Source of the DNA: Cladocopium goreaui
Taxonomy: Eukaryota > Sar > Dinophyceae > Suessiales > Symbiodiniaceae
NCBI GenBank assembly: GCA_947184155.2
Contig: CAMXCT020002033.1
Location: 54,505-118,504, forward strand
Length of the DNA: 64,000 nucleotides
Direction of reading: 5' to 3'
Part shown: positions 1-64,000 of the stretch, one piece after another
How positions within the stretch are numbered: the first letter of the stretch is position 1
How the letters are laid out: each line of letters begins with the position of its first letter
The notes under the pieces: model-generated
Seen by the model: only the letters and a program-made list of their open reading frames with translations
Told to the model about the DNA's origin: nothing
Database searches by the model: none
Program-made: the position numbers and the translations under genes

Positions 1-2
1 CT

Positions 3-2350
3 CCGCAGTTACTTACTTCTCTGCAATGTCAGATAAAGGAACTTGTTCCACCCTGACTCCTAAGTGCACGTCAGACTCCTTCTTTTCTCTCCAGACGCCA
101 CACACAACGGAACAGGTCAACAAGAACCAGGGCAGGCACACGGCCACAGCCCACAAACAAAGAAAGGAAGCAAGATGTTCCAGTGTGGCTACTGTTTCAA
201 GTGCCCTAGGTGACACTGCAGTTCAGTTCTCTTCGGAACACTTGACACCACTCCCTTGAGCCGATGTCTCAACTGGGAAACTCGATTCCAGGTTTCCAAT
301 ACACAACCTTCCTTCAAAGGTTGTTGAAACAATTCCAAACTGCTATGATATACAAATCACCTAGTCACAAAACGTCAGAAACATTTCCAAAAGTTCTCAA
401 GTCAAACTGGTTCTCGTCCAAACGCAAATAACCAGCTAGCCGGTGTTACTAGTCTCTACCAAACGTCTAGACTAGTCACACGGCTAGTTCAAGAACGAAA
501 TGATCCATTCAAATTCCTTTACAAAATCCTCTTGCAATACAGAACAACATGGAACCTCCTGTTCCATCTCCAAAACAGTTTCACACAGAGATATCTTCTC
601 ATAGTTCCAAACTACCGTGGAGAACAGAATGTTCTGCTCGACTTCTCAGCTAATGTCCAGTCATCGCAGTCATAGCGCTAAAGTAGTTCGCTCACCACAA
701 TAACCAAACGTCAGCAATAAGTCACAAAGATAAAGATCATAATGCAGCTCTCCAGATCAAGTATCCGGAGGTTGAATAAGATACGTAGGCATTGTCCTCA
801 CAATGCCGAAGTATCTCACATACTCAAAAGATCTGCTTGACTTCTCAGCTAATGTCCAGTCATAAACAGTCATAGCGCTAAGGTAGTTCGCTTACTGCAA
901 TAACCAAACGTCAGCTATAAGCCACAGATATAAAGATCACAAAGTAGATCTCCAGATCAAATACCCAGAGGTCAAAGAAGATACGTAGGCATTGTCCTCA
1001 CAATGCCGGAGTATCTCACATACTCGCAAGAAGTAATCAAATAGGCTTCACCAACATCTCAGATGTACGAAGCAATGACAAGAATCGAAACGGATGATCC
1101 AAAACCATCTCAGTTAGATTCATACTCCTCCAAGAGGTCAAAGAACTTCCGAGATCGATGGAATCATAGCATCCCGACTCAACTGCATAGCGAATGCTTC
1201 TGGAAGCATTCGCTCAGCATCATAAAGCTAAATAAAGCTCCAAACTGTACTTAAAGTGTCTTGAACTCCGTGTAGATTCACTCAGACCCACAGGTCGATA
1301 TCTCAGACCAACTCCGGCAGCTTCAAATACTACAAAGCAATATCGAAACTGCTCAAGTCTGTTGCAGACATCTTCCCATAGTCCAGTTCCACTACCAAAT
1401 ACTCAATGAATGGCAGGTCGCACCAAAGCCAAGTTGTAACCCTGTAAGGGACACAAACTTTCACAATTATTGACGTTGCTTCAAACATCTGAGATGTTTG
1501 TGAAGTCCTTTGATTACCTCTTGCGAGTATGTGAGATACTTCGGCATTGTGAGGACAATGCCTACGTATCTTATTCAACCTCTGGGTATTTGATCTGGAA
1601 GTCTGCTTTGTAACCTTTATCTTTGTGACTTATTGCTGACGTTTGGTTATTGTGGTGAGCGAACTACTTTGGCGCCATGACTGCTGATGACTGGATATTA
1701 GCTGAGAAGTCGAGCAGAACATTCTGTTCTCCACGGTAGTTTGGAGCTATGAGAAGATATCTCTGTGTGAAGAACTGTTTTGGAGATGGAACAGGAGGTT
1801 CCATGTTGTTCTGTATTGCAAGAGGATTTTGTAAAGGAATTTGAATGGATCATTTCGTTCTTGAATAGCCGTGTGACTAGTCTAGACGTTTTGGTAGAGA
1901 CTAGTAACACCGGCTAGCTGGTTATTTGCGTTTGGACGAGAACCAGTTTGAATTGAGAACTTTTGGAAATGTTTCTGACTTTTTGTGACTAGGTGATTTG
2001 TATATCATAGCAGTTTGGAATTGTTTCAGCAACCTTTGAGGAAAGGTTGTGGATTGGAAACCTGGAATCGAGTTTCCCAGTTGAGACATCGGCTCAAGGG
2101 AGTGGTGTCAAATGTTCCGAAGCGAACTGAACTGCAGTGTCACCTAGGGCACTTGAAACAGTAGCCACACTGGAACATCTTGCATCCTTTCTTTGTTTGT
2201 GGGCTGTGGCCGTGTGCCTGCCCTGGTTCCTGTTGACCTGTTCCGTTGTGTGTGGCGTCTGGAGAGAAAAGAAGGAGTCTGACGTGCACTTAGGAGTCAG
2301 GGTGGAAAAAGTTCCTTTATTTGACATTGCAGAGAAGTAAGTAACTGCGG
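3..2350. repeat. Large inverted repeat (fold-back), arms ~3-835 and ~1520-2350
   Basis: The sequence from base 3 reads as the reverse complement of the sequence ending at 2350, with few mismatches over about 830 bp. Examples are CCGCAGTTACTTACTTCTCT at the left end against its complement at 2331-2350, and the GCATTGTCCTCACAATGCCG block near 790 against 1540-1565. The middle (about 1040-1500) is unpaired. The left arm touches the window edge, so the outer limit is not known. Both arms keep a 77-codon open frame and, antisense to it, a 67-codon frame with a hydrophobic stretch. No transposase is visible, so this is either a fold-back element or an inverted segmental duplication. Confidence 0.85.
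640..1037. repeat. Tandem duplication, 199-bp period, in the left fold-back arm
   Basis: GACTTCTCAGCTAATGTCCA occurs at 640 and again at 839. The two following ~195-bp stretches match with scattered substitutions, and each ends in the same GCATTGTCCTCACAATGCCG and TATCTCACATACTC motifs. The right fold-back arm has only one copy, so the duplication arose after the arms separated or was lost from one of them. Confidence 0.8.
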
Positions 2351-2497
2351 GGCCGCAACCACAGTAGGTGTTTGCGTCTGGCGTAGTGAAATAATGAAAG
2401 CGTTGATTTGGGTACACGAGAGGTGTACCGTACAAGAAACAAATTGGGACGCACAGAGAGAAAAAGCATGCGTTAACGCTTACGCTCATGCTAGTGC

Positions 2498-2736
2498 GTC
2501 GCAAATCTGCTTGCAAAACATCTGCGGGCAGCAGCAAAATTTTCCGATGGCTGGCCCCACTTTTGGGTCCAAATCTGGACCCCAAAACGGGGCCCAAGCA
2601 AAGACCCAAAAGAAGGAATGAAAATGTGATCCAATTCTGGACCCCATTTTGGGGTCCATATTTGGACCCAAAAATGGGGTCAGCCATCGGAGAATTTCGT
2701 TGCTGCCCGCAAATGTTTTGCAAGCAGATTTGCGAC
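2498..2736. repeat. 239-bp near-perfect inverted repeat (MITE-like)
   Basis: The ends GTCGCAAATCTGCTTGCAAA (2498) and its reverse complement (ending 2736) form arms of about 100 bp. Only about 40 bp in the centre is unpaired. Inside the arms are smaller palindromes such as TTTGGGTCCAAA and TGGGGTCC. There is no coding capacity. Size and structure fit a miniature inverted-repeat element, but I see no clear target duplication. Confidence 0.75.
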
Positions 2737-3429
2737 CCAGCAGCTTGAACATGAATGTCAACACATACCTTTTTCTCTTTGTGCGTCCCAAGGCCGCTTG
2801 CTACTGTCGAGGTCCCTCTATCGCAGCCATGTTTTGAGCACTTTTTTCAGCCCTGTTTTAGGGGCCATGATGAAGCAGGTTTGTTGGCATTCGAGGCGCT
2901 CCGAGGCTCACCGAGGCCTGCCCGAGGCCAGGCCTCGGACGCAAAACGTAATGGCACGAGGACAAAGCGAGGCTCACGGGGACTCGAATCTATATAAAAC
3001 ACGTCAAGACTGAATGATCTGAAACCAAAAAACGCTGGCGATGATCACCAGCCAAGATATCCATTGCTTTCATGAAAGCCTGCAGTCCAAAATGAGGACA
3101 CATGCCCCGTGTGGGACCTTAACTTCAAAGCACATGCAGATTTTCGTCCCTCGATATGTTCCGTCTCTCTTGCGAAATAAAGAACATACCATGTGGCCGC
3201 CATGGCCTCACCTCCATGTGATCCTGCATTTTTTCTCCCGATAGTTTTTGCGCCGGCAGCGCAGAACCCCCACACCCCCGGCGGCAATGCTGCTGTGGAA
3301 CGCTGTAAAGAAGCATATGACAGCTTCAGTCCATCTCACACTGACGCAGCGTTGCCACTGGGGAGCGGGGCGTATTCAACAGATCTCTTAAAGCGGCAGG
3401 CCCAATATTTCAAAAGCTTAAGCCCGTAG
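2737..3429. other. Non-coding stretch, no supported gene
   Basis: Short open frames exist on both strands but none has convincing protein character. A GC-rich patch at about 2895-2945 repeats the CGAGGC motif several times. Nothing else was recognised. Confidence 0.4.
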
Positions 3430-3840
3430 CAGGCGCAGTACTTTGGCAGCTAACAACCCCGTCGCAGGCACAATATTTCAGAAGCAAACATGGCCACATC
3501 ACAGCTTAAACCCGTGGCAAGCGCAGCATTTCAGAAGTAAACAACCACACATCTCAACCTGTGGCAAATATTGCAAACAAACATGGCCACCTCACAACTT
3601 AAACCCTGACAACTGCGGTACTTGACAAACAAACATGGCCACCTCACAGCTTAACCTGGACAGCTTAAACGCTGGCAGGCGCACTAATTCAGAAGCTAAC
3701 ATGGCCACTACACAGCGTAAACCCTGGCAGGGGCAGTTTTTGACAAGCAAACATGGCCACCTCACAGCTTAGCCCGTGGCAAGTATTTGACAAACAAACG
3801 TGGCCACCTCACAGCTTCAGCCACGGCAGGGTTTAAGCTG
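3430..3840. repeat. Degenerate dispersed repeat around CATGGCCACCTCACAGCTTAA
   Basis: A module made of an ACATGGCCAC-like core, CTCACAGCTTAA, ACCCTGGCAGG and a TTTGACAAACAA-like linker recurs about seven times with variable spacing of 40-75 bp. The copies are scrambled and partly deleted, so this is an old decayed minisatellite. Confidence 0.65.
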
Positions 3841-3844
3841 CCAC

Positions 3845-4040
3845 AACTGGCGGCACTACACGCTCACCCTCTGTGATTTTGGCGCGACGCAGTGCGCAAA
3901 TACTGCGCCTGCCAGCAAAATCGGCACTAAACGCTTCGCACTGTGGTAAAACTGCCAAATGCCGTGGGTCAGGGGGATTAGTGGGAAAGAAAATTTCAAA
4001 AAGGAAGTAGAGGAAATTTTGGGGAAGTAGAGGTTTTTAA
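3845..4040. repeat. Dispersed repeat module, copy 1 (related copies at 14.6-15.0 kb)
   Basis: The segment with ACGCTCACCCTCTGTG, then CGCCTGCCAGCAAAATC and GCACTAAACGC, recurs in the same orientation at about 14925-15002. The adjoining CCAAATGCCGTGGGTCAGGG and AAAAAGGAAGTAGAGGAAAT recur as the reverse complement at about 14640-14700. The two halves of one module therefore occur in opposite orientations at the second locus. Confidence 0.75.
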
Positions 4041-5110
4041 TTTCCAAAAAATACGAGCCAAAAATGTCGGCTTGGACCATGTCAAGTGCAACTTTGCCCA
4101 AAAACTGCCTTTTGCCACTATTTTATTGCATTTTAAACAATTTTTGCCTAATTTGCGGTGTCTTCAATGGCTTCAAACTGCATTTAGACAGAGAATAAAG
4201 CAGCTTGGCCCATGTAGGGCGCCAAAAGTTAGCAAAAAAAAAACATGTTTTGCCATTTCATGGCATTTTCGGTCATTTTCCCATGTTTTTGCTTTGTTGT
4301 CAAGCTGATTCTAAGCTGAAAAAACCTCTTGGCAATATGAAACTGTTACCCTTGACAAACATAATCCATTTTTTTGCCCTACCCAGAATTTAACCTAATT
4401 TTCATCACTTTTCACTGTTTTTCAACGATGTTCTGAACAATAAAAAATGGTTTCAAGTGTGGCAGCACTTGGGTAGCAAACAGGGAACTGCACCACCTTT
4501 CAGAAAAAAAAACATTTTTCCCAAATTTTCACTTTATTGAAACTTTTTTGTCATTTTGCCAAAGTTAGAAAGCGTCTTTGAAAGCTTAAAAACCACATGA
4601 TATATAGCTTTAAGCTACATGGTTACATGATGCAACAAAACAAAGGATTGCCTAATGACCAGGTGTCAGAAATACCTGTTATGGCACTATTTGGCCAATA
4701 TTTCAATTGTTTTGTTCATATTGATTATTCAGTTTTTCGACTATTCACATTCATAACGTCTTAACAAGTCAAACCAGACCATTTATCCCAATTCTTCAGT
4801 GTTTTTTTTGGTGCTTGGGTCCTATACACTGAACTAACTTGGGGTCCTTGCAGGTATTTCCTGGCGTAAGCAGCGATGCCGACAAGTCTATGCAGATCCA
4901 CATATCGAAAAAACGGCTACACACAAGCGCCTATGCAAGTTTTTTGACCGCGCATGCCATCTAAAAATCAACAGGTGCCTAAGAGGAGAGCCTACGCCAT
5001 GCCACCTACGCTGCACTGCAAAACACACGCAATCAGCCTAAGCAACCTATCATGCAGTTCCCTTTTATCTAGGTTTCATGATCTCACAAAAAATGCTCTG
5101 CTCTGCTCCA
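4041..5110. other. AT-rich non-coding stretch
   Basis: This is AT-rich sequence with many A and T runs. The open frames are short and show no protein-like composition. No repeat of note was seen apart from homopolymer runs. Confidence 0.4.
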
Positions 5111-5630
5111 TTAAGGTCCACCGACTCGGACTCCCCTTTTTGGCTCTGGCGGAGGCTCAAGCAGTCGTTCTCCTAACTGCGGCACATCTTCAACTTCTTC
5201 CTGTACCCACAGCGCCACTTCACACACGTTTTCGAAGTTTCTCTTTGCAGAACGCTCTCGATCACTCTTGTCAGCTGGCATCTTTTCAGCTGCGTTGTTC
5301 ACAGACTCCAAAGCTTCCAAGAGGTTTCTTTGAGCAAGCAGCCATGGATCTAGGTCTCCTTTCAAATCAGCCTTCTTCAAATGCCCAACAAAGCTTTCCC
5401 AATCAAACTTTCTTCTGAATGAGCAGACTGTGACTGTGACTGTTGTGACTCTGACTGCTCTGCTTTTTCGGGCTAATCATCTGAATCAACGCCATACGGA
5501 CTGCAAGGTGTCCCTCCAGCTGTCACTCCGTGGTAGACAAAGGTAAGTCTCTTCTCAGGACGGTGACCTGCTGACAAGTTGGTAGCCTCACTGGCCACCG
5601 CCGATTTCGGTTCATCATCACCAGCAGCCA
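5111..5630 (-). CDS. Small two-exon gene, unknown function
   Basis: An ATG at 5628-5630 opens a frame beginning MAAGDDEPKSAV that stays open for about 50 codons. The second exon runs from about 5418 (after an AG acceptor) to a stop at 5111-5113. It encodes about 100 residues rich in charged amino acids, with helix-like stretches such as LLEALESVNNAAEK and ending EPPPEPKRGVRVGGP. The composition (E/K/A-rich, few rare residues) reads as real protein, unlike the other frames here. I do not recognise a family. The gene's 5' end lies about 10 bp from the start of the hairpin array. The splice sites are inferred and the exon join is unproven. Confidence 0.45.
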
Positions 5631-5639
5631 TCGCCACCG

Positions 5640-8600
5640 CCGCCTTGGAACAATCAAGGGAATTTTCAATTTTCCTTTGGCACAAGCAAGGAAATTTTCT
5701 CTAAGTTCTTTTAAAAAAGAATTTAGAGAAATTTCCCATTTGAAAAAAACAATTTTAGAGAAATACATGTTTGTTTTCATGTTTTGTACCGCGCCGAGCG
5801 CGGAAGAAATCTTTTTACCTGGGGGGTCGGTCCCCCCCCCCCACGGGAGCGATCGCCGGCAATTTTTGTTGGATACTTTTGAGACTCGACTTTCCGATGT
5901 TTTTTCTACCTTCCAAAAGTTTCTCTAAGTTCTTTTTAACAAGAACTTAGAGAAATTTTCCTTTGGATCAAGCAAGGGAATCTTCTCTAAATTCTTTTAG
6001 GGAAATCTTCCTTTGGAACAAGCAAGGGAATTCTCTAAGTTCTTTTTAAAAAGAAGAGAGATAAATTTCTCATTAAAAAAAATAGATAAATACAGATAAA
6101 CTCTTTTTTTTTTCGGCTGCGCGCAGCGCGGAAGATTTTTTTTTACCTCGGGGATTTGTCTCCCCCCCGTGGGAGCGCCTGCAGTTTTTTGTTGGATACT
6201 TTTTTTAGACTCTACCTTCCCAAAAATTTTCTCTACTTCCCAAGAGTTTCTCTACTTCCCAAAATTTCCTCTGAGTTCTTTTTAAAAAGAATTTAGACAA
6301 ATTTTCCTTTGGCATAAGCAAGGGAATTTTCTCTAAGTTCTTTTTAAAAAGACCTTAGAGAAATTTTCCTTTGGCACAAGCAAGGAAATTTACTCTAATT
6401 TGCTTTAAGATAATTTAGATAAGTTTTTAATTCGACCAGAAAAAACAGAGAAGCATTTTTCTCTTCATTTTATTTTCTGCGCGGAGCGCGGAAGATTTTT
6501 TTTCACCTGGGGGATCGTTCCCCCCCCCGCGGGAGCCCTCGCGAATTTTTTGGGATACTTTTAGAGTCTACCTTCCAAAAAATTGTTTTTATTTCCCAGA
6601 AAATTTTCTCTACTTCCCGAATTTTTCTCTAAGGTCTTTTTGGAAAGAACTTCGAGATTTTTTCCTTTGGAACAAGAAGAACTTACAGAAAATTATCACC
6701 TGAAAAAAAAATACAGATACATTTTTTTGAACCTTGGGGGTCGGTCCCCCCCCGCGGGAGCGCTCGCGATTTTTTTGGGATACTTTTTAGACTCTACTTT
6801 CCTTGTGCTTGTTCCTTTTCAGAAAAGACAAGCATAAATTCTCAACTTGACTTGACACTTGACACTGTCATTCCCTTCTCCCAACTCCCCCAACTCTACA
6901 GACCCCCTAATCAGTAAGTTATTCGTTCCTTTGAGAAAAAATATGTTCCAATCTCAGTCCAACTCTAAGTTCACTAATTTTGCCGCGCGGAGCGCGGAAG
7001 AAAAATTTTCGCCTAGGGAGGGTCGGCCCCCCCTCAGCGGGAGGGCTCGCAAATTTTTTGGGATGATTTTCCGAAAAAAAATCGCTAGGCCGCAAAAGTT
7101 TCTCTACTTCCCCATTTTTTTTTCGAAATTCTTTTTAAAAAGAACTTAGAGAATTTTTCCGGTTGAAAAAATTATACCTTTTTTTTTTGGTTTGGCCGCG
7201 CGAAACGCGGAAGAAATTTTCTCGAGGGGGTCGGCCCCCCCCGCGGGAGCGCTCGCGAATTTTTGGGGATGATTTTCCTAAAAATAATTCGCTAAGCCCC
7301 AAAAGCTTCTCTACTTCCCGAAATTTTCTCTAAGTTCTTTTTAAAAAGAACTGAGAGAAATTTTCCTTTGACACAAGCAAGGGAAATTCCTCTAAGTTCT
7401 TTTTAAAAAGAACTTAGAGAAATTTTCCTTTGGCACAAGCAAGGGAATTTTCTCTAAATTCTTTCTAAAAAGAACTTAGAGAAATCTTTCTTTGGCACAA
7501 GCAAGGGAATTTTCTCTAAGTTAAAAAAAACTTAGGGAATTTTTCCATTTGAAAAAAATATTTATTTTTTTTTGGGTCCGGCCGCGCGAAGCGCGGAAAA
7601 AATTTTTTTCGCCTAGGGGGGTCGGCCCCCCCCCCGCAGGAGCGCTCGCAATTTTTTTGGGATGATTTTCCACAAAAAAAATCGCTAGGCCGCAAAAGTT
7701 TCTCTACTTCCCGAAATTTTCCTCGGGCACAAGCAAGGGAATTTTCTCTAAGTTTTTGTAAGAAGAACGTAGAGAATTTTTTCCCTTTAAATAAAATATA
7801 TACCGATTTTTTTTTTGGTTCGGCCGCGCGAAGCGCGGAAGAAATTTTTTTCGCGGGGGTCGGCCCCCCCCGCGGGAGCGCTCGCGAATTTTTTCGGATG
7901 ATTTTCCGAAAAATAAATCGCTAGGTCCCAAAAGCTTCTCTACTTCCCGAAATTTTCTCTAAGTTCTTTTTAAAAAGAACTTAGAGAAGTTTTCCTTTGA
8001 CACAAGCAAGGGAAATTTATCTAAGTTCTTTTTAAAAAGAACTTAGAGAAATTTTCCTTTGGCACAAGCAAGGGAATTTTCTCTAAGTTCTTTTTAAAAA
8101 GAACTTAGAGAAATCTTTCTTTGGCACAAGCAAGGGAATTTTCTCTAAGTTCTTTTTAAAAAGAACTTAGAGAAATTGGTCCTTTAGCACAATCACGGGA
8201 AATTTCTCTAAGTTCTTTTTAAAAAGAACTTAGAGAATTTTTTTACATTTGGAAAAAAATATAGAATTTTTTTTTGGTCCGGCCGCGCGAAGCGCGGAAG
8301 AAATTTTTCGCCTAGGGGGGTCGGCCCCCCCGCGGGAGCGCTCGCAAATTTTTTGGGATGATTTTCCTGAAAAAAAATCGCTAGGTCCCAAAAGTTTCTC
8401 TACTTCCCGAAAATTTTCTCTAAGTTCTTTTTAAAAAGAACTTAGAGAAATTTTCCTTTGGCACAAGCAAGGGAATTTTCTCTAAGTTCTTTTTTAAAAG
8501 AACTTAGAGAACTTGTTTCCATTTGAAAAAAATTGTACAGTTTTTTTTTGGCCCGGCCGCGCAAAGCGCGGAAGAAATTTTTTCGCCTAGCGGGGTCGGC

Positions 8601-9310
8601 CCGCCCCGCGGGAGCGCTCGCAAATTTTTTGGGATGATTTTCCGGAAAAAAAATCGCTAGGCCGCTAGGTCCCAAAAGTTTCTCTACTTCCCGAAATTTT
8701 CTCTAAGTTCTTTTTAAAAAGAACTTAGAGAAATTTTCCTTTGGCACAAGCAAGGGAATTTTCTCTAAGTTCTTTTTAAAAAGAACTTAGAGAAATTTTC
8801 CTTTCTGGGACAGTCAAAGAAAATTTCTCTAAGTTCTTTTTAAAAAGAACTTAGAGAAATTTTCCTTTGGCACAAGGAAGTGATTTTTTAAAAAGAACTT
8901 AGAGAAATCAATAAAGTAGAAAAAGTGTTCTCCTTTTTTTTCAGCTTAAGATATATCTTTTTAGTTTTTTCGAAATAAATAAAGCCAAAACACGTTTAGT
9001 CTGGGTGAAGCTCTAATTCCCTGAAAACTTTCTCTATTTCCCTGAGATTTCTCTAAGTTCTTTTTAAAAAGAACTTAGAGGATTTTTCCAGAATATCTAC
9101 GATGTAAATCAAGCACTTTTCAGGCCAGAACAGTACTTTTGGACTCATGTTTCATCGTAGAAAAACTGAAATTCAGAAATATCTACGGTGAAAATTGCAT
9201 CAAAATCCATGCTTTTGGCTTCAAAAGAGCAGCATTTTCACCGTAGGAAAACACACAAAATCCTCTAAGTTCTTTTTAAAAAGAACTTAGAGAAAATTCA
9301 GGGAAATAGA
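5640..9310. repeat. Hairpin-rich composite satellite array (perfect 34-bp palindrome plus GC-rich block)
   Basis: Two interspersed modules make up 3.7 kb. Module 1 is a perfect 34-bp palindrome, TTCTCTAAGTTCTTTTT followed at once by its reverse complement. It is separated from the next copy by about 28 bp containing CCTTTGGCACAAGCAAGGG. I count at least ten exact cores, mainly from 7388 to 9280, and many decayed copies. Module 2 is a GC-rich block, a CCGCGCGAAGCGCGG hairpin followed by GGTCGGCCCCCC and GCGGGAGCGCTCGC. It appears about ten times (near 5790, 6115, 6477, 6730, 6981, 7193, 7579, 7821, 8279 and 8553). Copies become more uniform toward the 3' side. Apparent open frames here are by-products of the repeat. 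Confidence 0.9.
9096..9247. repeat. Two further hairpins at the edge of the hairpin array
   Basis: TCTACGATG near 9096 pairs with CATCGTAGA near 9157. TCTACGGTGAAAATTGC near 9182 pairs with GCATTTTCACCGTAG near 9231. Both stem pairs lie between two copies of the 34-bp palindrome (about 9052 and 9261). Confidence 0.7.
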
Positions 9311-9515
9311 GAAAGTTTTCAGGGAATTAGAGGATGCACAAGAAGTAAGCTATAATTTTTAAGCGCTACCACCGAAGGCGGTTTTTTTTTCATTTTTTTC
9401 CATAACGTTTTTGACTTTTTGACGGCGCTGGCGCCAGTGTTATCATGAGGAATGAAAGCTAGGTGCGCCGCCGCAGGCGGCGATTTTTTTTTGGCAACTA
9501 TTTTGAGCCGCCGCC

Positions 9516-10110
9516 GGGCCGAGTCAAGCTTTAGACGCGCCAAAACTCATCACTAAAGACTCCCTGCTGGCCCGCCTGGGGCCGAGTTAAGCTTGAGTCG
9601 CGCCAAAACTCGTCACTAAAAACTCCCTGCTGGCCCGCCCGGGGCCGAGTCAAGCTGTAGTTGGGCCAAAACTCGTCACTAAAGACTCCCTGCTGGCCCG
9701 CCTCGGGCCGAGTTAAGCTTGAGTCGCGCCAAAACTCGTCACTAAAAACTCCCTGCTGGCCCGCCCAGGGCCGAGTCAAGCTGTAGTTGGGCCAAAACTC
9801 GTCACTAAAGACTCCCTGCTGGCCCGCCTGGGGCCGAGTTAAGCTTGAGTCGCGCCAAAACTCGTCACTAAAAACTCCTGTTGGCCCGCCCGGGGCCGAG
9901 TTAAGCTTGAGTCGCGCCAAAATTCGTCACTAAAAACTCCCTGCTGGCCCGCCCGGGCCCGAGTCAAGCTGTAGTCGGGCCAAAACTCGTCACTAAAGAC
10001 TCCTTGCCGGCCCGGGGCCCGAGTCAAGCTTTAGTCGGGCCAAAACTCGTCACTAAAGACTCCCTGTTGGCCCGCCCGGGGCCGAGTTAAAGCACAGTTG
10101 GGCCAAAACA
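9516..10110. repeat. 63-bp tandem array, ~9.5 copies, with alternating unit types
   Basis: GGGCCGAGT begins units at 9516, 9579, 9642, 9705, 9768, 9831, 9893 and onward to 10080. Two variants alternate: one with TTAAGCTTGAGTCGCGCC and AAAAACTCC, the other with CAAGCTGTAGTTGGGCC and AAAGACTCC. This makes a partly regular 126-bp dimer. Because 63 is divisible by 3, the minus strand reads as a 21-residue repeat (GVFSDEFWRDSSLTRP-type) until a 1-bp deletion near 9880 breaks the frame. I read it as a satellite, not a gene. Confidence 0.9.
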
Positions 10111-11190
10111 AGTTATCTTATGATTGCCTGCTTGCCCAGCCAGCGGCGCAGAGAAGCACAAAATCTGCAGAGAAACTGTCTCTCGAACATCTGCCTGTCG
10201 GGCCGGGCCGGCCAAATCAATGCCCAAAAAAACACACACACACAAAAAAAAAAAAAAAGGCGCCCCACTATAGCTCCTGATAATCAAATATACACCGTTT
10301 TTTTCTTCGCGTTCTTTTTGTCGGATTCGATTTTTTTATTTTCGCATTTTCTTCGCCGCCGCTTCGGGTTGAAAAACTCTGCTTTTGCCTCTGTTTTCTA
10401 TCATGGCAAAAACGCTTCAACAAGCAAAATCTTCAAAAGCCATGTCGTTTTCTGGATTCGCGGGCCCCCCGCGCCGACGTGGCCAAAAGTTATGTCAAAA
10501 TTCAAAATAAAAAATTCGCGATAGTTTCCCACATCAAATTGCATGGAGTTGGGCCTTGATTTTCTCAATGTTTTTTTTTCTCGCTCTTTCTGCGTTTTTT
10601 TCGGGGGTCGGCGGCCGCTGCCGGAGGCAGGGATAAGCAAAAAACTTGAAATTAATCCCAACGGAACCACCGGCGACACCCCCCAATCCCACTGAGGCTC
10701 CGTGCGACATCTTCGCTGCAGGGCCATGGAGCACCTGCAGCGCGGGTCGATCGGAGAAAAAAAACGGGGGCAACCAGTTACAACCCTCCAAACAACAACA
10801 ACCTAGAGACAAATGCAACACACAAAACTGAGTTCAACGCCAACGATCCTGAGGTCCGGACAAACCAAGAAAAACCGTTTGAGCTAAGCAGCTGCAGCGG
10901 CACCAAGAAAAGTCAACACCTGCGAACACGTCGAAAAAAATGCGCAATGAAAAAACTGCATTCCTGAGCAAAACTATGTCAAATGTTGATGGATTCAGAT
11001 TTGCGCAAATTTCCCCTTGTCAAAATGCAATGAAACAAGTTCCATCAAAATTTCAATGAGAAATGAAGAATAAAACCTTTGTTGAAGCATTCCCAAATCT
11101 ATCACACTTGTGCCAGAGCTGCCATATTTGGCTGAGAATCAAGGCGCTGCAGCTCCTTATCCGGATCAGCCATTCAGTCTGCATGTGACC
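10111..11190. other. Non-coding stretch, no supported gene
   Basis: A (CA)n run followed by a long A run lies at about 10235-10258, with homopolymer-rich sequence around it. Open frames on both strands overlap one another and look like chance frames. Confidence 0.4.
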
Positions 11191-11199
11191 AGCACAGTG

Positions 11200-13430
11200 T
11201 CTCAATTCATCATTGCTTTAGGAGTCAGGAGCCCCTCACACATTATGACGTTTCTCCCAAAGAACTCCTGCAAAGCAACATAATGGGCAATCTCTGCCTT
11301 GAGATCATCCAATGAAGGCAAGTCTGCCAGGGAATTTGGACGTCACTGCCTCACATTGCAGTCGATTGAATACATGTACTATGTGTTCGTGTCCTTGTAA
11401 AATGATATGTAATGTACAAATTCTTATCACTCTCTCAAGTATCTCAAGCAAGGCTAAGGGCCCTGCAGTCATGACATGCCTCTTCCTGAGCTCTTCGTCA
11501 GTTTCACCTGGCCTCCGAACCATCTTGTAGCTTTGGTGTATTCAGAATGAAAAACAAAGTGTTGAGTGTTGTAACAACTTTGCCACAGCAAGGTTTTGGC
11601 ATGATTTTAAAAGCAGTGTTGCCAATTTGCTATTTTTGAATATACACTGATGTGCGTGTGTGTGTGTGTGTCGGGACATTAGTGCAACCAAAGACCTTGC
11701 AGAAACCACCCAGCAATCATTCCAACAACTGCCTCTTCCGAGAGGGACGCAGTGACGGAAATCTCCCTGTTGCATTTGCGCTCCGTGCGGTCCGCCCTCA
11801 CCGACTTGTGACAAGGGCAAGTCACATACAAAGCACCCTGGGCGAATGAAACGGTACATGCTCTGGCACTGACACATGTGCAAACAATTTTCTGATATTG
11901 TTTTTTGTTTGTTGATTCATTGCATGATATCTGTGCAAACAAGTAGATCTGAATAAGGTCAAGAGACGAATCCTTTCTTGTCAGTCCGCTCCACGACTGG
12001 GATGTTGTCAAGCCAGACCATGCTTGCATTGAATATTGGTTTAGGAGCAGGTTTGGCCCTTGCGCCACTGGAAGCTTCTGCATTTGAATTCTGTGAGTCA
12101 TCCGCTGCAGGCTTTGTTGCAGGCACTCCTTCTGTAGTCATTAGTACTGAAGATTCCTCATACTGTATATTTGCACTGCTGGGTTTGGCTGCCTCAGCAC
12201 TAGCGCTGCTTGGTCTAGATCCCATTGGTGCTGACGGTGCAGATTCTGCTGCCGACCCTTGGACTCCAACTTTTGCTTCATCATCAGAATCAGACAATAC
12301 CACCATAGGTACACAAAGACAGGTGGAGCAGCACTGACTGCTCCAGGGTGAGCTTCTGGTTCAACCTTTGGCTCAATGAAACCTGTGACATTTTTGTCAT
12401 CCTGCACTTGAGGTGTGTGCATGCTTCTTTGTCTTTTTGCAACTTCAGGTTGTTTTTTTTCATCATTTCCCTTGGCCATCTTGGCTGCAGTATCTTTGAC
12501 CTTGCTTGCCTGTGACACATTAGCCACTGCTTCCAACAATGCGCTTCCCGATGCAATGGAAGCTGAAGGCAATTGACGTTTTCGTGCTCTTTGTCCAAGG
12601 GAGCCTAGCGAAGTACTCAAATTTGAACCAGCTGGCTCCTCATCTTCACACGGCTGGGATTCTGAATCTGAATCGGAAATTATACTGTCATAACAGACAT
12701 TGGCAGAAGTTTCAGAACCACCAGTAGTGCCTTTTTCCTTCCGTTGTGTGGCACCAGGTCTCTTTCTGGTAGACTTTGAAATCTTTTGCACGTCTGTTGC
12801 CTCTTGGCCAAATCGACTTGGCTCATCTGTAAGATCGATAGCACTGGTGGTGGCAGTTCCAGGAATTACCCGAGCTTTTGGTTTTGAACTCACTTTCTGC
12901 AGCAGTTCCGCAAGCAATCCTTTCTCTGCCAGTGTTGATGCAGCTTGTGCACAGGAATAGTATGCTTTGCTCTGCTCATGATAGATCTTCTCCAGCCCTT
13001 CTTGCAATAGAGGGCCTGTTATTTTCCTGCATCACTAGCTGTGGGACTGTGACGTTGAACTTGGCCGCGACCCGGCCCTGGGTAAGCCAATCGCCTGGAT
13101 GGAAAACTAAAGTTGAAAATTGACAGTTGACACTGACACCTATACCGATTTAAGGTGGGAAACGTCCATGTTGATGCCGATCCATCTCCTAGATGAGAGT
13201 CAAACGAATCATTTGGCGCAAATTGGTCTGATGATGTGCCAATTGCTGTAAAGCACAGTGCTCTGCGTTCAAAGCGCATCCAGCTGCGAGTCGACATTCC
13301 GTGAGAAAGGGTGGAATGTCTTCCTGGATCTGTGAGCGCGCAAAAATATTTTCTTCAAGTCGAGTGGCCACATTCTGCAGTTCAAAAAGAGAGAGGATGG
13401 AGGAGATGTCTGAACGTATGTTCATCCGAA
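11200..13430 (-). CDS. Multi-exon gene with SUMO-interaction-like motifs
   Basis: Candidate exons in transcript order are about 13425-13189 (begins MNIRSDISSILSLFELQ), 13015-12306, 12305-11959, 11860-11690, 11525-11410 and 11310-11205 (LDDLKAEIAHYVALQEFFG). The second exon starts after an AG acceptor and carries a helical segment, then two hydrophobic-acidic motifs, AIDLTDEPS and SIISDSDSE. The next part carries VVLSDSDDE. These match the core pattern of SUMO-interacting motifs (aliphatic residues flanked by Asp/Glu/Ser). The rest is low-complexity Ser/Ala/Lys sequence with KRPGATQRK- and KRQRS-type basic clusters, suggesting a nuclear protein. At about 12306 the reading frame shifts by one base with no plausible intron, so the gene may be broken or the base call wrong. 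I know no family for it. Confidence 0.5.
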
Positions 13431-13780
13431 AGCGGAGCTGCCATGAATACCACTGTGCCTAGGGCTGGGACAAAAAACAATTTGAAAATGACATGCAAGT
13501 TGACATGCTCATGTGTCGTGATGACTGAGACTTGAGGTTAGAATTTGCGCAGGAATGAAACATTTCAATTTCAACTTGTATTTGACACTTGTCGAACGCT
13601 TCACACGAAACTTGAGATTGAGATGTAAAAAAAGGCGATAGGGCATTGAAATGGTATACAGCTCACTGCTCACCGTTCACTCATGAAATTTTGATGTATG
13701 CGATTTACAAAATCCGCCGACCCCGGCTGATGCAAGGGGGAGCGCATCAAGGATTACAGTTTACAGGTTTTCGCTTGTAC

Positions 13781-13850
13781 AACAACAACAACTACTACTA
13801 CTACTACTACGACTACTACAACTACAAGTACAACTACAACTACAACTGTT
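13781..13850. repeat. Triplet microsatellite (CAA/CTA/CTACAA)
   Basis: Runs of CAACAACAA, CTACTACTACTACTACTAC and CTACAACTACAACTACAAC follow one another. The plus-strand frame over it encodes only Asn and Tyr and is not considered a gene. Confidence 0.9.
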
Positions 13851-14030
13851 GATGATCTTGGCACAGGCCCAACTCTCCCGGGTCGGCCGCAGGGGCAGCA
13901 GCCCTTAAATCAAATGCTATCATGTGGCCCATGTGCCACATGAGGGTCATCAAAAGTCAGAGCGAATTACAGGATGATATTTGAGCAACAGTCGAGCAAT
14001 AACTCAATGTTAAGCAGTTTCTGTTGTTTT

Positions 14031-14470
14031 GTGCAAAAAAACAAATATCCATGAATTCTTTTGCTGGGCCCACTGTGCCCACTGCATTTTTTTGCAGGTG
14101 ATGAACTCTACTGCATTTTCCCTAATTTTGCATTGAAAACCAAAAAATCCTCGATGTAATTTTGGTCTCTAAAAGTTGTAAAGTTGTGAGTCAAAGCTGG
14201 CTAATTAGCACAACCGTTTTCAAACTAGTTGATTTTGTTGGAATTTGTTGGTTTTGTGACAAATGTCAGGAAAAAAACACAAAACACAAACGCATGAATG
14301 CATGTTAATATTGATGATTTTATGCGTTCTTTTACTGGGACCAGTCTGACCCAGTGTTATTTTTGCAGTTTATGCAAAAAATGTGCATTTTCCCTCATTT
14401 CACACTGAAACCAAGAAATGTTTGATGCAATTTGTAGCCTAAAACCCGCCAAAGTAGTTGATGATAGCTG
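14031..14470. repeat. Old diverged tandem duplication (~272-bp offset)
   Basis: CTTTTGCTGGGCCCACTGTG near 14057 matches CTTTTACTGGGACCAGTCTG near 14329. Both are followed by parallel blocks: TTTTTGCAG, TGCATTTTCCCT(C/A)AT, TGAAA(A)CCAA and AAATCCTCGATGTAATTT-like sequence. Identity is roughly 70 percent by eye. Confidence 0.55.
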
Positions 14471-14639
14471 GGGCCACAGGCTTAACATTTCAAACATGTT
14501 GGCTTTTATCAGTTTTTTGTGTTTTTTGGTCAAAAATGACAAGCCAAAAAATCAACGATATAAATGTTGCTGTTTTCATCTGGTTTGCAGCCACTCCTGC
14601 TGCCCCTATTGCACCATATACCTGTGCAAACTCTAATTC

Positions 14640-15010
14640 CCCAAGATTTCCTCTACTTCCTTTTTGAAAATTTCTCGCCCTGACCCACGGCATTTGGCAG
14701 GTAAAACAGCGATTTTTAGATGCGACCGTTTGGGCGTGTAGTACCCCACTAAACGCTCCGCGCTGTGGCCGGAGACACATTTTCGCCGTTTCCTGCCGTT
14801 CGGTTGTAATTATTTTTTTAAAGATCAATATAGTTTGGAAAAAAGAGCCACTACATGCAACACGCTGGACCTGTTTTGCTGGTTTTTTCCACGGTAAAAG
14901 GCGTGTAGTGCCACAACTGTCGTACTAAACGCTCACCCTCTGTAGGTTCAGTGTCACACACGCCGTAAATACCGCACCTGCCACCAAAATCTGCACTAAA
15001 CGCTGTCAGT
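14640..15010. repeat. Dispersed repeat module, copies 2 and 3
   Basis: About 14640-14700 is the reverse complement of 3955-4020 (TTTCCTCTACTTCCTTTTTG and CCCTGACCCACGGCATTTGG). About 14913-15002 is a direct copy of 3850-3935 (ACGCTCACCCTCTGTAGG, CCGCACCTGCCACCAAAATC). A third remnant, CACTAAACGCTCCGCGCTGTGG, lies near 14745. Confidence 0.7.
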
Positions 15011-15339
15011 TTTCACACCGTGACTGCCAGAAGTATTGCACATGCCAGGCAAATCAAACCCGCAGGGGCGACAGCAAAGTTAGCGCAAAACAGCGCGCTT
15101 TCTGCAAGACGGGAAAAAGGCATTTGCATCCTCTGTTGCAACTCCGGTTCTCGACCATTTTTTTTTTCCGTCCAACGCCGTATGGCTTCCGCCAGGTCGT
15201 TCAACATGTTTCCAAGCATGTTGCATATTAGATTAATTAATTAATTCACGCAGGGGCCGAAGCTGTAGTGGCCGCAAAACTGGTAGAGGACCGATACATA
15301 GTCCTATTCCCTTGTCACGTCATCAGAGAACAAGAACCG

Positions 15340-15445
15340 AAACACAAAGAACCAGAAGCAAAAACAACACAAAAACAAAAACAAAAAAACACAAACACAA
15401 ACAAAACAACCCACACAAAACACAGAAAACCACACAACCCCAAAG
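15340..15445. repeat. A/C-only low-complexity tract
   Basis: About 100 bp consists almost solely of A and C (ACAAAAACAAAAAC, ACACAAACAC, CACACAAAACAC). It produces long but meaningless Lys/Thr/Asn frames on one strand and Phe/Val/Cys frames on the other. Confidence 0.85.
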
Positions 15446-15955
15446 CAGTGACGTGACAGGTACCAGTTTGGGTGAAAAAGATCTGTTGAGACAAGAGGTG
15501 ATAGCTTAGTATCGACTCGGCGCATGCAGATACAACTTATGTGTCATGCTGACGCAGGCCCATTAACAAAAGCAACAGAAAAAACCACAAAATCACCATG
15601 GGCCATTCAAAGGGTGCAGGAAGCAACAAAGCCCAATGCGGAAACCAGGGATCCCCCCAGCCAGGATCCCCGAGATCACAAAGAGCAGCCTTCATGGCAT
15701 GACATTCACCCTGGCACTTTGAAGCAAACACCGACAAAGCCGGGTCGCAACGAAGTGGTGAGAAAACTACCGCAGCCCTGGCCTCCCTTTGCATGTGCTA
15801 TGGGGGGTCGTGGGCGACATTGTGGTTTTGCAGCGTCGTGGGTGGCTTTGCAGCGTCGTGGGTGGCAAAAGACGGTCGTTGGTTTTTGTCTTTGGATCTT
15901 TTGGCTTTTCTTCCTTATATTTTGTTTGTCTTTCGTTGTTGGTGTCCGCGTTTCT

Positions 15956-16785
15956 GGGGTTTGGTTGTCTGTCTTTTGGCTTTTCTATTTGGTTTTGGTC
16001 GCTTTTCCTGTTGGTGACTGCGGTTTGCTTCGAAGCAGCTTGGTTGTCTGTTTTTTGGCTGTTCTACTTGTGGGTTCTGGAGGCTTTTTCTGTTGGTGTT
16101 CGTGGTTTGCTTCTGGGGTTTGGTTGTCTGTCTTTTGGCTTTTCTATTTGGTTTTGGTCGCTTTTCCTGTTGGTGTCTGCGGTTTGCTTCGAAGCAGCTT
16201 GGTTGTCTGTTTTTTGGCTGTTCTACTTGGGGGTTCTGGAGGCTTTTTCTGTTGGTGTTCGTGGTTTGCTTCTGGGGTTTGGTTGTCTGTCTTTTGGCTT
16301 TTCTATTTGGTTTTGGTCGCTTTTCCTGTTGGTGACTGCGGTTTGCTTCGAAGCAGCTTGGTTGTCTGTTTTTTGGCTGTTCTACTTGGGGGTTCTGGAG
16401 GCTTTTTCTGTTGGTGTTCGTGGTTTGCTTCTGGGGTTTGGTTGTCTGTCTTTTGGCTTTTCTATTTGGTTTTGGTCGCTTTTCCTGTTGGTGTCTGCGG
16501 TTTGCTTCGAAGCAGCTTGGTTGTCTGTTTTTTGGCTGTTCTACTTGGGGGTTCTGGAGGCTTTTTCTGTTGGTGTTCGTGGTTTGCTTCTGGGGTTTGG
16601 TTGTCTGTCTTTTGGCTTTTCTATTTGGTTTTGGTCGCTTTTCCTGTTGGTGTCTGCGGTTTGCTTCGAAGCAGCTTGGTTGTCTGTTTTTTGGCTGTTC
16701 TACTTGGGGGTTCTGGTCGTTTTTTCTGTTGGTGTTCATGGTTTGCTTCTGGGGTTTGGTTGTCTGTCTTTTGGCTTTTGTCTTT
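15956..16785. repeat. 159-bp satellite array, five full units, each a dimer of ~79/80-bp halves
   Basis: GGGGTTTGGTTGTCTGTC starts units at 15956, 16115, 16274, 16433, 16592 and a partial one at 16751, giving an exact 159-bp period. Within each unit, GGTTGTCTGTCTTTTGGC and GGTTGTCTGTTTTTTGGC lie 79 bp apart, so the unit is two diverged half-repeats. The plus strand is almost A-free (G/T-rich). Because 159 is divisible by 3 and stop codons are rare in it, several plus frames and one minus frame stay open across the whole array. The minus frame gives a 53-residue Gln/Asn/Lys/Pro repeat. A short duplication, TTGCAGCGTCGTGGGTGGC, precedes it at about 15827-15865. Confidence 0.92.
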
Positions 16786-16849
16786 TGTTGTTTGGGTTCG
16801 TTGTTTTGTTGTTTGCCTTTGCGGCTGGTATGGTGCACCGCAAAATTGC

Positions 16850-17430
16850 CAGCCCTGGCTCTGCTACCAAACGTGCAATCCCTAAAATGGAGGCGACCAT
16901 ATGTGTATCAGCAAACAAGCAGCCAAATTTGCCACAGCTGTGTTGTGCTGTAATTTTGCATCGTGCTTTAGTCCTGCGAAATCGTTTTGGCAGGAGCCAG
17001 CCGACAAACAAAGCGCCAGAAAAAAAATACACATATATGATAATATAACATACTATATCATAATATTATTTTTATATATAGAAAATATTAATGATTTTCT
17101 TCTGGGATGATAATAGGATTGAATTCCATGGGGGATTTCGAAGATGTTTGCCTTATTTAGTCCTAATGGAATAACCGTGGGGGTCCTACAACAAGCAACC
17201 GTCACATATAAGTATATACACAGGGTATAGGTATATACATATATACCAAGGATACGCGTGAACCCTTCACTACAAACGGTCGTCAAAAGATCCCATTCCT
17301 GAGTTCCCAAACACCCAGAAATTTAAATGAAATAGAAGGGTTTTGGAAACACTGTTTATTTCCGGCAGTTTGGTCCAAACCTCTTGTTCTTTTTGGGTCT
17401 ATTTTTTCACCGAAATCGCTCAACTTGCCG
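16850..17430. other. No supported gene; AT-rich with TATATA runs
   Basis: TATA-rich stretches lie at about 17040-17090 and 17205-17250. The open frames are short. Nothing further was recognised. Confidence 0.4.
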
Positions 17431-17830
17431 CAGGGTGAGACATCCATGGCTCCTGGACTGGACAGTATACGTAGGTACACGGTACCAGAAAAATTGGGAA
17501 ACTCGTTTGTTAGTTTTTTAGAAAATATTTTTCACAAAAGGTTCCATATATGTTGGACTGGATCGAATCTGCAGAATCCGAAATCACGTACGCAGGGTGA
17601 GACATCTAGATCTGATCCATGCACTGGACAGTTCATGGCCGATTTGGGAAAACTGGGACACTGCTACATGCCCTATTTTGTTTTTATTTTCTGGAATTGT
17701 TTTGTCACAGTCACAGTGCATATAGGTACCATGTTGAATCTCAATCCCACATGGTTCGCTCGCAGACTCGCAGCAGGGTGAGACATCGATCCGTGGCTCC
17801 TGGACTGGACAGTAAAAAATCCAAGATGCA
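17431..17830. repeat. Three diverged copies of a CAGGGTGAGACATC motif repeat
   Basis: CAGGGTGAGACATC occurs at 17431, 17593 and 17774 (spacings 162 and 181 bp). Each is followed by ATGGCTCCTGGACTGGACAGT or a variant of it. The sequences between are AT-rich and poorly conserved. Confidence 0.7.
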
Positions 17831-18115
17831 CATTGCAAAGCAAAACACGTTTACCTGTTGGAAAAAACCTTGAACAAAAACATTACCTGAATCTTGGAAA
17901 AAAGTAAAATAAGTTTCTCAAATCAAAACCAACACATTTGAATTTTGGGTTTGCGCGATCATGGGAGCAGCACATGGAACGTGCAAGATTTCAGCGCCAG
18001 GAACCCAGCTGATCAAAACCAGCCCAGCTCAAGCCAGCTCATCACAATCTTGAAAAAAACATTTCAGATTCCTTGGCATGGGTCTCAAATTTCCCCCAGT
18101 CGATTAGGAACCTTC

Positions 18116-18323
18116 GAGTCTAAGGAGTCTAAGGAGTCTAAGGAGTCTAAGGAGTCTAAGGAGTCTAAGGAGTCTAAGGAGTCTAAGGAGTCTAAGGAGT
18201 CTAAGGAGTCTAAGGAGTCTAAGGAGTCTAAGGAGTCTAAGGAGTCTAAGGAGTCTAAGGGGTCTAAGGAGTCTAAGGAGCGTCTAAGGAGCGTCTAAGG
18301 AGTCTAAGGAGTCTAAGGAGCTG
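18116..18323. repeat. 9-bp minisatellite (GAGTCTAAG), ~22 copies
   Basis: GAGTCTAAG repeats almost perfectly from about 18116 to 18321, with one GGGTCTAAG variant and two 11-bp GAGCGTCTAAG units near the 3' end. The plus frame reads (Glu-Ser-Lys)n. A 117-codon frame (17945-18298) spans it, but its upstream part looks non-coding. Confidence 0.92.
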
Positions 18324-18329
18324 TTCACT

Positions 18330-19270
18330 GGAGCTGTGATGCATGTTGGAATCCGCTCTCAGGTCGGCGTGCCTTCGAAGTGAGACAAGGTGCCTCAGAA
18401 GCCAAACGATGCTTCCCTCATCACTATTTCCCAGGTGCAGTTGGGGAGCTTGATCATGGCAAAAGTATCACATTTACATATGCGTGATGTAAAAGGTTTT
18501 GGCTCAGCATTTGATACAAAAAACATGGGCAAACAATTTATATAAAAGCAACGCAAATTACATTTTTGGGGGAATTTCCCCAGCTGCATTTGTGCAGAAT
18601 CCTGCTGACAACTCCATGACCTGCAAAAAAACTGCTGAGTGGCGCACTGCAAAGCCATGGATGAAGACAACCAGAAGTCTCCGGATAACGCCTTCAAATG
18701 GATGGAAAGGCGATGCAAGGCTGAGAATGTGCGCTTATGCCTGGTTCTCCCAGCCTGTTTAAGTTGCAACTACCAGTGAGATGCGTCATTTTCTAACATT
18801 AATTCGAATGTTACATTTCACATTCCCGCTCCAGCTCAAAGGTATGTGTCTCCCTCAAAAAAAAATGTTTTGCCATAGATTTAGTATATAATTATATGCT
18901 TGGGATTGCATAGGTATATATATGATGAAACTCAAAGCTACCTTGCTGGCTCAGTGGTCATGACACGTAGCTGGCTCAGCGCAAGAAAATTCTTTAAAAA
19001 ATCTTTTGCTGTTGCCGCTTTGATGTCAAGATTCACCCCTGAAACGCTGTTACGTTCAACCTCTTGGTGCCATGTTGGATGGTTGATCGGTCAGCACGTG
19101 CCAGAGGTGTGGCTGGCTGCGCTGGACCAGTCGTCCTAGGATCGGTTTCGAAATCCCGATCTACTTCGTGGTGTTTTGGTTTTTGCTCAGGGTTCATCTT
19201 CTCGATCTCCGTGGTGATTTGGTGGATTCTTCTCCACTGACGGGCTGGCAGTGCTTCCTTGCTTGGAGCG
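18330..19270. other. No supported gene
   Basis: The frames are short and overlapping on both strands. The final ~250 bp before 19271 could hold 5' untranslated sequence or an upstream exon of the next gene. Confidence 0.35.
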
Positions 19271-20107
19271 ATGATTGGCCCCATGGCGGATCCCCTGAAA
19301 GGTGCTGAGGAAGACCAACTTTGTTTTACGGTGCAATGGCTTTACGGTGGTGAGCCGGTGCCAAATGTCCAGACGGACATGGAGTTTTTTCCTCGCATGA
19401 GTTACACCTTGGAGGAGGTGGTGACTTTGGTGGAGCACACTGGCTGTGGATCAGGTCGCTTGCAGGGAGCCCATATGTGTGTGCGGATGCTCGAAGATCC
19501 AGCTGATGCCATCACTGATCGCCCGGTGGGTCTTTACCCACGGCCAAAAGACCCATGTGGGCCTCTTGCTGTACCGGAGCCATCTGTGGCTGCACCTGGT
19601 GGATTTCATCGATCTGCAGATACAGGCCGTCCCTCTGATGATTTCCAGGACAAGCCCATCGAGCCTGTGGAGGACTTCACCAAGATGGACACTGAGGCCA
19701 TGTTTTCGCCAGGGTCGTCACCAGACGACTGTATAGCTGATGTGGCTCATTCGCCCTCATCTCCGGTCTTATCGATCACTGATCATGATGCGCTGCCATT
19801 GTGCTTACCATGGGAAGATCCATCCATGGCGCCTCTTACAGATCAGGAGCGGGCTGACATTGCAGAATTGGCTGGAAGGATTCATGATCGACTTCTGAAC
19901 TCGCGGCGATTGCACTCCAGCGAGTCCCAGGCATCGGACTACATCATGGCCAGTTGGTGGACAACACTGCGCTACATCACCACAGTCTTGCATGCAGTCC
20001 CACCGCCTGTGACTGTTCACCGACCTGGATCAGTTGCAGGCCCTGCAGACAGCATGCGCAGTGCCGCTCCTTCTCCGAACGAGGAGATGCCTGCCTTGGA
20101 ATCATGA
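19271..20107 (+). CDS. Uncharacterised protein, 278 aa single open frame
   Basis: The first ATG in the frame is at 19271 (MIGPMADPLKGAEEDQL). The frame ends at TGA 20105-20107. The N-terminal half has mixed composition (LYGGEPVP, SYTLEEVVTLVEHTG). The middle is Pro/Ser/Asp-rich and probably disordered. The C-terminal third is helical (LTDQERADIAELAGRIHDRL, followed by SWWTTLRYITTVLHAV). GC content and the smooth frame support real coding, in contrast to the AT-rich surroundings. No family is recognised. The frame is open a few codons upstream without an ATG, so a further 5' exon cannot be excluded. A 13-base match to the dinoflagellate spliced leader lies 34 bp after the stop. Confidence 0.55.
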   Translation: MIGPMADPLKGAEEDQLCFTVQWLYGGEPVPNVQTDMEFFPRMSYTLEEVVTLVEHTGCGSGRLQGAHMCVRMLEDPADAITDRPVGLYPRPKDPCGPLAVPEPSVAAPGGFHRSADTGRPSDDFQDKPIEPVEDFTKMDTEAMFSPGSSPDDCIADVAHSPSSPVLSITDHDALPLCLPWEDPSMAPLTDQERADIAELAGRIHDRLLNSRRLHSSESQASDYIMASWWTTLRYITTVLHAVPPPVTVHRPGSVAGPADSMRSAAPSPNEEMPALES

Positions 20108-20344
20108 TGACTCCGAACCTGGATCTCCGCTGAGATCATATAGCCATTTTGGCATCTTCCAGCTGGCTTGAGCCCAAAAAGTTTGCTTTGACCGCATGTT
20201 TACTGTGGTGATTTTCATGTGACTCTCACTTGGGATTTTTGGAAACATATTTCCTCTTTCGGATTTCCTCACAACATCTCACAACACACTTTGTTAACCA
20301 TATCATTGTGGTTCCATTACACATGTCTACTTTTTTTGTGCCAG

Positions 20345-22125
20345 GAATTCCTGCAAGAAGTGGCCACCCCGGAGTTTTTGAAGAACTACAGAATGATGGT
20401 GAAGGCCAAGAAGGCCAAGCTTGAGGCGTTCTACTTCACTTGGAGGCCTCACAAAAAAATCGAAATTCTCATTTTCTTAAAACGGTACATTTTTTCATAT
20501 AAACCATTAATTGACTGACAAACCATGCATCACTTGCAGGAATGACAACCCAGACAGTTGCACCTCACTGGAGGACCAGGCCCCTGACATGAGAGCTCCT
20601 GCAGTGTCGGATTCATGAATCGAAGTTTCAGTCTCAAGGGTTGTATTGTAAGAGTCGCATTGTGGATGCATAGTGTTTCCCATGGCAAAATCCGACAATT
20701 GCAGGTGATGCAGAACTACGACAATCTCCACAAATGGTTCTCGAAGTTTGGGCGTGCCACTCCAACCATCAATGAGATGAAAATCTCTGTCCTTGAGCTC
20801 CATGAGTCACTGCAGATCCTGGCAGGAACGTTGGTCAAAGACTTGAAGGCCAGATGAGTTCACTTCATAGTGCAATAATCCCTGTTAATATGCAAATTAA
20901 TTGAGCTGTTTTGTGTCGTTTTTCCATCCATTTCGTTTGCTTCACCAGGTGGAAGGGAACAAAGCTGCGCTCGACTGGCGTTCACTAGTCTCCGACGTCT
21001 TGACTCTGGAACGCCGTTCCACTGGTGCCAGGCACATCTTGTGTTTCGTTTATGTATATATATATATACACTTACATATTCGGGAAATGCTTTTGCAGGG
21101 ATGGCTATGACAAGATCGCAGAGCTCAAGAGAGTGATCAGGGAGGTTAGTGGCCCCAGGGTGAAGAAGGTGGGGGTTTCATCTTTGCCATTTTTTTGGGT
21201 TTCATGCAGTGATTCTTCAATAATTTTGTCAGGCGAACACACGAGAAAGTCTTGGAAGCAACGTTGACTCCCAACAGGAGATTCTGATTTGGTTCCATCG
21301 CAATTGCAACCATTCTTTTCTCAGCTAGTGTTCTGCAGGACAAGCCTCCGTCGACGAAGGTTGCGAAGCCTGGCAAGGCATCATCAAGTTCATCCTCATC
21401 AAGCACATCGTCATCATCCGACAGCAGTGAGGACCATATAGTATGAATGGTCACATGTGTTCATGACAGTGATTCACAGTTGTAACATGTTATAATGAAA
21501 CAATTATTTGATTCACAAGTTCATGCACAGGACGAATCTGGCCGCCAGTTGGCTTTCCAAGTCAGGGCCCCAACTGCCTTATGGCTGAAATTTCCCAACG
21601 ATGTGGTGAACAATTCGCACATTCTGGACACTGTTTGTACTTTTTGCATTGGCCAATTAACCAAATTTGTTTGCTTCAGGCCGGAGATACTCATCCACAG
21701 CCATCGCAAGAGGCAAGGAATGACCAACATACGTATAAATATAGTTTCAACGTGTTTTCAGATTTCAAGGTCGACAACACTCCAAAGAATGATCATGCAC
21801 AGACACCAGCAATTGCTGGAGCCCCAGGACAGCCAACCAAAAAATAATGTTGGATTCTCACAACCATGCCTCAGGATGTTCCAGCACTACCTCGAGCTCC
21901 AAGTCCTCCGCGGCCGGATCAATTGGCTCTGCCGGCAGAGTCAAGTTCAGCGTCATCATCCAGCAGTAGCAGTGATGAGGAGGAACATATTGTGGTGCTG
22001 TTGCATTTGTCTAGAAATTCTTGGTTCAAACCCTCCAACTTAAACAGGACGAAGGTGGTCAAACAGCTACAGCTCAGACTACAAAGGCATCTGGGAAGCT
22101 GAAGCAGTTGTGCAAAGATATGATA
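20345..22125 (+). CDS. Multi-exon gene segment with two Ser-rich acidic exons
   Basis: Short exons, each after an AG acceptor, are visible at about 20345-20450 (EFLQEVATPEFLKNYRMMVK), 20540-20600, 20705-20854 (NYDNLHKWFSKFGRATPTIN), 20949-21040 (KAALDWRSLVSDVLTLERRS), 21099-21169 (DGYDKIAELKRVIREVSGPR), 21339-21438, 21531-21600, 21680-21725, 21760-21847, 21875-21994 and 22023-22118. The early exons are helical and charged. The exons at 21339 and 21875 are alike: each is a Pro/Lys or Pro/Arg lead-in, then a poly-Ser run ending DSSEDHI or SDEEEHI, so they may be an internal exon duplication. I do not recognise the family. Donor sites are often unclear and some may be GC. The order of exons is sure, but whether they form one gene is not. 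Confidence 0.5.
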
Positions 22126-22320
22126 TTGTGCATTTGTCTAGATCTCCCGATGACACCAAGTCCTTTAAAGTCTGCCATCGCAGGCTGCTGCAAGCCAATC
22201 CAAAAGGCCTGAGTCAGAGATCAAGGAGCTAGCAGGGTACCGATTTCATCACGTACTTACCAATCAATTTCTGTACTCATTTAATCTCATTTATGTCAAC
22301 ATTGTTTTCTTTCTTGGCAG

Positions 22321-22712
22321 GAGAAGCACTGCCACATGGTATTGCAATATAAGTGGTTCAAAGCGATCTCTGATGGTGTCAAGACCCATGAAATAAGAGC
22401 TTGGTCACCGTTTTGGCAGAGCAGACTTTCAAGTGCAACCCATCTTGTCTTCTCCCATGGCTGCTTTTCTGAATCATTATGTTCTTTTATGGAAATGCCT
22501 ATGCAAATGTTTCTGTTTTAGTAGGATTGTTCAAGTCTAACCTGGAACTCAGGCTACGGCGCCAATGGTAGATTGCCTCCATTGCGGATCATTGGAATGA
22601 AAATCTCTCGCAGGGTAGAAGCCTTGGAGCATGGTGTTCAACCAGGTGAACTTCAACATTTATTTCAGAACTATGACCAGATCGTAATCATCGAGTTCCA
22701 ACGATACCAAAA
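22321..22712 (+). CDS. ASCH-like domain, two exons
   Basis: After TTCTTGGCAG|, exon 22321-22465 encodes EKHCHMVLQYKWFKAISDGV and continues KTHEIRAWSPFW, then ATHLVFSHG. Exon 22553-22712 follows AACTCAG| and encodes YGANGRLPPLRIIGMKI, ending QIVIIEF. The W-F-x-x-I-x-x-G-x-K-T-x-E-x-R core, the [LV]xFxxGY step and the final hydrophobic strand match the ASCH (ASC-1 homology) fold as I know it. That fold is thought to bind RNA or modified bases in coactivator and tRNA/rRNA-linked proteins. The exons lie in phase if the first ends before GGC, giving HGYG. Neighbouring exons on both sides share strand and style, so the domain may be part of a larger protein. Confidence 0.6.
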
Positions 22713-22839
22713 GGAACCATGCACTGAAACCTCAACACTTTCCACACAATTTAAATCTATATATATATATATTCTACCCTCTATCTATACATGCAAAAAG
22801 TCCACATGTATGTTCTGTGTATTTCGTTCGATTCTCCAG

Positions 22840-24360
22840 GAGCTCGAGGTTGCCCCAGAGGGAAGTGGAAAACCCATGGAGGCGTGGTCAAAACAGAATA
22901 CCTACAAGATCCTAAGGGCAGAAATTTAAAAACATGGCCACATCACATGGATGACACACTAGTCATTGGCTCATGAAAAGGAACTTTTGTTAACATTCTT
23001 TGCTTGCAACCTTGTGCAGAATCAAACATTCTGAATCGAGGCTCCTGTGAAGCCAGCGCCGGCCATTGCCACCAACCCAGATGAGATGGACACATTGCCG
23101 ATCGAGATCGATGAGGCCGTTCCAACATGAAAGCCGTTCCAACATATATACTGAGTTCCCGTGCAGGATGTGATCCCGCCTGGTGGCCTGGCGAATGAAG
23201 TTGCATCTCCAGCGGCAACCAAAAAGACTGTGAAGTCAACTTTCCAGGACCTCCTTTAGTGTTTTTCTCATCAATGCCAGTATGTTTAAACTATACCTTG
23301 TGGGACAAGGTAGGCTCGACGTAGAAATGCCAGGGGTTCGACGTAGAAATGCGAGGGGTTGACGTAGAAATGCCAGGGGTTGACGTAGAAATGCCAGGGG
23401 TCGACGTAGAAATGCCACTTGTTTCTGTTTTTAGACCATATCATAGAAATATTTAAACCTATTCAATCTTGCATCAGGACACCATCCCCAAAGTGTCAAA
23501 TCGTGTTCTGTGGCAGGACCACAAGCCCCTGGAAGACAAACCCGCGATGCTCACAACGGAGGAATCGGCTGCTGCAGCCACAGCGGCATTGCAAATCTAT
23601 GCCGGGAAGACGGATGGTGAACAGGACATCCTGCAGGCAGGGATCTGTCATAACAAAGAGTCCATGTCATGTTGAATCTTTGTGCAATTGCAGGCTCAAG
23701 CACGAGTCAGAGAGCTACACCGAGACCTTCAAGCAAAGGAAATCCAGGCGAAACAGGAAAAAAAGGAGAAAAAGAAACAGAAGAAGGCAGCAGAGCAACA
23801 GAACAGTGAGCCCACAGTGGCAGTTAAGGCTGCTGACATGGACCCTGAACAGGAAAACCACCAGGAACAGACCGAGGTCGTCCCTCCACCGGCCAAGAAA
23901 TTGAAGAGATCACAAGCTGTCAGTTATGCAAGTGCTGACATAGAAGCGTTTTTCCAGTCAGCAACAACCACTGCACCAGACGTGCAGAACCCAGGAATCA
24001 AGTTTGTTACGGTTTGTCATTTCAAATGCATTTGACACATTCAGTCCTGCTTGATCAATAAATTCGATTGCCAGGTGCTGGAGAAATTGAAGGGCCTGGG
24101 CACCATCACTGTGCCAAGCGGTCTGCTGGAAAAGAACAAGAAGAGTTTTACAGTGCCTGCACCACCTCACCTACAAAGTTCCAACTGCAAAAGCATTGAG
24201 ATCAAGTTCTGGCCGTATCTCAGAGCATTCTAACATTCGTTTCTTGAATAAATGACATAATATATAGTTTTGTGCTGTGCCTTGCAAAGGCATGCTGCCG
24301 GGTTCTATGTCAAGAAGGTGCACAACAAGACCGACCAGGAAATCCAGCTGGACAAAGGGG
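22840..24360 (+). CDS. Multi-exon gene segment, Lys-rich coiled coil
   Basis: Exons are seen at about 22840-22923 (ELEVAPEGSGKPMEAWSKQN), 23041-23128, 23167-23253, 23478-23640 (DTIPKVSNRVLWQDHKPLED), 23694-24012, 24075-24233 and 24290-24356. The 23694 exon holds a strongly charged coiled coil (RDLQAKEIQAKQEKKEKKKQ), then a PPPAKKLKRSQ nuclear-localisation-like cluster. The 24075 exon reads VLEKLKGLGTITVPSGLLEK. All follow AG acceptors, several as GCAG|G or CCAG|G. This may be the continuation of the ASCH-domain gene upstream. No further family is recognised. A 21-bp minisatellite sits in the intron before 23478. Confidence 0.5.
23312..23418. repeat. ~21-bp minisatellite (TCGACGTAGAAATGCCAGGGG), 5 copies
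   Basis: TTGACGTAGAAATGCCAGGGG-type units repeat five times between two exons. The core GAAATGCC recurs in an unrelated minisatellite at 27.07-27.18 kb. Confidence 0.85.
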
Positions 24361-25435
24361 GTGGCTGTAATTTGAAAATGTGCAAATATGGCATTGCTGA
24401 AGGGTGGCTCAGCAAAAAGTTTTGATTGTGCAGCCCTCCCCCCAAAAATGGTGAAGCTAGCCTCTGTGATTCGCCAAGGTGGGCCTTGGCACAGCACCTG
24501 GCAGGATGGACGGCAGCAGAATTAGCAACAGGCAGCACTGGAGTGTGATGGCATAATTGCCAACGCCATGAATTTTGACAGTCGACTTTGGCAGATCTGG
24601 GGAAACAAAAAAGGAGAACCAGTCTTGCAACAAGTCAAACTCAGCCATTTGATGAGACAGAGTTGTTCATTGAGTATTATTTCTTACTCCGTTAATTCTG
24701 AGCAAATCTGGCTTCAAGGGATCTTAGTGGGTTTTCGCGATCGAATCCAGTGGGAATGGGGGTTGAGAAACATCACCCGCTTGGACTCACACGTGGCCAA
24801 GCAGCATGTTTGATTGCAATGGGCGCTCCACTCGTTTTGCCCGAAACCCAGACATACTCAAACCAAGCCTTGCAGTACCAGCAGGTTTGTCTGCATGAAG
24901 TTCAGCCTCAGGTTACATGCCATCGATTTCATTGTGCAGAACACCCCTGCATATGCATCCGCTTCAACCCGTGTCTGGGTCTCAGCGCAGTTCTCAACTG
25001 AATGGAGGCGTTTAAAGAGTGTCCCTTTCTAAGAACATGGAGATCTACGAAATGTACAGCGGCACGAGCAAAATATACCAGGCAGCATGTCGAAATCTCA
25101 GGGAAACAATGTCGAAAAATGGAAACCGTTCAAACAAGAGTCGGCTTTCTTACACAAAAAAAACATGTGGCATTGAGGCCGGCGGGGGCTGATGAGGCGT
25201 GCTTCTGCATCAGTTGATTTTCACTGCACTTTTGTAAATTGTGGTCAGAGACCCCGGGTCATGTGATTTGCCTTTGCCAGTGATTATTACGACATCGTCC
25301 ATCGCCCTGACCACCATGACGTGGAGTCAGTGCCCTCAACTCAGACGAAGTATGTGTAAAAAGTTTAACCAAGATCAAAATTCCCTGTATGTGATTTCGT
25401 TTTATGCAAAAGATACAGCTTGCCATTTTATGGCT
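24361..25435 (+). other. Sparse exon-like pieces, no firm gene
   Basis: The best candidate exon is about 24882-25005 (FSLRLHAIDFIVQNTPAYAS) after CAGCAG|. Shorter fragments occur at 24460-24540. The rest shows no clear coding signal. Confidence 0.25.
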
Positions 25436-25439
25436 TTTC

Positions 25440-26330
25440 AACTATTGTGTTGGTGTCCTGAGGCCAGGCATATTAGCGGCAATCAAGGGGGTTCTCCGGC
25501 TACGACCGGGGTCCCTATGTTGGCTTGGGATCCCATGTTCACTCTTGATTTGGGTGTCGCTTGGAACATCGAAGCGTGGCACGTTGTTTGATATGTTTGG
25601 AGACATCTCCCTGGAGAGTGTCAGAAAGTCCAACATACACTTGGGCAGGGCTGCACTGCTCATACTCTTGTGTGTAGCACGGCAAATATGGTGGGCTGTG
25701 GAACAGCCTGGGTCTTCACGTTTGCCAAAGATGCCCTTCTTTGCAGAGCTGCTCATGGACAAATTGATTCCCACCGGCTTCCAAAGGTTGTCATGCCCTC
25801 AGCTGTGTATGTTGGTGTTGTTCATGTAAAATTTGCATGTTGATTGTCCTATAATTGTGTCCTGTGCCCAGTTGGATGGGAGCGTTTCCTGGAGCAACAT
25901 CACCAAAAAGAACGATGCTTTTTGGATCTTGGTCGGGGCCCCAGTGTCAAAAAACATCAACAACACCAAAAAACAGTTTGAGAGCGATCCAGGCCTGCAA
26001 TTGAAAAGTTCCAGAACAAGCTCACGCAAAAACGCCGGTCAGAGATCAAGGAAAGGTGCATTTGAAATGATTGATTTCTTTCAACATGGAAAGTTCACAC
26101 ACTTTCAAAATGGTTCCTTCAGGGTTTATGTATGTTTGGTACATCAGGACTTTCAAAACAAGAACAAGATCGAGATCGTGAAACGCAGTCGCCACAATGG
26201 GAAAGTGTTTGCAACTGAGTTGTTCACGGTCTGTGACAATTAAGTTTGCCAGGTTTAACTAGGCTTCCCGGCTTCCCAGGTCAGGAGGAAAGCACCTCAA
26301 GGCTACGGGTGCATACCCAAAGACATTTGC
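25440..26330 (+). CDS. Multi-exon copy of a recurrent dinoflagellate protein family
   Basis: Part 1 (about 25440-25800) reads GILAAIKGVLRLRPGSLCWL, then IPCSLLIW, SLGTSKRG, RAALLILLCVARQIWWAVEQ and PGSS. Part 2 (from about 25872, after GCCCAG|) contains WMGAFPGATSPKRTMLFG. Part 3 (about 26280-26330) contains GGKHLKATGAYPKTFATRV. I recall this block order (R-P-G-S-L-x-W-L-G-x-P-C-S, then W-x-x-E-Q-P, then W-M-G-x-x-x-x-x-T-P-K-R-T-x-L-F, then K-x-L-K-x-T-x-x-Y-P-x-x-F-x-x-x-V) from many unnamed dinoflagellate predicted proteins. Its function is unknown to me. The copy is split by introns and one frame changes between blocks, so it may be decaying. Confidence 0.45.
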
Positions 26331-26604
26331 AACCCGTGTGATTTCGGAGCACTTGAAAGTCAAACGTGTCATAGCCCCAGTTCAGGAACCATGAATCTTG
26401 TTTTTCTGCTGCACTCCAATGATGTATGTTTGTTGCCAAGCTTTGAGTAAGGATCTGCCACGTGGCAAGAAGATGGATTTCTCCAAGATCCAAAAGGCTG
26501 GCTAACTGCAGTCTGTCACATTTGATCTAGTCATGGATTGTTTATTTCATATATTTTCAAACTGTGGTTCGTGCGCATGCACTAAAACCAATGAATCTGT
26601 GCCA

Positions 26605-26679
26605 GGATCACCCTGCTGAGTGGAAATATTCAGATCTAGGAGATCTGGAGATGTTTCTCCAGGAACGAATAGATGAGGG
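26605..26679 (+). CDS. Single short exon
   Basis: After TGTGCCAG| the frame DHPAEWKYSDLGDLEMFLQE continues RIDEG. It looks coding and shares strand with its neighbours, but the partners in its transcript are unclear. Confidence 0.35.
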
Positions 26680-27069
26680 TACGTTCAAGCCAACGTTTCC
26701 GTTTCAGCCAGAATTTTTGCCATAATCTCTGAGTTGGTGGCTTTTGAAATGCAAAGGCTGAAAGCCCGAAGCCACCCAGAGCATAGCATGGGGCAAGCTG
26801 AAACAAACAAAAGCGGAGACACAGTTCTTGATTCACAATCGAAGATCTAATTTCTCTGATCATGGATTTTGATGAACAGTTCAATCCATTTCCGTGCAAT
26901 TGCCTCCACTGCTTAGGAAAATTCAATCAGTGTGGATGTCAGTGGTTCACTGCATACTTTTCTTTGGATGACAGCAACAAAATCTGTCATTAGGTGACCC
27001 TGCGAGCCGCACTTGCAGCCTGAAGCATCATTTGCAGAAATTGGGGAAAACGGCCAAAATGGCAAAAAA

Positions 27070-27178
27070 CCAATGACCGGGAAATGCCGGCCAATGATCG
27101 GGAAATGCCGGGGGGTTGACCGGGAAATGCCGGCCAATGATCGGGAAATGCCACCAATGACCGGGAAATGCCACCCCC
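27070..27178. repeat. ~21-bp minisatellite (GACCGGGAAATGCCGGCCAAT), ~5-6 copies
   Basis: GGGAAATGCC recurs at about 20-22-bp steps, alternating GACCGGGAAATGCC and GATCGGGAAATGCC, with CCGGCCAAT links. It lies between exons. Confidence 0.85.
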
Positions 27179-27600
27179 TACTGGCAGTAGAGGATTTTGA
27201 ACAAAATTTGTCATTTTGATGAGTCAATGTCCCCAGCTGGCATTGCAGCCTCAAACCTATAGTGTCAAACTTGACCAAGCCGAGGATTGGCTGGATTCCT
27301 AGATTCAAGATCTGGGTTTGGGAACTTCATTGTTTCTACAACTTGGAAACTTGCAATTGCATGATACAGTAGGCCTGGACTTACTCCACGGTGATGGCAT
27401 CTGCGCCCAAAGATGCAACATGTTTGGCCCTCGGTTAACCTTCTGAATGGACTATTGATTGAACAGTCAAATTATACAGTATGCGATCTGTTGAGGCACT
27501 GCTGACGTTGCAGAGACACAGGCTGGTTTCAACTGTCTCGGAATGAATGTGCACAACTACGATGGTGACGACCTTCACATTGCATCTGTTTGAGAGGCAG

Positions 27601-28106
27601 AGAATGCAGAACCGGAAAGCAATGCATCCACCCCTGTGGAAATGAAAGAAAAGAAGGAAAAGAAAGACAAGAAAGATAAGAAAGATAAGAAAGATAAGAA
27701 GGAGAAGAAGGCCAAGAAGGAAAAGATAGATGAGGACGATGCAGTCTCTGTCAAGGAGTCAGAAGCAAGAGATGCAGGAGATGACCGGTGTGAGGACCCG
27801 CCCCAGTCCCCATCCGACAGTGCCCCCTCAAGCTCGGTGAAGACTGAGCCTGCACCAGCAGCTGAAGGTGAACATCCTGGTCAGGCCATGGCCAAAAGTA
27901 CATTGAACGCCAAGGCACTGGCAGCACTCAACAGAGCAGCAACGGCTGATTTGCAGCACCAGGTTGAAACTGACCCCGAAAAGAACGATGATGAGCTGCC
28001 GGAGCTTTCCGAGCATGTCAAGAAGCTTCGGCACCGTCATCTCAACCAGTTTCAGCGGTCTTTGAAAAGTCTGATACTCAGTAATGCTGACCCAACAGAA
28101 AATTAA
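27601..28106 (+). CDS. Lys-rich low-complexity protein or terminal exon, ~167 aa
   Basis: An AG acceptor at 27599-27600 opens a frame reading NAEPESNASTPVEMKEKKEK, then a (DKK)n tract and an acidic Ser/Pro stretch. The C-terminal helical part contains LNAKALAALNRAATADLQHQ and ends KSLILSNADPTEN before TAA at 28104-28106. The Lys tract resembles nuclear or nucleolar basic tails. It could be a last exon of the 26.6-kb unit, or an internal exon with read-through. No family is recognised. Confidence 0.45.
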
Positions 28107-28149
28107 ATGACAACAATAATTTAAGAGCGTGCTTTGCTGCATTTTCCAG

Positions 28150-28311
28150 ATGGGTTCAAGTTGGCCTCATCAAGAGAAGCTCCCAGGCAAGACCACACCG
28201 GCTGAAATCAAAGCCCTGGCTCGCGAAATCAGAGCAGGTGGGGATGGTGAGGGAATGATGCTATTCCATGAGACATATATGTATATAAATACATATGTAT
28301 ATATGTATATA

Positions 28312-28350
<39 letters not shown>

Positions 28351-28583
28351 GTGTATATGTATATATATATGTGTATATACATATATATATATATTGTATT
28401 GTATATAATATGATTATGTATATACTTTAGATGTTCAGCCCATGAAGCACTTGCCAAATTTCCTGAACAGCAAATAAAATTGTTTCATGGAAATATTTCT
28501 CTCCCAGGAAAAAAGTCGGGCGAGTACAGCGACCTTCTGGAGGATTTCTTTGCATGCAAAGGACTGTTGACAGCTGAAGCATT
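28150..28583 (+). CDS. Two short exons flanking a TA microsatellite intron
   Basis: Exon 28150-28253 follows TTTTCCAG| and encodes [20 protein letters not shown], continuing [14 protein letters not shown]. Exon 28508-28583 follows CTCCCAG| and encodes [20 protein letters not shown], continuing TAEA. The intron is mostly (TA)n. I recognise no family. Confidence 0.4.
28264..28430. repeat. TA/TATG microsatellite
   Basis: ATATATGTATAT-type sequence covers about 165 bp, including a pure (TA)n core near 28317-28340. It sits inside a probable intron. Confidence 0.9.
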
Positions 28584-28785
28584 CCTGATATTTATTCCAT
28601 GATTGTGTAATCATTGCAACTCATCAATGGAACATCTCCCGCAGGGACATTTCTTTGTTGGCATGACATCAGAGTGAAGAATGTCTTCCACGTCAACTCA
28701 CAACATGTCATTTGATACTTCGTTTGATTCATAGTTTTGGGCTCAAAACCAGGTGTGGCAATCAAACGATTTGGGCAACTTTCCA

Positions 28786-29097
28786 ATGGCCCTCGTTCCT
28801 GTCGAACCCATGGCATCCATGCAAGCATACCTTGCTCCCTTGTTACACATCGACCGTGCGATTCAGAACCTGTATGAGGTTATGTTCGAACTGCAGGAAC
28901 TCGAAGACGTTTTGACCGCTATGAATTTACCTGGCATCACTCCACCAATGTTGGACCTCGCCGCTCCAGTTCGGCGTATCATTGCAGCAGCCAAGGTTCA
29001 TCGCCTTCGAACAATAGTGCAACTCCAGAGGAACTTGCACATTTACTGGCGTCACCATTGGAGTCCGCCAGAATTTGACTTTAATCATGCCTTGTAA
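28786..29097 (+). CDS. Small uninterrupted ORF, 103 aa, unknown
   Basis: An ATG at 28786 (MALVPVEPMASMQAYLAPLL) gives a helical frame (RAIQNLYEVMFELQELEDVL) ending HHWSPPEFDFNHAL before TAA. The frame opens 33 bp further upstream with another ATG (28753). Composition is protein-like and GC content is higher than the flanks. It could be an intronless retrocopy or a last exon. No family is recognised. Confidence 0.45.
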   Translation: MALVPVEPMASMQAYLAPLLHIDRAIQNLYEVMFELQELEDVLTAMNLPGITPPMLDLAAPVRRIIAAAKVHRLRTIVQLQRNLHIYWRHHWSPPEFDFNHAL

Positions 29098-29260
29098 CCT
29101 TGCTACTGCCAATGTGAGCCAGTTTTTACATCTCAGGGTGCTCATCCACTGTGATGTGCCTAACCCAACCGTTCGAAGCCTGTGAGACGAAATCCCCTCG
29201 AAATCCCCATGTGTGAAAATAACTGTGCAGCTGCTTATTATTTGCATGTTTGAGTTGCAG

Positions 29261-29899
29261 ATGTCCGGACAACAAAACTCACATCCATGTTATGGGACAA
29301 ACAAATCCTCCTCATTGATGTTGAAGGAAAATGGGACGAAAGCCGCACCATGGACTCCCTGTGCCACCGCACTCGCAAGAAGAGAAGCCTGAAGCGGGCT
29401 TGGATGACACTCAAGGACTTGGAGAAGAGGTGCCATTCCTAACCTATAGATGTTTCATTGAAACGCTACAACAGTGCATAATCTTAATGGCCAGGATCAT
29501 TTTTTGACAGGTGACAAAGTGGGATACCACCAATTCGTCTTTGATGTCCAGCCTGGGTCTCTCATGCAGCCAGGTTCGAGCGCGAATCCGATCCACCAGG
29601 CCTTGCAGCAGCGCTGTTCTCGGAAAAGGTCAAAGGTAAAATGGTCCGAGATCACCCAGAGTTTCCCGGCAACAAGGCGGGATTAGTTGTTGAACAAATC
29701 ATCAAGAAACTTTTATACCAAAATGATTGTGGTGATTTGCATCCTGCGAACACAGGAAATGAGACAAGTCAAAGTCTACAAGGAGGAAGAGGAAGTCAGT
29801 GAATCTGAGGATGAACGTGAGACCAAGACCATGCACACAAAGGCGGACAAAGAGACTTTGTCGGACGAGGATTGTGATGATGATATGTTACTTGGCTAG
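29261..29899 (+). CDS. Multi-exon segment with basic and acidic exons
   Basis: Exon 29261-29429 follows GAGTTGCAG| and encodes LTSMLWDKQILLIDVEGKWD, then a basic stretch (HRTRKKRSLKRAWMTLKDLE). Exon 29512-29640 follows TTTTGACAG| and has two readable frames. The last exon (about 29763-29899) encodes VKVYKEEEEVSESEDERETK and ends DEDCDDDMLLG before TAG. The acidic tail and the basic middle suggest a nuclear protein. The family is unknown. Confidence 0.4.
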
Positions 29900-30054
29900 T
29901 ACTTTTGGCCAGGTGGATCAATGGAGGGATGGACCCATGCAATGCACAAGATATAAACACTTTTTAGCCTTTTGATACATATATATATATTATCATAAAA
30001 TGATAAAAGGAATATCGGCTTCATTGTCGGACTTTTTCACCCTCAAGCTTTCTG

Positions 30055-30530
30055 TCACGTGGTGGCCTTTTTGGCTGGCTTCGACTTCATCGGCGTCGGT
30101 TTCACAGAGTCTTTTGACACACCCGGGCCCTTCATGGGCTTCTTCGGAATTGTCTGGTTCTTTCCTGGCTTTTTTTTGTCCTTCTGGTCATGCTCCTCAT
30201 CCAGCACTCTTTCCCAGCATTCAGTGATGGTGTTGCGGTCCTTGTCCCAATCAAGGGATTTCAGCCTACAGCAGGTGTCTCCCAAAATTGGATGATGTCC
30301 CCTGAAACATGCCATTTTTGTAGGCCCCGTGCAAACCCTAATCTGGATTCATGTCCTTATTATATAGGATGCGATACAGAAGAGACATGAAAACGTTGGA
30401 CAATAAGGGAAAAATAAAATACAAGGGGCTTGAATCCGGATGCCGTTCCCTTCCAGCAGTGCACATACTTCTCCGAAATGCTGCTGTGCCGGACCATGGC
30501 TTTGAGATCTAGAGCCAAGGAACCAGAAAT
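30055..30530 (-). CDS. Minus-strand two-exon gene fragment, basic C-terminus
   Basis: The upstream exon (about 30530-30410) reads LDLKAMVRHSSISEKYVHCW and then KGTASGFKP. The downstream exon (30315-30055) reads MACFRGHHPILGDTCCRLKS, then a Lys/Pro-rich basic tail (KDKKKPGKNQTIPKKPMKGP) ending AKKATT before the stop. The first exon resembles a segment I recall from unnamed dinoflagellate proteins (S-S-I-S-x-x-x-V-H-C-W-K-G-T-A-S-G). It lies antisense within the plus-strand exon tract, so two transcripts interleave here or one is a relic. Confidence 0.4.
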
Positions 30531-30774
30531 TGAAGTTTGGGGGGAAAGCTGCAGGAATGCACACAAAACGCTTGAGTTGATACACCTATTCCAGTTCCAT
30601 TAAATTATCCAAGCAGAGTTTCGAAAGTCTCTATCCAAAGATCTTCCCTTGTCTGATCTATATTCCATGATAACCAGGATCCATACTATATTGGAATAGC
30701 TAACTGATATCCAATTGTCTTATCCAACTGAGATCATATGGTCTCTCTCAAACAATCCAGGGCAGTCCCCTGCC

Positions 30775-31979
30775 TCCGCCTCGCTCCATACTGCAATTGT
30801 GAGGCGAGATGTAACCTCGACAGCATCAGGGGCCACGGGAAGAAGGCCAAAGCCAAAGGGAAAGCCAAAGGCCAGAGTGTCCACACGAGGGCAGAAGAGA
30901 CAGAAGGCTGGATATCCTTGAAGATTTCTGTCCAAAGTCCGGTCAGTGAGCCAAACGATTTGCAATCCCGAAAACCCAGTTACGACGATTATTTAAAAAT
31001 GATTTTGGAATCCCAAAACCTTTTCAGTTCAAACAAAATCCCACCATGACATTCCCTGACTGCTGCACAGCCTGAATCGGTTTTTGGCGATGAGGAGGAA
31101 GACCCTGCAGCGGAAGCACAGAGAGAGCTGCTGAAGAACAAAAAGCAGGCCGGATATGTTCCTCATTTCGACCCATGGGTTGCCGTAACTCATGACCAAA
31201 AAAATGTGTCCATTTATTGCATGCTTTGTCCCAACCATTCAGTGCAAGCCTTCTGCAGCTTGGTGCACTTCCAGCAACCACCTGCATTCAGGCAATCACC
31301 AGCATCGCCAGCTGTGTTGGGGAGAAGCCGGACATCGAAAAAAAGCTCAAAGAGAGTGGTGTGTCAGATTCTCAATCATTACCCTTTGCAGAATGATGGA
31401 ACTCTCATTTGTAGCTCCAACATGTGTTGATGGTAGCACAAATGACATCAAATAGAACTTTTATTTTAGTACATGTACCGAGTCGTGGTTCACTGGTAAT
31501 GAAAAAACTTTGAACCAGCATCCCAGGAACCAGCACTTCCTGACAGCCCTGATGCAAGACCTGGAAGAAGCGTCGACGGCTCTTAAAGGGCACCGTGAAA
31601 CGCTTGAAAATGCAACCTCGGAGGAGGAGGCACGGCATCACTACCACAATGATTCTCGATGTTTAAATTTGTTTTTTTGACAAACATCTAGCAACATTCC
31701 GAATGGTCGCCCCATCAAATGCCCCAAGTCCAGATTTGAGAGGTCTGACTCAGCCCCAAAAAAACATCAGAATCACAAACCATCAGCAAAATTGGAATTG
31801 TGACTTTGGGTTGGAATGCTGTTTCAAAAGTCAACATTTCAGAACAGGAGCCACCAACAACTGCTGAGCCCCCGGATCAATCATTGCTGCAGGTGCGTGA
31901 GTGCCTGGAAAAGGTCAAGAGCTGCATCGAGAAGCACAAGAATGCTGCCCAGACAGCGAAGAAGAATATTGTGACTTGA
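30775..31979 (+). CDS. Multi-exon segment, charged low-complexity protein
   Basis: Exon-like frames occur at about 30775-30921 (SPASASLHTAIVRRDVTSTA, then a basic RRPKPKGKPKARVSTRGQKR tract), 31069-31190 (PESVFGDEEEDPAAEAQREL, then LLKNKKQAGYVPHF), 31215-31370, 31500-31645 (HFLTALMQDLEEASTALKGH) and 31844-31979 (DQSLLQVRECLEKVKSCIEK, ending AKKNIVT and TGA). The later ones are helical. The family is unknown and the splice sites are inferred. Confidence 0.35.
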
Positions 31980-33980
31980 TCTGACTATATGATGTTTTGA
32001 GGAATGCTTTATGCATCAGAAAAACTGCACAACCTGTGCATGAATCGATTCATAAATTCACAAAGTTTCGAAAACCCCTGGCCTGCATCCGAGTTGAAGC
32101 CAAAGAATGAGAAGTGATCGGCCTGAGCGATTCTGAGTGGGCATTCTGAGCGGGGATGTGGATGCTGCATGAAGCTGTGGCATCGTTGACATATCAGGGG
32201 ATTTTGAGAGATCTGGGCATGCTGCCAAGATCTATATATTTTTTTCCACATCAAGATGGAAAGGTCTGCTGCACAACATGGCTGACATTTATGATGTCAA
32301 AACTCCTACATTTCTCAAACAATCATTGCACAGAAAACGTTTCCAAACGATTTGCGATTTAGAGCTGGTTGTATCAGCATGCAGCGTATGTAGGTGTGCA
32401 CTTGGCTTTAGCAAGTCCGTGCATGTGTTTTGGCAAAAGAACATGTGCATTCATGGCTGCATGCTGCAGACTCCGTACATGCTGCATGTGTGCATTTCAA
32501 GTGAGAAACAATATATATTCTGATGGCTTGCAGCCTGAATGCTGATTGGGGAAAGCCTCAATCCAATACGATCTTAGAGGAGGATAAAAAGAATCGTATA
32601 ATGCTGGCTGGGTATGAGTGCACTGCACAAAGAAATCACACCACTTTATATCAACTTCAGCTTGAAATTTGCCATTTCAATTGCATCATACTCAGCTCTG
32701 GGCAAACCATGCATGGAGGTGCTGGCCAGCCACTACTTGATCACCTAGAGCAGCGGGTCGGAGACGGAGCAGCTTGCCATTAATATTATATTAGTAATGT
32801 TCTGGTTCGACCGGTACCCAGTGTAATCTTTTTGGGTTCCAACATGAAAGCACCCACTTATAATAAAGCATGTGATTCCTTGACACCTATTTAGACCTTG
32901 GGCCTGTCAAAAATGCAAAGTCAAAACCCAAATCCATGTTTCCAATTGCTTGACATTTTTGCAGCTGCTTGCATGCAGTGAGTGGTGACTTTAGCACCTT
33001 TAGCTGCTCAAACCTGACAACCTGGACATGGCCAAATTTGCTCAGGATGCCTAGTCCTCGGTTGGTTTGATTGGTGCTTACGGTTGCTACTGGGTGGTTT
33101 AATTTCCAACACTACGACGCCAAGTGAAGAAGTCAGAACTTCCAGGTTACAAATAAAAACGACATGAAATAAACGTGTGATCGCGGCACAGGAGAAAATA
33201 ATGACATCACGCTGAAATGAGCATGCTCGCAAATGATCCTGACAGCTTGCTTGTATTGAACTCCGGGGCCCATGCTCAGGACATGTCCGTGCACTTCAGA
33301 AGTCCGATAGTGAGATCTTGCAATTGATGCAATTGCTACAACTGGCTTTGAATCTTCTTGAGCGTGGGTCCCTTCCCCAACCATCACATTTTGTTGGACT
33401 CCATATATCTTGATTTCAAGATCTTCGAAGATTCAGAAGCACCGAGGTTGGTGTCTCAAATAGATTGCCGTTTGTGGCTCAGGTTCAAGGACTGTGGGAA
33501 CCCAATATGTTTAAACAGTGCAATTTTATGTTTGCAGCTTCCGGCATCTGAGGTCTGAGAGCTCTGTGCAGACCGAGGTCGAAGGCGATTGTTTCAATTA
33601 AAGCTTGGAATTCAGAGGTACTCACATGTGATTTTTTAGCCTGCAGGGTCAATTGCACCGACGGATGCCTATGAAGAAATCCCAGGGCCTGACCCTCATT
33701 TGATTGAACAACATGATGCAACTGCAAGTGACTGGAACTGAAGGTGAAGAAATCGCATCATGAGCTTGATGGAACTCATCAGAAGTGATCATTGCTGTGA
33801 TCTGAGGTCATCGGAAGTTGGCCAATGGATCGGCGGAACTCATCAGGTTTGACCTCTGGCCTGATCCCTGGTTGGACTGATCCTTTGCACTTGTTTGGTG
33901 GTGCCAAGCCAAACTTCTAGATCTCACACCAGTCAGGCTCAAGCTCCAGATGGTGCAGAAACTTTGACCCTTAAAACTCC
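31980..33980. other. No convincing gene
   Basis: Many short frames occur on both strands. Some plus-strand stretches could be exons, but none has clear boundaries or composition. Confidence 0.3.
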
Positions 33981-33986
33981 CTAGCC

Positions 33987-34618
33987 ATGCCGCTCGGCGA
34001 CCGAACGCAGATGTTGATCGAGATTTTGGACTCCCTCAAAGGTTACCAGATATGCCTGTCTTGTGGTTTCGAATATATCCGTGCCTATGTTTCCGAGCAA
34101 CTGGGCTGTCAACGTAAGATTCTTCAAGTGCATTTTATGCGTTCTATGAGGGTCTTCAAGTGCATTTTGTGCGTTTCCCCCAAAACTTTTTTGGCTCAAG
34201 GTGGCATTCTGGGTTCCTAATCAATTTTGAAATCGAGCTCTGCGTTTTCGGGTCATTTGGCCTGATTTCCGAGTTGGTATATAGGTTCATGATCACATGG
34301 GATTTCGATCGCCCTGGGTTGCGTCCGCTGCGATTGCAGCGAAATTTCCATCGTGCGGCGCTGCCTCATCAACTTCTTCTGTTGGCTTCAGTTCGAACAG
34401 AAGCAGCTTGCACAGCGTTGTATCAATTTCTTGCAGACGACCGTGATTGGTTCCAGACTCGCATCACTTGTGCTCGGCTGTTCATGTTCTTTGAGAGGCC
34501 TAAGGCGATTCGTGACCCCCCAGTTGCAATTCCATTTGGGCCGCATTCGGATCCTGGTGAGTCAGATTTGTCTGATGATGACATGGAGACCGATGACGAT
34601 CTGACAGACGGATCTTGA
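33987..34618 (+). CDS. Two-exon small gene with acidic C-terminus
   Basis: The first exon starts at ATG 33987 (MPLGDRTQMLIEILDSLKGY) and runs to a GTAAG donor at about 34114. The second part, open from before 34300, reads FDRPGLRPLRLQRNFHRAAL, then RTEAACTALYQFLADDRDWF, and ends in an acidic tail (DDDMETDDDLTDGS) before TGA. The intron would be about 200 bp with tandem GTCTTCAAGTGCATTT-type echoes (34115-34175). A 12-base match to the 3' end of the dinoflagellate spliced leader occurs at 34189-34200. No family is recognised. Confidence 0.45.
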
Positions 34619-34639
34619 TGATGATGCATGCATGCAGTG

Positions 34640-35555
34640 ACAGCCAGTGGACTATATCACTTCAGCATGCCCAGGAGCCTTAGCCAACCTTGTACCCCCT
34701 GCATGAAAAAGTTTTAACCAAATGGGTTTCCTGCAAGATGAAAATCCTGCTTCAAAACCAGGCAAGACTGGAAGCGTTTGCAATGTGTTTCCAAAGATTG
34801 CCGATGTGAAGATGTTGACAAAGACGAAAGTGAGTTGGCACTCGAGATGCTTCAAAAGTTTGACCTGGCAAAGAATTCTTGAAACCAACCTGAAACTCCA
34901 AAAGCGGTTTCAGGCAGCACCCAAAAGTGGTGTCTATTACAAGATATAGCTGCTTATGGCTATGGCCATTGGACATATGTGCAGGGCAGTCACAAAAGCA
35001 TGGGGCCAGTTCACTGTCAATTTGAAAAGACTTTCTCTAGATCGAGTGAGCGCATGAAGCTTTTAATTAATGATCTGAACCCAAGAATTTGCTGAATGCA
35101 TCTAGTATGTTCGATTCCTGCTTTCTGGCTTCATATGATCGCTGCTCTAAGACTCTGACTACACCTCCAAGTGATGCAGAGCGTGCCCTGGGCTTAGCCT
35201 TGCATGCTTGTTCTTGATTTCTTGTGGTTGTGCAATTTGCTGCACATATCCAGGTGGAGCCCCTACTGAAACGTGCCAGAAGCTGCCTATATAGTGATCG
35301 CGACTAAAGAGTCGTATATGAGCCAATCTGCCGGGAAAAAATGTGCATGCACATGCATGTGTTCATTCACCACACAGTGGTACATGTACACCTGGCCGGT
35401 TGCACCGATGTTCGACCAAAATCCCATCTTATTGCATTGCAAAGTGAGGAAAGTGTGGAGAAAGCCACGCAATCAGCTTTAGCTGCCAGCAAGGACAGTG
35501 CAAAACAAAACAGCCAGTGGCCAATCAGACCGATTTTTGAAACGTTCTCTTATTC
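34640..35555 (+). other. Weak exon candidates only
   Basis: About 34765-34885 reads DWKRLQCVSKDCRCEDVDKD followed by ESELALEMLQKFDL, which has a coding look. About 35435-35545 reads EESVEKATQSALAASKDSAK. Boundaries are unclear. Confidence 0.25.
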
Positions 35556-35561
35556 ATGCAG

Positions 35562-37640
35562 GAGTCCAGTGTGCATGGAGGGGCTGCAAGTGCCTCACTG
35601 AGTTCAGGCACCAAAAAATTGGCAAGGATTGGACAAGGAAACCATGCCTCAAGAGATTTTTGGCGCTTTGCTCAGCTCCCTGTGGTGTCTTGGCTTGATA
35701 TTATATGAAGTGTTCCAAGAATGGATGGTGAGTTTCAAGAAGAACACCGCCAATTTTAAAACACCGGCAGGTTGTAAAGCATCACGCTCAAGTGGTCCCA
35801 TTTTTTCATATATATTGGCCAAAGGACATTTCTCTGCAGTTTCACTATCTAGAACTTCGCAGTTTGACTTCTAAACTCCCCTGGAAAAGCAAGGCGATTC
35901 ACAATGTGAAGACCTTGGTGGACCTCACCGAAGAGGGGCTAGGGCAATGTGAACAGCCTGTTGCGGTGCTCAACATTTGTTCACTGCTGACATTTCTTTT
36001 TTCAGACAAGTTTGGTGTCAAGATTTCGGAAAGAGCTTTGGCCGAGTTTTGGGACCATGCTTGCAGCCATTACACATGGGGTCCCAACCATCCTGGTGCT
36101 CAAACTCACATACCACTCGGGGTATACGGCGACAGTGCAAGATACACGAATCAAGCAGGATTCCAGGAGAAATTGTTGTGCATCACACTCAACTTGCCAT
36201 TGTGGGCACCACGGAGTGTGCGCAGTTCAAGATTCTTGGTGTTCTCTATTCGTGAGAGCTTGATGGTGGACTATGTTCACACAGTGTGGCCGATCTATAG
36301 CTACATTGCTTCTGCCCTCAACGAATTGTTTCAGAGTGGAATTCCCGTGAAAGGAATCGGCTGCAACCCTGAGGCAAGACTCCGCTTTACTGTTACCGAG
36401 TTGAGAGGTGATTGGGCTTTCCATTGTGATGCTTTGCAGCTGAACCGTAGATGGAGTTCAAACAATTGCTGTTTCAAATGTCCTGCAACTTTGACAAGTG
36501 GACCCTTCCGATATACGGATTTTGAGGACAACGCCGGTTGGGTTGGAAACGAATTTTCCCATGTACAGTTCTTGAACCTGTGCCTCAAGCCTGGCGCAAT
36601 TTGTGACTTGGTTCTGTTGGATCTGGTTTTTAGGATTCTGTAAATCAAACAGAGGAGATTTCTCACAATTCTGAAGGAATGAACAAATGCATTGTGAAAC
36701 TTCCGAAAAAAATTGCCTCGGAATGCTGACTTAGGTCCGTTATTTGGCCTCATCGGCTTTCACGCTGAGATGATCAGGTTTTGCTGGACCCACAACTGGC
36801 ATTTGGGCCTGTATCATCGGTCGAATGCCTCTGCAATGCTCTTTGGCGTTGCATCCATAGTGCATTGAATACTGTTTAACACTTTCAATGTGCATATATA
36901 TATATATATAAATAAATATAAATGTATATATATATATAGGTGCATCGATGGTCAGTTCAATGTGCTTGTATACATGGCTGAGTCATTCATTAGCTAACAA
37001 GTGTTCCATCTGGGAAAAATTATCCATTCAAATAGATTGGTATATACGGTATATATCACAAATATCTATTTTGCCCATCAGATTCCCATTTGTTTTTTTG
37101 TGGTAATACATTCCATTACATTCCAATCCATGGGATTTCGCCAGTGCACCTGTGTGTAGAAGATTTCGCCAGACAACCATCAGACCTCATCAGGCTGGAC
37201 CTCTATGATCATGGATACTTTGGGGACCCTTCGCAAATCTCTTTCGAGGATGCTGTGAAGCTGGGGTGGCGTGAGTTCAAGCAGTTCTTGAAAGACAGCA
37301 AAATCTCATGCTCTCAACCATCCTTCAAAGCCCACAAGGTTTCTTGTTAACCATATAGATTGAAAGGGGCGTTGAAAAGTTGTGTGAAATTTGGTTCAAT
37401 ACTCATGGAAAAGCAATCGCGCAAACCAAGGTTTTTGACAAAAACGATGCCTTATGGAAACTCAAGGCGTACAATGGGCGTGTGGTCTGCGCATGGTTGG
37501 CACATGCTACCTTGAAATTGGCAAGGGCAGCCCCGAGCCCAGAGAGGCTAATCCTTGCTGATTGCATGTCACCACCTGAGATTTTTTTTGAGACAATTTT
37601 GAAATTACAAATTCCATCAAATTCCACAGGTCCACACTGA
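35562..37640 (+). CDS. Multi-exon copy of a recurrent dinoflagellate family, possibly transposase-derived
   Basis: Exons are seen at about 35562-35695 (SSGTKKLARIGQGNHASRDF), 35771-35935, 36006-36640, 36735-36867 (LFGLIGFHAEMIRFCWTHNW), 37118-37341 (ISFEDAVKLGWREFKQFLKD, then SKISCSQPSF) and 37361-37640 (WKLKAYNGRVVCAWLAHATL). The 36006 exon carries HIPLGVYGDSARYT, then SRFLVFSIRES, then TVTELRGDWAFHCDAL, NRRWSSNNCCFKCPAT and FLNLCLKPGAIC. I recall this order of motifs (GDSxRxT, ELRGDWxFH, CxxCxA, KISCSQxxF, KAYNxRVxxxWL) from many unnamed dinoflagellate proteins. The two spaced Asp motifs and the CxxC pair suggest a DDE-transposase-like ancestry, which is inference only. The frame is well kept over all exons. 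Confidence 0.55.
36893..36940. repeat. TA microsatellite
   Basis: CATATATATATATATAAATA followed by ATATAAATGTATATATATAT lies in the intron between the 36735 and 37118 exons. Confidence 0.85.
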
Positions 37641-37644
37641 GCAT

Positions 37645-39205
37645 TTTTTTCCCGATCGGTGAATTGAGGGCCAAACTTCCAGTCTGCAGCTCTGACTGGA
37701 TTCCATTGCACCCAGGTGCGCTGCAAGCCAGGTGCAATTGAAGGTCGAAAATGCTGGCCGGTATTTGCCACTTGTCTTAATAAAACTCTAGTCAAACTTT
37801 GTGGCAACCATGCATGGAGAGATCAAATCTGATGCTGGTCTAGGTCAAGGGCTGAAGCTGTCGATATTCGCGATACCGGCTTCAAGTACTTGCGCTGCAA
37901 GAAAATGCTGGCAGGGCTGGCAATGAGGACGCGCGGATCATCAATCCAGTTTCAAAAAATCATGAGAGGAAATTTTATCAGGATTCACAATATTGATCGG
38001 TTTCATGAACATGCGTTTTTATGAACAATAAAAAATTCGCAGGAAGAACCAATTGCGGTGGTGTCAAATCCCAAAAGCACATGTGACTTGGCATCCGAAA
38101 TTTAGTAGTTAGTTTTCTTCGATTTTCTTCGAAAACCCAGACCCATAGGATCCATGTATGGTATATATGGTAACATTTACCATCAATATACCCCCAATGT
38201 TAGCATATATACCATACATGGATCCTATGGGAGAGTGAATCCTGGTCTTCCCACAATTTCCCAGGCAGTGGCACATCAATTGACTGAGCTCCCAATCCGC
38301 AGCAACTTGCCGGATAATGGAATGACTGCAGCATTTTCCAAAAAAAACAGTGCTCCTTGTCTCTCATAGTTTGCAATTTTTTTGGTGTCGGATTTGAAGC
38401 AAAACAATTTTGGAGATTTAACGTCCAATCCAAGGATACAACCCAAGATTTGAGCATACCATGGCCGATGAAGATATGATGAAGTATGCCAAGCGATGCT
38501 TGGCCATGATGATTCCTTAACCCCCACGAAAATTTACGAAACAACATCATTGATTGATATGTTTTTTTGGGTATCCATTTTACAGTTTCACCCGAAGTTT
38601 TATCTGTGCTGGTTTTGGAGCCCTGAAAAGGCAAAATACATCTGAGGACTGGCAATCTCTTGCCACCGGTTTCGTCTGCAGCGAGGAATTTTGGCCAGAT
38701 CCATTTTACGTCTCAAACATGCCCACAAGGGCAAAAAATCAGGAATTCGCATGATGCAGTTCAAACGGGAAAAACGCCGTGGATAAACACATGCGAGTTG
38801 TGCGAAAAAAAAAGGGCTGAGCAGCAGATTTCGAAACAGGAGAACCGAACTGTCACAGTGGGAAGGTGTGTTTTTTTGTCTACAAAACGGGGAAAAAACA
38901 TATGCATATGGTTCAAGGACCTTGCGCTTTAAGTGAGAGCAAGGGATCAGAGGCAAAAAAAATGTATGTGTTTCAAGTATATCTTGGAGTGACCTCCCCC
39001 ACTAACAGTGGAATAATGGATTTTAATTGCAACTTCCCAGCCAAAAATGCACAACAACCCAGGGACCAAAACCACAAACAATTTGAAAGGCCCAATCTTC
39101 TCAATCCAATTTTTTCTGATGTTGAACCGAAGTATGAAATCACTCTGGGGGCAGCCTACTTGGAACCAGATCAAACCTATTCAGTTGGAGTTTGCAGAGA
39201 TTTTG
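37645..39205. other. Mostly non-coding; weak exon traces
   Basis: About 38582-38630 (FHPKFYLCWFWSPEK) and 38640-38755 (EDWQSLATGFVCSEEFWPDP) may be plus-strand exon relics. Otherwise there are only short frames on both strands. Confidence 0.3.
38142..38231. repeat. Perfect 28-bp inverted repeat with 34-nt loop
   Basis: CCCATAGGATCCATGTATGG plus the following 8 bases (38142-38169) is the exact reverse complement of 38204-38231. The outer part is itself palindromic around GGATCC. Confidence 0.95.
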
Positions 39206-39209
39206 CTGG

Positions 39210-40232
39210 ATAAAATCCCTTTTGGGCAAAGGGAAAGGCAGCAGTGCAGGGACGAGTTTGCTAAGGGACAAATTTTGCTAAGAGACAAATTTTGTTAAGG
39301 GACTAATCTTACTAAAGGGAAAATTTTGCTAAAGGACAATTTTTTCAGTGACAAGTTTTTCTAAGGGACAAGTTGTGCTAAGAGACAAATTTTGCTAAGG
39401 GACTAATCCTACTAAAGGGAAAATTTTTGCTAAGGGACAAAATTTTCAGTGACAATTTTTTTTAAGGGACAAGTTTTTCTAAGAGACAAATTTTGCTAAG
39501 GGACTAATTTTAAAAGGAAAATTTTGCTAAGGGACAATTTTTTCAGTGACAAGTTTTTCTAAGGGACAAGTTGTGCTAAGAGACAAATTTTGCTAAGGGA
39601 CTAATCTTACTGAAGGGAAAATTTTACTAAGGGACAAAATTTTCAGTGACAAGTTTTTCTAAGGAACAAGTTTTTCTAAGAGACAAATTTTGCTAAGGGA
39701 CTAATTTTACTAAAAGGAAAATTTTGCTAAGGGACAATTTTTTCAGTGACAAGTTTTTCTAAGGGACAAGTTGTGCTAAGAGACAAATTTTGCTAAGGGA
39801 CTAATCTTACTAAAGGGAAAATTTTGCTAAGGGACAAAATTTTCAGTGACAAGTTTTTCTAAGGAACAAGTTTTTCTAAGAGACAAATTTTGCTAAGGGA
39901 CTAATTTTACTAAAAGAAAAAAATACTAAGGGACAAAATTTTCAGTGACAATTTAAAGGGACAAGTTGTGCTAAGAAACAAATTTAAAGGGACAAGTTCT
40001 TGCTAAGAAACAAATTTTGCTACGGGACTAATCTTACTAAAGGGAAAATTTTGCTAAGGGACAAAATGTTCAGTGACAAGTTGTTCTAAGGGACAAGTTT
40101 TTCTAAGAGACAAATTTTGCTAAGGGACTAATTTTACTAAAGGGAAAATTTTACTAAGGGACAAAATTTTCAGTGACAAGTTTTTCTAAGGGACAAGTTT
40201 TGCTAAGGGACAAATTTTGCGAAGGGAAAACC
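39210..40232. repeat. 100-bp higher-order satellite built from ~17-bp units
   Basis: CAGTGACAA marks one site per higher-order unit, at 39346, 39447, 39544, 39644, 39744, 39844, 39943, 40071 and 40171. Spacing is about 100 bp, apart from one unit of 128. Each unit is a chain of AAGGGACAAATTTTGCT-like 16-18-bp repeats in fixed variant order (GGGACAAG, GAGACAAA, GGGACTAAT, AAAGGGAAAA, GGGACAAAA). There is no coding capacity. Confidence 0.92.
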
Positions 40233-40500
40233 CAACTTCATACAGACCTAAGCTCTCATTAGCCTTTTCCGGTCAAAGTATATACAAACCCAACTTCTTT
40301 ATGAAGCATTGGGTTCATGCTGTGAAAAACCCAACTTCTTTGTGGGTTGGTCGATTGACAGGGTAGACTGACAAAATGTGCCAACCCAACTTCTCAATGT
40401 GAGACACGGCACCATGTGCTGTGATGTGAGAAAACCGTGGGGCGGAATTACGTCGTGGGTGGCGAATTTACGTCGTGGGTGGCGCCAGAGAGACGATCAT
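40232..40500. repeat. Short scattered AACCCAACTTCT repeats and a local duplication
   Basis: AACCCAACTTC occurs four times (about 40220-40400) at 50-70-bp spacing. GAATTTACGTCGTGGGTGGCG and its near copy form a 22-bp direct duplication at about 40443-40485. Confidence 0.7.
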
Positions 40501-40669
40501 GCTTTTCATAGTCGAAGGGTGCTCGGGGCAGTGAAACAGAAGAGTGAAACATGATCTAAGGTGAAAATGACAGCGAGGCTACAGCACTCAGGGCACCCTC
40601 AGAGTCCGCTCAGAACTGCTTTTCCAATCATCAGACTGCATCAAAGTTGAGTAGGGAGGCACCACTATG

Positions 40670-41071
40670 CTAGTGCTCTTGCAATGCGTCTTCATGGTAT
40701 GGGAGATTGTACTCGTCATCAGTGCGTGGTGATATCTGTGCATTGAGTTCTTCTGATGATGTGCTGGCTCCCCTGGCTGTATGGTGAAGCTGTAGTATGG
40801 CTTTCTGTGCCTGGGTTACTTCGTAACTGGCAGATATAGTACAACTATCCAGGATACAGCCAATCTGACGGAGTTGGCGTATAGTCGCCTCAATGTCATT
40901 GACCCTCTGGGGTGGGATGTTTTGGATGCCTTGGAGCTTCTGTCGGGCTTTCTCTAGAAGTTTGGTGGCATCATCGACTTCACTGGTAGTGACCTGGCAG
41001 AGGGTCAGTTGAGTAATGGACTTTGCAAGTCGATGGACAGCGGCGTCTTTGGTAGGAGTTGGTCGCTCCAT
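40670..41071 (-). CDS. Small coiled-coil protein, 133 aa
   Basis: ATG at 41071 opens MERPTPTKDAAVHRLAKSIT, and the frame stays open to a stop at 40670. It contains long helices with coiled-coil character (DDATKLLEKARQKLQGIQ, VNDIEATIRQLRQIGC) and an acidic end (TDDEYNLPYHEDALQEH). GC content and frame quality support real coding. The open frame at 41523-41850, on the same strand and upstream, could be an earlier exon. The family is unknown. Confidence 0.5.
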   Translation of the reverse strand: MERPTPTKDAAVHRLAKSITQLTLCQVTTSEVDDATKLLEKARQKLQGIQNIPPQRVNDIEATIRQLRQIGCILDSCTISASYEVTQAQKAILQLHHTARGASTSSEELNAQISPRTDDEYNLPYHEDALQEH

Positions 41072-41522
41072 TCCAAAGGACTAAGTCGTCTACAGGTTTA
41101 TTTGTAGACGTAAATCCTCAGAGCATTCAGCTGACACTCACCGTGTTGCAACCATGGTCGAGAAAGGGCATGAGGAGGTGTGGTGCAGATCATTGGGCCG
41201 GTTGAAAGATTGGTTGAGCGCAGGTCAAACGGCGACGGGCACCATGGCTAGATGTACTTTGACATCGCACTACGCTACCATGCAACAATTAAGGTAGAAC
41301 AACACGAACAAAACAACTTAAACACCCTGAAAAGAATTATTATACCCGCCCCCCACCGCCTCCCGTCCCATATTGGCTCCGGCATGCTGCCAGCAAAGGT
41401 AGTTGCAGCGGGCAGTAATCAACCATGAGTACCCCATGGTGACAACGCCGCTCAACCTAGGTCAAGTTACAGGCTGAATGCATGGATGGGAAGCTTGGGT
41501 ACTCTACGTTACCTCGAGTGGC

Positions 41523-41850
41523 TTACTGGAACTGCACGTGTGAGGTGGTGCGAGGTTCTCCACTGCTACTGGCGCTACTGGCTGCGGCAGTGGCGGGGGG
41601 TGGATCACTGCTCTCCGCGGGTCTCATCATTTGGGCGATGAGTGGGTGGGTTTGTTTATCGCGCAGGATCCGCGTCATTTCGCGAGTGAATGCTGCAGGG
41701 TTATCAACTAGTTCCTTCGCTTCCGCTAGTGGCCTGTCAAGGACAATGGCAATGAGCATTTCGCCACCATCTTTGTGGATTATAGTTGGTCGGCCGGCTT
41801 GTACCTCTGCGAGGATTGCCACTGCCTTGTTTTCACACAAAGTGCGTTCC
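41523..41850 (-). CDS. Host exon or gene fragment cut by the YR element
   Basis: From the edge of repeat B2 (41851) the minus strand reads IRERTLCENKAVAILAEVQA, then GRPTIIHKDGGEMLIAIVLD, a helical segment with TREMTRILRDKQTHPLIAQM, and a Pro/Ala/Ser-rich end closing TTSHVQFQ. Its 5' part is missing where B2 begins, so the retroelement may have inserted in or beside this gene. No family is recognised. Confidence 0.4.
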
Positions 41851-42193
41851 CTTATTTTCCCTAACCCAAAAACCGTGGACATCCATCCCACGCGTGCTAA
41901 AAGCAAGATGAAACACACAAACGAAACATCGTCTCTGCAGTGCTCATCACGGTTCGAACCATACACCAAAACGAAACGCACACATATATACATATATATA
42001 AATACATCTCTGTAGATGTATAAATATATAAACCACGCTCTCGCCAAAGCTCCGCAAATAAACCTTCCGTCGCAAAACCCTTTCAGCTGATGAACAACAG
42101 ATGGATCAAACACAGTCATGCAATTTCGGTCAAGGAGATCAGCGCACACTTTTTACTTCTTAGATGATGGGGAATTCACGCCGCCCGCTTTCG
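41851..42193 (-). repeat. Split direct repeat B2 (3' terminus of the YR element)
   Basis: It begins CTTATTTTCCCTAACCC and ends CGCCCGCTTTCG (plus strand), matching 42768-43113 with three indel bases and few substitutions. It contains a TATATACATATATATAAATAC stretch and the palindrome CGGTTCGAACC. Confidence 0.92.
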
Positions 42194-42322
42194 GGGGTAA
42201 GACGAAAATAGAATACGTAAAGTAAGTGGCTGTCCTTACGTATTCGTGAAACAAGAAAGGTATAGATCATGTCAACCAAAGAGAAGTGGTGCTCTCACCA
42301 CAAATGTGCAGGGTGGGTGGGG
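42194..42322. other. Spacer between A2 and B2 with a 10-bp perfect inverted repeat
   Basis: GAATACGTAA (42211-42220) pairs exactly with TTACGTATTC (42236-42245). This 129-bp stretch is not part of either repeat pair. Confidence 0.6.
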
Positions 42323-42767
42323 GGCACAAAAAGATAAAACACGCCACTAAAGAAGTGGACCCACCCTCCCTCCCTTTGGAGGCGCAACTTGAAACGGATA
42401 TGCCACACGCATATAGAATTGAATGTATGGTTGACAGAACACTTTATGTTTCAGATTTCAGATTGTGTGTGTCATCCTTGCGCACTGTGCAACAAAGAAC
42501 ACCCAAGTATGGTTCACAATGTAAAGACATCAGAGTGACATGTTGTAGCTGCAGATTGAAGGTTTCACTTTTGAAACAAAAAACTCACAAGACAAGCAAC
42601 CACTTTTGGTTGAACCCGCAGCTACCACATAATCACCACAACCCAAATGCACAGCGTAGGAACGCGAGGAACGCACGCAGACGCGAGAGGGAGTCCGACT
42701 AGAAGCTGCTCTCAGCTTCTTTTTAGGGAGGGGGAAAATAAGGTTTCATCAGCGCGCTGAGTCGCAA
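42323..42767 (-). repeat. Split direct repeat A2 (internal)
   Basis: Runs from GGCACAAAAAGATAAAACAC to GCGCTGAGTCGCAA(C), matching 50066-50510 nearly base for base. It ends exactly where B1 begins. It carries a GAAGCTGCTCTCAGCTTC hairpin near its right end. Confidence 0.92.
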
Positions 42768-43113
42768 CTTATTTTCCCTAACCCAAAAACCGTGGACATC
42801 CATCCCAACGCGTGCTAAAAGCAAGATGAAACACACAAACGAAACATCGTCTCTGCAGTGCTCATCACGGTTCGAACCATACACAAAAACGAAACGCACA
42901 CATATATACATATATATAAATACATCTCTGTAGATGTATAAATATATATAAACCACGCTCTCGCCAAAGCTCCGCAAATAAACCTTCCGTCGCAAAACCC
43001 TTTCAGCTGATGAACAACAGATGGATCAAACACAGTCATGCAATTTCGGTCAAGGAGATCAGCGCACACTTTTTACTTCTTAGATGATGGGGAATTCACG
43101 CCGCCCGCTTTCG
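42768..43113 (-). repeat. Split direct repeat B1 (internal)
   Basis: Same sequence as 41851-42193. It is directly joined to A2 on one side and to the RNase H end of the RT ORF on the other. Confidence 0.92.
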
Positions 43114-44873
43114 CCACGGCCCCCACCCATGTTAATTGTGGCGTCTTTGCCATCCTTACGAAACTCACGCTTCCTTTGAAGCCATCTCCAGCATCCCTCT
43201 CAGGGATTCTCAAGTCTCTTCTTGAAAGAGGACGATCCATCAACCTTGAAGGGAAGTCAGCCAAATTTGACGGAGAAGGACCTCTGCTAAACCATGGTAA
43301 GACACAGTAGGAGTCAAGGTAAGTGGCAGCAAGTGCGCATATAGCAGTTATGGACAGTGAGCCTGAGTAGCCCCTGATCAAAGAAAAATTTCGAACCCTC
43401 ATTGTCGCTATGCACCAAAAGCGGTGCCTATTTGAGCAGCTGGCACCAAACCATAAGTGACATGGAAACTACCAGAGTCTTCCGTTCTCAATTGCATTCT
43501 GTCTTCCACCTGTCAAAAAAAAAAAGGCGGCCAGGTCTGACACCTCAGCCCAAATTCCAAACCAAGAAAAGCCATGACCATCTCCTGAAATCGAGGCTGC
43601 TCCAAGTCCAGCTCCTTCGACCGGATCAAAATTGGCGTCTGTGAATAGGAACATAGGTTGCAAAAGCTCGCATTGTAATTGCCTGGGTGTTCCCAGGGGT
43701 ACTCTCTCCTTCAGCCGCGCAAGTGAATCCACCAACGTGTCCGCCAGCTCAGCCCTGAAGGGAGAGGTGTAAACATGCTTTGTGATATTCTGTAGTGCAA
43801 CTTTTCCCAACCTTCCAAAGATGAATGAATTGCAGAAGGGCAGGCGGCCCCTTAAGGTCAATGCACTCTTTTTATCCAAGGCACAAACAGCAATAACTTG
43901 ATCAAGTAATTCGATGGTTTCCTTGACACGCTTTTCGGTGAGGGATACCCTGAGCAAGCCATCAGCACATCCAGAAAGGTCAAATTGAACACCTATGGCC
44001 ATAACCAGTCTTGAAAATTCGTCACTCTTGGGCCCTTCTCTATCGATGTCCCAACCAGTATGTCCATCATGAATCACAAGGCAGCTTGAGTGTTGTTGGC
44101 CAAGCCAGGTGTAAAAAAAAAACACAAAGTCATCGAGATCAATCGGGCCAGTCAGCCACCCTTTGCTAACCTCCACTGTGTCTTTTCCCAAAGCTTCTGA
44201 TCCAGGTCATCCGACCCGCTGCTCCTCGTCATGTATCTCAAGGCCCGGTTTGCCTTCTTTGCATTCCGAGCCAGGTCCTTTGTTGTCATTGTGGCAGGCG
44301 GCAACTTCTCAGGCAAAACATTTGAACGCGGGGCTTCTCCCACCCGTGAGAACCCCTTATCCAGGTCCAACGCAAAATCTTAGCCTTCGTACTGCTCTCC
44401 CTGTATGATATGTTTCACCAAACACAAACGATTGCTCTCCAAAATTTTCCTGCAGTCAGCCGGCATCGCTGATTTCAATGCCCATTCGTCCTCTTTTTTA
44501 TTTTTTGAAAAACTTTGGACAACCTCAGCCACTCACCCAACTTGCTGCACCTGTCGTCTATCAACACAAATTCTCACTTTCCGCAACATATACGCAAGCG
44601 TCTTTGACTTCGGTTGGCAGCCCTGAAAAAAAAACATAAATGGATATCCCACTGCAACCGCATAAGATATAAATTCCTCTGGCGTCCACCTAATACCAAA
44701 GACCCAGTCACAGCAATCCCCAGTTATGCTCTCGACATCCAAAACGACTGAAAAAGGGGATACAGCTATCACCAACTTTCGCACACTTTCTCAACCGCAG
44801 TTCCGCGTCACTTGAACTGTTCTGGCCCTGGCCAGTGTCTGGCAGTGATCTCAATGTCTGCGTATGTTCCACT

Positions 44874-44966
44874 GAAAGCTTAAAGCGACGGATCTCACCC
44901 CGTCTGATCTCAAAGCTTAAAGCGACGGATCTCACCCTCAAAGCTTAAAGCGACGGATCTCACCCC
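44874..44966. repeat. Triplicated AAAGCTTAAAGCGACGGATC unit
   Basis: AAAGCTTAAAGCGACGGATC followed by TCACCC appears three times (about 44875, 44912 and 44939) with links of different length, inside the decayed RT ORF. Confidence 0.85.
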
Positions 44967-46111
44967 CTTTTCTGTTGGTCGCTCACAGTATTCTACTCTG
45001 ACAGGGAATAGTGCAGGACTGCTGACACCATGTAACGCTCACGCACTGTAGTAAAACTGAATTGGAAATGTTGAAAGTAACATGACATGGCAAATTGGAA
45101 AGGACAACAGTAGGCAAAAACTCAGGAACAGTGGGAAGCTGAAGCGCTCTGGTGAGTTGTTTGGCAGCTGCGATGGCAAGAAGATGTGAAAGCCTGAGTT
45201 TCTTTGCATATTGCGTAATATGTGGGAGCTTGTATTGACCGCTGTAGTCAAAGCTTTGGCTAGGCATGGTGTGTATTCGGCCTCCAGTGAGGTATCGAAA
45301 ACACCATTGTTGATGTACCGCGGTGCATGCTCATGCTGTCCATCACATAAAATTCAATGACATCACAGCACTGCTATTAGAAGCCAAAAATGTACGCTTC
45401 AAACGTTTCCACCTAACATGCAATTATGCAACTCACAGTACAATGGGTCTATGCATTTCGCAATGTCCTTCCATTACGATGTTTCCCAAAGCAAACTCGT
45501 CAAGGGTTCGCAACCGTCCAAATAATGTCCATGCATGTAGCTGTTTTATGAGCCCGCGCCTGTAGCTATACCGGCGATTGGCGGCCCTCAGTTTCACCGC
45601 ATGCACCCGTAGAGACCAGGTCTCCCTTCAGGGAATTGTGGTGTACGTAAAGGTGGAGGCCCATGTATCTTCCCGCCAACACGTCAGAATCTTGCGCGAG
45701 AAGCCGTGCCACAGGGACCCCAAAAAAAAAGGACCCAGAAGCACTTTCCAGCCAAATCCCACTGCTCCACCAGGTCTTGGTGGTCCTCTTCCGTCACATC
45801 TAGGCAAACAACTTTGACTTTTTGTTTGTTCTCTTTGTGATCAACTCCAAGCTGTCAGGAAAGAAATGCTCCATTGCAAATGTCAGGTTACCCGTACTGC
45901 GAAAAATTCCAAGCAGAAAATTCCTGATTCTCCGATCTGTGGTTTCAAACCGGCATCATGGTTCCACAAGTGGATCCAAAGGTTTCCCAGCACCAGCATA
46001 AGACTTCATGTTGTTTTCCTGCATCCCTTTTGTCTGTCTTTTCACCGCATCATCCACGATGTGGCCATTCGGAACTGGTACACGTTGTGTACCAGGTTCA
46101 AATGGTCACGC

Positions 46112-46156
46112 CCCTCATCAGGGAGGGACATACAACTATATGTCCCTTCCTGATGA
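46112..46156. repeat. Hairpin within the decayed RT ORF
   Basis: CTCATCAGGGAGGGACATA pairs with TATGTCCCTTCCTGATGAG (one mismatch) across a short loop. Confidence 0.85.
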
Positions 46157-46166
46157 GACTGCCCAC

Positions 46167-46685
46167 AAGCGAAGTCTTTGTAGCATCAAGTTGAATCTCC
46201 TTTTCCGGTTTCGAGCCCATGAGCTCCTGCTGACGTGACAAGCATCTGTTGGAGTTGATATAGGGCACCTCATTGCGCTTGATCGTGGCCGCACAAACTG
46301 TAAATTGTTCACTTTCGCGCACAAATGCATGACGGTCTGCGCGCGCAACTGAGCTTGTGTCACCTTTTGGAACACAGGTGCTGGAGCTTGGGCATAGAGC
46401 GAAAGAAGTCGATCAATCCACTTTCTCATAACTTGATAGGAAGCTAAACCCGTCAGATCCATTGCCAAGGTGCGCCTTTGCAGCGCCTGATACAGTGTCA
46501 GGCCCGTGCTGATGTTAATCTCTGAGTGGCTCTGCTGCTCCTTCACAACGAGTGATGTCCTTGTAGCATCAAGTTGAATCTCTTTTTCTGGCTTCGACCC
46601 CATAAGCTCTTGCTGCCTTGATAGGCATCTATTGGGGTTGATGTAGGAGACCTCATCGCGCTCTATCATTGCAGCGCAAAGATCA
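46167..46685 (-). repeat. Diverged internal duplication in the pre-RT region (384-bp offset)
   Basis: TTTGTAGCATCAAGTTGAAT near 46173 matches CTTGTAGCATCAAGTTGAAT near 46557. About 130 bp aligns on, covering the segment that encodes SRQQELMGSKPEKEIQLDAT in both copies. A second, decayed copy of the domain is thus present in tandem. Confidence 0.75.
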
Positions 46686-47715
46686 TAAAGACCATGGGCC
46701 GGTTCCAAAGGGCCCTTGATCTCAAGCTCTCTCAATTGTTCCCTCTGCCTTTCCAGCCGCGCATCCCATTCTGGCTGTGCCATGCGCTTTGGTGCGGAAT
46801 CATCGCCCTTTGCAGTCGCTTTGAAGCTATGCATCATCAAAGTCTGACTCTCGAACAAAATCCTTTTGAACGCCGAAAGTTTAGCTATGGTAGCTGGAGC
46901 TCCTGGACGCAAAGCATTCAGGAATCTGTTCACCTGCTCATCCATCGCCACCGTCCCAGGGCTAGTCACTGCGAAAGCCTGCTTTGCAAATGTAGCCAAG
47001 GAACCTGCTTTTAGGGCGTCTAACCATAATTGAGTAAGCCCTGCGTCCTCAGCCTGCTGAACAAAAGTTGCTTCAGAGTCCAGTATTGACGAGATGGCCA
47101 TTGCGCAAGAGTGGGATTACCCCGCCGCTCCAACAAAAAAAATCTTTTTATAAATAAAGCACAGCTGACTGCTATGAACACTGCAATAGAAAGTTCTAAA
47201 CAAAACACTCATGTCATGTTGCCTGGCGCTTCAGAAAAACACTTCCCAGCTCAAACGCTGGGCACTACTGAACCAAAAACATGCAGCTGCTCTCAACTCA
47301 TGTCGCAGTCCCATGCCGCTTTCGGCATTACCAAATCAAAAACTGATTGCACTCAATCAGATGGCCTTTGCCTTAAGATGCTGACATCTATGTGCTCAAG
47401 TTGGCACTGTTGCCACTTCAATCTCATTAAAAATAAATGTCACCGTTGACAAAGCTATGCATGATGACTCAAATCAGAAATGTGCAGTGAGAATGAAATG
47501 TTCTGCAAAAATGACATGCTGGAGGGACGAAAAACAAGGAAAAGTCACTCGAGCACACCTTTTGCTTCCAGGCGGTGTCGCTCACTTTGCTCTAGAGCAA
47601 TCAGCCCTCTGCCGGTCCAAGGCTTCTATAAGCCCCCCCCCATAGTGGTGATCACCTCACCTTTGAAGCACCAGCCATACCCTGCATTCAAGGCGGAGCA
47701 CCCTGTTCCAACAAC

Positions 47716-50057
47716 TCAAAGTTCTCTTGAACCATGAGCCTGCCACGTGCAGTCTGCTGCTCGATCTCCGAGCACTGTGCACCACATGACTTCTCCTGTT
47801 CCTCCAGCCAGGACCAGGGATATCAACCTTTGCTGGTGGTCCAGCCTCATCGCTATCACTGTCCGACTCACCTGACCGGAGTCCGACAAAGGCAGTTCAC
47901 TAGAGTCATCCTCCACCTGCTCGTCGCCCATCTTTGACTTGCATTCCATTTCCATCGGTGTAGGAAGGTCATATGCATCATCATCATCTGCTGTCTGGCC
48001 ATGGTCAAAAGCAGCCTGCGCAGACGCTGCTGTGGTCCTGTCAACCGTTCCAGCAACATTTTCTGAAATCTTCATCAAGTCCATCAGCCTGCTCATGTGA
48101 GACTCATCAGGGCGGGCACGGACCTCCCTGATGTTTGACAACATGCTGCAATAAAGTTGCAACGGCCGTGCCAACATATCTCGCGAGTAAACTGCCATCG
48201 ATCCTGAGCCCTGAAGTTCATGATATCCCAGCAGTGCGTGGGATGGTTCATCCAGGCCATAAGCACCGCCCCAAACCAGCGTGGTATGCTTGAAACTGTT
48301 TGAAGAGATTGAATTGACCGAGCCGTTTTTGAGGAACCTGTTGATGAGGGCCCCAATCTCCTCCGAAGTGCGTAAGCGGGTACACAGCTCACCACCCTGT
48401 GACGGGGCCCTGCAGATTTCCCCAAAAGGTACATAGTTGATATCCACAATCAGCTCCAGCATAGATTCAATACGAAATTTTGACCAGTCCATTCCTGTGC
48501 TCCCTTGTATTAGCGCCACAAGGGGCATATACCTCTGCTTCTCTGCAAGACTCGTGGCCGTCTTGTGAAACATTGCCTTGGCCCCCACAAGGCCAAAAAG
48601 CTCGCCATTGCACCCTGCATGTTCGACCCAGAACTGATCCACATACCTGGTGTCCGACCACCTTGATATGGACCACGCTGCATAGATCACAGCACGTAAA
48701 AGGTAAACATCTCTCGTGTCCAGTACGGCTTCCATGGCCTTTTCAAGCAAAGCCAATTCCGATGCCTTGAGAGGCCTAGCAGGGTGATAGATGTCCTTTG
48801 CAATCATCAACCTCTGTGCTCTGCATCTCAGTTGGGGGTCCGACAACAGCACCTCTGGAATTGGCAGATCCATCCAGTGTTTACTGAATATGAGCGCCTC
48901 CAATAAAGTGATGTCTTTATACGCAGCTTGCACTTGGTTTCCAGTCTGTCCCATGTACTGTATGCACATCAATCAGATCCATGGATCCCAGTCTCGACCG
49001 TTTGATCGTAGCCATGAAAAATTGAGCAACAACGTCTGAGCCCGTTCGACCGCAGTCCTTGGGGACTTGACTCCAAGCGCACCATGTAGAACCACACTCT
49101 GGGCTCCAATCGAAGCATCTACCTGTTCGGAAAGCACCGCATGATCCAACATGCCAGGGAATCCAAGAATGTCGAAAACCTGCGCCCACTTGTTAATCGC
49201 CTTTTCCCACAATGCAGCTTCATCCAAAAACATGTCTCTGTCAGGCACAACTCTGATTGCAAAAGAATACAACGGCATGGACACTTCCGCATGTACCAGG
49301 CTCCCAGCTGTGGGCCTTCCTGACATACCCAAAGGCTCTGAAGACTCTGCACCGCTTGTCGCAAAAGGCATCAAGTGATCTGGTGGCACTGCAGGTACTA
49401 TTATTTGAAAAAATGATCTCATCATCCCTGTCCAAAAGCTGTTTCATGATTCCTGTTTCCCAAGGCACTCTCAACTCAACGTCACTCATAGATGACATGC
49501 GGGCTTCAAACAATGCTCTATTGGAATCTGATCTGGAAACCGGTTCATCTGAGGTCTCAGCCGCAATCTCACCCTGAAAGTGTTGTGGGAGACTGCAACC
49601 CTCCAAGTCATGGAAACTGAAGTCACGCTGAGAACCCTCCATGCCATGCAAACCAGGTTCATGTTGAAAAGAAACATCTGGATAACCTTGTTCCAAGGTT
49701 GAAGGTGCAAAAGAAAATTCAGTGTAAACAGGGTTTTGCAAATCATGCCCCGCAGTTTCGTCCGAGGCTCGCGCAACAGAATCCGGGACCATTGACAATA
49801 AACTGTCACTTTCAATTTGCCCTCTCTGATTGTCGGTACTCATCCAATCTTTCCAAAATGTCACCGCAGTCCAAATAAATACCGTAGCAAGTCCAGCACA
49901 AAAACTGCAATGAACCAAGATCCAGAAATGCAAAACACCTAACTTCGACATATGCACCTCTTTCAGTAAGATCCCAAATTGACCATGTTGCACACCATAG
50001 TTGATGCTCGCTAACGTAGTCGTATCTCTCGGGGTCCCACTGCAATCTCAACATATC
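47716..50057 (-). pseudogene. Tyrosine recombinase ORF of the YR element, nearly intact
   Basis: An ATG at about 50057, beside A1, opens a frame reading MLRLQWDPERYDYVSEHQLW. After a low-complexity N-terminus, about 49340-48990 encodes a SAM-like core-binding domain (EKAINKWAQVFDILGFPGML, RAQTLLLNFSWLRSN). One in-frame TGA lies at 48973-48975. The catalytic domain follows to the stop at 47716. It has Arg in AAWSISRWSDTRY, Lys in MFHKTAT, a box II of SSNSFKHTTLVW, LLGYH, and the Tyr nucleophile in MAVYSRD. Asn stands where His is usual in the H-x-x-R box, and Lys stands for Arg. I recall Lys as normal for the dinoflagellate relatives. A frameshift lies at the T-run near 49405. The acidic C-terminal tail (DDDDAYDLPTPMEM) has no known role. 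Confidence 0.65.
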
Positions 50058-50065
50058 ACCCCCAT

Positions 50066-50510
50066 GGCACAAAAAGATAAAACACGCCACTAAAGAAGTG
50101 GACCCACCCTCCCTCCCTTTGGAGGCGCAACTTGAAACGGATATGCCACACGCATATAGAATTGAATGTATGGTTGACAGAACACTTTATGTTTCAGATT
50201 TCAGATTGTGTGTGTCATCCTGCGCACTGTGCAACAAAGAACACCCAAGTATGGTTCACAATGTCAAGACATCAGAGTGACATGTTGTAGCTGCAGATTG
50301 AAGGTTTCACTTTTGAAACAAAAAACTCACAAGACAAGCAACCACTTTTGGTTGAACCCGCAGCTACCACATAATCACCACAACCCAAATGCACAGCGCA
50401 GGAACGCGAGGAACGCACGCAGACGCGAGAGGGAGTCCGACTAGAAGCTGCTCTCAGCTTCTTTTTAGGGAAGGGGAAAATAAGGTTTCATCAGCGCGCT
50501 GAGTCGCAAC
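50066..50510 (-). repeat. Split direct repeat A1 (5' terminus of the YR element)
   Basis: Same sequence as 42323-42767. On the minus strand it starts GTTGCGACTCAGCGCGCTG, and the YR frame opens right after it. At 50511 the sequence switches without overlap to Copia integrase-downstream sequence (ATCTCAAAGG). Confidence 0.92.
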
Positions 50511-51258
50511 ATCTCAAAGGTGAGATAGCCCTGATGTTCCTAGCTACAAAACGCATCAACTCAGCTTTGCCATCCACACGAATGAGACCCTGCACAACTG
50601 GACCTCGTTCCAATCCCATGTGAATGAAAGTACACTCAACATTCCTCGTTGAAAGTGGTGAATGCTGCCGAATTGAATCAGGAATCTCTGCCAAAACCTG
50701 AGCACCAAACAAAGTCGAAACTGGTTTGGATAACTTCCTTCCTGAAACCATTTCCAATGGACTTCTGTCTGAACCTCGTGATGTTGAAAAATGGTTGTTG
50801 CACAAAGCCAAATACGTCAAAACGTCAACCAAATTCTCATGTGAAAATGTGACATCCAACCCTTGTGCATTCAGATCAGCCCTTAGTACAGAAAAGGATT
50901 CTTTTAATTCCCTAACTGCTCGCTCAGCCGACCCAATTGATCGATGTTGTTGTGGAGCGGCTCTCCGAATAGCGAACGTATATCGGCCAGTGGAGGTTCC
51001 AATGATCTCTCCCACGGCCCTCTCGCTATCGGTGTGGACATCAATGGAGACTGCCTTCGAAGTCAACCCAAAATGTTGAAGCCATACAGCAATCTGTCTC
51101 CTGGCTGCTTCGACATCTTCTCCAACCACCACATAGCCAATGCACCTCGACATCATCTCGGTTAACACAAGGATCTTCACCGAACCTGGGAGTTCGTCTG
51201 TGACGATCTCTCCTGATGTCTTGAGGAATGCAAAATCGGCCTGAATAGAAACCTCTTT
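50511..51258 (-). mobile_element. Outer Copia element, distal integrase fragment (truncated)
   Basis: This stretch matches the inner element from about 56529 to 57280 with few differences and stays open. It holds the integrase from the first Asp (QADFAF, codon 51235-51237) through HTDSERAV and GSAERAV, to ARNIRAISPLR at the truncation point. It ends at the TCTTT target site at 51254-51258, where the inner element begins. RT, RNase H and the 3' LTR of the outer copy are missing, and A1 of the YR element takes their place. Confidence 0.9.
51254..51258. repeat. Target-site duplication TCTTT (left)
   Basis: TCTTT directly precedes the TG of the left LTR and recurs at 61617-61621 after the CA of the right LTR. 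The uninterrupted sequence in the inner copy (near 57272) has a single CTCTTTCCTGTC. Confidence 0.95.
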
Positions 51259-52091
51259 TGCAGAAGGTACCGCAACCTTCGAAACCCTTGGGCCAGCGTC
51301 CAGGACGTCGTCCTTAACTCACTAGAACCGTCCACGCTACCAAGTCAACCACTCCCAGAGCTCAGCCACTTTTACACACAAGCACAGAAACAAGATGTTT
51401 GCTCATGTCGCTATGGTTCTTGTTGGTGTGTCACGCCTTGACACAAAATGATGCGGAGTCGCCAGTCAGCATCCTTCTGCTAACTTTCACAAAAGCGATC
51501 AAAAACACATGTCCTCACAAAAAGTCTTTACATCAAGACATGGTTTGTTTGTTTAAATAAGTTTGAGTGTTTGAAAAACGTTGAAACATTTCAAGCACCA
51601 AAACATGATTCATGATGTCTCCCTCAGATCTGTTAGCAACTCCAGTTCTGAATGTCTTTCAGAACGTTGCTCTCGCTATCATCATTGAGAGACAAAACAA
51701 ACTAAACTTCTCCGACCAATGTCAAACAAAGTTCCTTCTTCCGAAGTCACAAAATGAATTCTACGATCTTCTCACGATTCCTTCGTGCACTTCTGCGATG
51801 ATTCTGTCGACAAAACTAAAGCAAAGTATATGGAAAATGGTTTGATTTTCCATGTCACTATACAAATTCAAATCCTCAATGTTGTCCGTGCAATCAAAGT
51901 ACTCAAAGAAGACGAAAAGTATATCGTTGTTGGGTTTCGTCATCTCCAATAAAACGTGCAAAACATGAAACGTGCAAATACGATGTCAACCATCACGGTT
52001 GAGCTCATCATCAAGATGAAAACCAAATTCACTTCTTCCAATGCAGAAAATACCAATGGATTCATCTCACCACAGATGTCAAATTTTCACA
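51259..52091 (-). repeat. 3' LTR of the inner Copia, 833 bp
   Basis: Starts TGCAGAAGGTACC and ends TTTTCACA on the plus strand (TG...CA). It aligns to 60786-61616 with about 98 percent identity by eye. Differences include TACACACAAGCACAGAAACA against TACACAAGCACAAACCAACG, and several single bases. Confidence 0.95.
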
Positions 52092-52100
52092 CCCCCTTTT
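52092..52100 (-). promoter_or_regulatory. Polypurine tract (plus-strand primer)
   Basis: On the minus strand AAAAGGGGG lies directly before the TGTGAAAA start of the 3' LTR, as expected for a PPT. Confidence 0.85.
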
Positions 52101-52267
52101 GAGATGAACTCCATTCCATAGGTATACGCTGTAACCCATCCAGACTTCAGCACGTATCGCTAAAGCTTAGCAGGTCAATACATATAATACGAATTGTCCC
52201 GTTGTCCACCCTCCAATGAACAACCAGCTCATAGTCTTTCCTCGTCTTTGCACCAATGAAGATATTC

Positions 52268-52849
52268 TCAATCACCCAACTGCCTCTGCACTGAAGTTCC
52301 AGTGAAGCAACCCTTTGGCTTTCCAACCTTTCCAGAGTCCTCCACAACCTTGCATGCGCAGAGAAAAGAATACCAATCCTTTGCAATTGGACTTGTACTC
52401 TTGTTTCCCAGGTGACCCATACTCCATTTGCAATATCCTGCCATCTCCTCATCGACATATACCTCACGGTATGTCTTGCCTTCATTGGCAAACTTTCCAA
52501 ACGCAAACTTCGTTCTGCTCCAATCTCGAAAACTCATGCCTTCAGGTACCAAATCAGCAGTAAGCTGATCAAGGACCTTGTCGGCAATCCCAGGAAAGAT
52601 TGGGATAGGCATGACAGGCAACTGTGTATTCAAAGGTTCACCTGCCGAAGAAATCACATCGAATTCATCATCATCCAGAGCCTCACGAAGTCGCTTGCTT
52701 CCGTCTGTCATTGCTCCTTGACTCTCCAAAGGAGTCAAAACACTGGATCCGGCTGCATAGCCTGACCCTGAATTCTCACTATGCCACTTCTTCTGAAGAA
52801 GACCAAGCAAAGCCTTCTCATCTGCATCTGTCCATCCAGACTTGGCCAT
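52268..52849 (-). CDS. Third ORF of the inner Copia, 193 aa, ExoX-C-like motif
   Basis: ATG at 52849 opens MAKSGWTDADEKALLGLLQK, a myb-like or helical start, and the frame is intact to 52268. After a Ser/Gly and acidic linker comes PVMPIPIFPGIADKVLD, then FRDWSRTKFAFGKFANEGKT, YREVYVDEEMAGYCKWSMGH, and a C-terminal basic tail. The pattern F-G-K-x-x-x-x-G-K-T-Y-x-E-V...Y-x-x-W resembles the small C-terminal domain of ExoX-like nucleases as I know it. No exonuclease core precedes it, so any role would be nucleic-acid binding or packaging. It lies between pol and the 3' LTR, where env or accessory ORFs sit in other LTR elements. A start about 340 bp from the pol stop implies separate expression. 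Confidence 0.6.
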   Translation of the reverse strand: MAKSGWTDADEKALLGLLQKKWHSENSGSGYAAGSSVLTPLESQGAMTDGSKRLREALDDDEFDVISSAGEPLNTQLPVMPIPIFPGIADKVLDQLTADLVPEGMSFRDWSRTKFAFGKFANEGKTYREVYVDEEMAGYCKWSMGHLGNKSTSPIAKDWYSFLCACKVVEDSGKVGKPKGCFTGTSVQRQLGD

Positions 52850-53189
52850 GGCTGCAAACCAAACCGCGTCCGGTAGTGAAAAAGTATTAGACCGTGGCTA
52901 AGCTCTTAGGAGCAATCAACCTAGAACGTGAAACGAAGTGTCGAACCGCCATCACAGTCGTGATAGGATCAGTGGCCTTTCAGATTGTTCTGCGCTGCGC
53001 ACACACACTGCATCTTACAGCATCGCGCAACAAACTCTGCACAAAATGAAACATGGTGAAAACTCCTGTTTGTCTTTGGCAACGTTTGTTTGAAAACAAC
53101 GTGCAAACGGAAATGAAACGGAATGAAACGAAACGTGGATCCAACTTCTGTCTCTCTCTCTGTCACAGGGCCCCCTTTTAAACGCAAAT

Positions 53190-56100
53190 TCAACTCTTCT
53201 TCTTCGAAGCATGTTTGACCGCAATCAAAATGTATCTTGCCAACTTTCGGTTGTAAAACGCTGTTTCAGTATAGTTGATTTGATAAAGTTCTGCATGAGT
53301 CTGACATGTGCATGTTGAAAGTTTGGAGTGAAGATTTAATGCAAACCAGGCTGAATTGGAAACAAACTTCAATGTCTTTCCAATCGGAATACCATCCTTG
53401 TTCTGGCGTCCAGTCTTGCACAACCTCACCAAAGCCTCATGCCTCATGTCAAAACTCTGCAAAAGATTCACTGTCTCAGGTCGGGACCAAATGGTATTTC
53501 GTTCTGGAAGCTCAAACGAACATGAGTCTGCATGTTTGAAGTAACCACCAATCGCGTTGATGATCTCATCCCATTCCTGGTCCTTCTCAGTGACTGATTC
53601 CGGATTGAAATTGCGAAGCGGACTTCCACTTCCACAAGGAGTCGATGCATGAATATGCACCCAAGGTGGACATGACGAATTCTTCCACTGTCGAATGCAA
53701 ACAGCTACACGACTCAACGTTCCAGAACTCTGCACCTTAGCAACTACACCAATGTATGGGACCTTCGAAACCTCACAGACCTTTCTCAAGTTCGAATGTT
53801 CCGAACAACACAGTTCCACAATCGCAATTGAAGAACCCTGAGTCAACACTTGCTGCAACACACTCAGCTCACGAAGCTCTGCCAACTCAGCTGTCAAACC
53901 ATCTGGAACCACAATCCCAAGAGCATATCGATGCTTATAGAAAGCTTTGGCACTCAAACATTTAGTGAAAAGATCTGCTGGATTTTCAACACCACTCCTG
54001 TGTCTCAATTTCAACAAACCCTCTCTCATCTGCTCTCGTAACCAATGCAATCTTATTTCAATGTGTCGTGAACGCCGTGGCACATCCATGGATCTCACAA
54101 GTTGCAAGGCGGAGCTTGAATCGCTCTCCAGCCAAATCACAACTTCTTCTGGCTCATCGATCTCATGAAGTGCAAACAGAAGACGGTGAACCAGTCTTCC
54201 AAACGCAACACTTTCTTGACACACTGATTGCAAACCATAGAGTTCTGCCTCACATGAACTCAAGCTCAAAGCTTGCTGTTGTCGGCTCAGGGACCTCACC
54301 AAAGACCTCTCAAAGAAAACAGCTCCACCGCTAACACCTTTGCGGTTGTTGAAACGGTACGGCGCATGTGAAGCGTCGCTGAAAGAATGAAGATGGACTG
54401 ATCTCAGTTGAGTATCGTCAACCTGACTCATGATGGTCTCATCTCTGCTCGGTAAACACAAGCATGCATGCATGTCAACATACAAGAATCTCAAAACTGC
54501 TTTCAATGCTTGTTCAGTTCCGTGCGTCGGTTTCGCTTGCTGTGTCCCAAGAACAGACATCCATGTCTTCAAGTCATGACGCACCTGTGACAACCAAAGC
54601 AATTTTCCCAACGCCTTTCTGAAGCGTGAGTATGCTTCATCTGACAAAGGTTTCTGAAAGTTGCTATCCGTGAGTGTTTTCTCAAGATGTCCTGAGATGT
54701 CAGGCACATTCTCCGACCCACGGGTAACGCCATAATCCAGAAACGTAGAGTCAAGATAATGTGGATCGACACCCAGAGTGATCTCAGAGGAATCTCTTTC
54801 TCTTCTGATGACACGACCAATAAAGGTCAGGGATCCTCCCTCTTCTCCGATCTCTCCAGTTGTCTTCACAGGCACTACAGACGACAAAGTTGCAACCACA
54901 TGTTCTTCAGCTTCCTTAGTGGTCGACAACAACAGAATGTCATCAACATACACCACACACAAACGAAACCCAATTTCATGACCATCTTTCACAATCTGTC
55001 CACCATACACACATGGTTCCAACGAATCAGACCAAAGGCCTACATGTTCAACCGTAAATGTCAGAAGCTGTAACCATGCCAGTGAAGCATCACGTAACCC
55101 GTTCAATGCCTTTTCAAGCAAATAGTAGGTCGCTTCACCTGATGGAAAGCTAATCGACAACGGCATTTTCAAGACAACATGTACGCCAGTTCCCAATGGA
55201 CTATGCATGAAGGCATGACTCACGTCCAACGCACGCAAAAGCATCTTCCGTGTCGCTGCCATCGCAAGTACCAAATGAACACTTTCAATCGAAGGGGTAG
55301 GACTGCTAAATCCTAAAGATCTAGCTGAGGAGCCACGATTGAAGTCCTTCGCAACAATCCTGGTTCGAACCCTCTCACTGCTTTTGTAAGCTGCAACCCA
55401 CCTCGACTGGATCAAACGAAGGTTCGGAACAGCCTTCTTCATGTCGTCCAGTTCTGACTGGGTGATGATGCGGCCAGTCTTGCAGTGTTCCAAGTTCCTA
55501 ACCTCCTCTTGCATACCTTTGAAACCTTGTTCCAAATCAAGCTCTTGCAAACTCTGGTCATCTATGATACTGTCCGGTTTCCAAACCAAGACATCCTGAC
55601 CTCCAAGACGCATCTTCACAAAATCATGCTCATTGCCTCGATTGAAACAAACAGAATCAAGAGAACCAGAAAACATTTCTGGAGATGTTGCCGGAGCAAA
55701 AGACGCTGGACCTTCAAGTGTACCTAAACTCGCAACCAACACAGGCTCACCACTACCAACCCAAAACCAATCAAAATCCATGTTTGTTTGAAGCAGTTCC
55801 TCAGAATCTTCACGGATCTCTCTTTCCAACTGTTCTCGGTCGGTTTCAGCTTTTCTTTTAAACCTTCTAGTGTGCTCAACCTGTGTTTCCGGCTGTCGCC
55901 GAGCGGACTCAGGTGTTGGTACCAATTCTTCATCATCGACCTCTTCTACTGGCACCTCAACCTGTGGTACAACAACATGGCTCTCCTGAGAGAGTGCAGG
56001 TTCAACACGTCTTTCCTTTCTCCGTTGTTCCTCAAACTCAGCAAAACGCTTCCTACATTCCTTATTGTGCCTAATACCAGGTGCTTCCATGCCACTCTCA

Positions 56101-58625
56101 CATGCTGGACATCGACGAGTCGGTTCAAAACATGATACGTCAGGTGAAGTTCTTTCAGAACTCTCAGGACTACCAATAGCTACATCTGCAGTATCTGCTG
56201 GTGACGTAGGAGATGGAGTGACAGAAACTCGAGACGGCTCTGCTGGAACTTCCTGTGGAGTCACGACAACGTTCGATCTTGCTAACGGCACTGCTGGCGC
56301 CAAACGCAACTCACCAGATTTCTTCTTCACACTGCTGGACTCTGGCAAGACAAGTTTGGGCTGTGAAGGTGCCGGCAAACTCTGACCTTTCAATCTTCGC
56401 AACTCTTCAGGAGGTAGCTGACTCATATCAGCTGGTGCAGTTCCACTGTCATTCACAATTTGGGGTCTACTACCTACAGTCCCAGTGTCAAATTGAGTCA
56501 AAACACCCTGTCCCGAATTCAAATCCCATCTCAAAGGTGAAATAGCCCTGATGTTCCTAGCTACAAAACGCATCAACTCAGCTTTGCCATCCACCCGAAT
56601 GAGACCCTGCACAACTGGACCTCGTTCCAATCCCATGTGAATGAAAGTACACTCCACATTTCTTATTGAAAGTGGTGAATGCTGCCGAATTGAATCAGGA
56701 ATTTCTGCCAAAACCTGAGCACCAAACAAAGTCGAAACTGGTTTGGATAACTTCCTTCCTGAAACCATTTCCAATGGACTTCTGTCTGAACCTCGTGATG
56801 TTGAAAAATGGTTGTTGCACAAAGCCAAATACGTCAAAACGTCAACCAAATTCTCATGTGAAAATGTGACATCCAACCCTTGTGCATTCAGATCAGCCCT
56901 TAGTACAGAAAAGGATTCCTTTAATTCCCTCACTGCTCGCTCAGCCGACCCAATTGATCGATGTTGTTGTGGCGCGGCTCTCCTAATAGCGAACGTGTAT
57001 CGGCCAGTAGAGGATCCAATGATCTCTCCCACTGCCCTCTCGCTATCGGTGTGGACGTCAATGGAGACTGCCTTCGAAGTCAACCCAAAATGTTGAAGCC
57101 ATACAACAATCTGTCTCCTGGCTGCTTCGACATCTTCTCCAACCACCACATAGCCAATGCACCTCGACATCATCTCGGTTAACACAAGGATCTTCACCGA
57201 ACCTGGGAGTTCGTCTGTGACGATCTCTCCTGATGTCTTGAGGAATGCAAAATTGGCCTGAATAGAAACCTCTTTCCTGTCACCTTTGTCTCTTCTGTGC
57301 TGAAAAACGGAACGACCCTTGGCACATTCCAAACAGTTCGGATTGAACGGAATATGTCCCTGTCTCCGGTGACGTGCCAGTTCATTGTCGTCTCCTCCAG
57401 ACACAGCTGCGACAGAAAAGTCATGAGTGTTACTCACAGTCAAGTCAGACCTGTATGCACTACTACTACCAACATCGGGATACAAACGAACCCAAGGACA
57501 ATTGGCAAAATAAGCAACATCGAGACAATGCATTCCAAGCTTTTCATGGAACAAATCAAAACCTTTTGGACCTTGTGTGAATCTCCATCCCGAATCTGCC
57601 AATGAAGTGATTGACAAAATGTTGTGCCGGATGGAACCCACCAAAACATTCAAACGTGCTTTCTTCCAACACCAATCATCACCTGATGTGCCTGAAATGT
57701 GCATCTGTACTCCAATCTCAGCAGTGCCTGACATGTTGACTGAGGATCCATTGGCAGCTTTGTAACTACCTAATCCCTCACTGTCCTGCAGCACTGACCT
57801 GAAGGCTGACAAGTTCGATTCAGCCAAAACACTTGTGGATGCACCAGAGTCAAGAAGCCACCAAGAAGCATCGGTGTTGTCAGCGACCTGTGAAAGCAAA
57901 GGTCGTAAAAACTTCAAGTAAGGTTCAATCTGCTGTTCAACTGAAACCTCGCTGTGGTCGTCAAACCAATCATGTGCACGCACCAAAACGACTTTCATCG
58001 GTACAGTGGCACACAAGTCTCGGCTGGGGTCATTAACAAAACATGTTTCCAAGTTGGAACTATCACCAAGTCCAACCTCATCTCCACACTTCAAACCACA
58101 AAACCATGGCTCACGAGTACAGCTGTCGCAACCTCTTGCCAGCACACAACCCATGTCAGCCGCTTCAACTTCCTCTGACTCATGAGTACAGCTGTCGCAA
58201 CCTTTTGCCAGCACACAACCCGTGTCAGCCAGTTCACTTCTCACTACTTCTGACTCACAAGTACAGCTGTCGCAACTCCTTGCCAGCACACAACCTGTGT
58301 CAGTCAGCTCATCTTTCTCTTCTGACTCATGAGTACAGCTGTCGCAACTCCTTGCCAGCACACAACCCATGTCAGCCAGTTCACTTTCCAATCCTTCTGA
58401 CTCACGAGTACAGCTGTCGCAACCTCTTGCCAGCACACAACCCGTGTCAGCCAGTTCATTTTCTTTTGACTCACGAGTACAGCTGTCGCAACTCTTTGCC
58501 AGCACACAACCCGTGTCAGCCAACTCACTTTCAAAGTCTTTGCAATCAACCACAAGCCTATTCTCGGTTTCCATGTCAGCAACCTCATTGCTCATGCACA
58601 AACCTAAGACCTCCAGTGGTTTCAC
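53190..58625 (-). CDS. pol: Pol polyprotein of the inner Copia, ~1811 codons
   Basis: Domains by approximate residue: six Cys-rich repeats (30-175, C-V-L-A-x-x-C-D-S-C core), aspartic protease (DSGA, about 257), integrase zinc finger (HRRQGH...CLEC, 415-445), integrase core (first position Asn 458 in QANFAF, Asp in HTDSERAV, Glu in GSAERAV), RT (LDVSHAF; VVYVDDI near 1226), RNase H (SDASHA near 1417, SCEAELYG, LESDSSSA, ADLFTKCL) and a ~220-residue extension with VELCCSEHSNLRKVC and TPCGSGSPLRNF. PR-IN-RT-RH order is diagnostic of Copia. The frame opens without an ATG upstream of the first domain and overlaps the gag end by 41 bp. An extra A in the coding strand at 58588-58589 separates the frames. 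The protein needs a -1/+1 shift or is dead. The frame itself has no stops. Confidence 0.93.
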   Translation of the reverse strand: MKPLEVLGLCMSNEVADMETENRLVVDCKDFESELADTGCVLAKSCDSCTRESKENELADTGCVLARGCDSCTRESEGLESELADMGCVLARSCDSCTHESEEKDELTDTGCVLARSCDSCTCESEVVRSELADTGCVLAKGCDSCTHESEEVEAADMGCVLARGCDSCTREPWFCGLKCGDEVGLGDSSNLETCFVNDPSRDLCATVPMKVVLVRAHDWFDDHSEVSVEQQIEPYLKFLRPLLSQVADNTDASWWLLDSGASTSVLAESNLSAFRSVLQDSEGLGSYKAANGSSVNMSGTAEIGVQMHISGTSGDDWCWKKARLNVLVGSIRHNILSITSLADSGWRFTQGPKGFDLFHEKLGMHCLDVAYFANCPWVRLYPDVGSSSAYRSDLTVSNTHDFSVAAVSGGDDNELARHRRQGHIPFNPNCLECAKGRSVFQHRRDKGDRKEVSIQANFAFLKTSGEIVTDELPGSVKILVLTEMMSRCIGYVVVGEDVEAARRQIVVWLQHFGLTSKAVSIDVHTDSERAVGEIIGSSTGRYTFAIRRAAPQQHRSIGSAERAVRELKESFSVLRADLNAQGLDVTFSHENLVDVLTYLALCNNHFSTSRGSDRSPLEMVSGRKLSKPVSTLFGAQVLAEIPDSIRQHSPLSIRNVECTFIHMGLERGPVVQGLIRVDGKAELMRFVARNIRAISPLRWDLNSGQGVLTQFDTGTVGSRPQIVNDSGTAPADMSQLPPEELRRLKGQSLPAPSQPKLVLPESSSVKKKSGELRLAPAVPLARSNVVVTPQEVPAEPSRVSVTPSPTSPADTADVAIGSPESSERTSPDVSCFEPTRRCPACESGMEAPGIRHNKECRKRFAEFEEQRRKERRVEPALSQESHVVVPQVEVPVEEVDDEELVPTPESARRQPETQVEHTRRFKRKAETDREQLEREIREDSEELLQTNMDFDWFWVGSGEPVLVASLGTLEGPASFAPATSPEMFSGSLDSVCFNRGNEHDFVKMRLGGQDVLVWKPDSIIDDQSLQELDLEQGFKGMQEEVRNLEHCKTGRIITQSELDDMKKAVPNLRLIQSRWVAAYKSSERVRTRIVAKDFNRGSSARSLGFSSPTPSIESVHLVLAMAATRKMLLRALDVSHAFMHSPLGTGVHVVLKMPLSISFPSGEATYYLLEKALNGLRDASLAWLQLLTFTVEHVGLWSDSLEPCVYGGQIVKDGHEIGFRLCVVYVDDILLLSTTKEAEEHVVATLSSVVPVKTTGEIGEEGGSLTFIGRVIRRERDSSEITLGVDPHYLDSTFLDYGVTRGSENVPDISGHLEKTLTDSNFQKPLSDEAYSRFRKALGKLLWLSQVRHDLKTWMSVLGTQQAKPTHGTEQALKAVLRFLYVDMHACLCLPSRDETIMSQVDDTQLRSVHLHSFSDASHAPYRFNNRKGVSGGAVFFERSLVRSLSRQQQALSLSSCEAELYGLQSVCQESVAFGRLVHRLLFALHEIDEPEEVVIWLESDSSSALQLVRSMDVPRRSRHIEIRLHWLREQMREGLLKLRHRSGVENPADLFTKCLSAKAFYKHRYALGIVVPDGLTAELAELRELSVLQQVLTQGSSIAIVELCCSEHSNLRKVCEVSKVPYIGVVAKVQSSGTLSRVAVCIRQWKNSSCPPWVHIHASTPCGSGSPLRNFNPESVTEKDQEWDEIINAIGGYFKHADSCSFELPERNTIWSRPETVNLLQSFDMRHEALVRLCKTGRQNKDGIPIGKTLKFVSNSAWFALNLHSKLSTCTCQTHAELYQINYTETAFYNRKLARYILIAVKHASKKKS

Positions 58626-60747
58626 ATGTCATGTCAAACAACAAAGGATTAATGATCATGCTGCCGACACTGCCAGTCTTTTGGACATCAGACCTATTGT
58701 CGTGGCTTGCACTCGGTTCCGCACTTTGGACTGGTCCCTGTTGCCAGGTATACCCATACCCGTCGCAATACCATCCAGAACCATCGTCCCACCATGTCTG
58801 CGAAACTCCCCATTGACCATCACAGCTCTCCGGCCATTGGTCATGCCACCAATAGTCATCATCGTCCCAACTCTCTGCAGTCCAGTCGGTCCAATCTTCT
58901 GAAACCTCATTCAACTTGCCTTTCTTTCCCTTTCCTTTGCTACTGCCTTTGCTTCTAAAGGTAGCACCCTTTCCTTTGGAACCTTTACCTTCTTTGCTCT
59001 CAGGGCAGTTGAAGCTGATGTGTCCCATCTTACCACATCTAAAACACCGAATCTTACTCATGTCTGCGGTACAACCTGGGGCAGTGTGTTTCCGACTGCC
59101 ACACTTTCCGCACCTGCCTTCCACTGCATCTACAAGTTCGTCATCAAGAGAATGATGTTCTACACTCCCCTCCAGGGCACTCAATCTCTTGCTGGGGCCT
59201 ACTGTCCCAAAATCGCTAAACAGGCGTTGTTGCTCTTCCCAACGCATCGCAGCGTTCCTGTAGGACTCGTAATTGTCTGCGCCGCTGTGATGGAGAACAT
59301 AATTCTTCACTGTCTCAGGCAAACTTTTCAGCAGAACAACTAGCATGTCAGAATCTGCCAGCTTCAGTCCTGTGGTGTCCACCTGCATAGGGAGAGTTCC
59401 TAGCAACCTTGAGAACCTTGCAGCTTCATAAACAATTCTTCTGATAGTATCACTAACCAAGGAACTCGGCGATGTCTGTGTCGCCGCCAGGACAAAGGAC
59501 TTCCCTGCAATCTGTGTCCTTAGTGAGAGCGCTTCGGATCTTGACCTCAGAGAAAATTCAAGAGTAAGTTGCCTAAGCAGTTCAAACCCGTTTGCTTGTT
59601 GGTTTACTGCTACTGTCACTCTGTCACTAGATCCTACTCCATGTAATGCCACACCCTCACTGAAAGCGTTCACCAACGCCACACACCTGGGGTTGTCGTG
59701 AAACGCAGCTTTTAAGATGGACATAAGCCTTCGAGACCTTGCCTGTTGTGCTCCACTGAGAGCACTCCATCTGATGGGACCGGGCCAACGGCTACTATGC
59801 TGGATTTCTACAGAAAACTCTAAACTTCCACCAGCTGCCCAGGATGACAACTCATCCAAATAGCCAGCCCAACCTAACACCTCTTCTTCTCTTGTCTTCC
59901 AAGTTCCTACTGGTGTTGGTGCCGGTGTCAACTTTTTTTCGCTTTTGGCGAAGACATCCAATTGCTGTGAATTTCCATGATTTGATTGTTGAACACCAAA
60001 CCCAGGCAAAACATCAAATGGCTGCGGAGTCACAAACGACGAATCAGCTGCCCTACCAAGACCATCACCAAACACTTCTGGAACCCCTCTTCTCTGTTGC
60101 ATAGTTACAAAACGATCTTGCATCTGCTGCTGCACTGTCTGTAGCTGTCCCTCACTCATGCTACCTAACATGGCCATGACCTCTTGGATCTGCGCCGCCT
60201 GAGGCGTCAAGCCTCCCAAGCTCGCTCCAACCGGGCCACTCAGCACGTTTCCTTGGCAACTCATTGGGTTCACTCCTAAGTTTGGAAAATCTCCAGACCT
60301 TGGTCCACCAGGCATACTCGCACAACCATAACTTGGCACACGCGCTTGCGAATTCTGTTGCGTAAACGTTTGTTGTTGGGGAATCCATTGCGCACCAAAC
60401 CATGCTGGTCCCAGTCCTTGCATTCCGGGGACATTTCCTTGCTGACATCCCTGCACCGGACCTCCCTGACCACCTGCATCCAGGTTTGTCGTGCTCGCAA
60501 ATCCCTGTACGTTCTGTGACACATTTGCTTGTTGTTGCTGTGGCTGCTGCTGGGGCATGTTACTTACTTCAGGTGTTTGTCCATCCATCCCAGATCCACT
60601 ACCTTGCTGACTAGGCGTTCTTGGCACTGGCGGCAACCCGTCACTACGGTTACAACCACCATTTCCGGTACCACTTCCTTCACCTCTTTCAGCCATACCA
60701 GGACTAGGACAACCTTGCACACCTTGACTCGCACTACCTGAATCCAT
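58585..60747 (-). CDS. gag: Gag polyprotein of the inner Copia, 720 aa
   Basis: ATG at 60747 (MDSGSASQGVQGCPSPGMAE) lies 39 bp downstream of the LTR edge. The N-terminal third is Gln/Gly/Pro-rich and probably disordered. The middle is a capsid-like helical region (about 290-520, with FSRLLGTLPMQVDT and VLLKSLPETVKNYVLHHSGA). Two CCHC zinc knuckles follow: CGKCGSRKHTAPGC near 544-557 and CFRCGKMGHISFNC near 567-580. After a Lys/Gly/Ser-rich basic stretch comes a Trp/Asp-rich tail. It ends RFVHEQ at 58585, where a 1-nt insertion relative to the outer copy creates the stop. Confidence 0.93.
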   Translation of the reverse strand: MDSGSASQGVQGCPSPGMAERGEGSGTGNGGCNRSDGLPPVPRTPSQQGSGSGMDGQTPEVSNMPQQQPQQQQANVSQNVQGFASTTNLDAGGQGGPVQGCQQGNVPGMQGLGPAWFGAQWIPQQQTFTQQNSQARVPSYGCASMPGGPRSGDFPNLGVNPMSCQGNVLSGPVGASLGGLTPQAAQIQEVMAMLGSMSEGQLQTVQQQMQDRFVTMQQRRGVPEVFGDGLGRAADSSFVTPQPFDVLPGFGVQQSNHGNSQQLDVFAKSEKKLTPAPTPVGTWKTREEEVLGWAGYLDELSSWAAGGSLEFSVEIQHSSRWPGPIRWSALSGAQQARSRRLMSILKAAFHDNPRCVALVNAFSEGVALHGVGSSDRVTVAVNQQANGFELLRQLTLEFSLRSRSEALSLRTQIAGKSFVLAATQTSPSSLVSDTIRRIVYEAARFSRLLGTLPMQVDTTGLKLADSDMLVVLLKSLPETVKNYVLHHSGADNYESYRNAAMRWEEQQRLFSDFGTVGPSKRLSALEGSVEHHSLDDELVDAVEGRCGKCGSRKHTAPGCTADMSKIRCFRCGKMGHISFNCPESKEGKGSKGKGATFRSKGSSKGKGKKGKLNEVSEDWTDWTAESWDDDDYWWHDQWPESCDGQWGVSQTWWDDGSGWYCDGYGYTWQQGPVQSAEPSASHDNRSDVQKTGSVGSMIINPLLFDMTCETTGGLRFVHEQ

Positions 60748-60769
60748 TCCTACTTACGCACAGCAAGCA

Positions 60770-60785
60770 GGCAGCTCCGCTACCA
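60770..60785 (-). promoter_or_regulatory. Primer-binding site
   Basis: Directly after the 5' LTR the minus strand reads TGGTAGCGGAGCTGCC. The TGG pairs with a tRNA CCA end. TGGTAGCG resembles the initiator-Met tRNA site of Ty1/Copia elements, which is inference because the dinoflagellate tRNA sequence was not checked. Confidence 0.75.
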
Positions 60786-61616
60786 TGCAGAAGGTACGCA
60801 ACCTTCGAAACCCTTGGGTCAGCGTCCAGGACGTCGTCCTTAACTCACTAGAACCGTCCACGCTACCAAGTCAACCACTCCCAGAGCTCAGCCACTTTTA
60901 CACAAGCACAAACCAACGGTGTCTGCTCATGTCGCTATGGTTCTTGTTGGTGTGTCACGCCTTGACACAAAATGATGCGGAGTCGCCAGTCAGCATCTTT
61001 CTGCTAACTTCACAAAAGCGATCAAAAACACATGTCCTCACAAAAAGTCTTTACATCAAGACATGGTTTGTTTGTTTAAATAAGTTTGAGTGTTTGGAAA
61101 ACGTTGAAACATTTCAAGCACCAAAACATGATTCATGATGTCTCCCTCAGATCTGTTAGCAACTCCAGTTCTGAATGCCTTTCAGAACGTTGCTCTCGCT
61201 ATCATCATTGAGAGACAAAACAAACTCAACTTCTCCGACCAATGTCAAACAAAGTTCCTTCTTCCGAAGTCACAAAATGAATTCTACGATCTTCTCACGA
61301 TTCCTTCGTGCACTTCTGCGATGATTCTGTCGACAAAACTAAAGCAAAGTATATGGAAAATGGTTTGATTTTCCATGTCACTATACAAATTCAAATCCTC
61401 ACAATGTTGTCCGTGCAATCAAAGTACTCAAAGAAGACGAAAAGTATATCGTTGTTGGGTTTCGTCATCTCCAATAAAACGTGCAAAACATGAAACGTGC
61501 AAATACGATGTCAACCATCACGGTTGAGCTCATCATCAAGATGAAAACCAAATTCACTTCTTCCAATGCAGAAAATACCAATGGATTCATCTCACCACAG
61601 ATGTCAAATTTTCACA
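60786..61616 (-). repeat. 5' LTR of the inner Copia, 831 bp
   Basis: Plus-strand ends are TGCAGAAGGTACGC and TTTTCACA. It pairs with 51259-52091. The transcription start and polyadenylation site are not identified. Confidence 0.95.
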
Positions 61617-61621
61617 TCTTT
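61617..61621. repeat. Target-site duplication TCTTT (right)
   Basis: Perfect match to 51254-51258. The outer integrase frame resumes here with CCTGTCACCTTTG. Confidence 0.95.
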
Positions 61622-64000
61622 CCTGTCACCTTTGTCTCTTCTGTGCTGAAAAACGGAACGACCCTTGGCACATTCCAAACAGTTCGGATTGAATGGAATA
61701 TGTCCCTGTCTCCGGTGACGTGCCAGTTCATTGTCGTCTCCTCCAGACACAGCTGCAACAGAAAAGTCATGAGTGTTACTCACAGTCAAGTCAGACCTGT
61801 ATGCACTACTACTACCAACATCGGGATACAAACGAACCCAAGGACAATTGGCAAAATAAGCAACATCAAGACAATGCATTCCAAGCTTTTCATGGAACAA
61901 ATCAAAACCTTTCGGACCTTGTGTGAATCTCCATCCCGAATCTGCCAATGAAGTGATTGACAAAATGTTGTGCCGGATGGAACCCACCAAAACATTCAAA
62001 CGTGCTTTCTTCCAACACCAATCATCACCTGATGTGCCTGACATGTGCATCTGTACTCCAATTTCAGCAGTGCCTGACATGTTGACTGAGGATCCATTGG
62101 CAGCTTTGTAGCTACCTAACCCCTCACTGTCCTGCAGCACTGACCTGAAGGCTGACAAGTTCGATTCAGCCAAAACACTTGTGGATGCACCGGAGTCAAG
62201 AAGCCACCAAGAAGCATCGGTGTTGTCAGCGACCTGTGAAAGCAAAGGTCGCAAAAACTTCAAGTAAGGTTCAATCTGCTGTTCAACTGAAACCTCACTG
62301 TGGTCGTCAAACCAATCATGTGCACGCACCAAAACGACTTTCATCGGTACAGTGGCACACAAGTCTCGGCTGGGGTCATTAACAAAACATGTTTCTAAGT
62401 TGGAACTATCACCAAGTCCAACCTCATTTCCACACTTCAAACCACAAAACCATGGCTCATGAGTACAGCTGTCGCAACCTCTTGCCAGCACACAACCCAT
62501 GTCAGCCGCTTCAACTTCCTCTGACTCATGAGTACAGCTGTCGCAACCTTTTGCCAGCACACAACCCATGTCAGCCAGTTCACTTCTCACTACTTCTGAC
62601 TCACAAGTACAGCTGTCGCAACTCCTTGCCAGCACACAACCTGTGTCAGTCAGCTCATCTTTCTCTTCTGACTCATGAGTACAGCTGTCGCAGCTCTCTG
62701 CCAGCACACAACCCATGTCAGCCAGTTCATCTTCTTCTTCCGACTCACGAGTACAGCTGTCGCAGCTCTCTGCCAGCACACAACCCGTGTCAGCCAGTTC
62801 ACTCTCTTTTGACTCACGAGTATAGCTGTCGCAGCTCTCTGCCAGCACACAACCCGTGTCAGCCAACTCAATCTCAAAGTCTTTGCAATCAACCACAAGC
62901 CTATTCTCGGTTTCCATGTCAGCAACCTCATGCTCATGCACAAACCTAAGACCTCCAGTGGTTTCACATGTCATGTCAAACAACAAAGGATTTATGATCA
63001 TGCTGCCGACACTGCCAGTCTTTTGGACATCAGACTTATTGTCGTGGCTTGCACTCGGTTCCGCACTTTGGACTGGTCCCTGTTGCCAGGTATACCCATA
63101 CCCGTCGCAATACCATCCAGAACTATCGTCCCACCATGTCTGCGAAACTCCCCATTGACCATCACAGCTCTCCGGCCATTGGTCATGCCACCAATAGTCA
63201 TCATCGTCCCAACTCTCTGCAGTCCAGTCGGTCCAATCTTCTGAAACCTCATTCAACTTGCCTTTCTTTCCCTTTCCTTTGCTACTGCCTTTGCTTCTAA
63301 AGGTAGCACCCTTTCCTTTGGAACATTTACCTTCTTTGCTCTCAGGGCAGTTGAAGCTGATGTGTCCCATGTTACCGCATCTAAAACACCGAATCTTGCT
63401 CATGTCTGCGGTACAACCTGAGGCAGTGTGTTTCCGACTGCCACACTTTCCACACCTGCCTTCCACTGCATCTACGAGTTCGGCATCAAGAGAATGATGT
63501 TCTACACTCCCCTCCAGGGAACTCAATCTCTTGCTGGGGCCTGCTGTCCCAAAATCGCTAAACAGGCGTTGTTGCTCTTCCCAACGCATCGCAGCGTTCC
63601 TGTAGGACTCGTAATTGTCTGCGCCGCTGTGATGGAGAACATAATTCTTCACTGTCTCAGGCAAGCTTTTCAACAGAACAACTAGCATGTCAGAATCTGC
63701 CAGCTTCAGTCCTGTGGTGTCCACCTGCATAGGGAGAGTTCCTAGCAATCTTGAGAACCTTGCAGCTTCATAGTCAATTCTTCTGATAGTATCACTAACC
63801 AAGGAACTCGGCGATGTCTGTGTCGCCGCCAGGACAAAGGACTTCCCTGCAATCTGCATCCTTAGTGAGAGCGCTTCGGATCTTGACCTCAGAGAAAATT
63901 CAAGAGTAAGTTGCCTAAGCAGTTCAAACCCGTTTGCTTGTTGGTTTCCTGCCACTGCCACTCTGTCACTAGATCCTACTCCATGTAATGCCACACCCTC
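61622..64000 (-). mobile_element. Outer Copia element, gag-pol part, continuing past the window
   Basis: This is the upstream half of the element whose downstream part lies at 50511-51258. It is about 97-98 percent like the inner copy by eye. The frame is continuous from Gag into Pol (RFVHEHEVADMETEN), with no shift at the junction. It carries both zinc knuckles (CGKCGSRKHTASGC; CFRCGNMGHISFNC), six Cys-rich repeats (one with Tyr for the last Cys, CDSYTRES), protease DSGA and the integrase HHCC finger, then reaches the TCTTT site. The gag N-terminus and 5' LTR lie beyond 64000. The frame reads a few codons into the inner LTR before stopping. Confidence 0.92.

Follow-up and report, generated by a model that had tools for sequence, protein, structure and literature searches.

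Organisation of the element

The window analysed here, a stretch of 64,000 nt from contig CAMXCT020002033.1 of the dinoflagellate Cladocopium goreaui, carries on its minus strand an element of 8,659 bp (nt 41852–50510), arranged as A1, tyrosine recombinase (YR), Gag, a Pol remnant, B1 directly joined to A2, a 129-bp spacer and B2. Its limits were set by comparing copies and by the empty sites of relatives, which place the 5' end at 50510 (GTTGCG...) and the 3' end at 41852 (...AAATAA) rather than at 41851, since base 41851 differs among copies and so belongs to the target. The 5' split direct repeat, A1 (nt 50066–50510), is followed by the YR gene (nt 47719–50047), a Gag-like ORF (nt 46136–47101), a decayed remnant of a methyltransferase-like N-terminal Pol domain (nt 45043–45954; found by tblastn with the corresponding domain of a relative, L018, longer matches containing stops) and a remnant of reverse transcriptase (RT) and RNase H (nt 43073–44379). 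The Pol reading frame stops within B1 (nt 42769–43113; stop at 43073). Next come A2 (nt 42323–42768), the spacer (nt 42194–42322) and the 3' split direct repeat, B2 (nt 41852–42193).

The initial annotation had described an A1-ORF-B1-A2-B2 layout from the sequence, and alignment of the repeats bears this out. The B pair (41851–42193 and 42768–43113) is identical at 342 of 346 alignment columns and the A pair (42323–42767 and 50066–50510) at 441 of 446, or about 99% in both cases; A1 and A2 differ by three substitutions and B1 and B2 by one. When shuffled A and B sequences (100 copies) were used as queries, no match longer than 36 bp was returned in the window. B1 abuts A2 without a gap, and the spacer contains a perfect 10-bp inverted repeat (42211–42220 and 42236–42245), both as previously noted. 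The A and B pairs are direct, and inverted pairs of at least 40 nt were not found within nt 39000–53000. Around the B1|A2 junction lies an imperfect dyad (nt 42721–42789) with 22-nt arms that are 82% complementary and 25 nt apart, a candidate recombination site.

The proposed order of the genes, recombinase first and then Gag-like, RT and RNase H, also holds on the minus strand, but the last three are present as remnants only, because a rearrangement affects the Gag ORF beyond about residue 252 and the core of the RT is deleted; the YR frame is broken once, near 49.41 kb. The annotation overlooked this disabled state, in which the RT core, the zinc finger of Gag and both active-site histidines of the YR have been lost.

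Related copies in the same genome

Copies with the same A/B layout and ORF order occur elsewhere in the 1.17-Gb assembly. The A repeat has at least 46 matches, many of them paired 6.5–8.3 kb apart. The disabled subfamily has at least two copies, one in the window and one on contig C3062; as 40 of 192 candidates were scored, this count is a lower bound. Twenty stretches around A matches, picked by choice, were compared with the window, giving 21 in all, and open reading frames were read in three copies.

YR, Gag and RT/RNase H follow one another in exactly that order in 11 of the 21 stretches (L009, L010, L011, L013 to L019 and the window). A twelfth element with this order is the C3062 copy, whose parts lie in L020 and L021, and a reversed order within one element was seen in none of the 21. 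A complete set of the three genes within a single element is missing from L012, where YR is accompanied by 34 residues of Gag; from L020 and L021, between which one element is divided and which also contain a nested element; and from L022 to L028, which are incomplete as fetched. Pieces of RT or Gag outside the A/B frame were excluded from the order count (L015, on both sides; L023, beyond B2; L026, L027 and L028, before A1). Among stretches having a 3' end, B1 abuts A2 in 16 of 17, and a spacer like that of the window is found in 14 of the 17, the remaining three having a gap of similar length. In none of the 21 stretches does the YR belong to a separate neighbouring element, nor do A and B move independently, the two outcomes named beforehand as contrary to a single element.

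Every YR, RT and RNase H residue that was checked is present in six of the 21 stretches (L009, L013 to L016 and L018), while the RT catalytic residues are broken or missing in L010, L011, L017 and L022. L012 (nt 349–4987, contig C3525) is a derivative of 4.6 kb in which the YR frame is open and Gag and Pol have been deleted nearly entirely; its A1 and A2 are identical at 444 of 445 columns and its B1 and B2 at 327 of 345.

Decay of the coding sequences

The predicted structure of the first protein matches Cre-type recombinases. Pfam returned no recombinase family for the window YR, and for 22 relatives only Phage_int_SAM_1 in three (best E 0.087); no relevant match was found in PDB searched by sequence, and no relatives in the viral and prokaryote collections. 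At the active-site columns the window copy retains R, K and Y. Nt 48298–48300 encode N where 41 of 46 aligned rows have H, and nt 48223–48225 encode Y where 43 of 46 have H; judging from their position in the motif, both changes would abolish catalysis. The box reads HxxK, lysine replacing the second arginine in 45 of the 46 rows and a gap standing in the other, and is also found in the distant nested relative within the C3062 copy.

The window YR departs from the family at 27 of 108 conserved columns (20 of 99 without its shifted tail). A database protein, P0001, departs at all 27 of these, 26 times to the same residue. In the 44 other relatives, decay at conserved columns is at most 0.02 in 31, 0.03–0.14 in 12 and 0.29 in P0035, so that strong decay is not unique to the window subfamily. 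On the YR branch leading to the subfamily, 52 amino-acid changes were inferred over 344 columns. Selection keeping the dead frame open was considered and rejected, the simulation being not significant: P(no stop) is 0.03–0.08 for all 52 changes and larger when fewer are assumed, and the still-open frame is within chance.

Gag contains an internal duplication (nt 46165–46297 and 46548–46680), and its CCCH finger is absent from the window copy. The alignable part departs at nine of 101 conserved columns, seven of them in common with database protein P0077, which has the same rearranged tail. The sizes of the database clusters P0001, P0061 and P0077 (43, 44 and 21 members) are not copy numbers; in the genome itself, two subfamily copies were found among the 40 candidates scored. 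The predicted structure of Gag (pLDDT 74.5) gave no convincing match in the PDB (best E 0.95), and the protein is therefore called Gag from its position and from the CCCH finger that relatives have.

Compared with L009, the RT lacks about 444 bp (at nt 44134–44139), with a breakpoint identical to that of the C3062 copy, and the residues of motifs A and B are absent from both. The window copy, unlike the C3062 copy, has also lost the RNase H frame. Two Pol frames of this genome, when tested, gave RVT_1 scores of 20.6 and 21.8 bits, below the Pfam cut-off of 29.6. In L018 (nt 3646–4665, minus strand), the N-terminal domain of Pol has methyltransferase-like motifs, without a sequence match in Pfam or the PDB; the first of these motifs is missing in three of eight rows of this domain. 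The DNA methyltransferase family PF00145 matched neither the Pol of L018 (E up to 1) nor any of the eight rows (E up to 10).

The sister copy and its nested element

The RT deletion and the YR changes of the window copy recur in the C3062 copy, which lies in a different target. Its 3' end (L021 nt 7274–9457) reads B-A-S-B-A-S-B, where S is the spacer, and thus carries one extra A-spacer-B unit of 920 bp, both B|A junctions being exact.

A second, distantly related YR element is nested in the Gag of this copy (L020 nt 4338 to L021 nt 3795; 9,259 bp). It has the gene order YR, Gag, Pol and is about 25% identical to the main family in YR and 31% in Gag. Its B repeats (368 bp) are 100% identical, and it has a 56-bp A-like repeat that does not abut B1. 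Whereas the main family has 0-bp sites, this insertion is accompanied by a 9-bp direct repeat, AAGAGATTC.

Insertion sites and flanking sequences

Exact empty sites were recovered for two relatives, L019 and the C3062 copy, and in both the flanks join with no base duplicated or lost. The target of L019 is a Copia-like family present with the same site twice in the window; that of the C3062 copy is a repeat occurring twice in L024 without the insertion, and its exact empty site lies in a repeat on contig C646. In the 11 copies for which both flanks are present, the number of bases common to the two flanks is 0 in eight, 1 in two and 2 in one, and A is found at position -2 in 14 of 16 5' flanks.

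The 5' flank of the window copy is Copia-like and its 3' flank is a different sequence. A 57-bp relative of the 3' flank in L027 stands in a target-like context (...GGAAGAAT|GGGAACG). The two flanks do not belong together, pointing to either a recombinant or a misassembly, and the exact empty sites therefore come from relatives and not from the window copy. That two near-identical insertions were fused into the window copy during assembly is a reasonable possibility, although we give it somewhat less than even weight: the unlike flanks and the target-like context in L027 are what it predicts, but true recombination between two copies would leave the same picture. It concerns this locus only and is compatible with the explanation of the family favoured below.

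The candidate idea that the flanks join in frame to give an uninterrupted Copia-like gene was rejected, as another sequence follows in the Copia-like copy at 56.5 kb; the other native context of the relative of the 3' flank also contradicts it. The piece adjoining the YR element (nt 50511–52091) is a rearranged Copia-like segment, itself without a Pfam match. It is part of the Copia-like element that lies beyond it (nt 53193–64000), in which an open frame spans about 1,810 aa and about 4.34 kb is duplicated in tandem (from 57268 and 61614); the name of this element rests on RVT_2 in the open frame 53196–58628 (E 3.5e-18). On the other side, nt 39131–40327 form a repeat array with 17-bp spacings and larger steps.

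Probable mobilisation of the disabled line

The element is probably a non-autonomous member of a YR retrotransposon family, its line having transposed after being disabled with RT and most likely YR acting in trans. Fuller members of the family have the form A1, YR, Gag, Pol (methyltransferase-like domain, RT and RNase H), B1|A2, spacer and B2. The element RNA would be reverse transcribed, the internal B1|A2 helping to rebuild the joined ends, and the YR would then recombine the B|A junction of a circular intermediate with a target tending to have A at -2, without target duplication. Before its last transpositions, the window subfamily would already have lacked both YR active-site histidines and the RT core, so that RT, and most likely YR, would have been supplied by other copies. 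Six stretches retain all checked residues and are thus possible helpers within the same genome.

This account builds on the layout, the gene order, the shared lesions, the two exact empty sites of relatives and the near-identical repeats. Because the window and C3062 copies have the same lesions in different targets, at least one transposition of a disabled template is indicated. The decay also appears older than the insertion, since A1 and A2, and B1 and B2, are nearly alike in comparison with the 52 amino-acid changes on the YR branch; gene conversion could, however, keep the repeats alike. The low number of subfamily copies (two, a lower bound), the strong decay in some other relatives, the unmatched flanks of the window copy and the sub-threshold RVT_1 scores also weigh against this account. 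Spread of the disabled subfamily by segmental duplication or ectopic recombination, with no retrotransposition in trans, is unlikely. The finding of no more than two copies among the candidates scored and the mismatched flanks of the window copy, which fit recombination between two copies, would accord with it, but an exact empty site for the C3062 copy lies in the C646 repeat, and near-identical A and B pairs are unexpected for an old element that was merely duplicated.

YR retrotransposons are poorly understood, and the family offers exact junctions with empty sites and a candidate recombination site. With fuller and doubly disabled copies in one genome, it makes trans-mobilisation of YR elements, as well as what the internal B1|A2 junction does, open to direct test.

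Comparison with known YR retrotransposons

The usual gene order of PAT and DIRS1 puts the YR after the RT. The same-genome copies agree in having the YR 5' of the RT between PAT/Ngaro-type split direct repeats, as the initial annotation proposed. As a novelty, the order alone does not stand, since SymbioDIRS-Dnmt3 of Symbiodinium is already described as A-coding-B-A-B elements of two structures that differ in the order of Pol domains and of YR and Pol (PMC5890265). Those elements are alike also in having the YR in its own ORF and methyltransferase and RT in one Pol ORF. Compared by description, they differ in that their DNMT was detected with PF00145 (PMC5890265), whereas the Pol domain here has no Pfam family. 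Among the titles listed (10 of 35 in one listing), none gives a closer account of the present family.

VIPER and TATE of kinetoplastids share the A1 ... B1 A2 B2 layout and have three ORFs (Gag-like, YR and RT/RH), but their ORF1 is Gag-like whereas here YR precedes Gag, and fuller copies here have the extra N-terminal Pol domain; SIRE, a short non-autonomous relative, spans A2 and B2, which are separated in it by about 30 bp specific to SIRE (PMC6681497). Ngaro is described as A1-[ORFs]-B1A2B2, with a YR replacing the usual integrase and with solo AB repeats, but its order is Gag-like, RT/RH, YR and its box is His-X-X-Arg, in contrast to the YR-first order and HxxK found here (PMC8547959); according to PMC4157794 it is without a methyltransferase domain. 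PAT likewise has split direct repeats, both PAT and DIRS1 have a putative methyltransferase domain, and DIRS1-like elements integrate without target duplication, although the repeats of DIRS1 are inverted terminal ones with an internal complementary region and the A/B pairs here direct (PMC4157794, PMC3266345).

In the wide sense (order DIRS), the family is a YR retrotransposon, with YR and RT/RNase H in one element as read from relatives, the window copy holding remnants; the absence of a target site duplication, a trait stated for DIRS1-like elements, is seen in the two 0-bp empty sites. Less expected are the HxxK recombinase box, the methyltransferase-like Pol domain without a Pfam match and the extra A-spacer-B unit of the sister copy. 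A bolder proposal, which we regard as rather doubtful, is of a YR-first lineage that has its own HxxK box and a methyltransferase-like Pol domain not described before. In such a lineage the A-spacer-B unit would serve as a recombinase cassette and dead elements would use the YR and RT of fuller ones; site-specific recombination at the junction would then have introduced the 920-bp unit.

The YR is assigned to the element because relatives share layout and order, the empty sites are exact and the YR model is Cre-like. Two unrelated neighbouring transposons, a crypton-like YR element beside an RT element, would account for the separate YR and RT ORFs and for a YR-first order unlike that of Ngaro, but are highly improbable given that YR, Gag and RT lie inside one A/B frame in the 11 stretches, that Gag and YR database matches have neighbouring gene names (s3838 g5/g6 and s3870 g6/g7; same genome assumed), that the source contigs of YR and Gag matches agree exactly in size in five cases, and that L012 keeps the A/B frame and the start of Gag, as left by an internal deletion.
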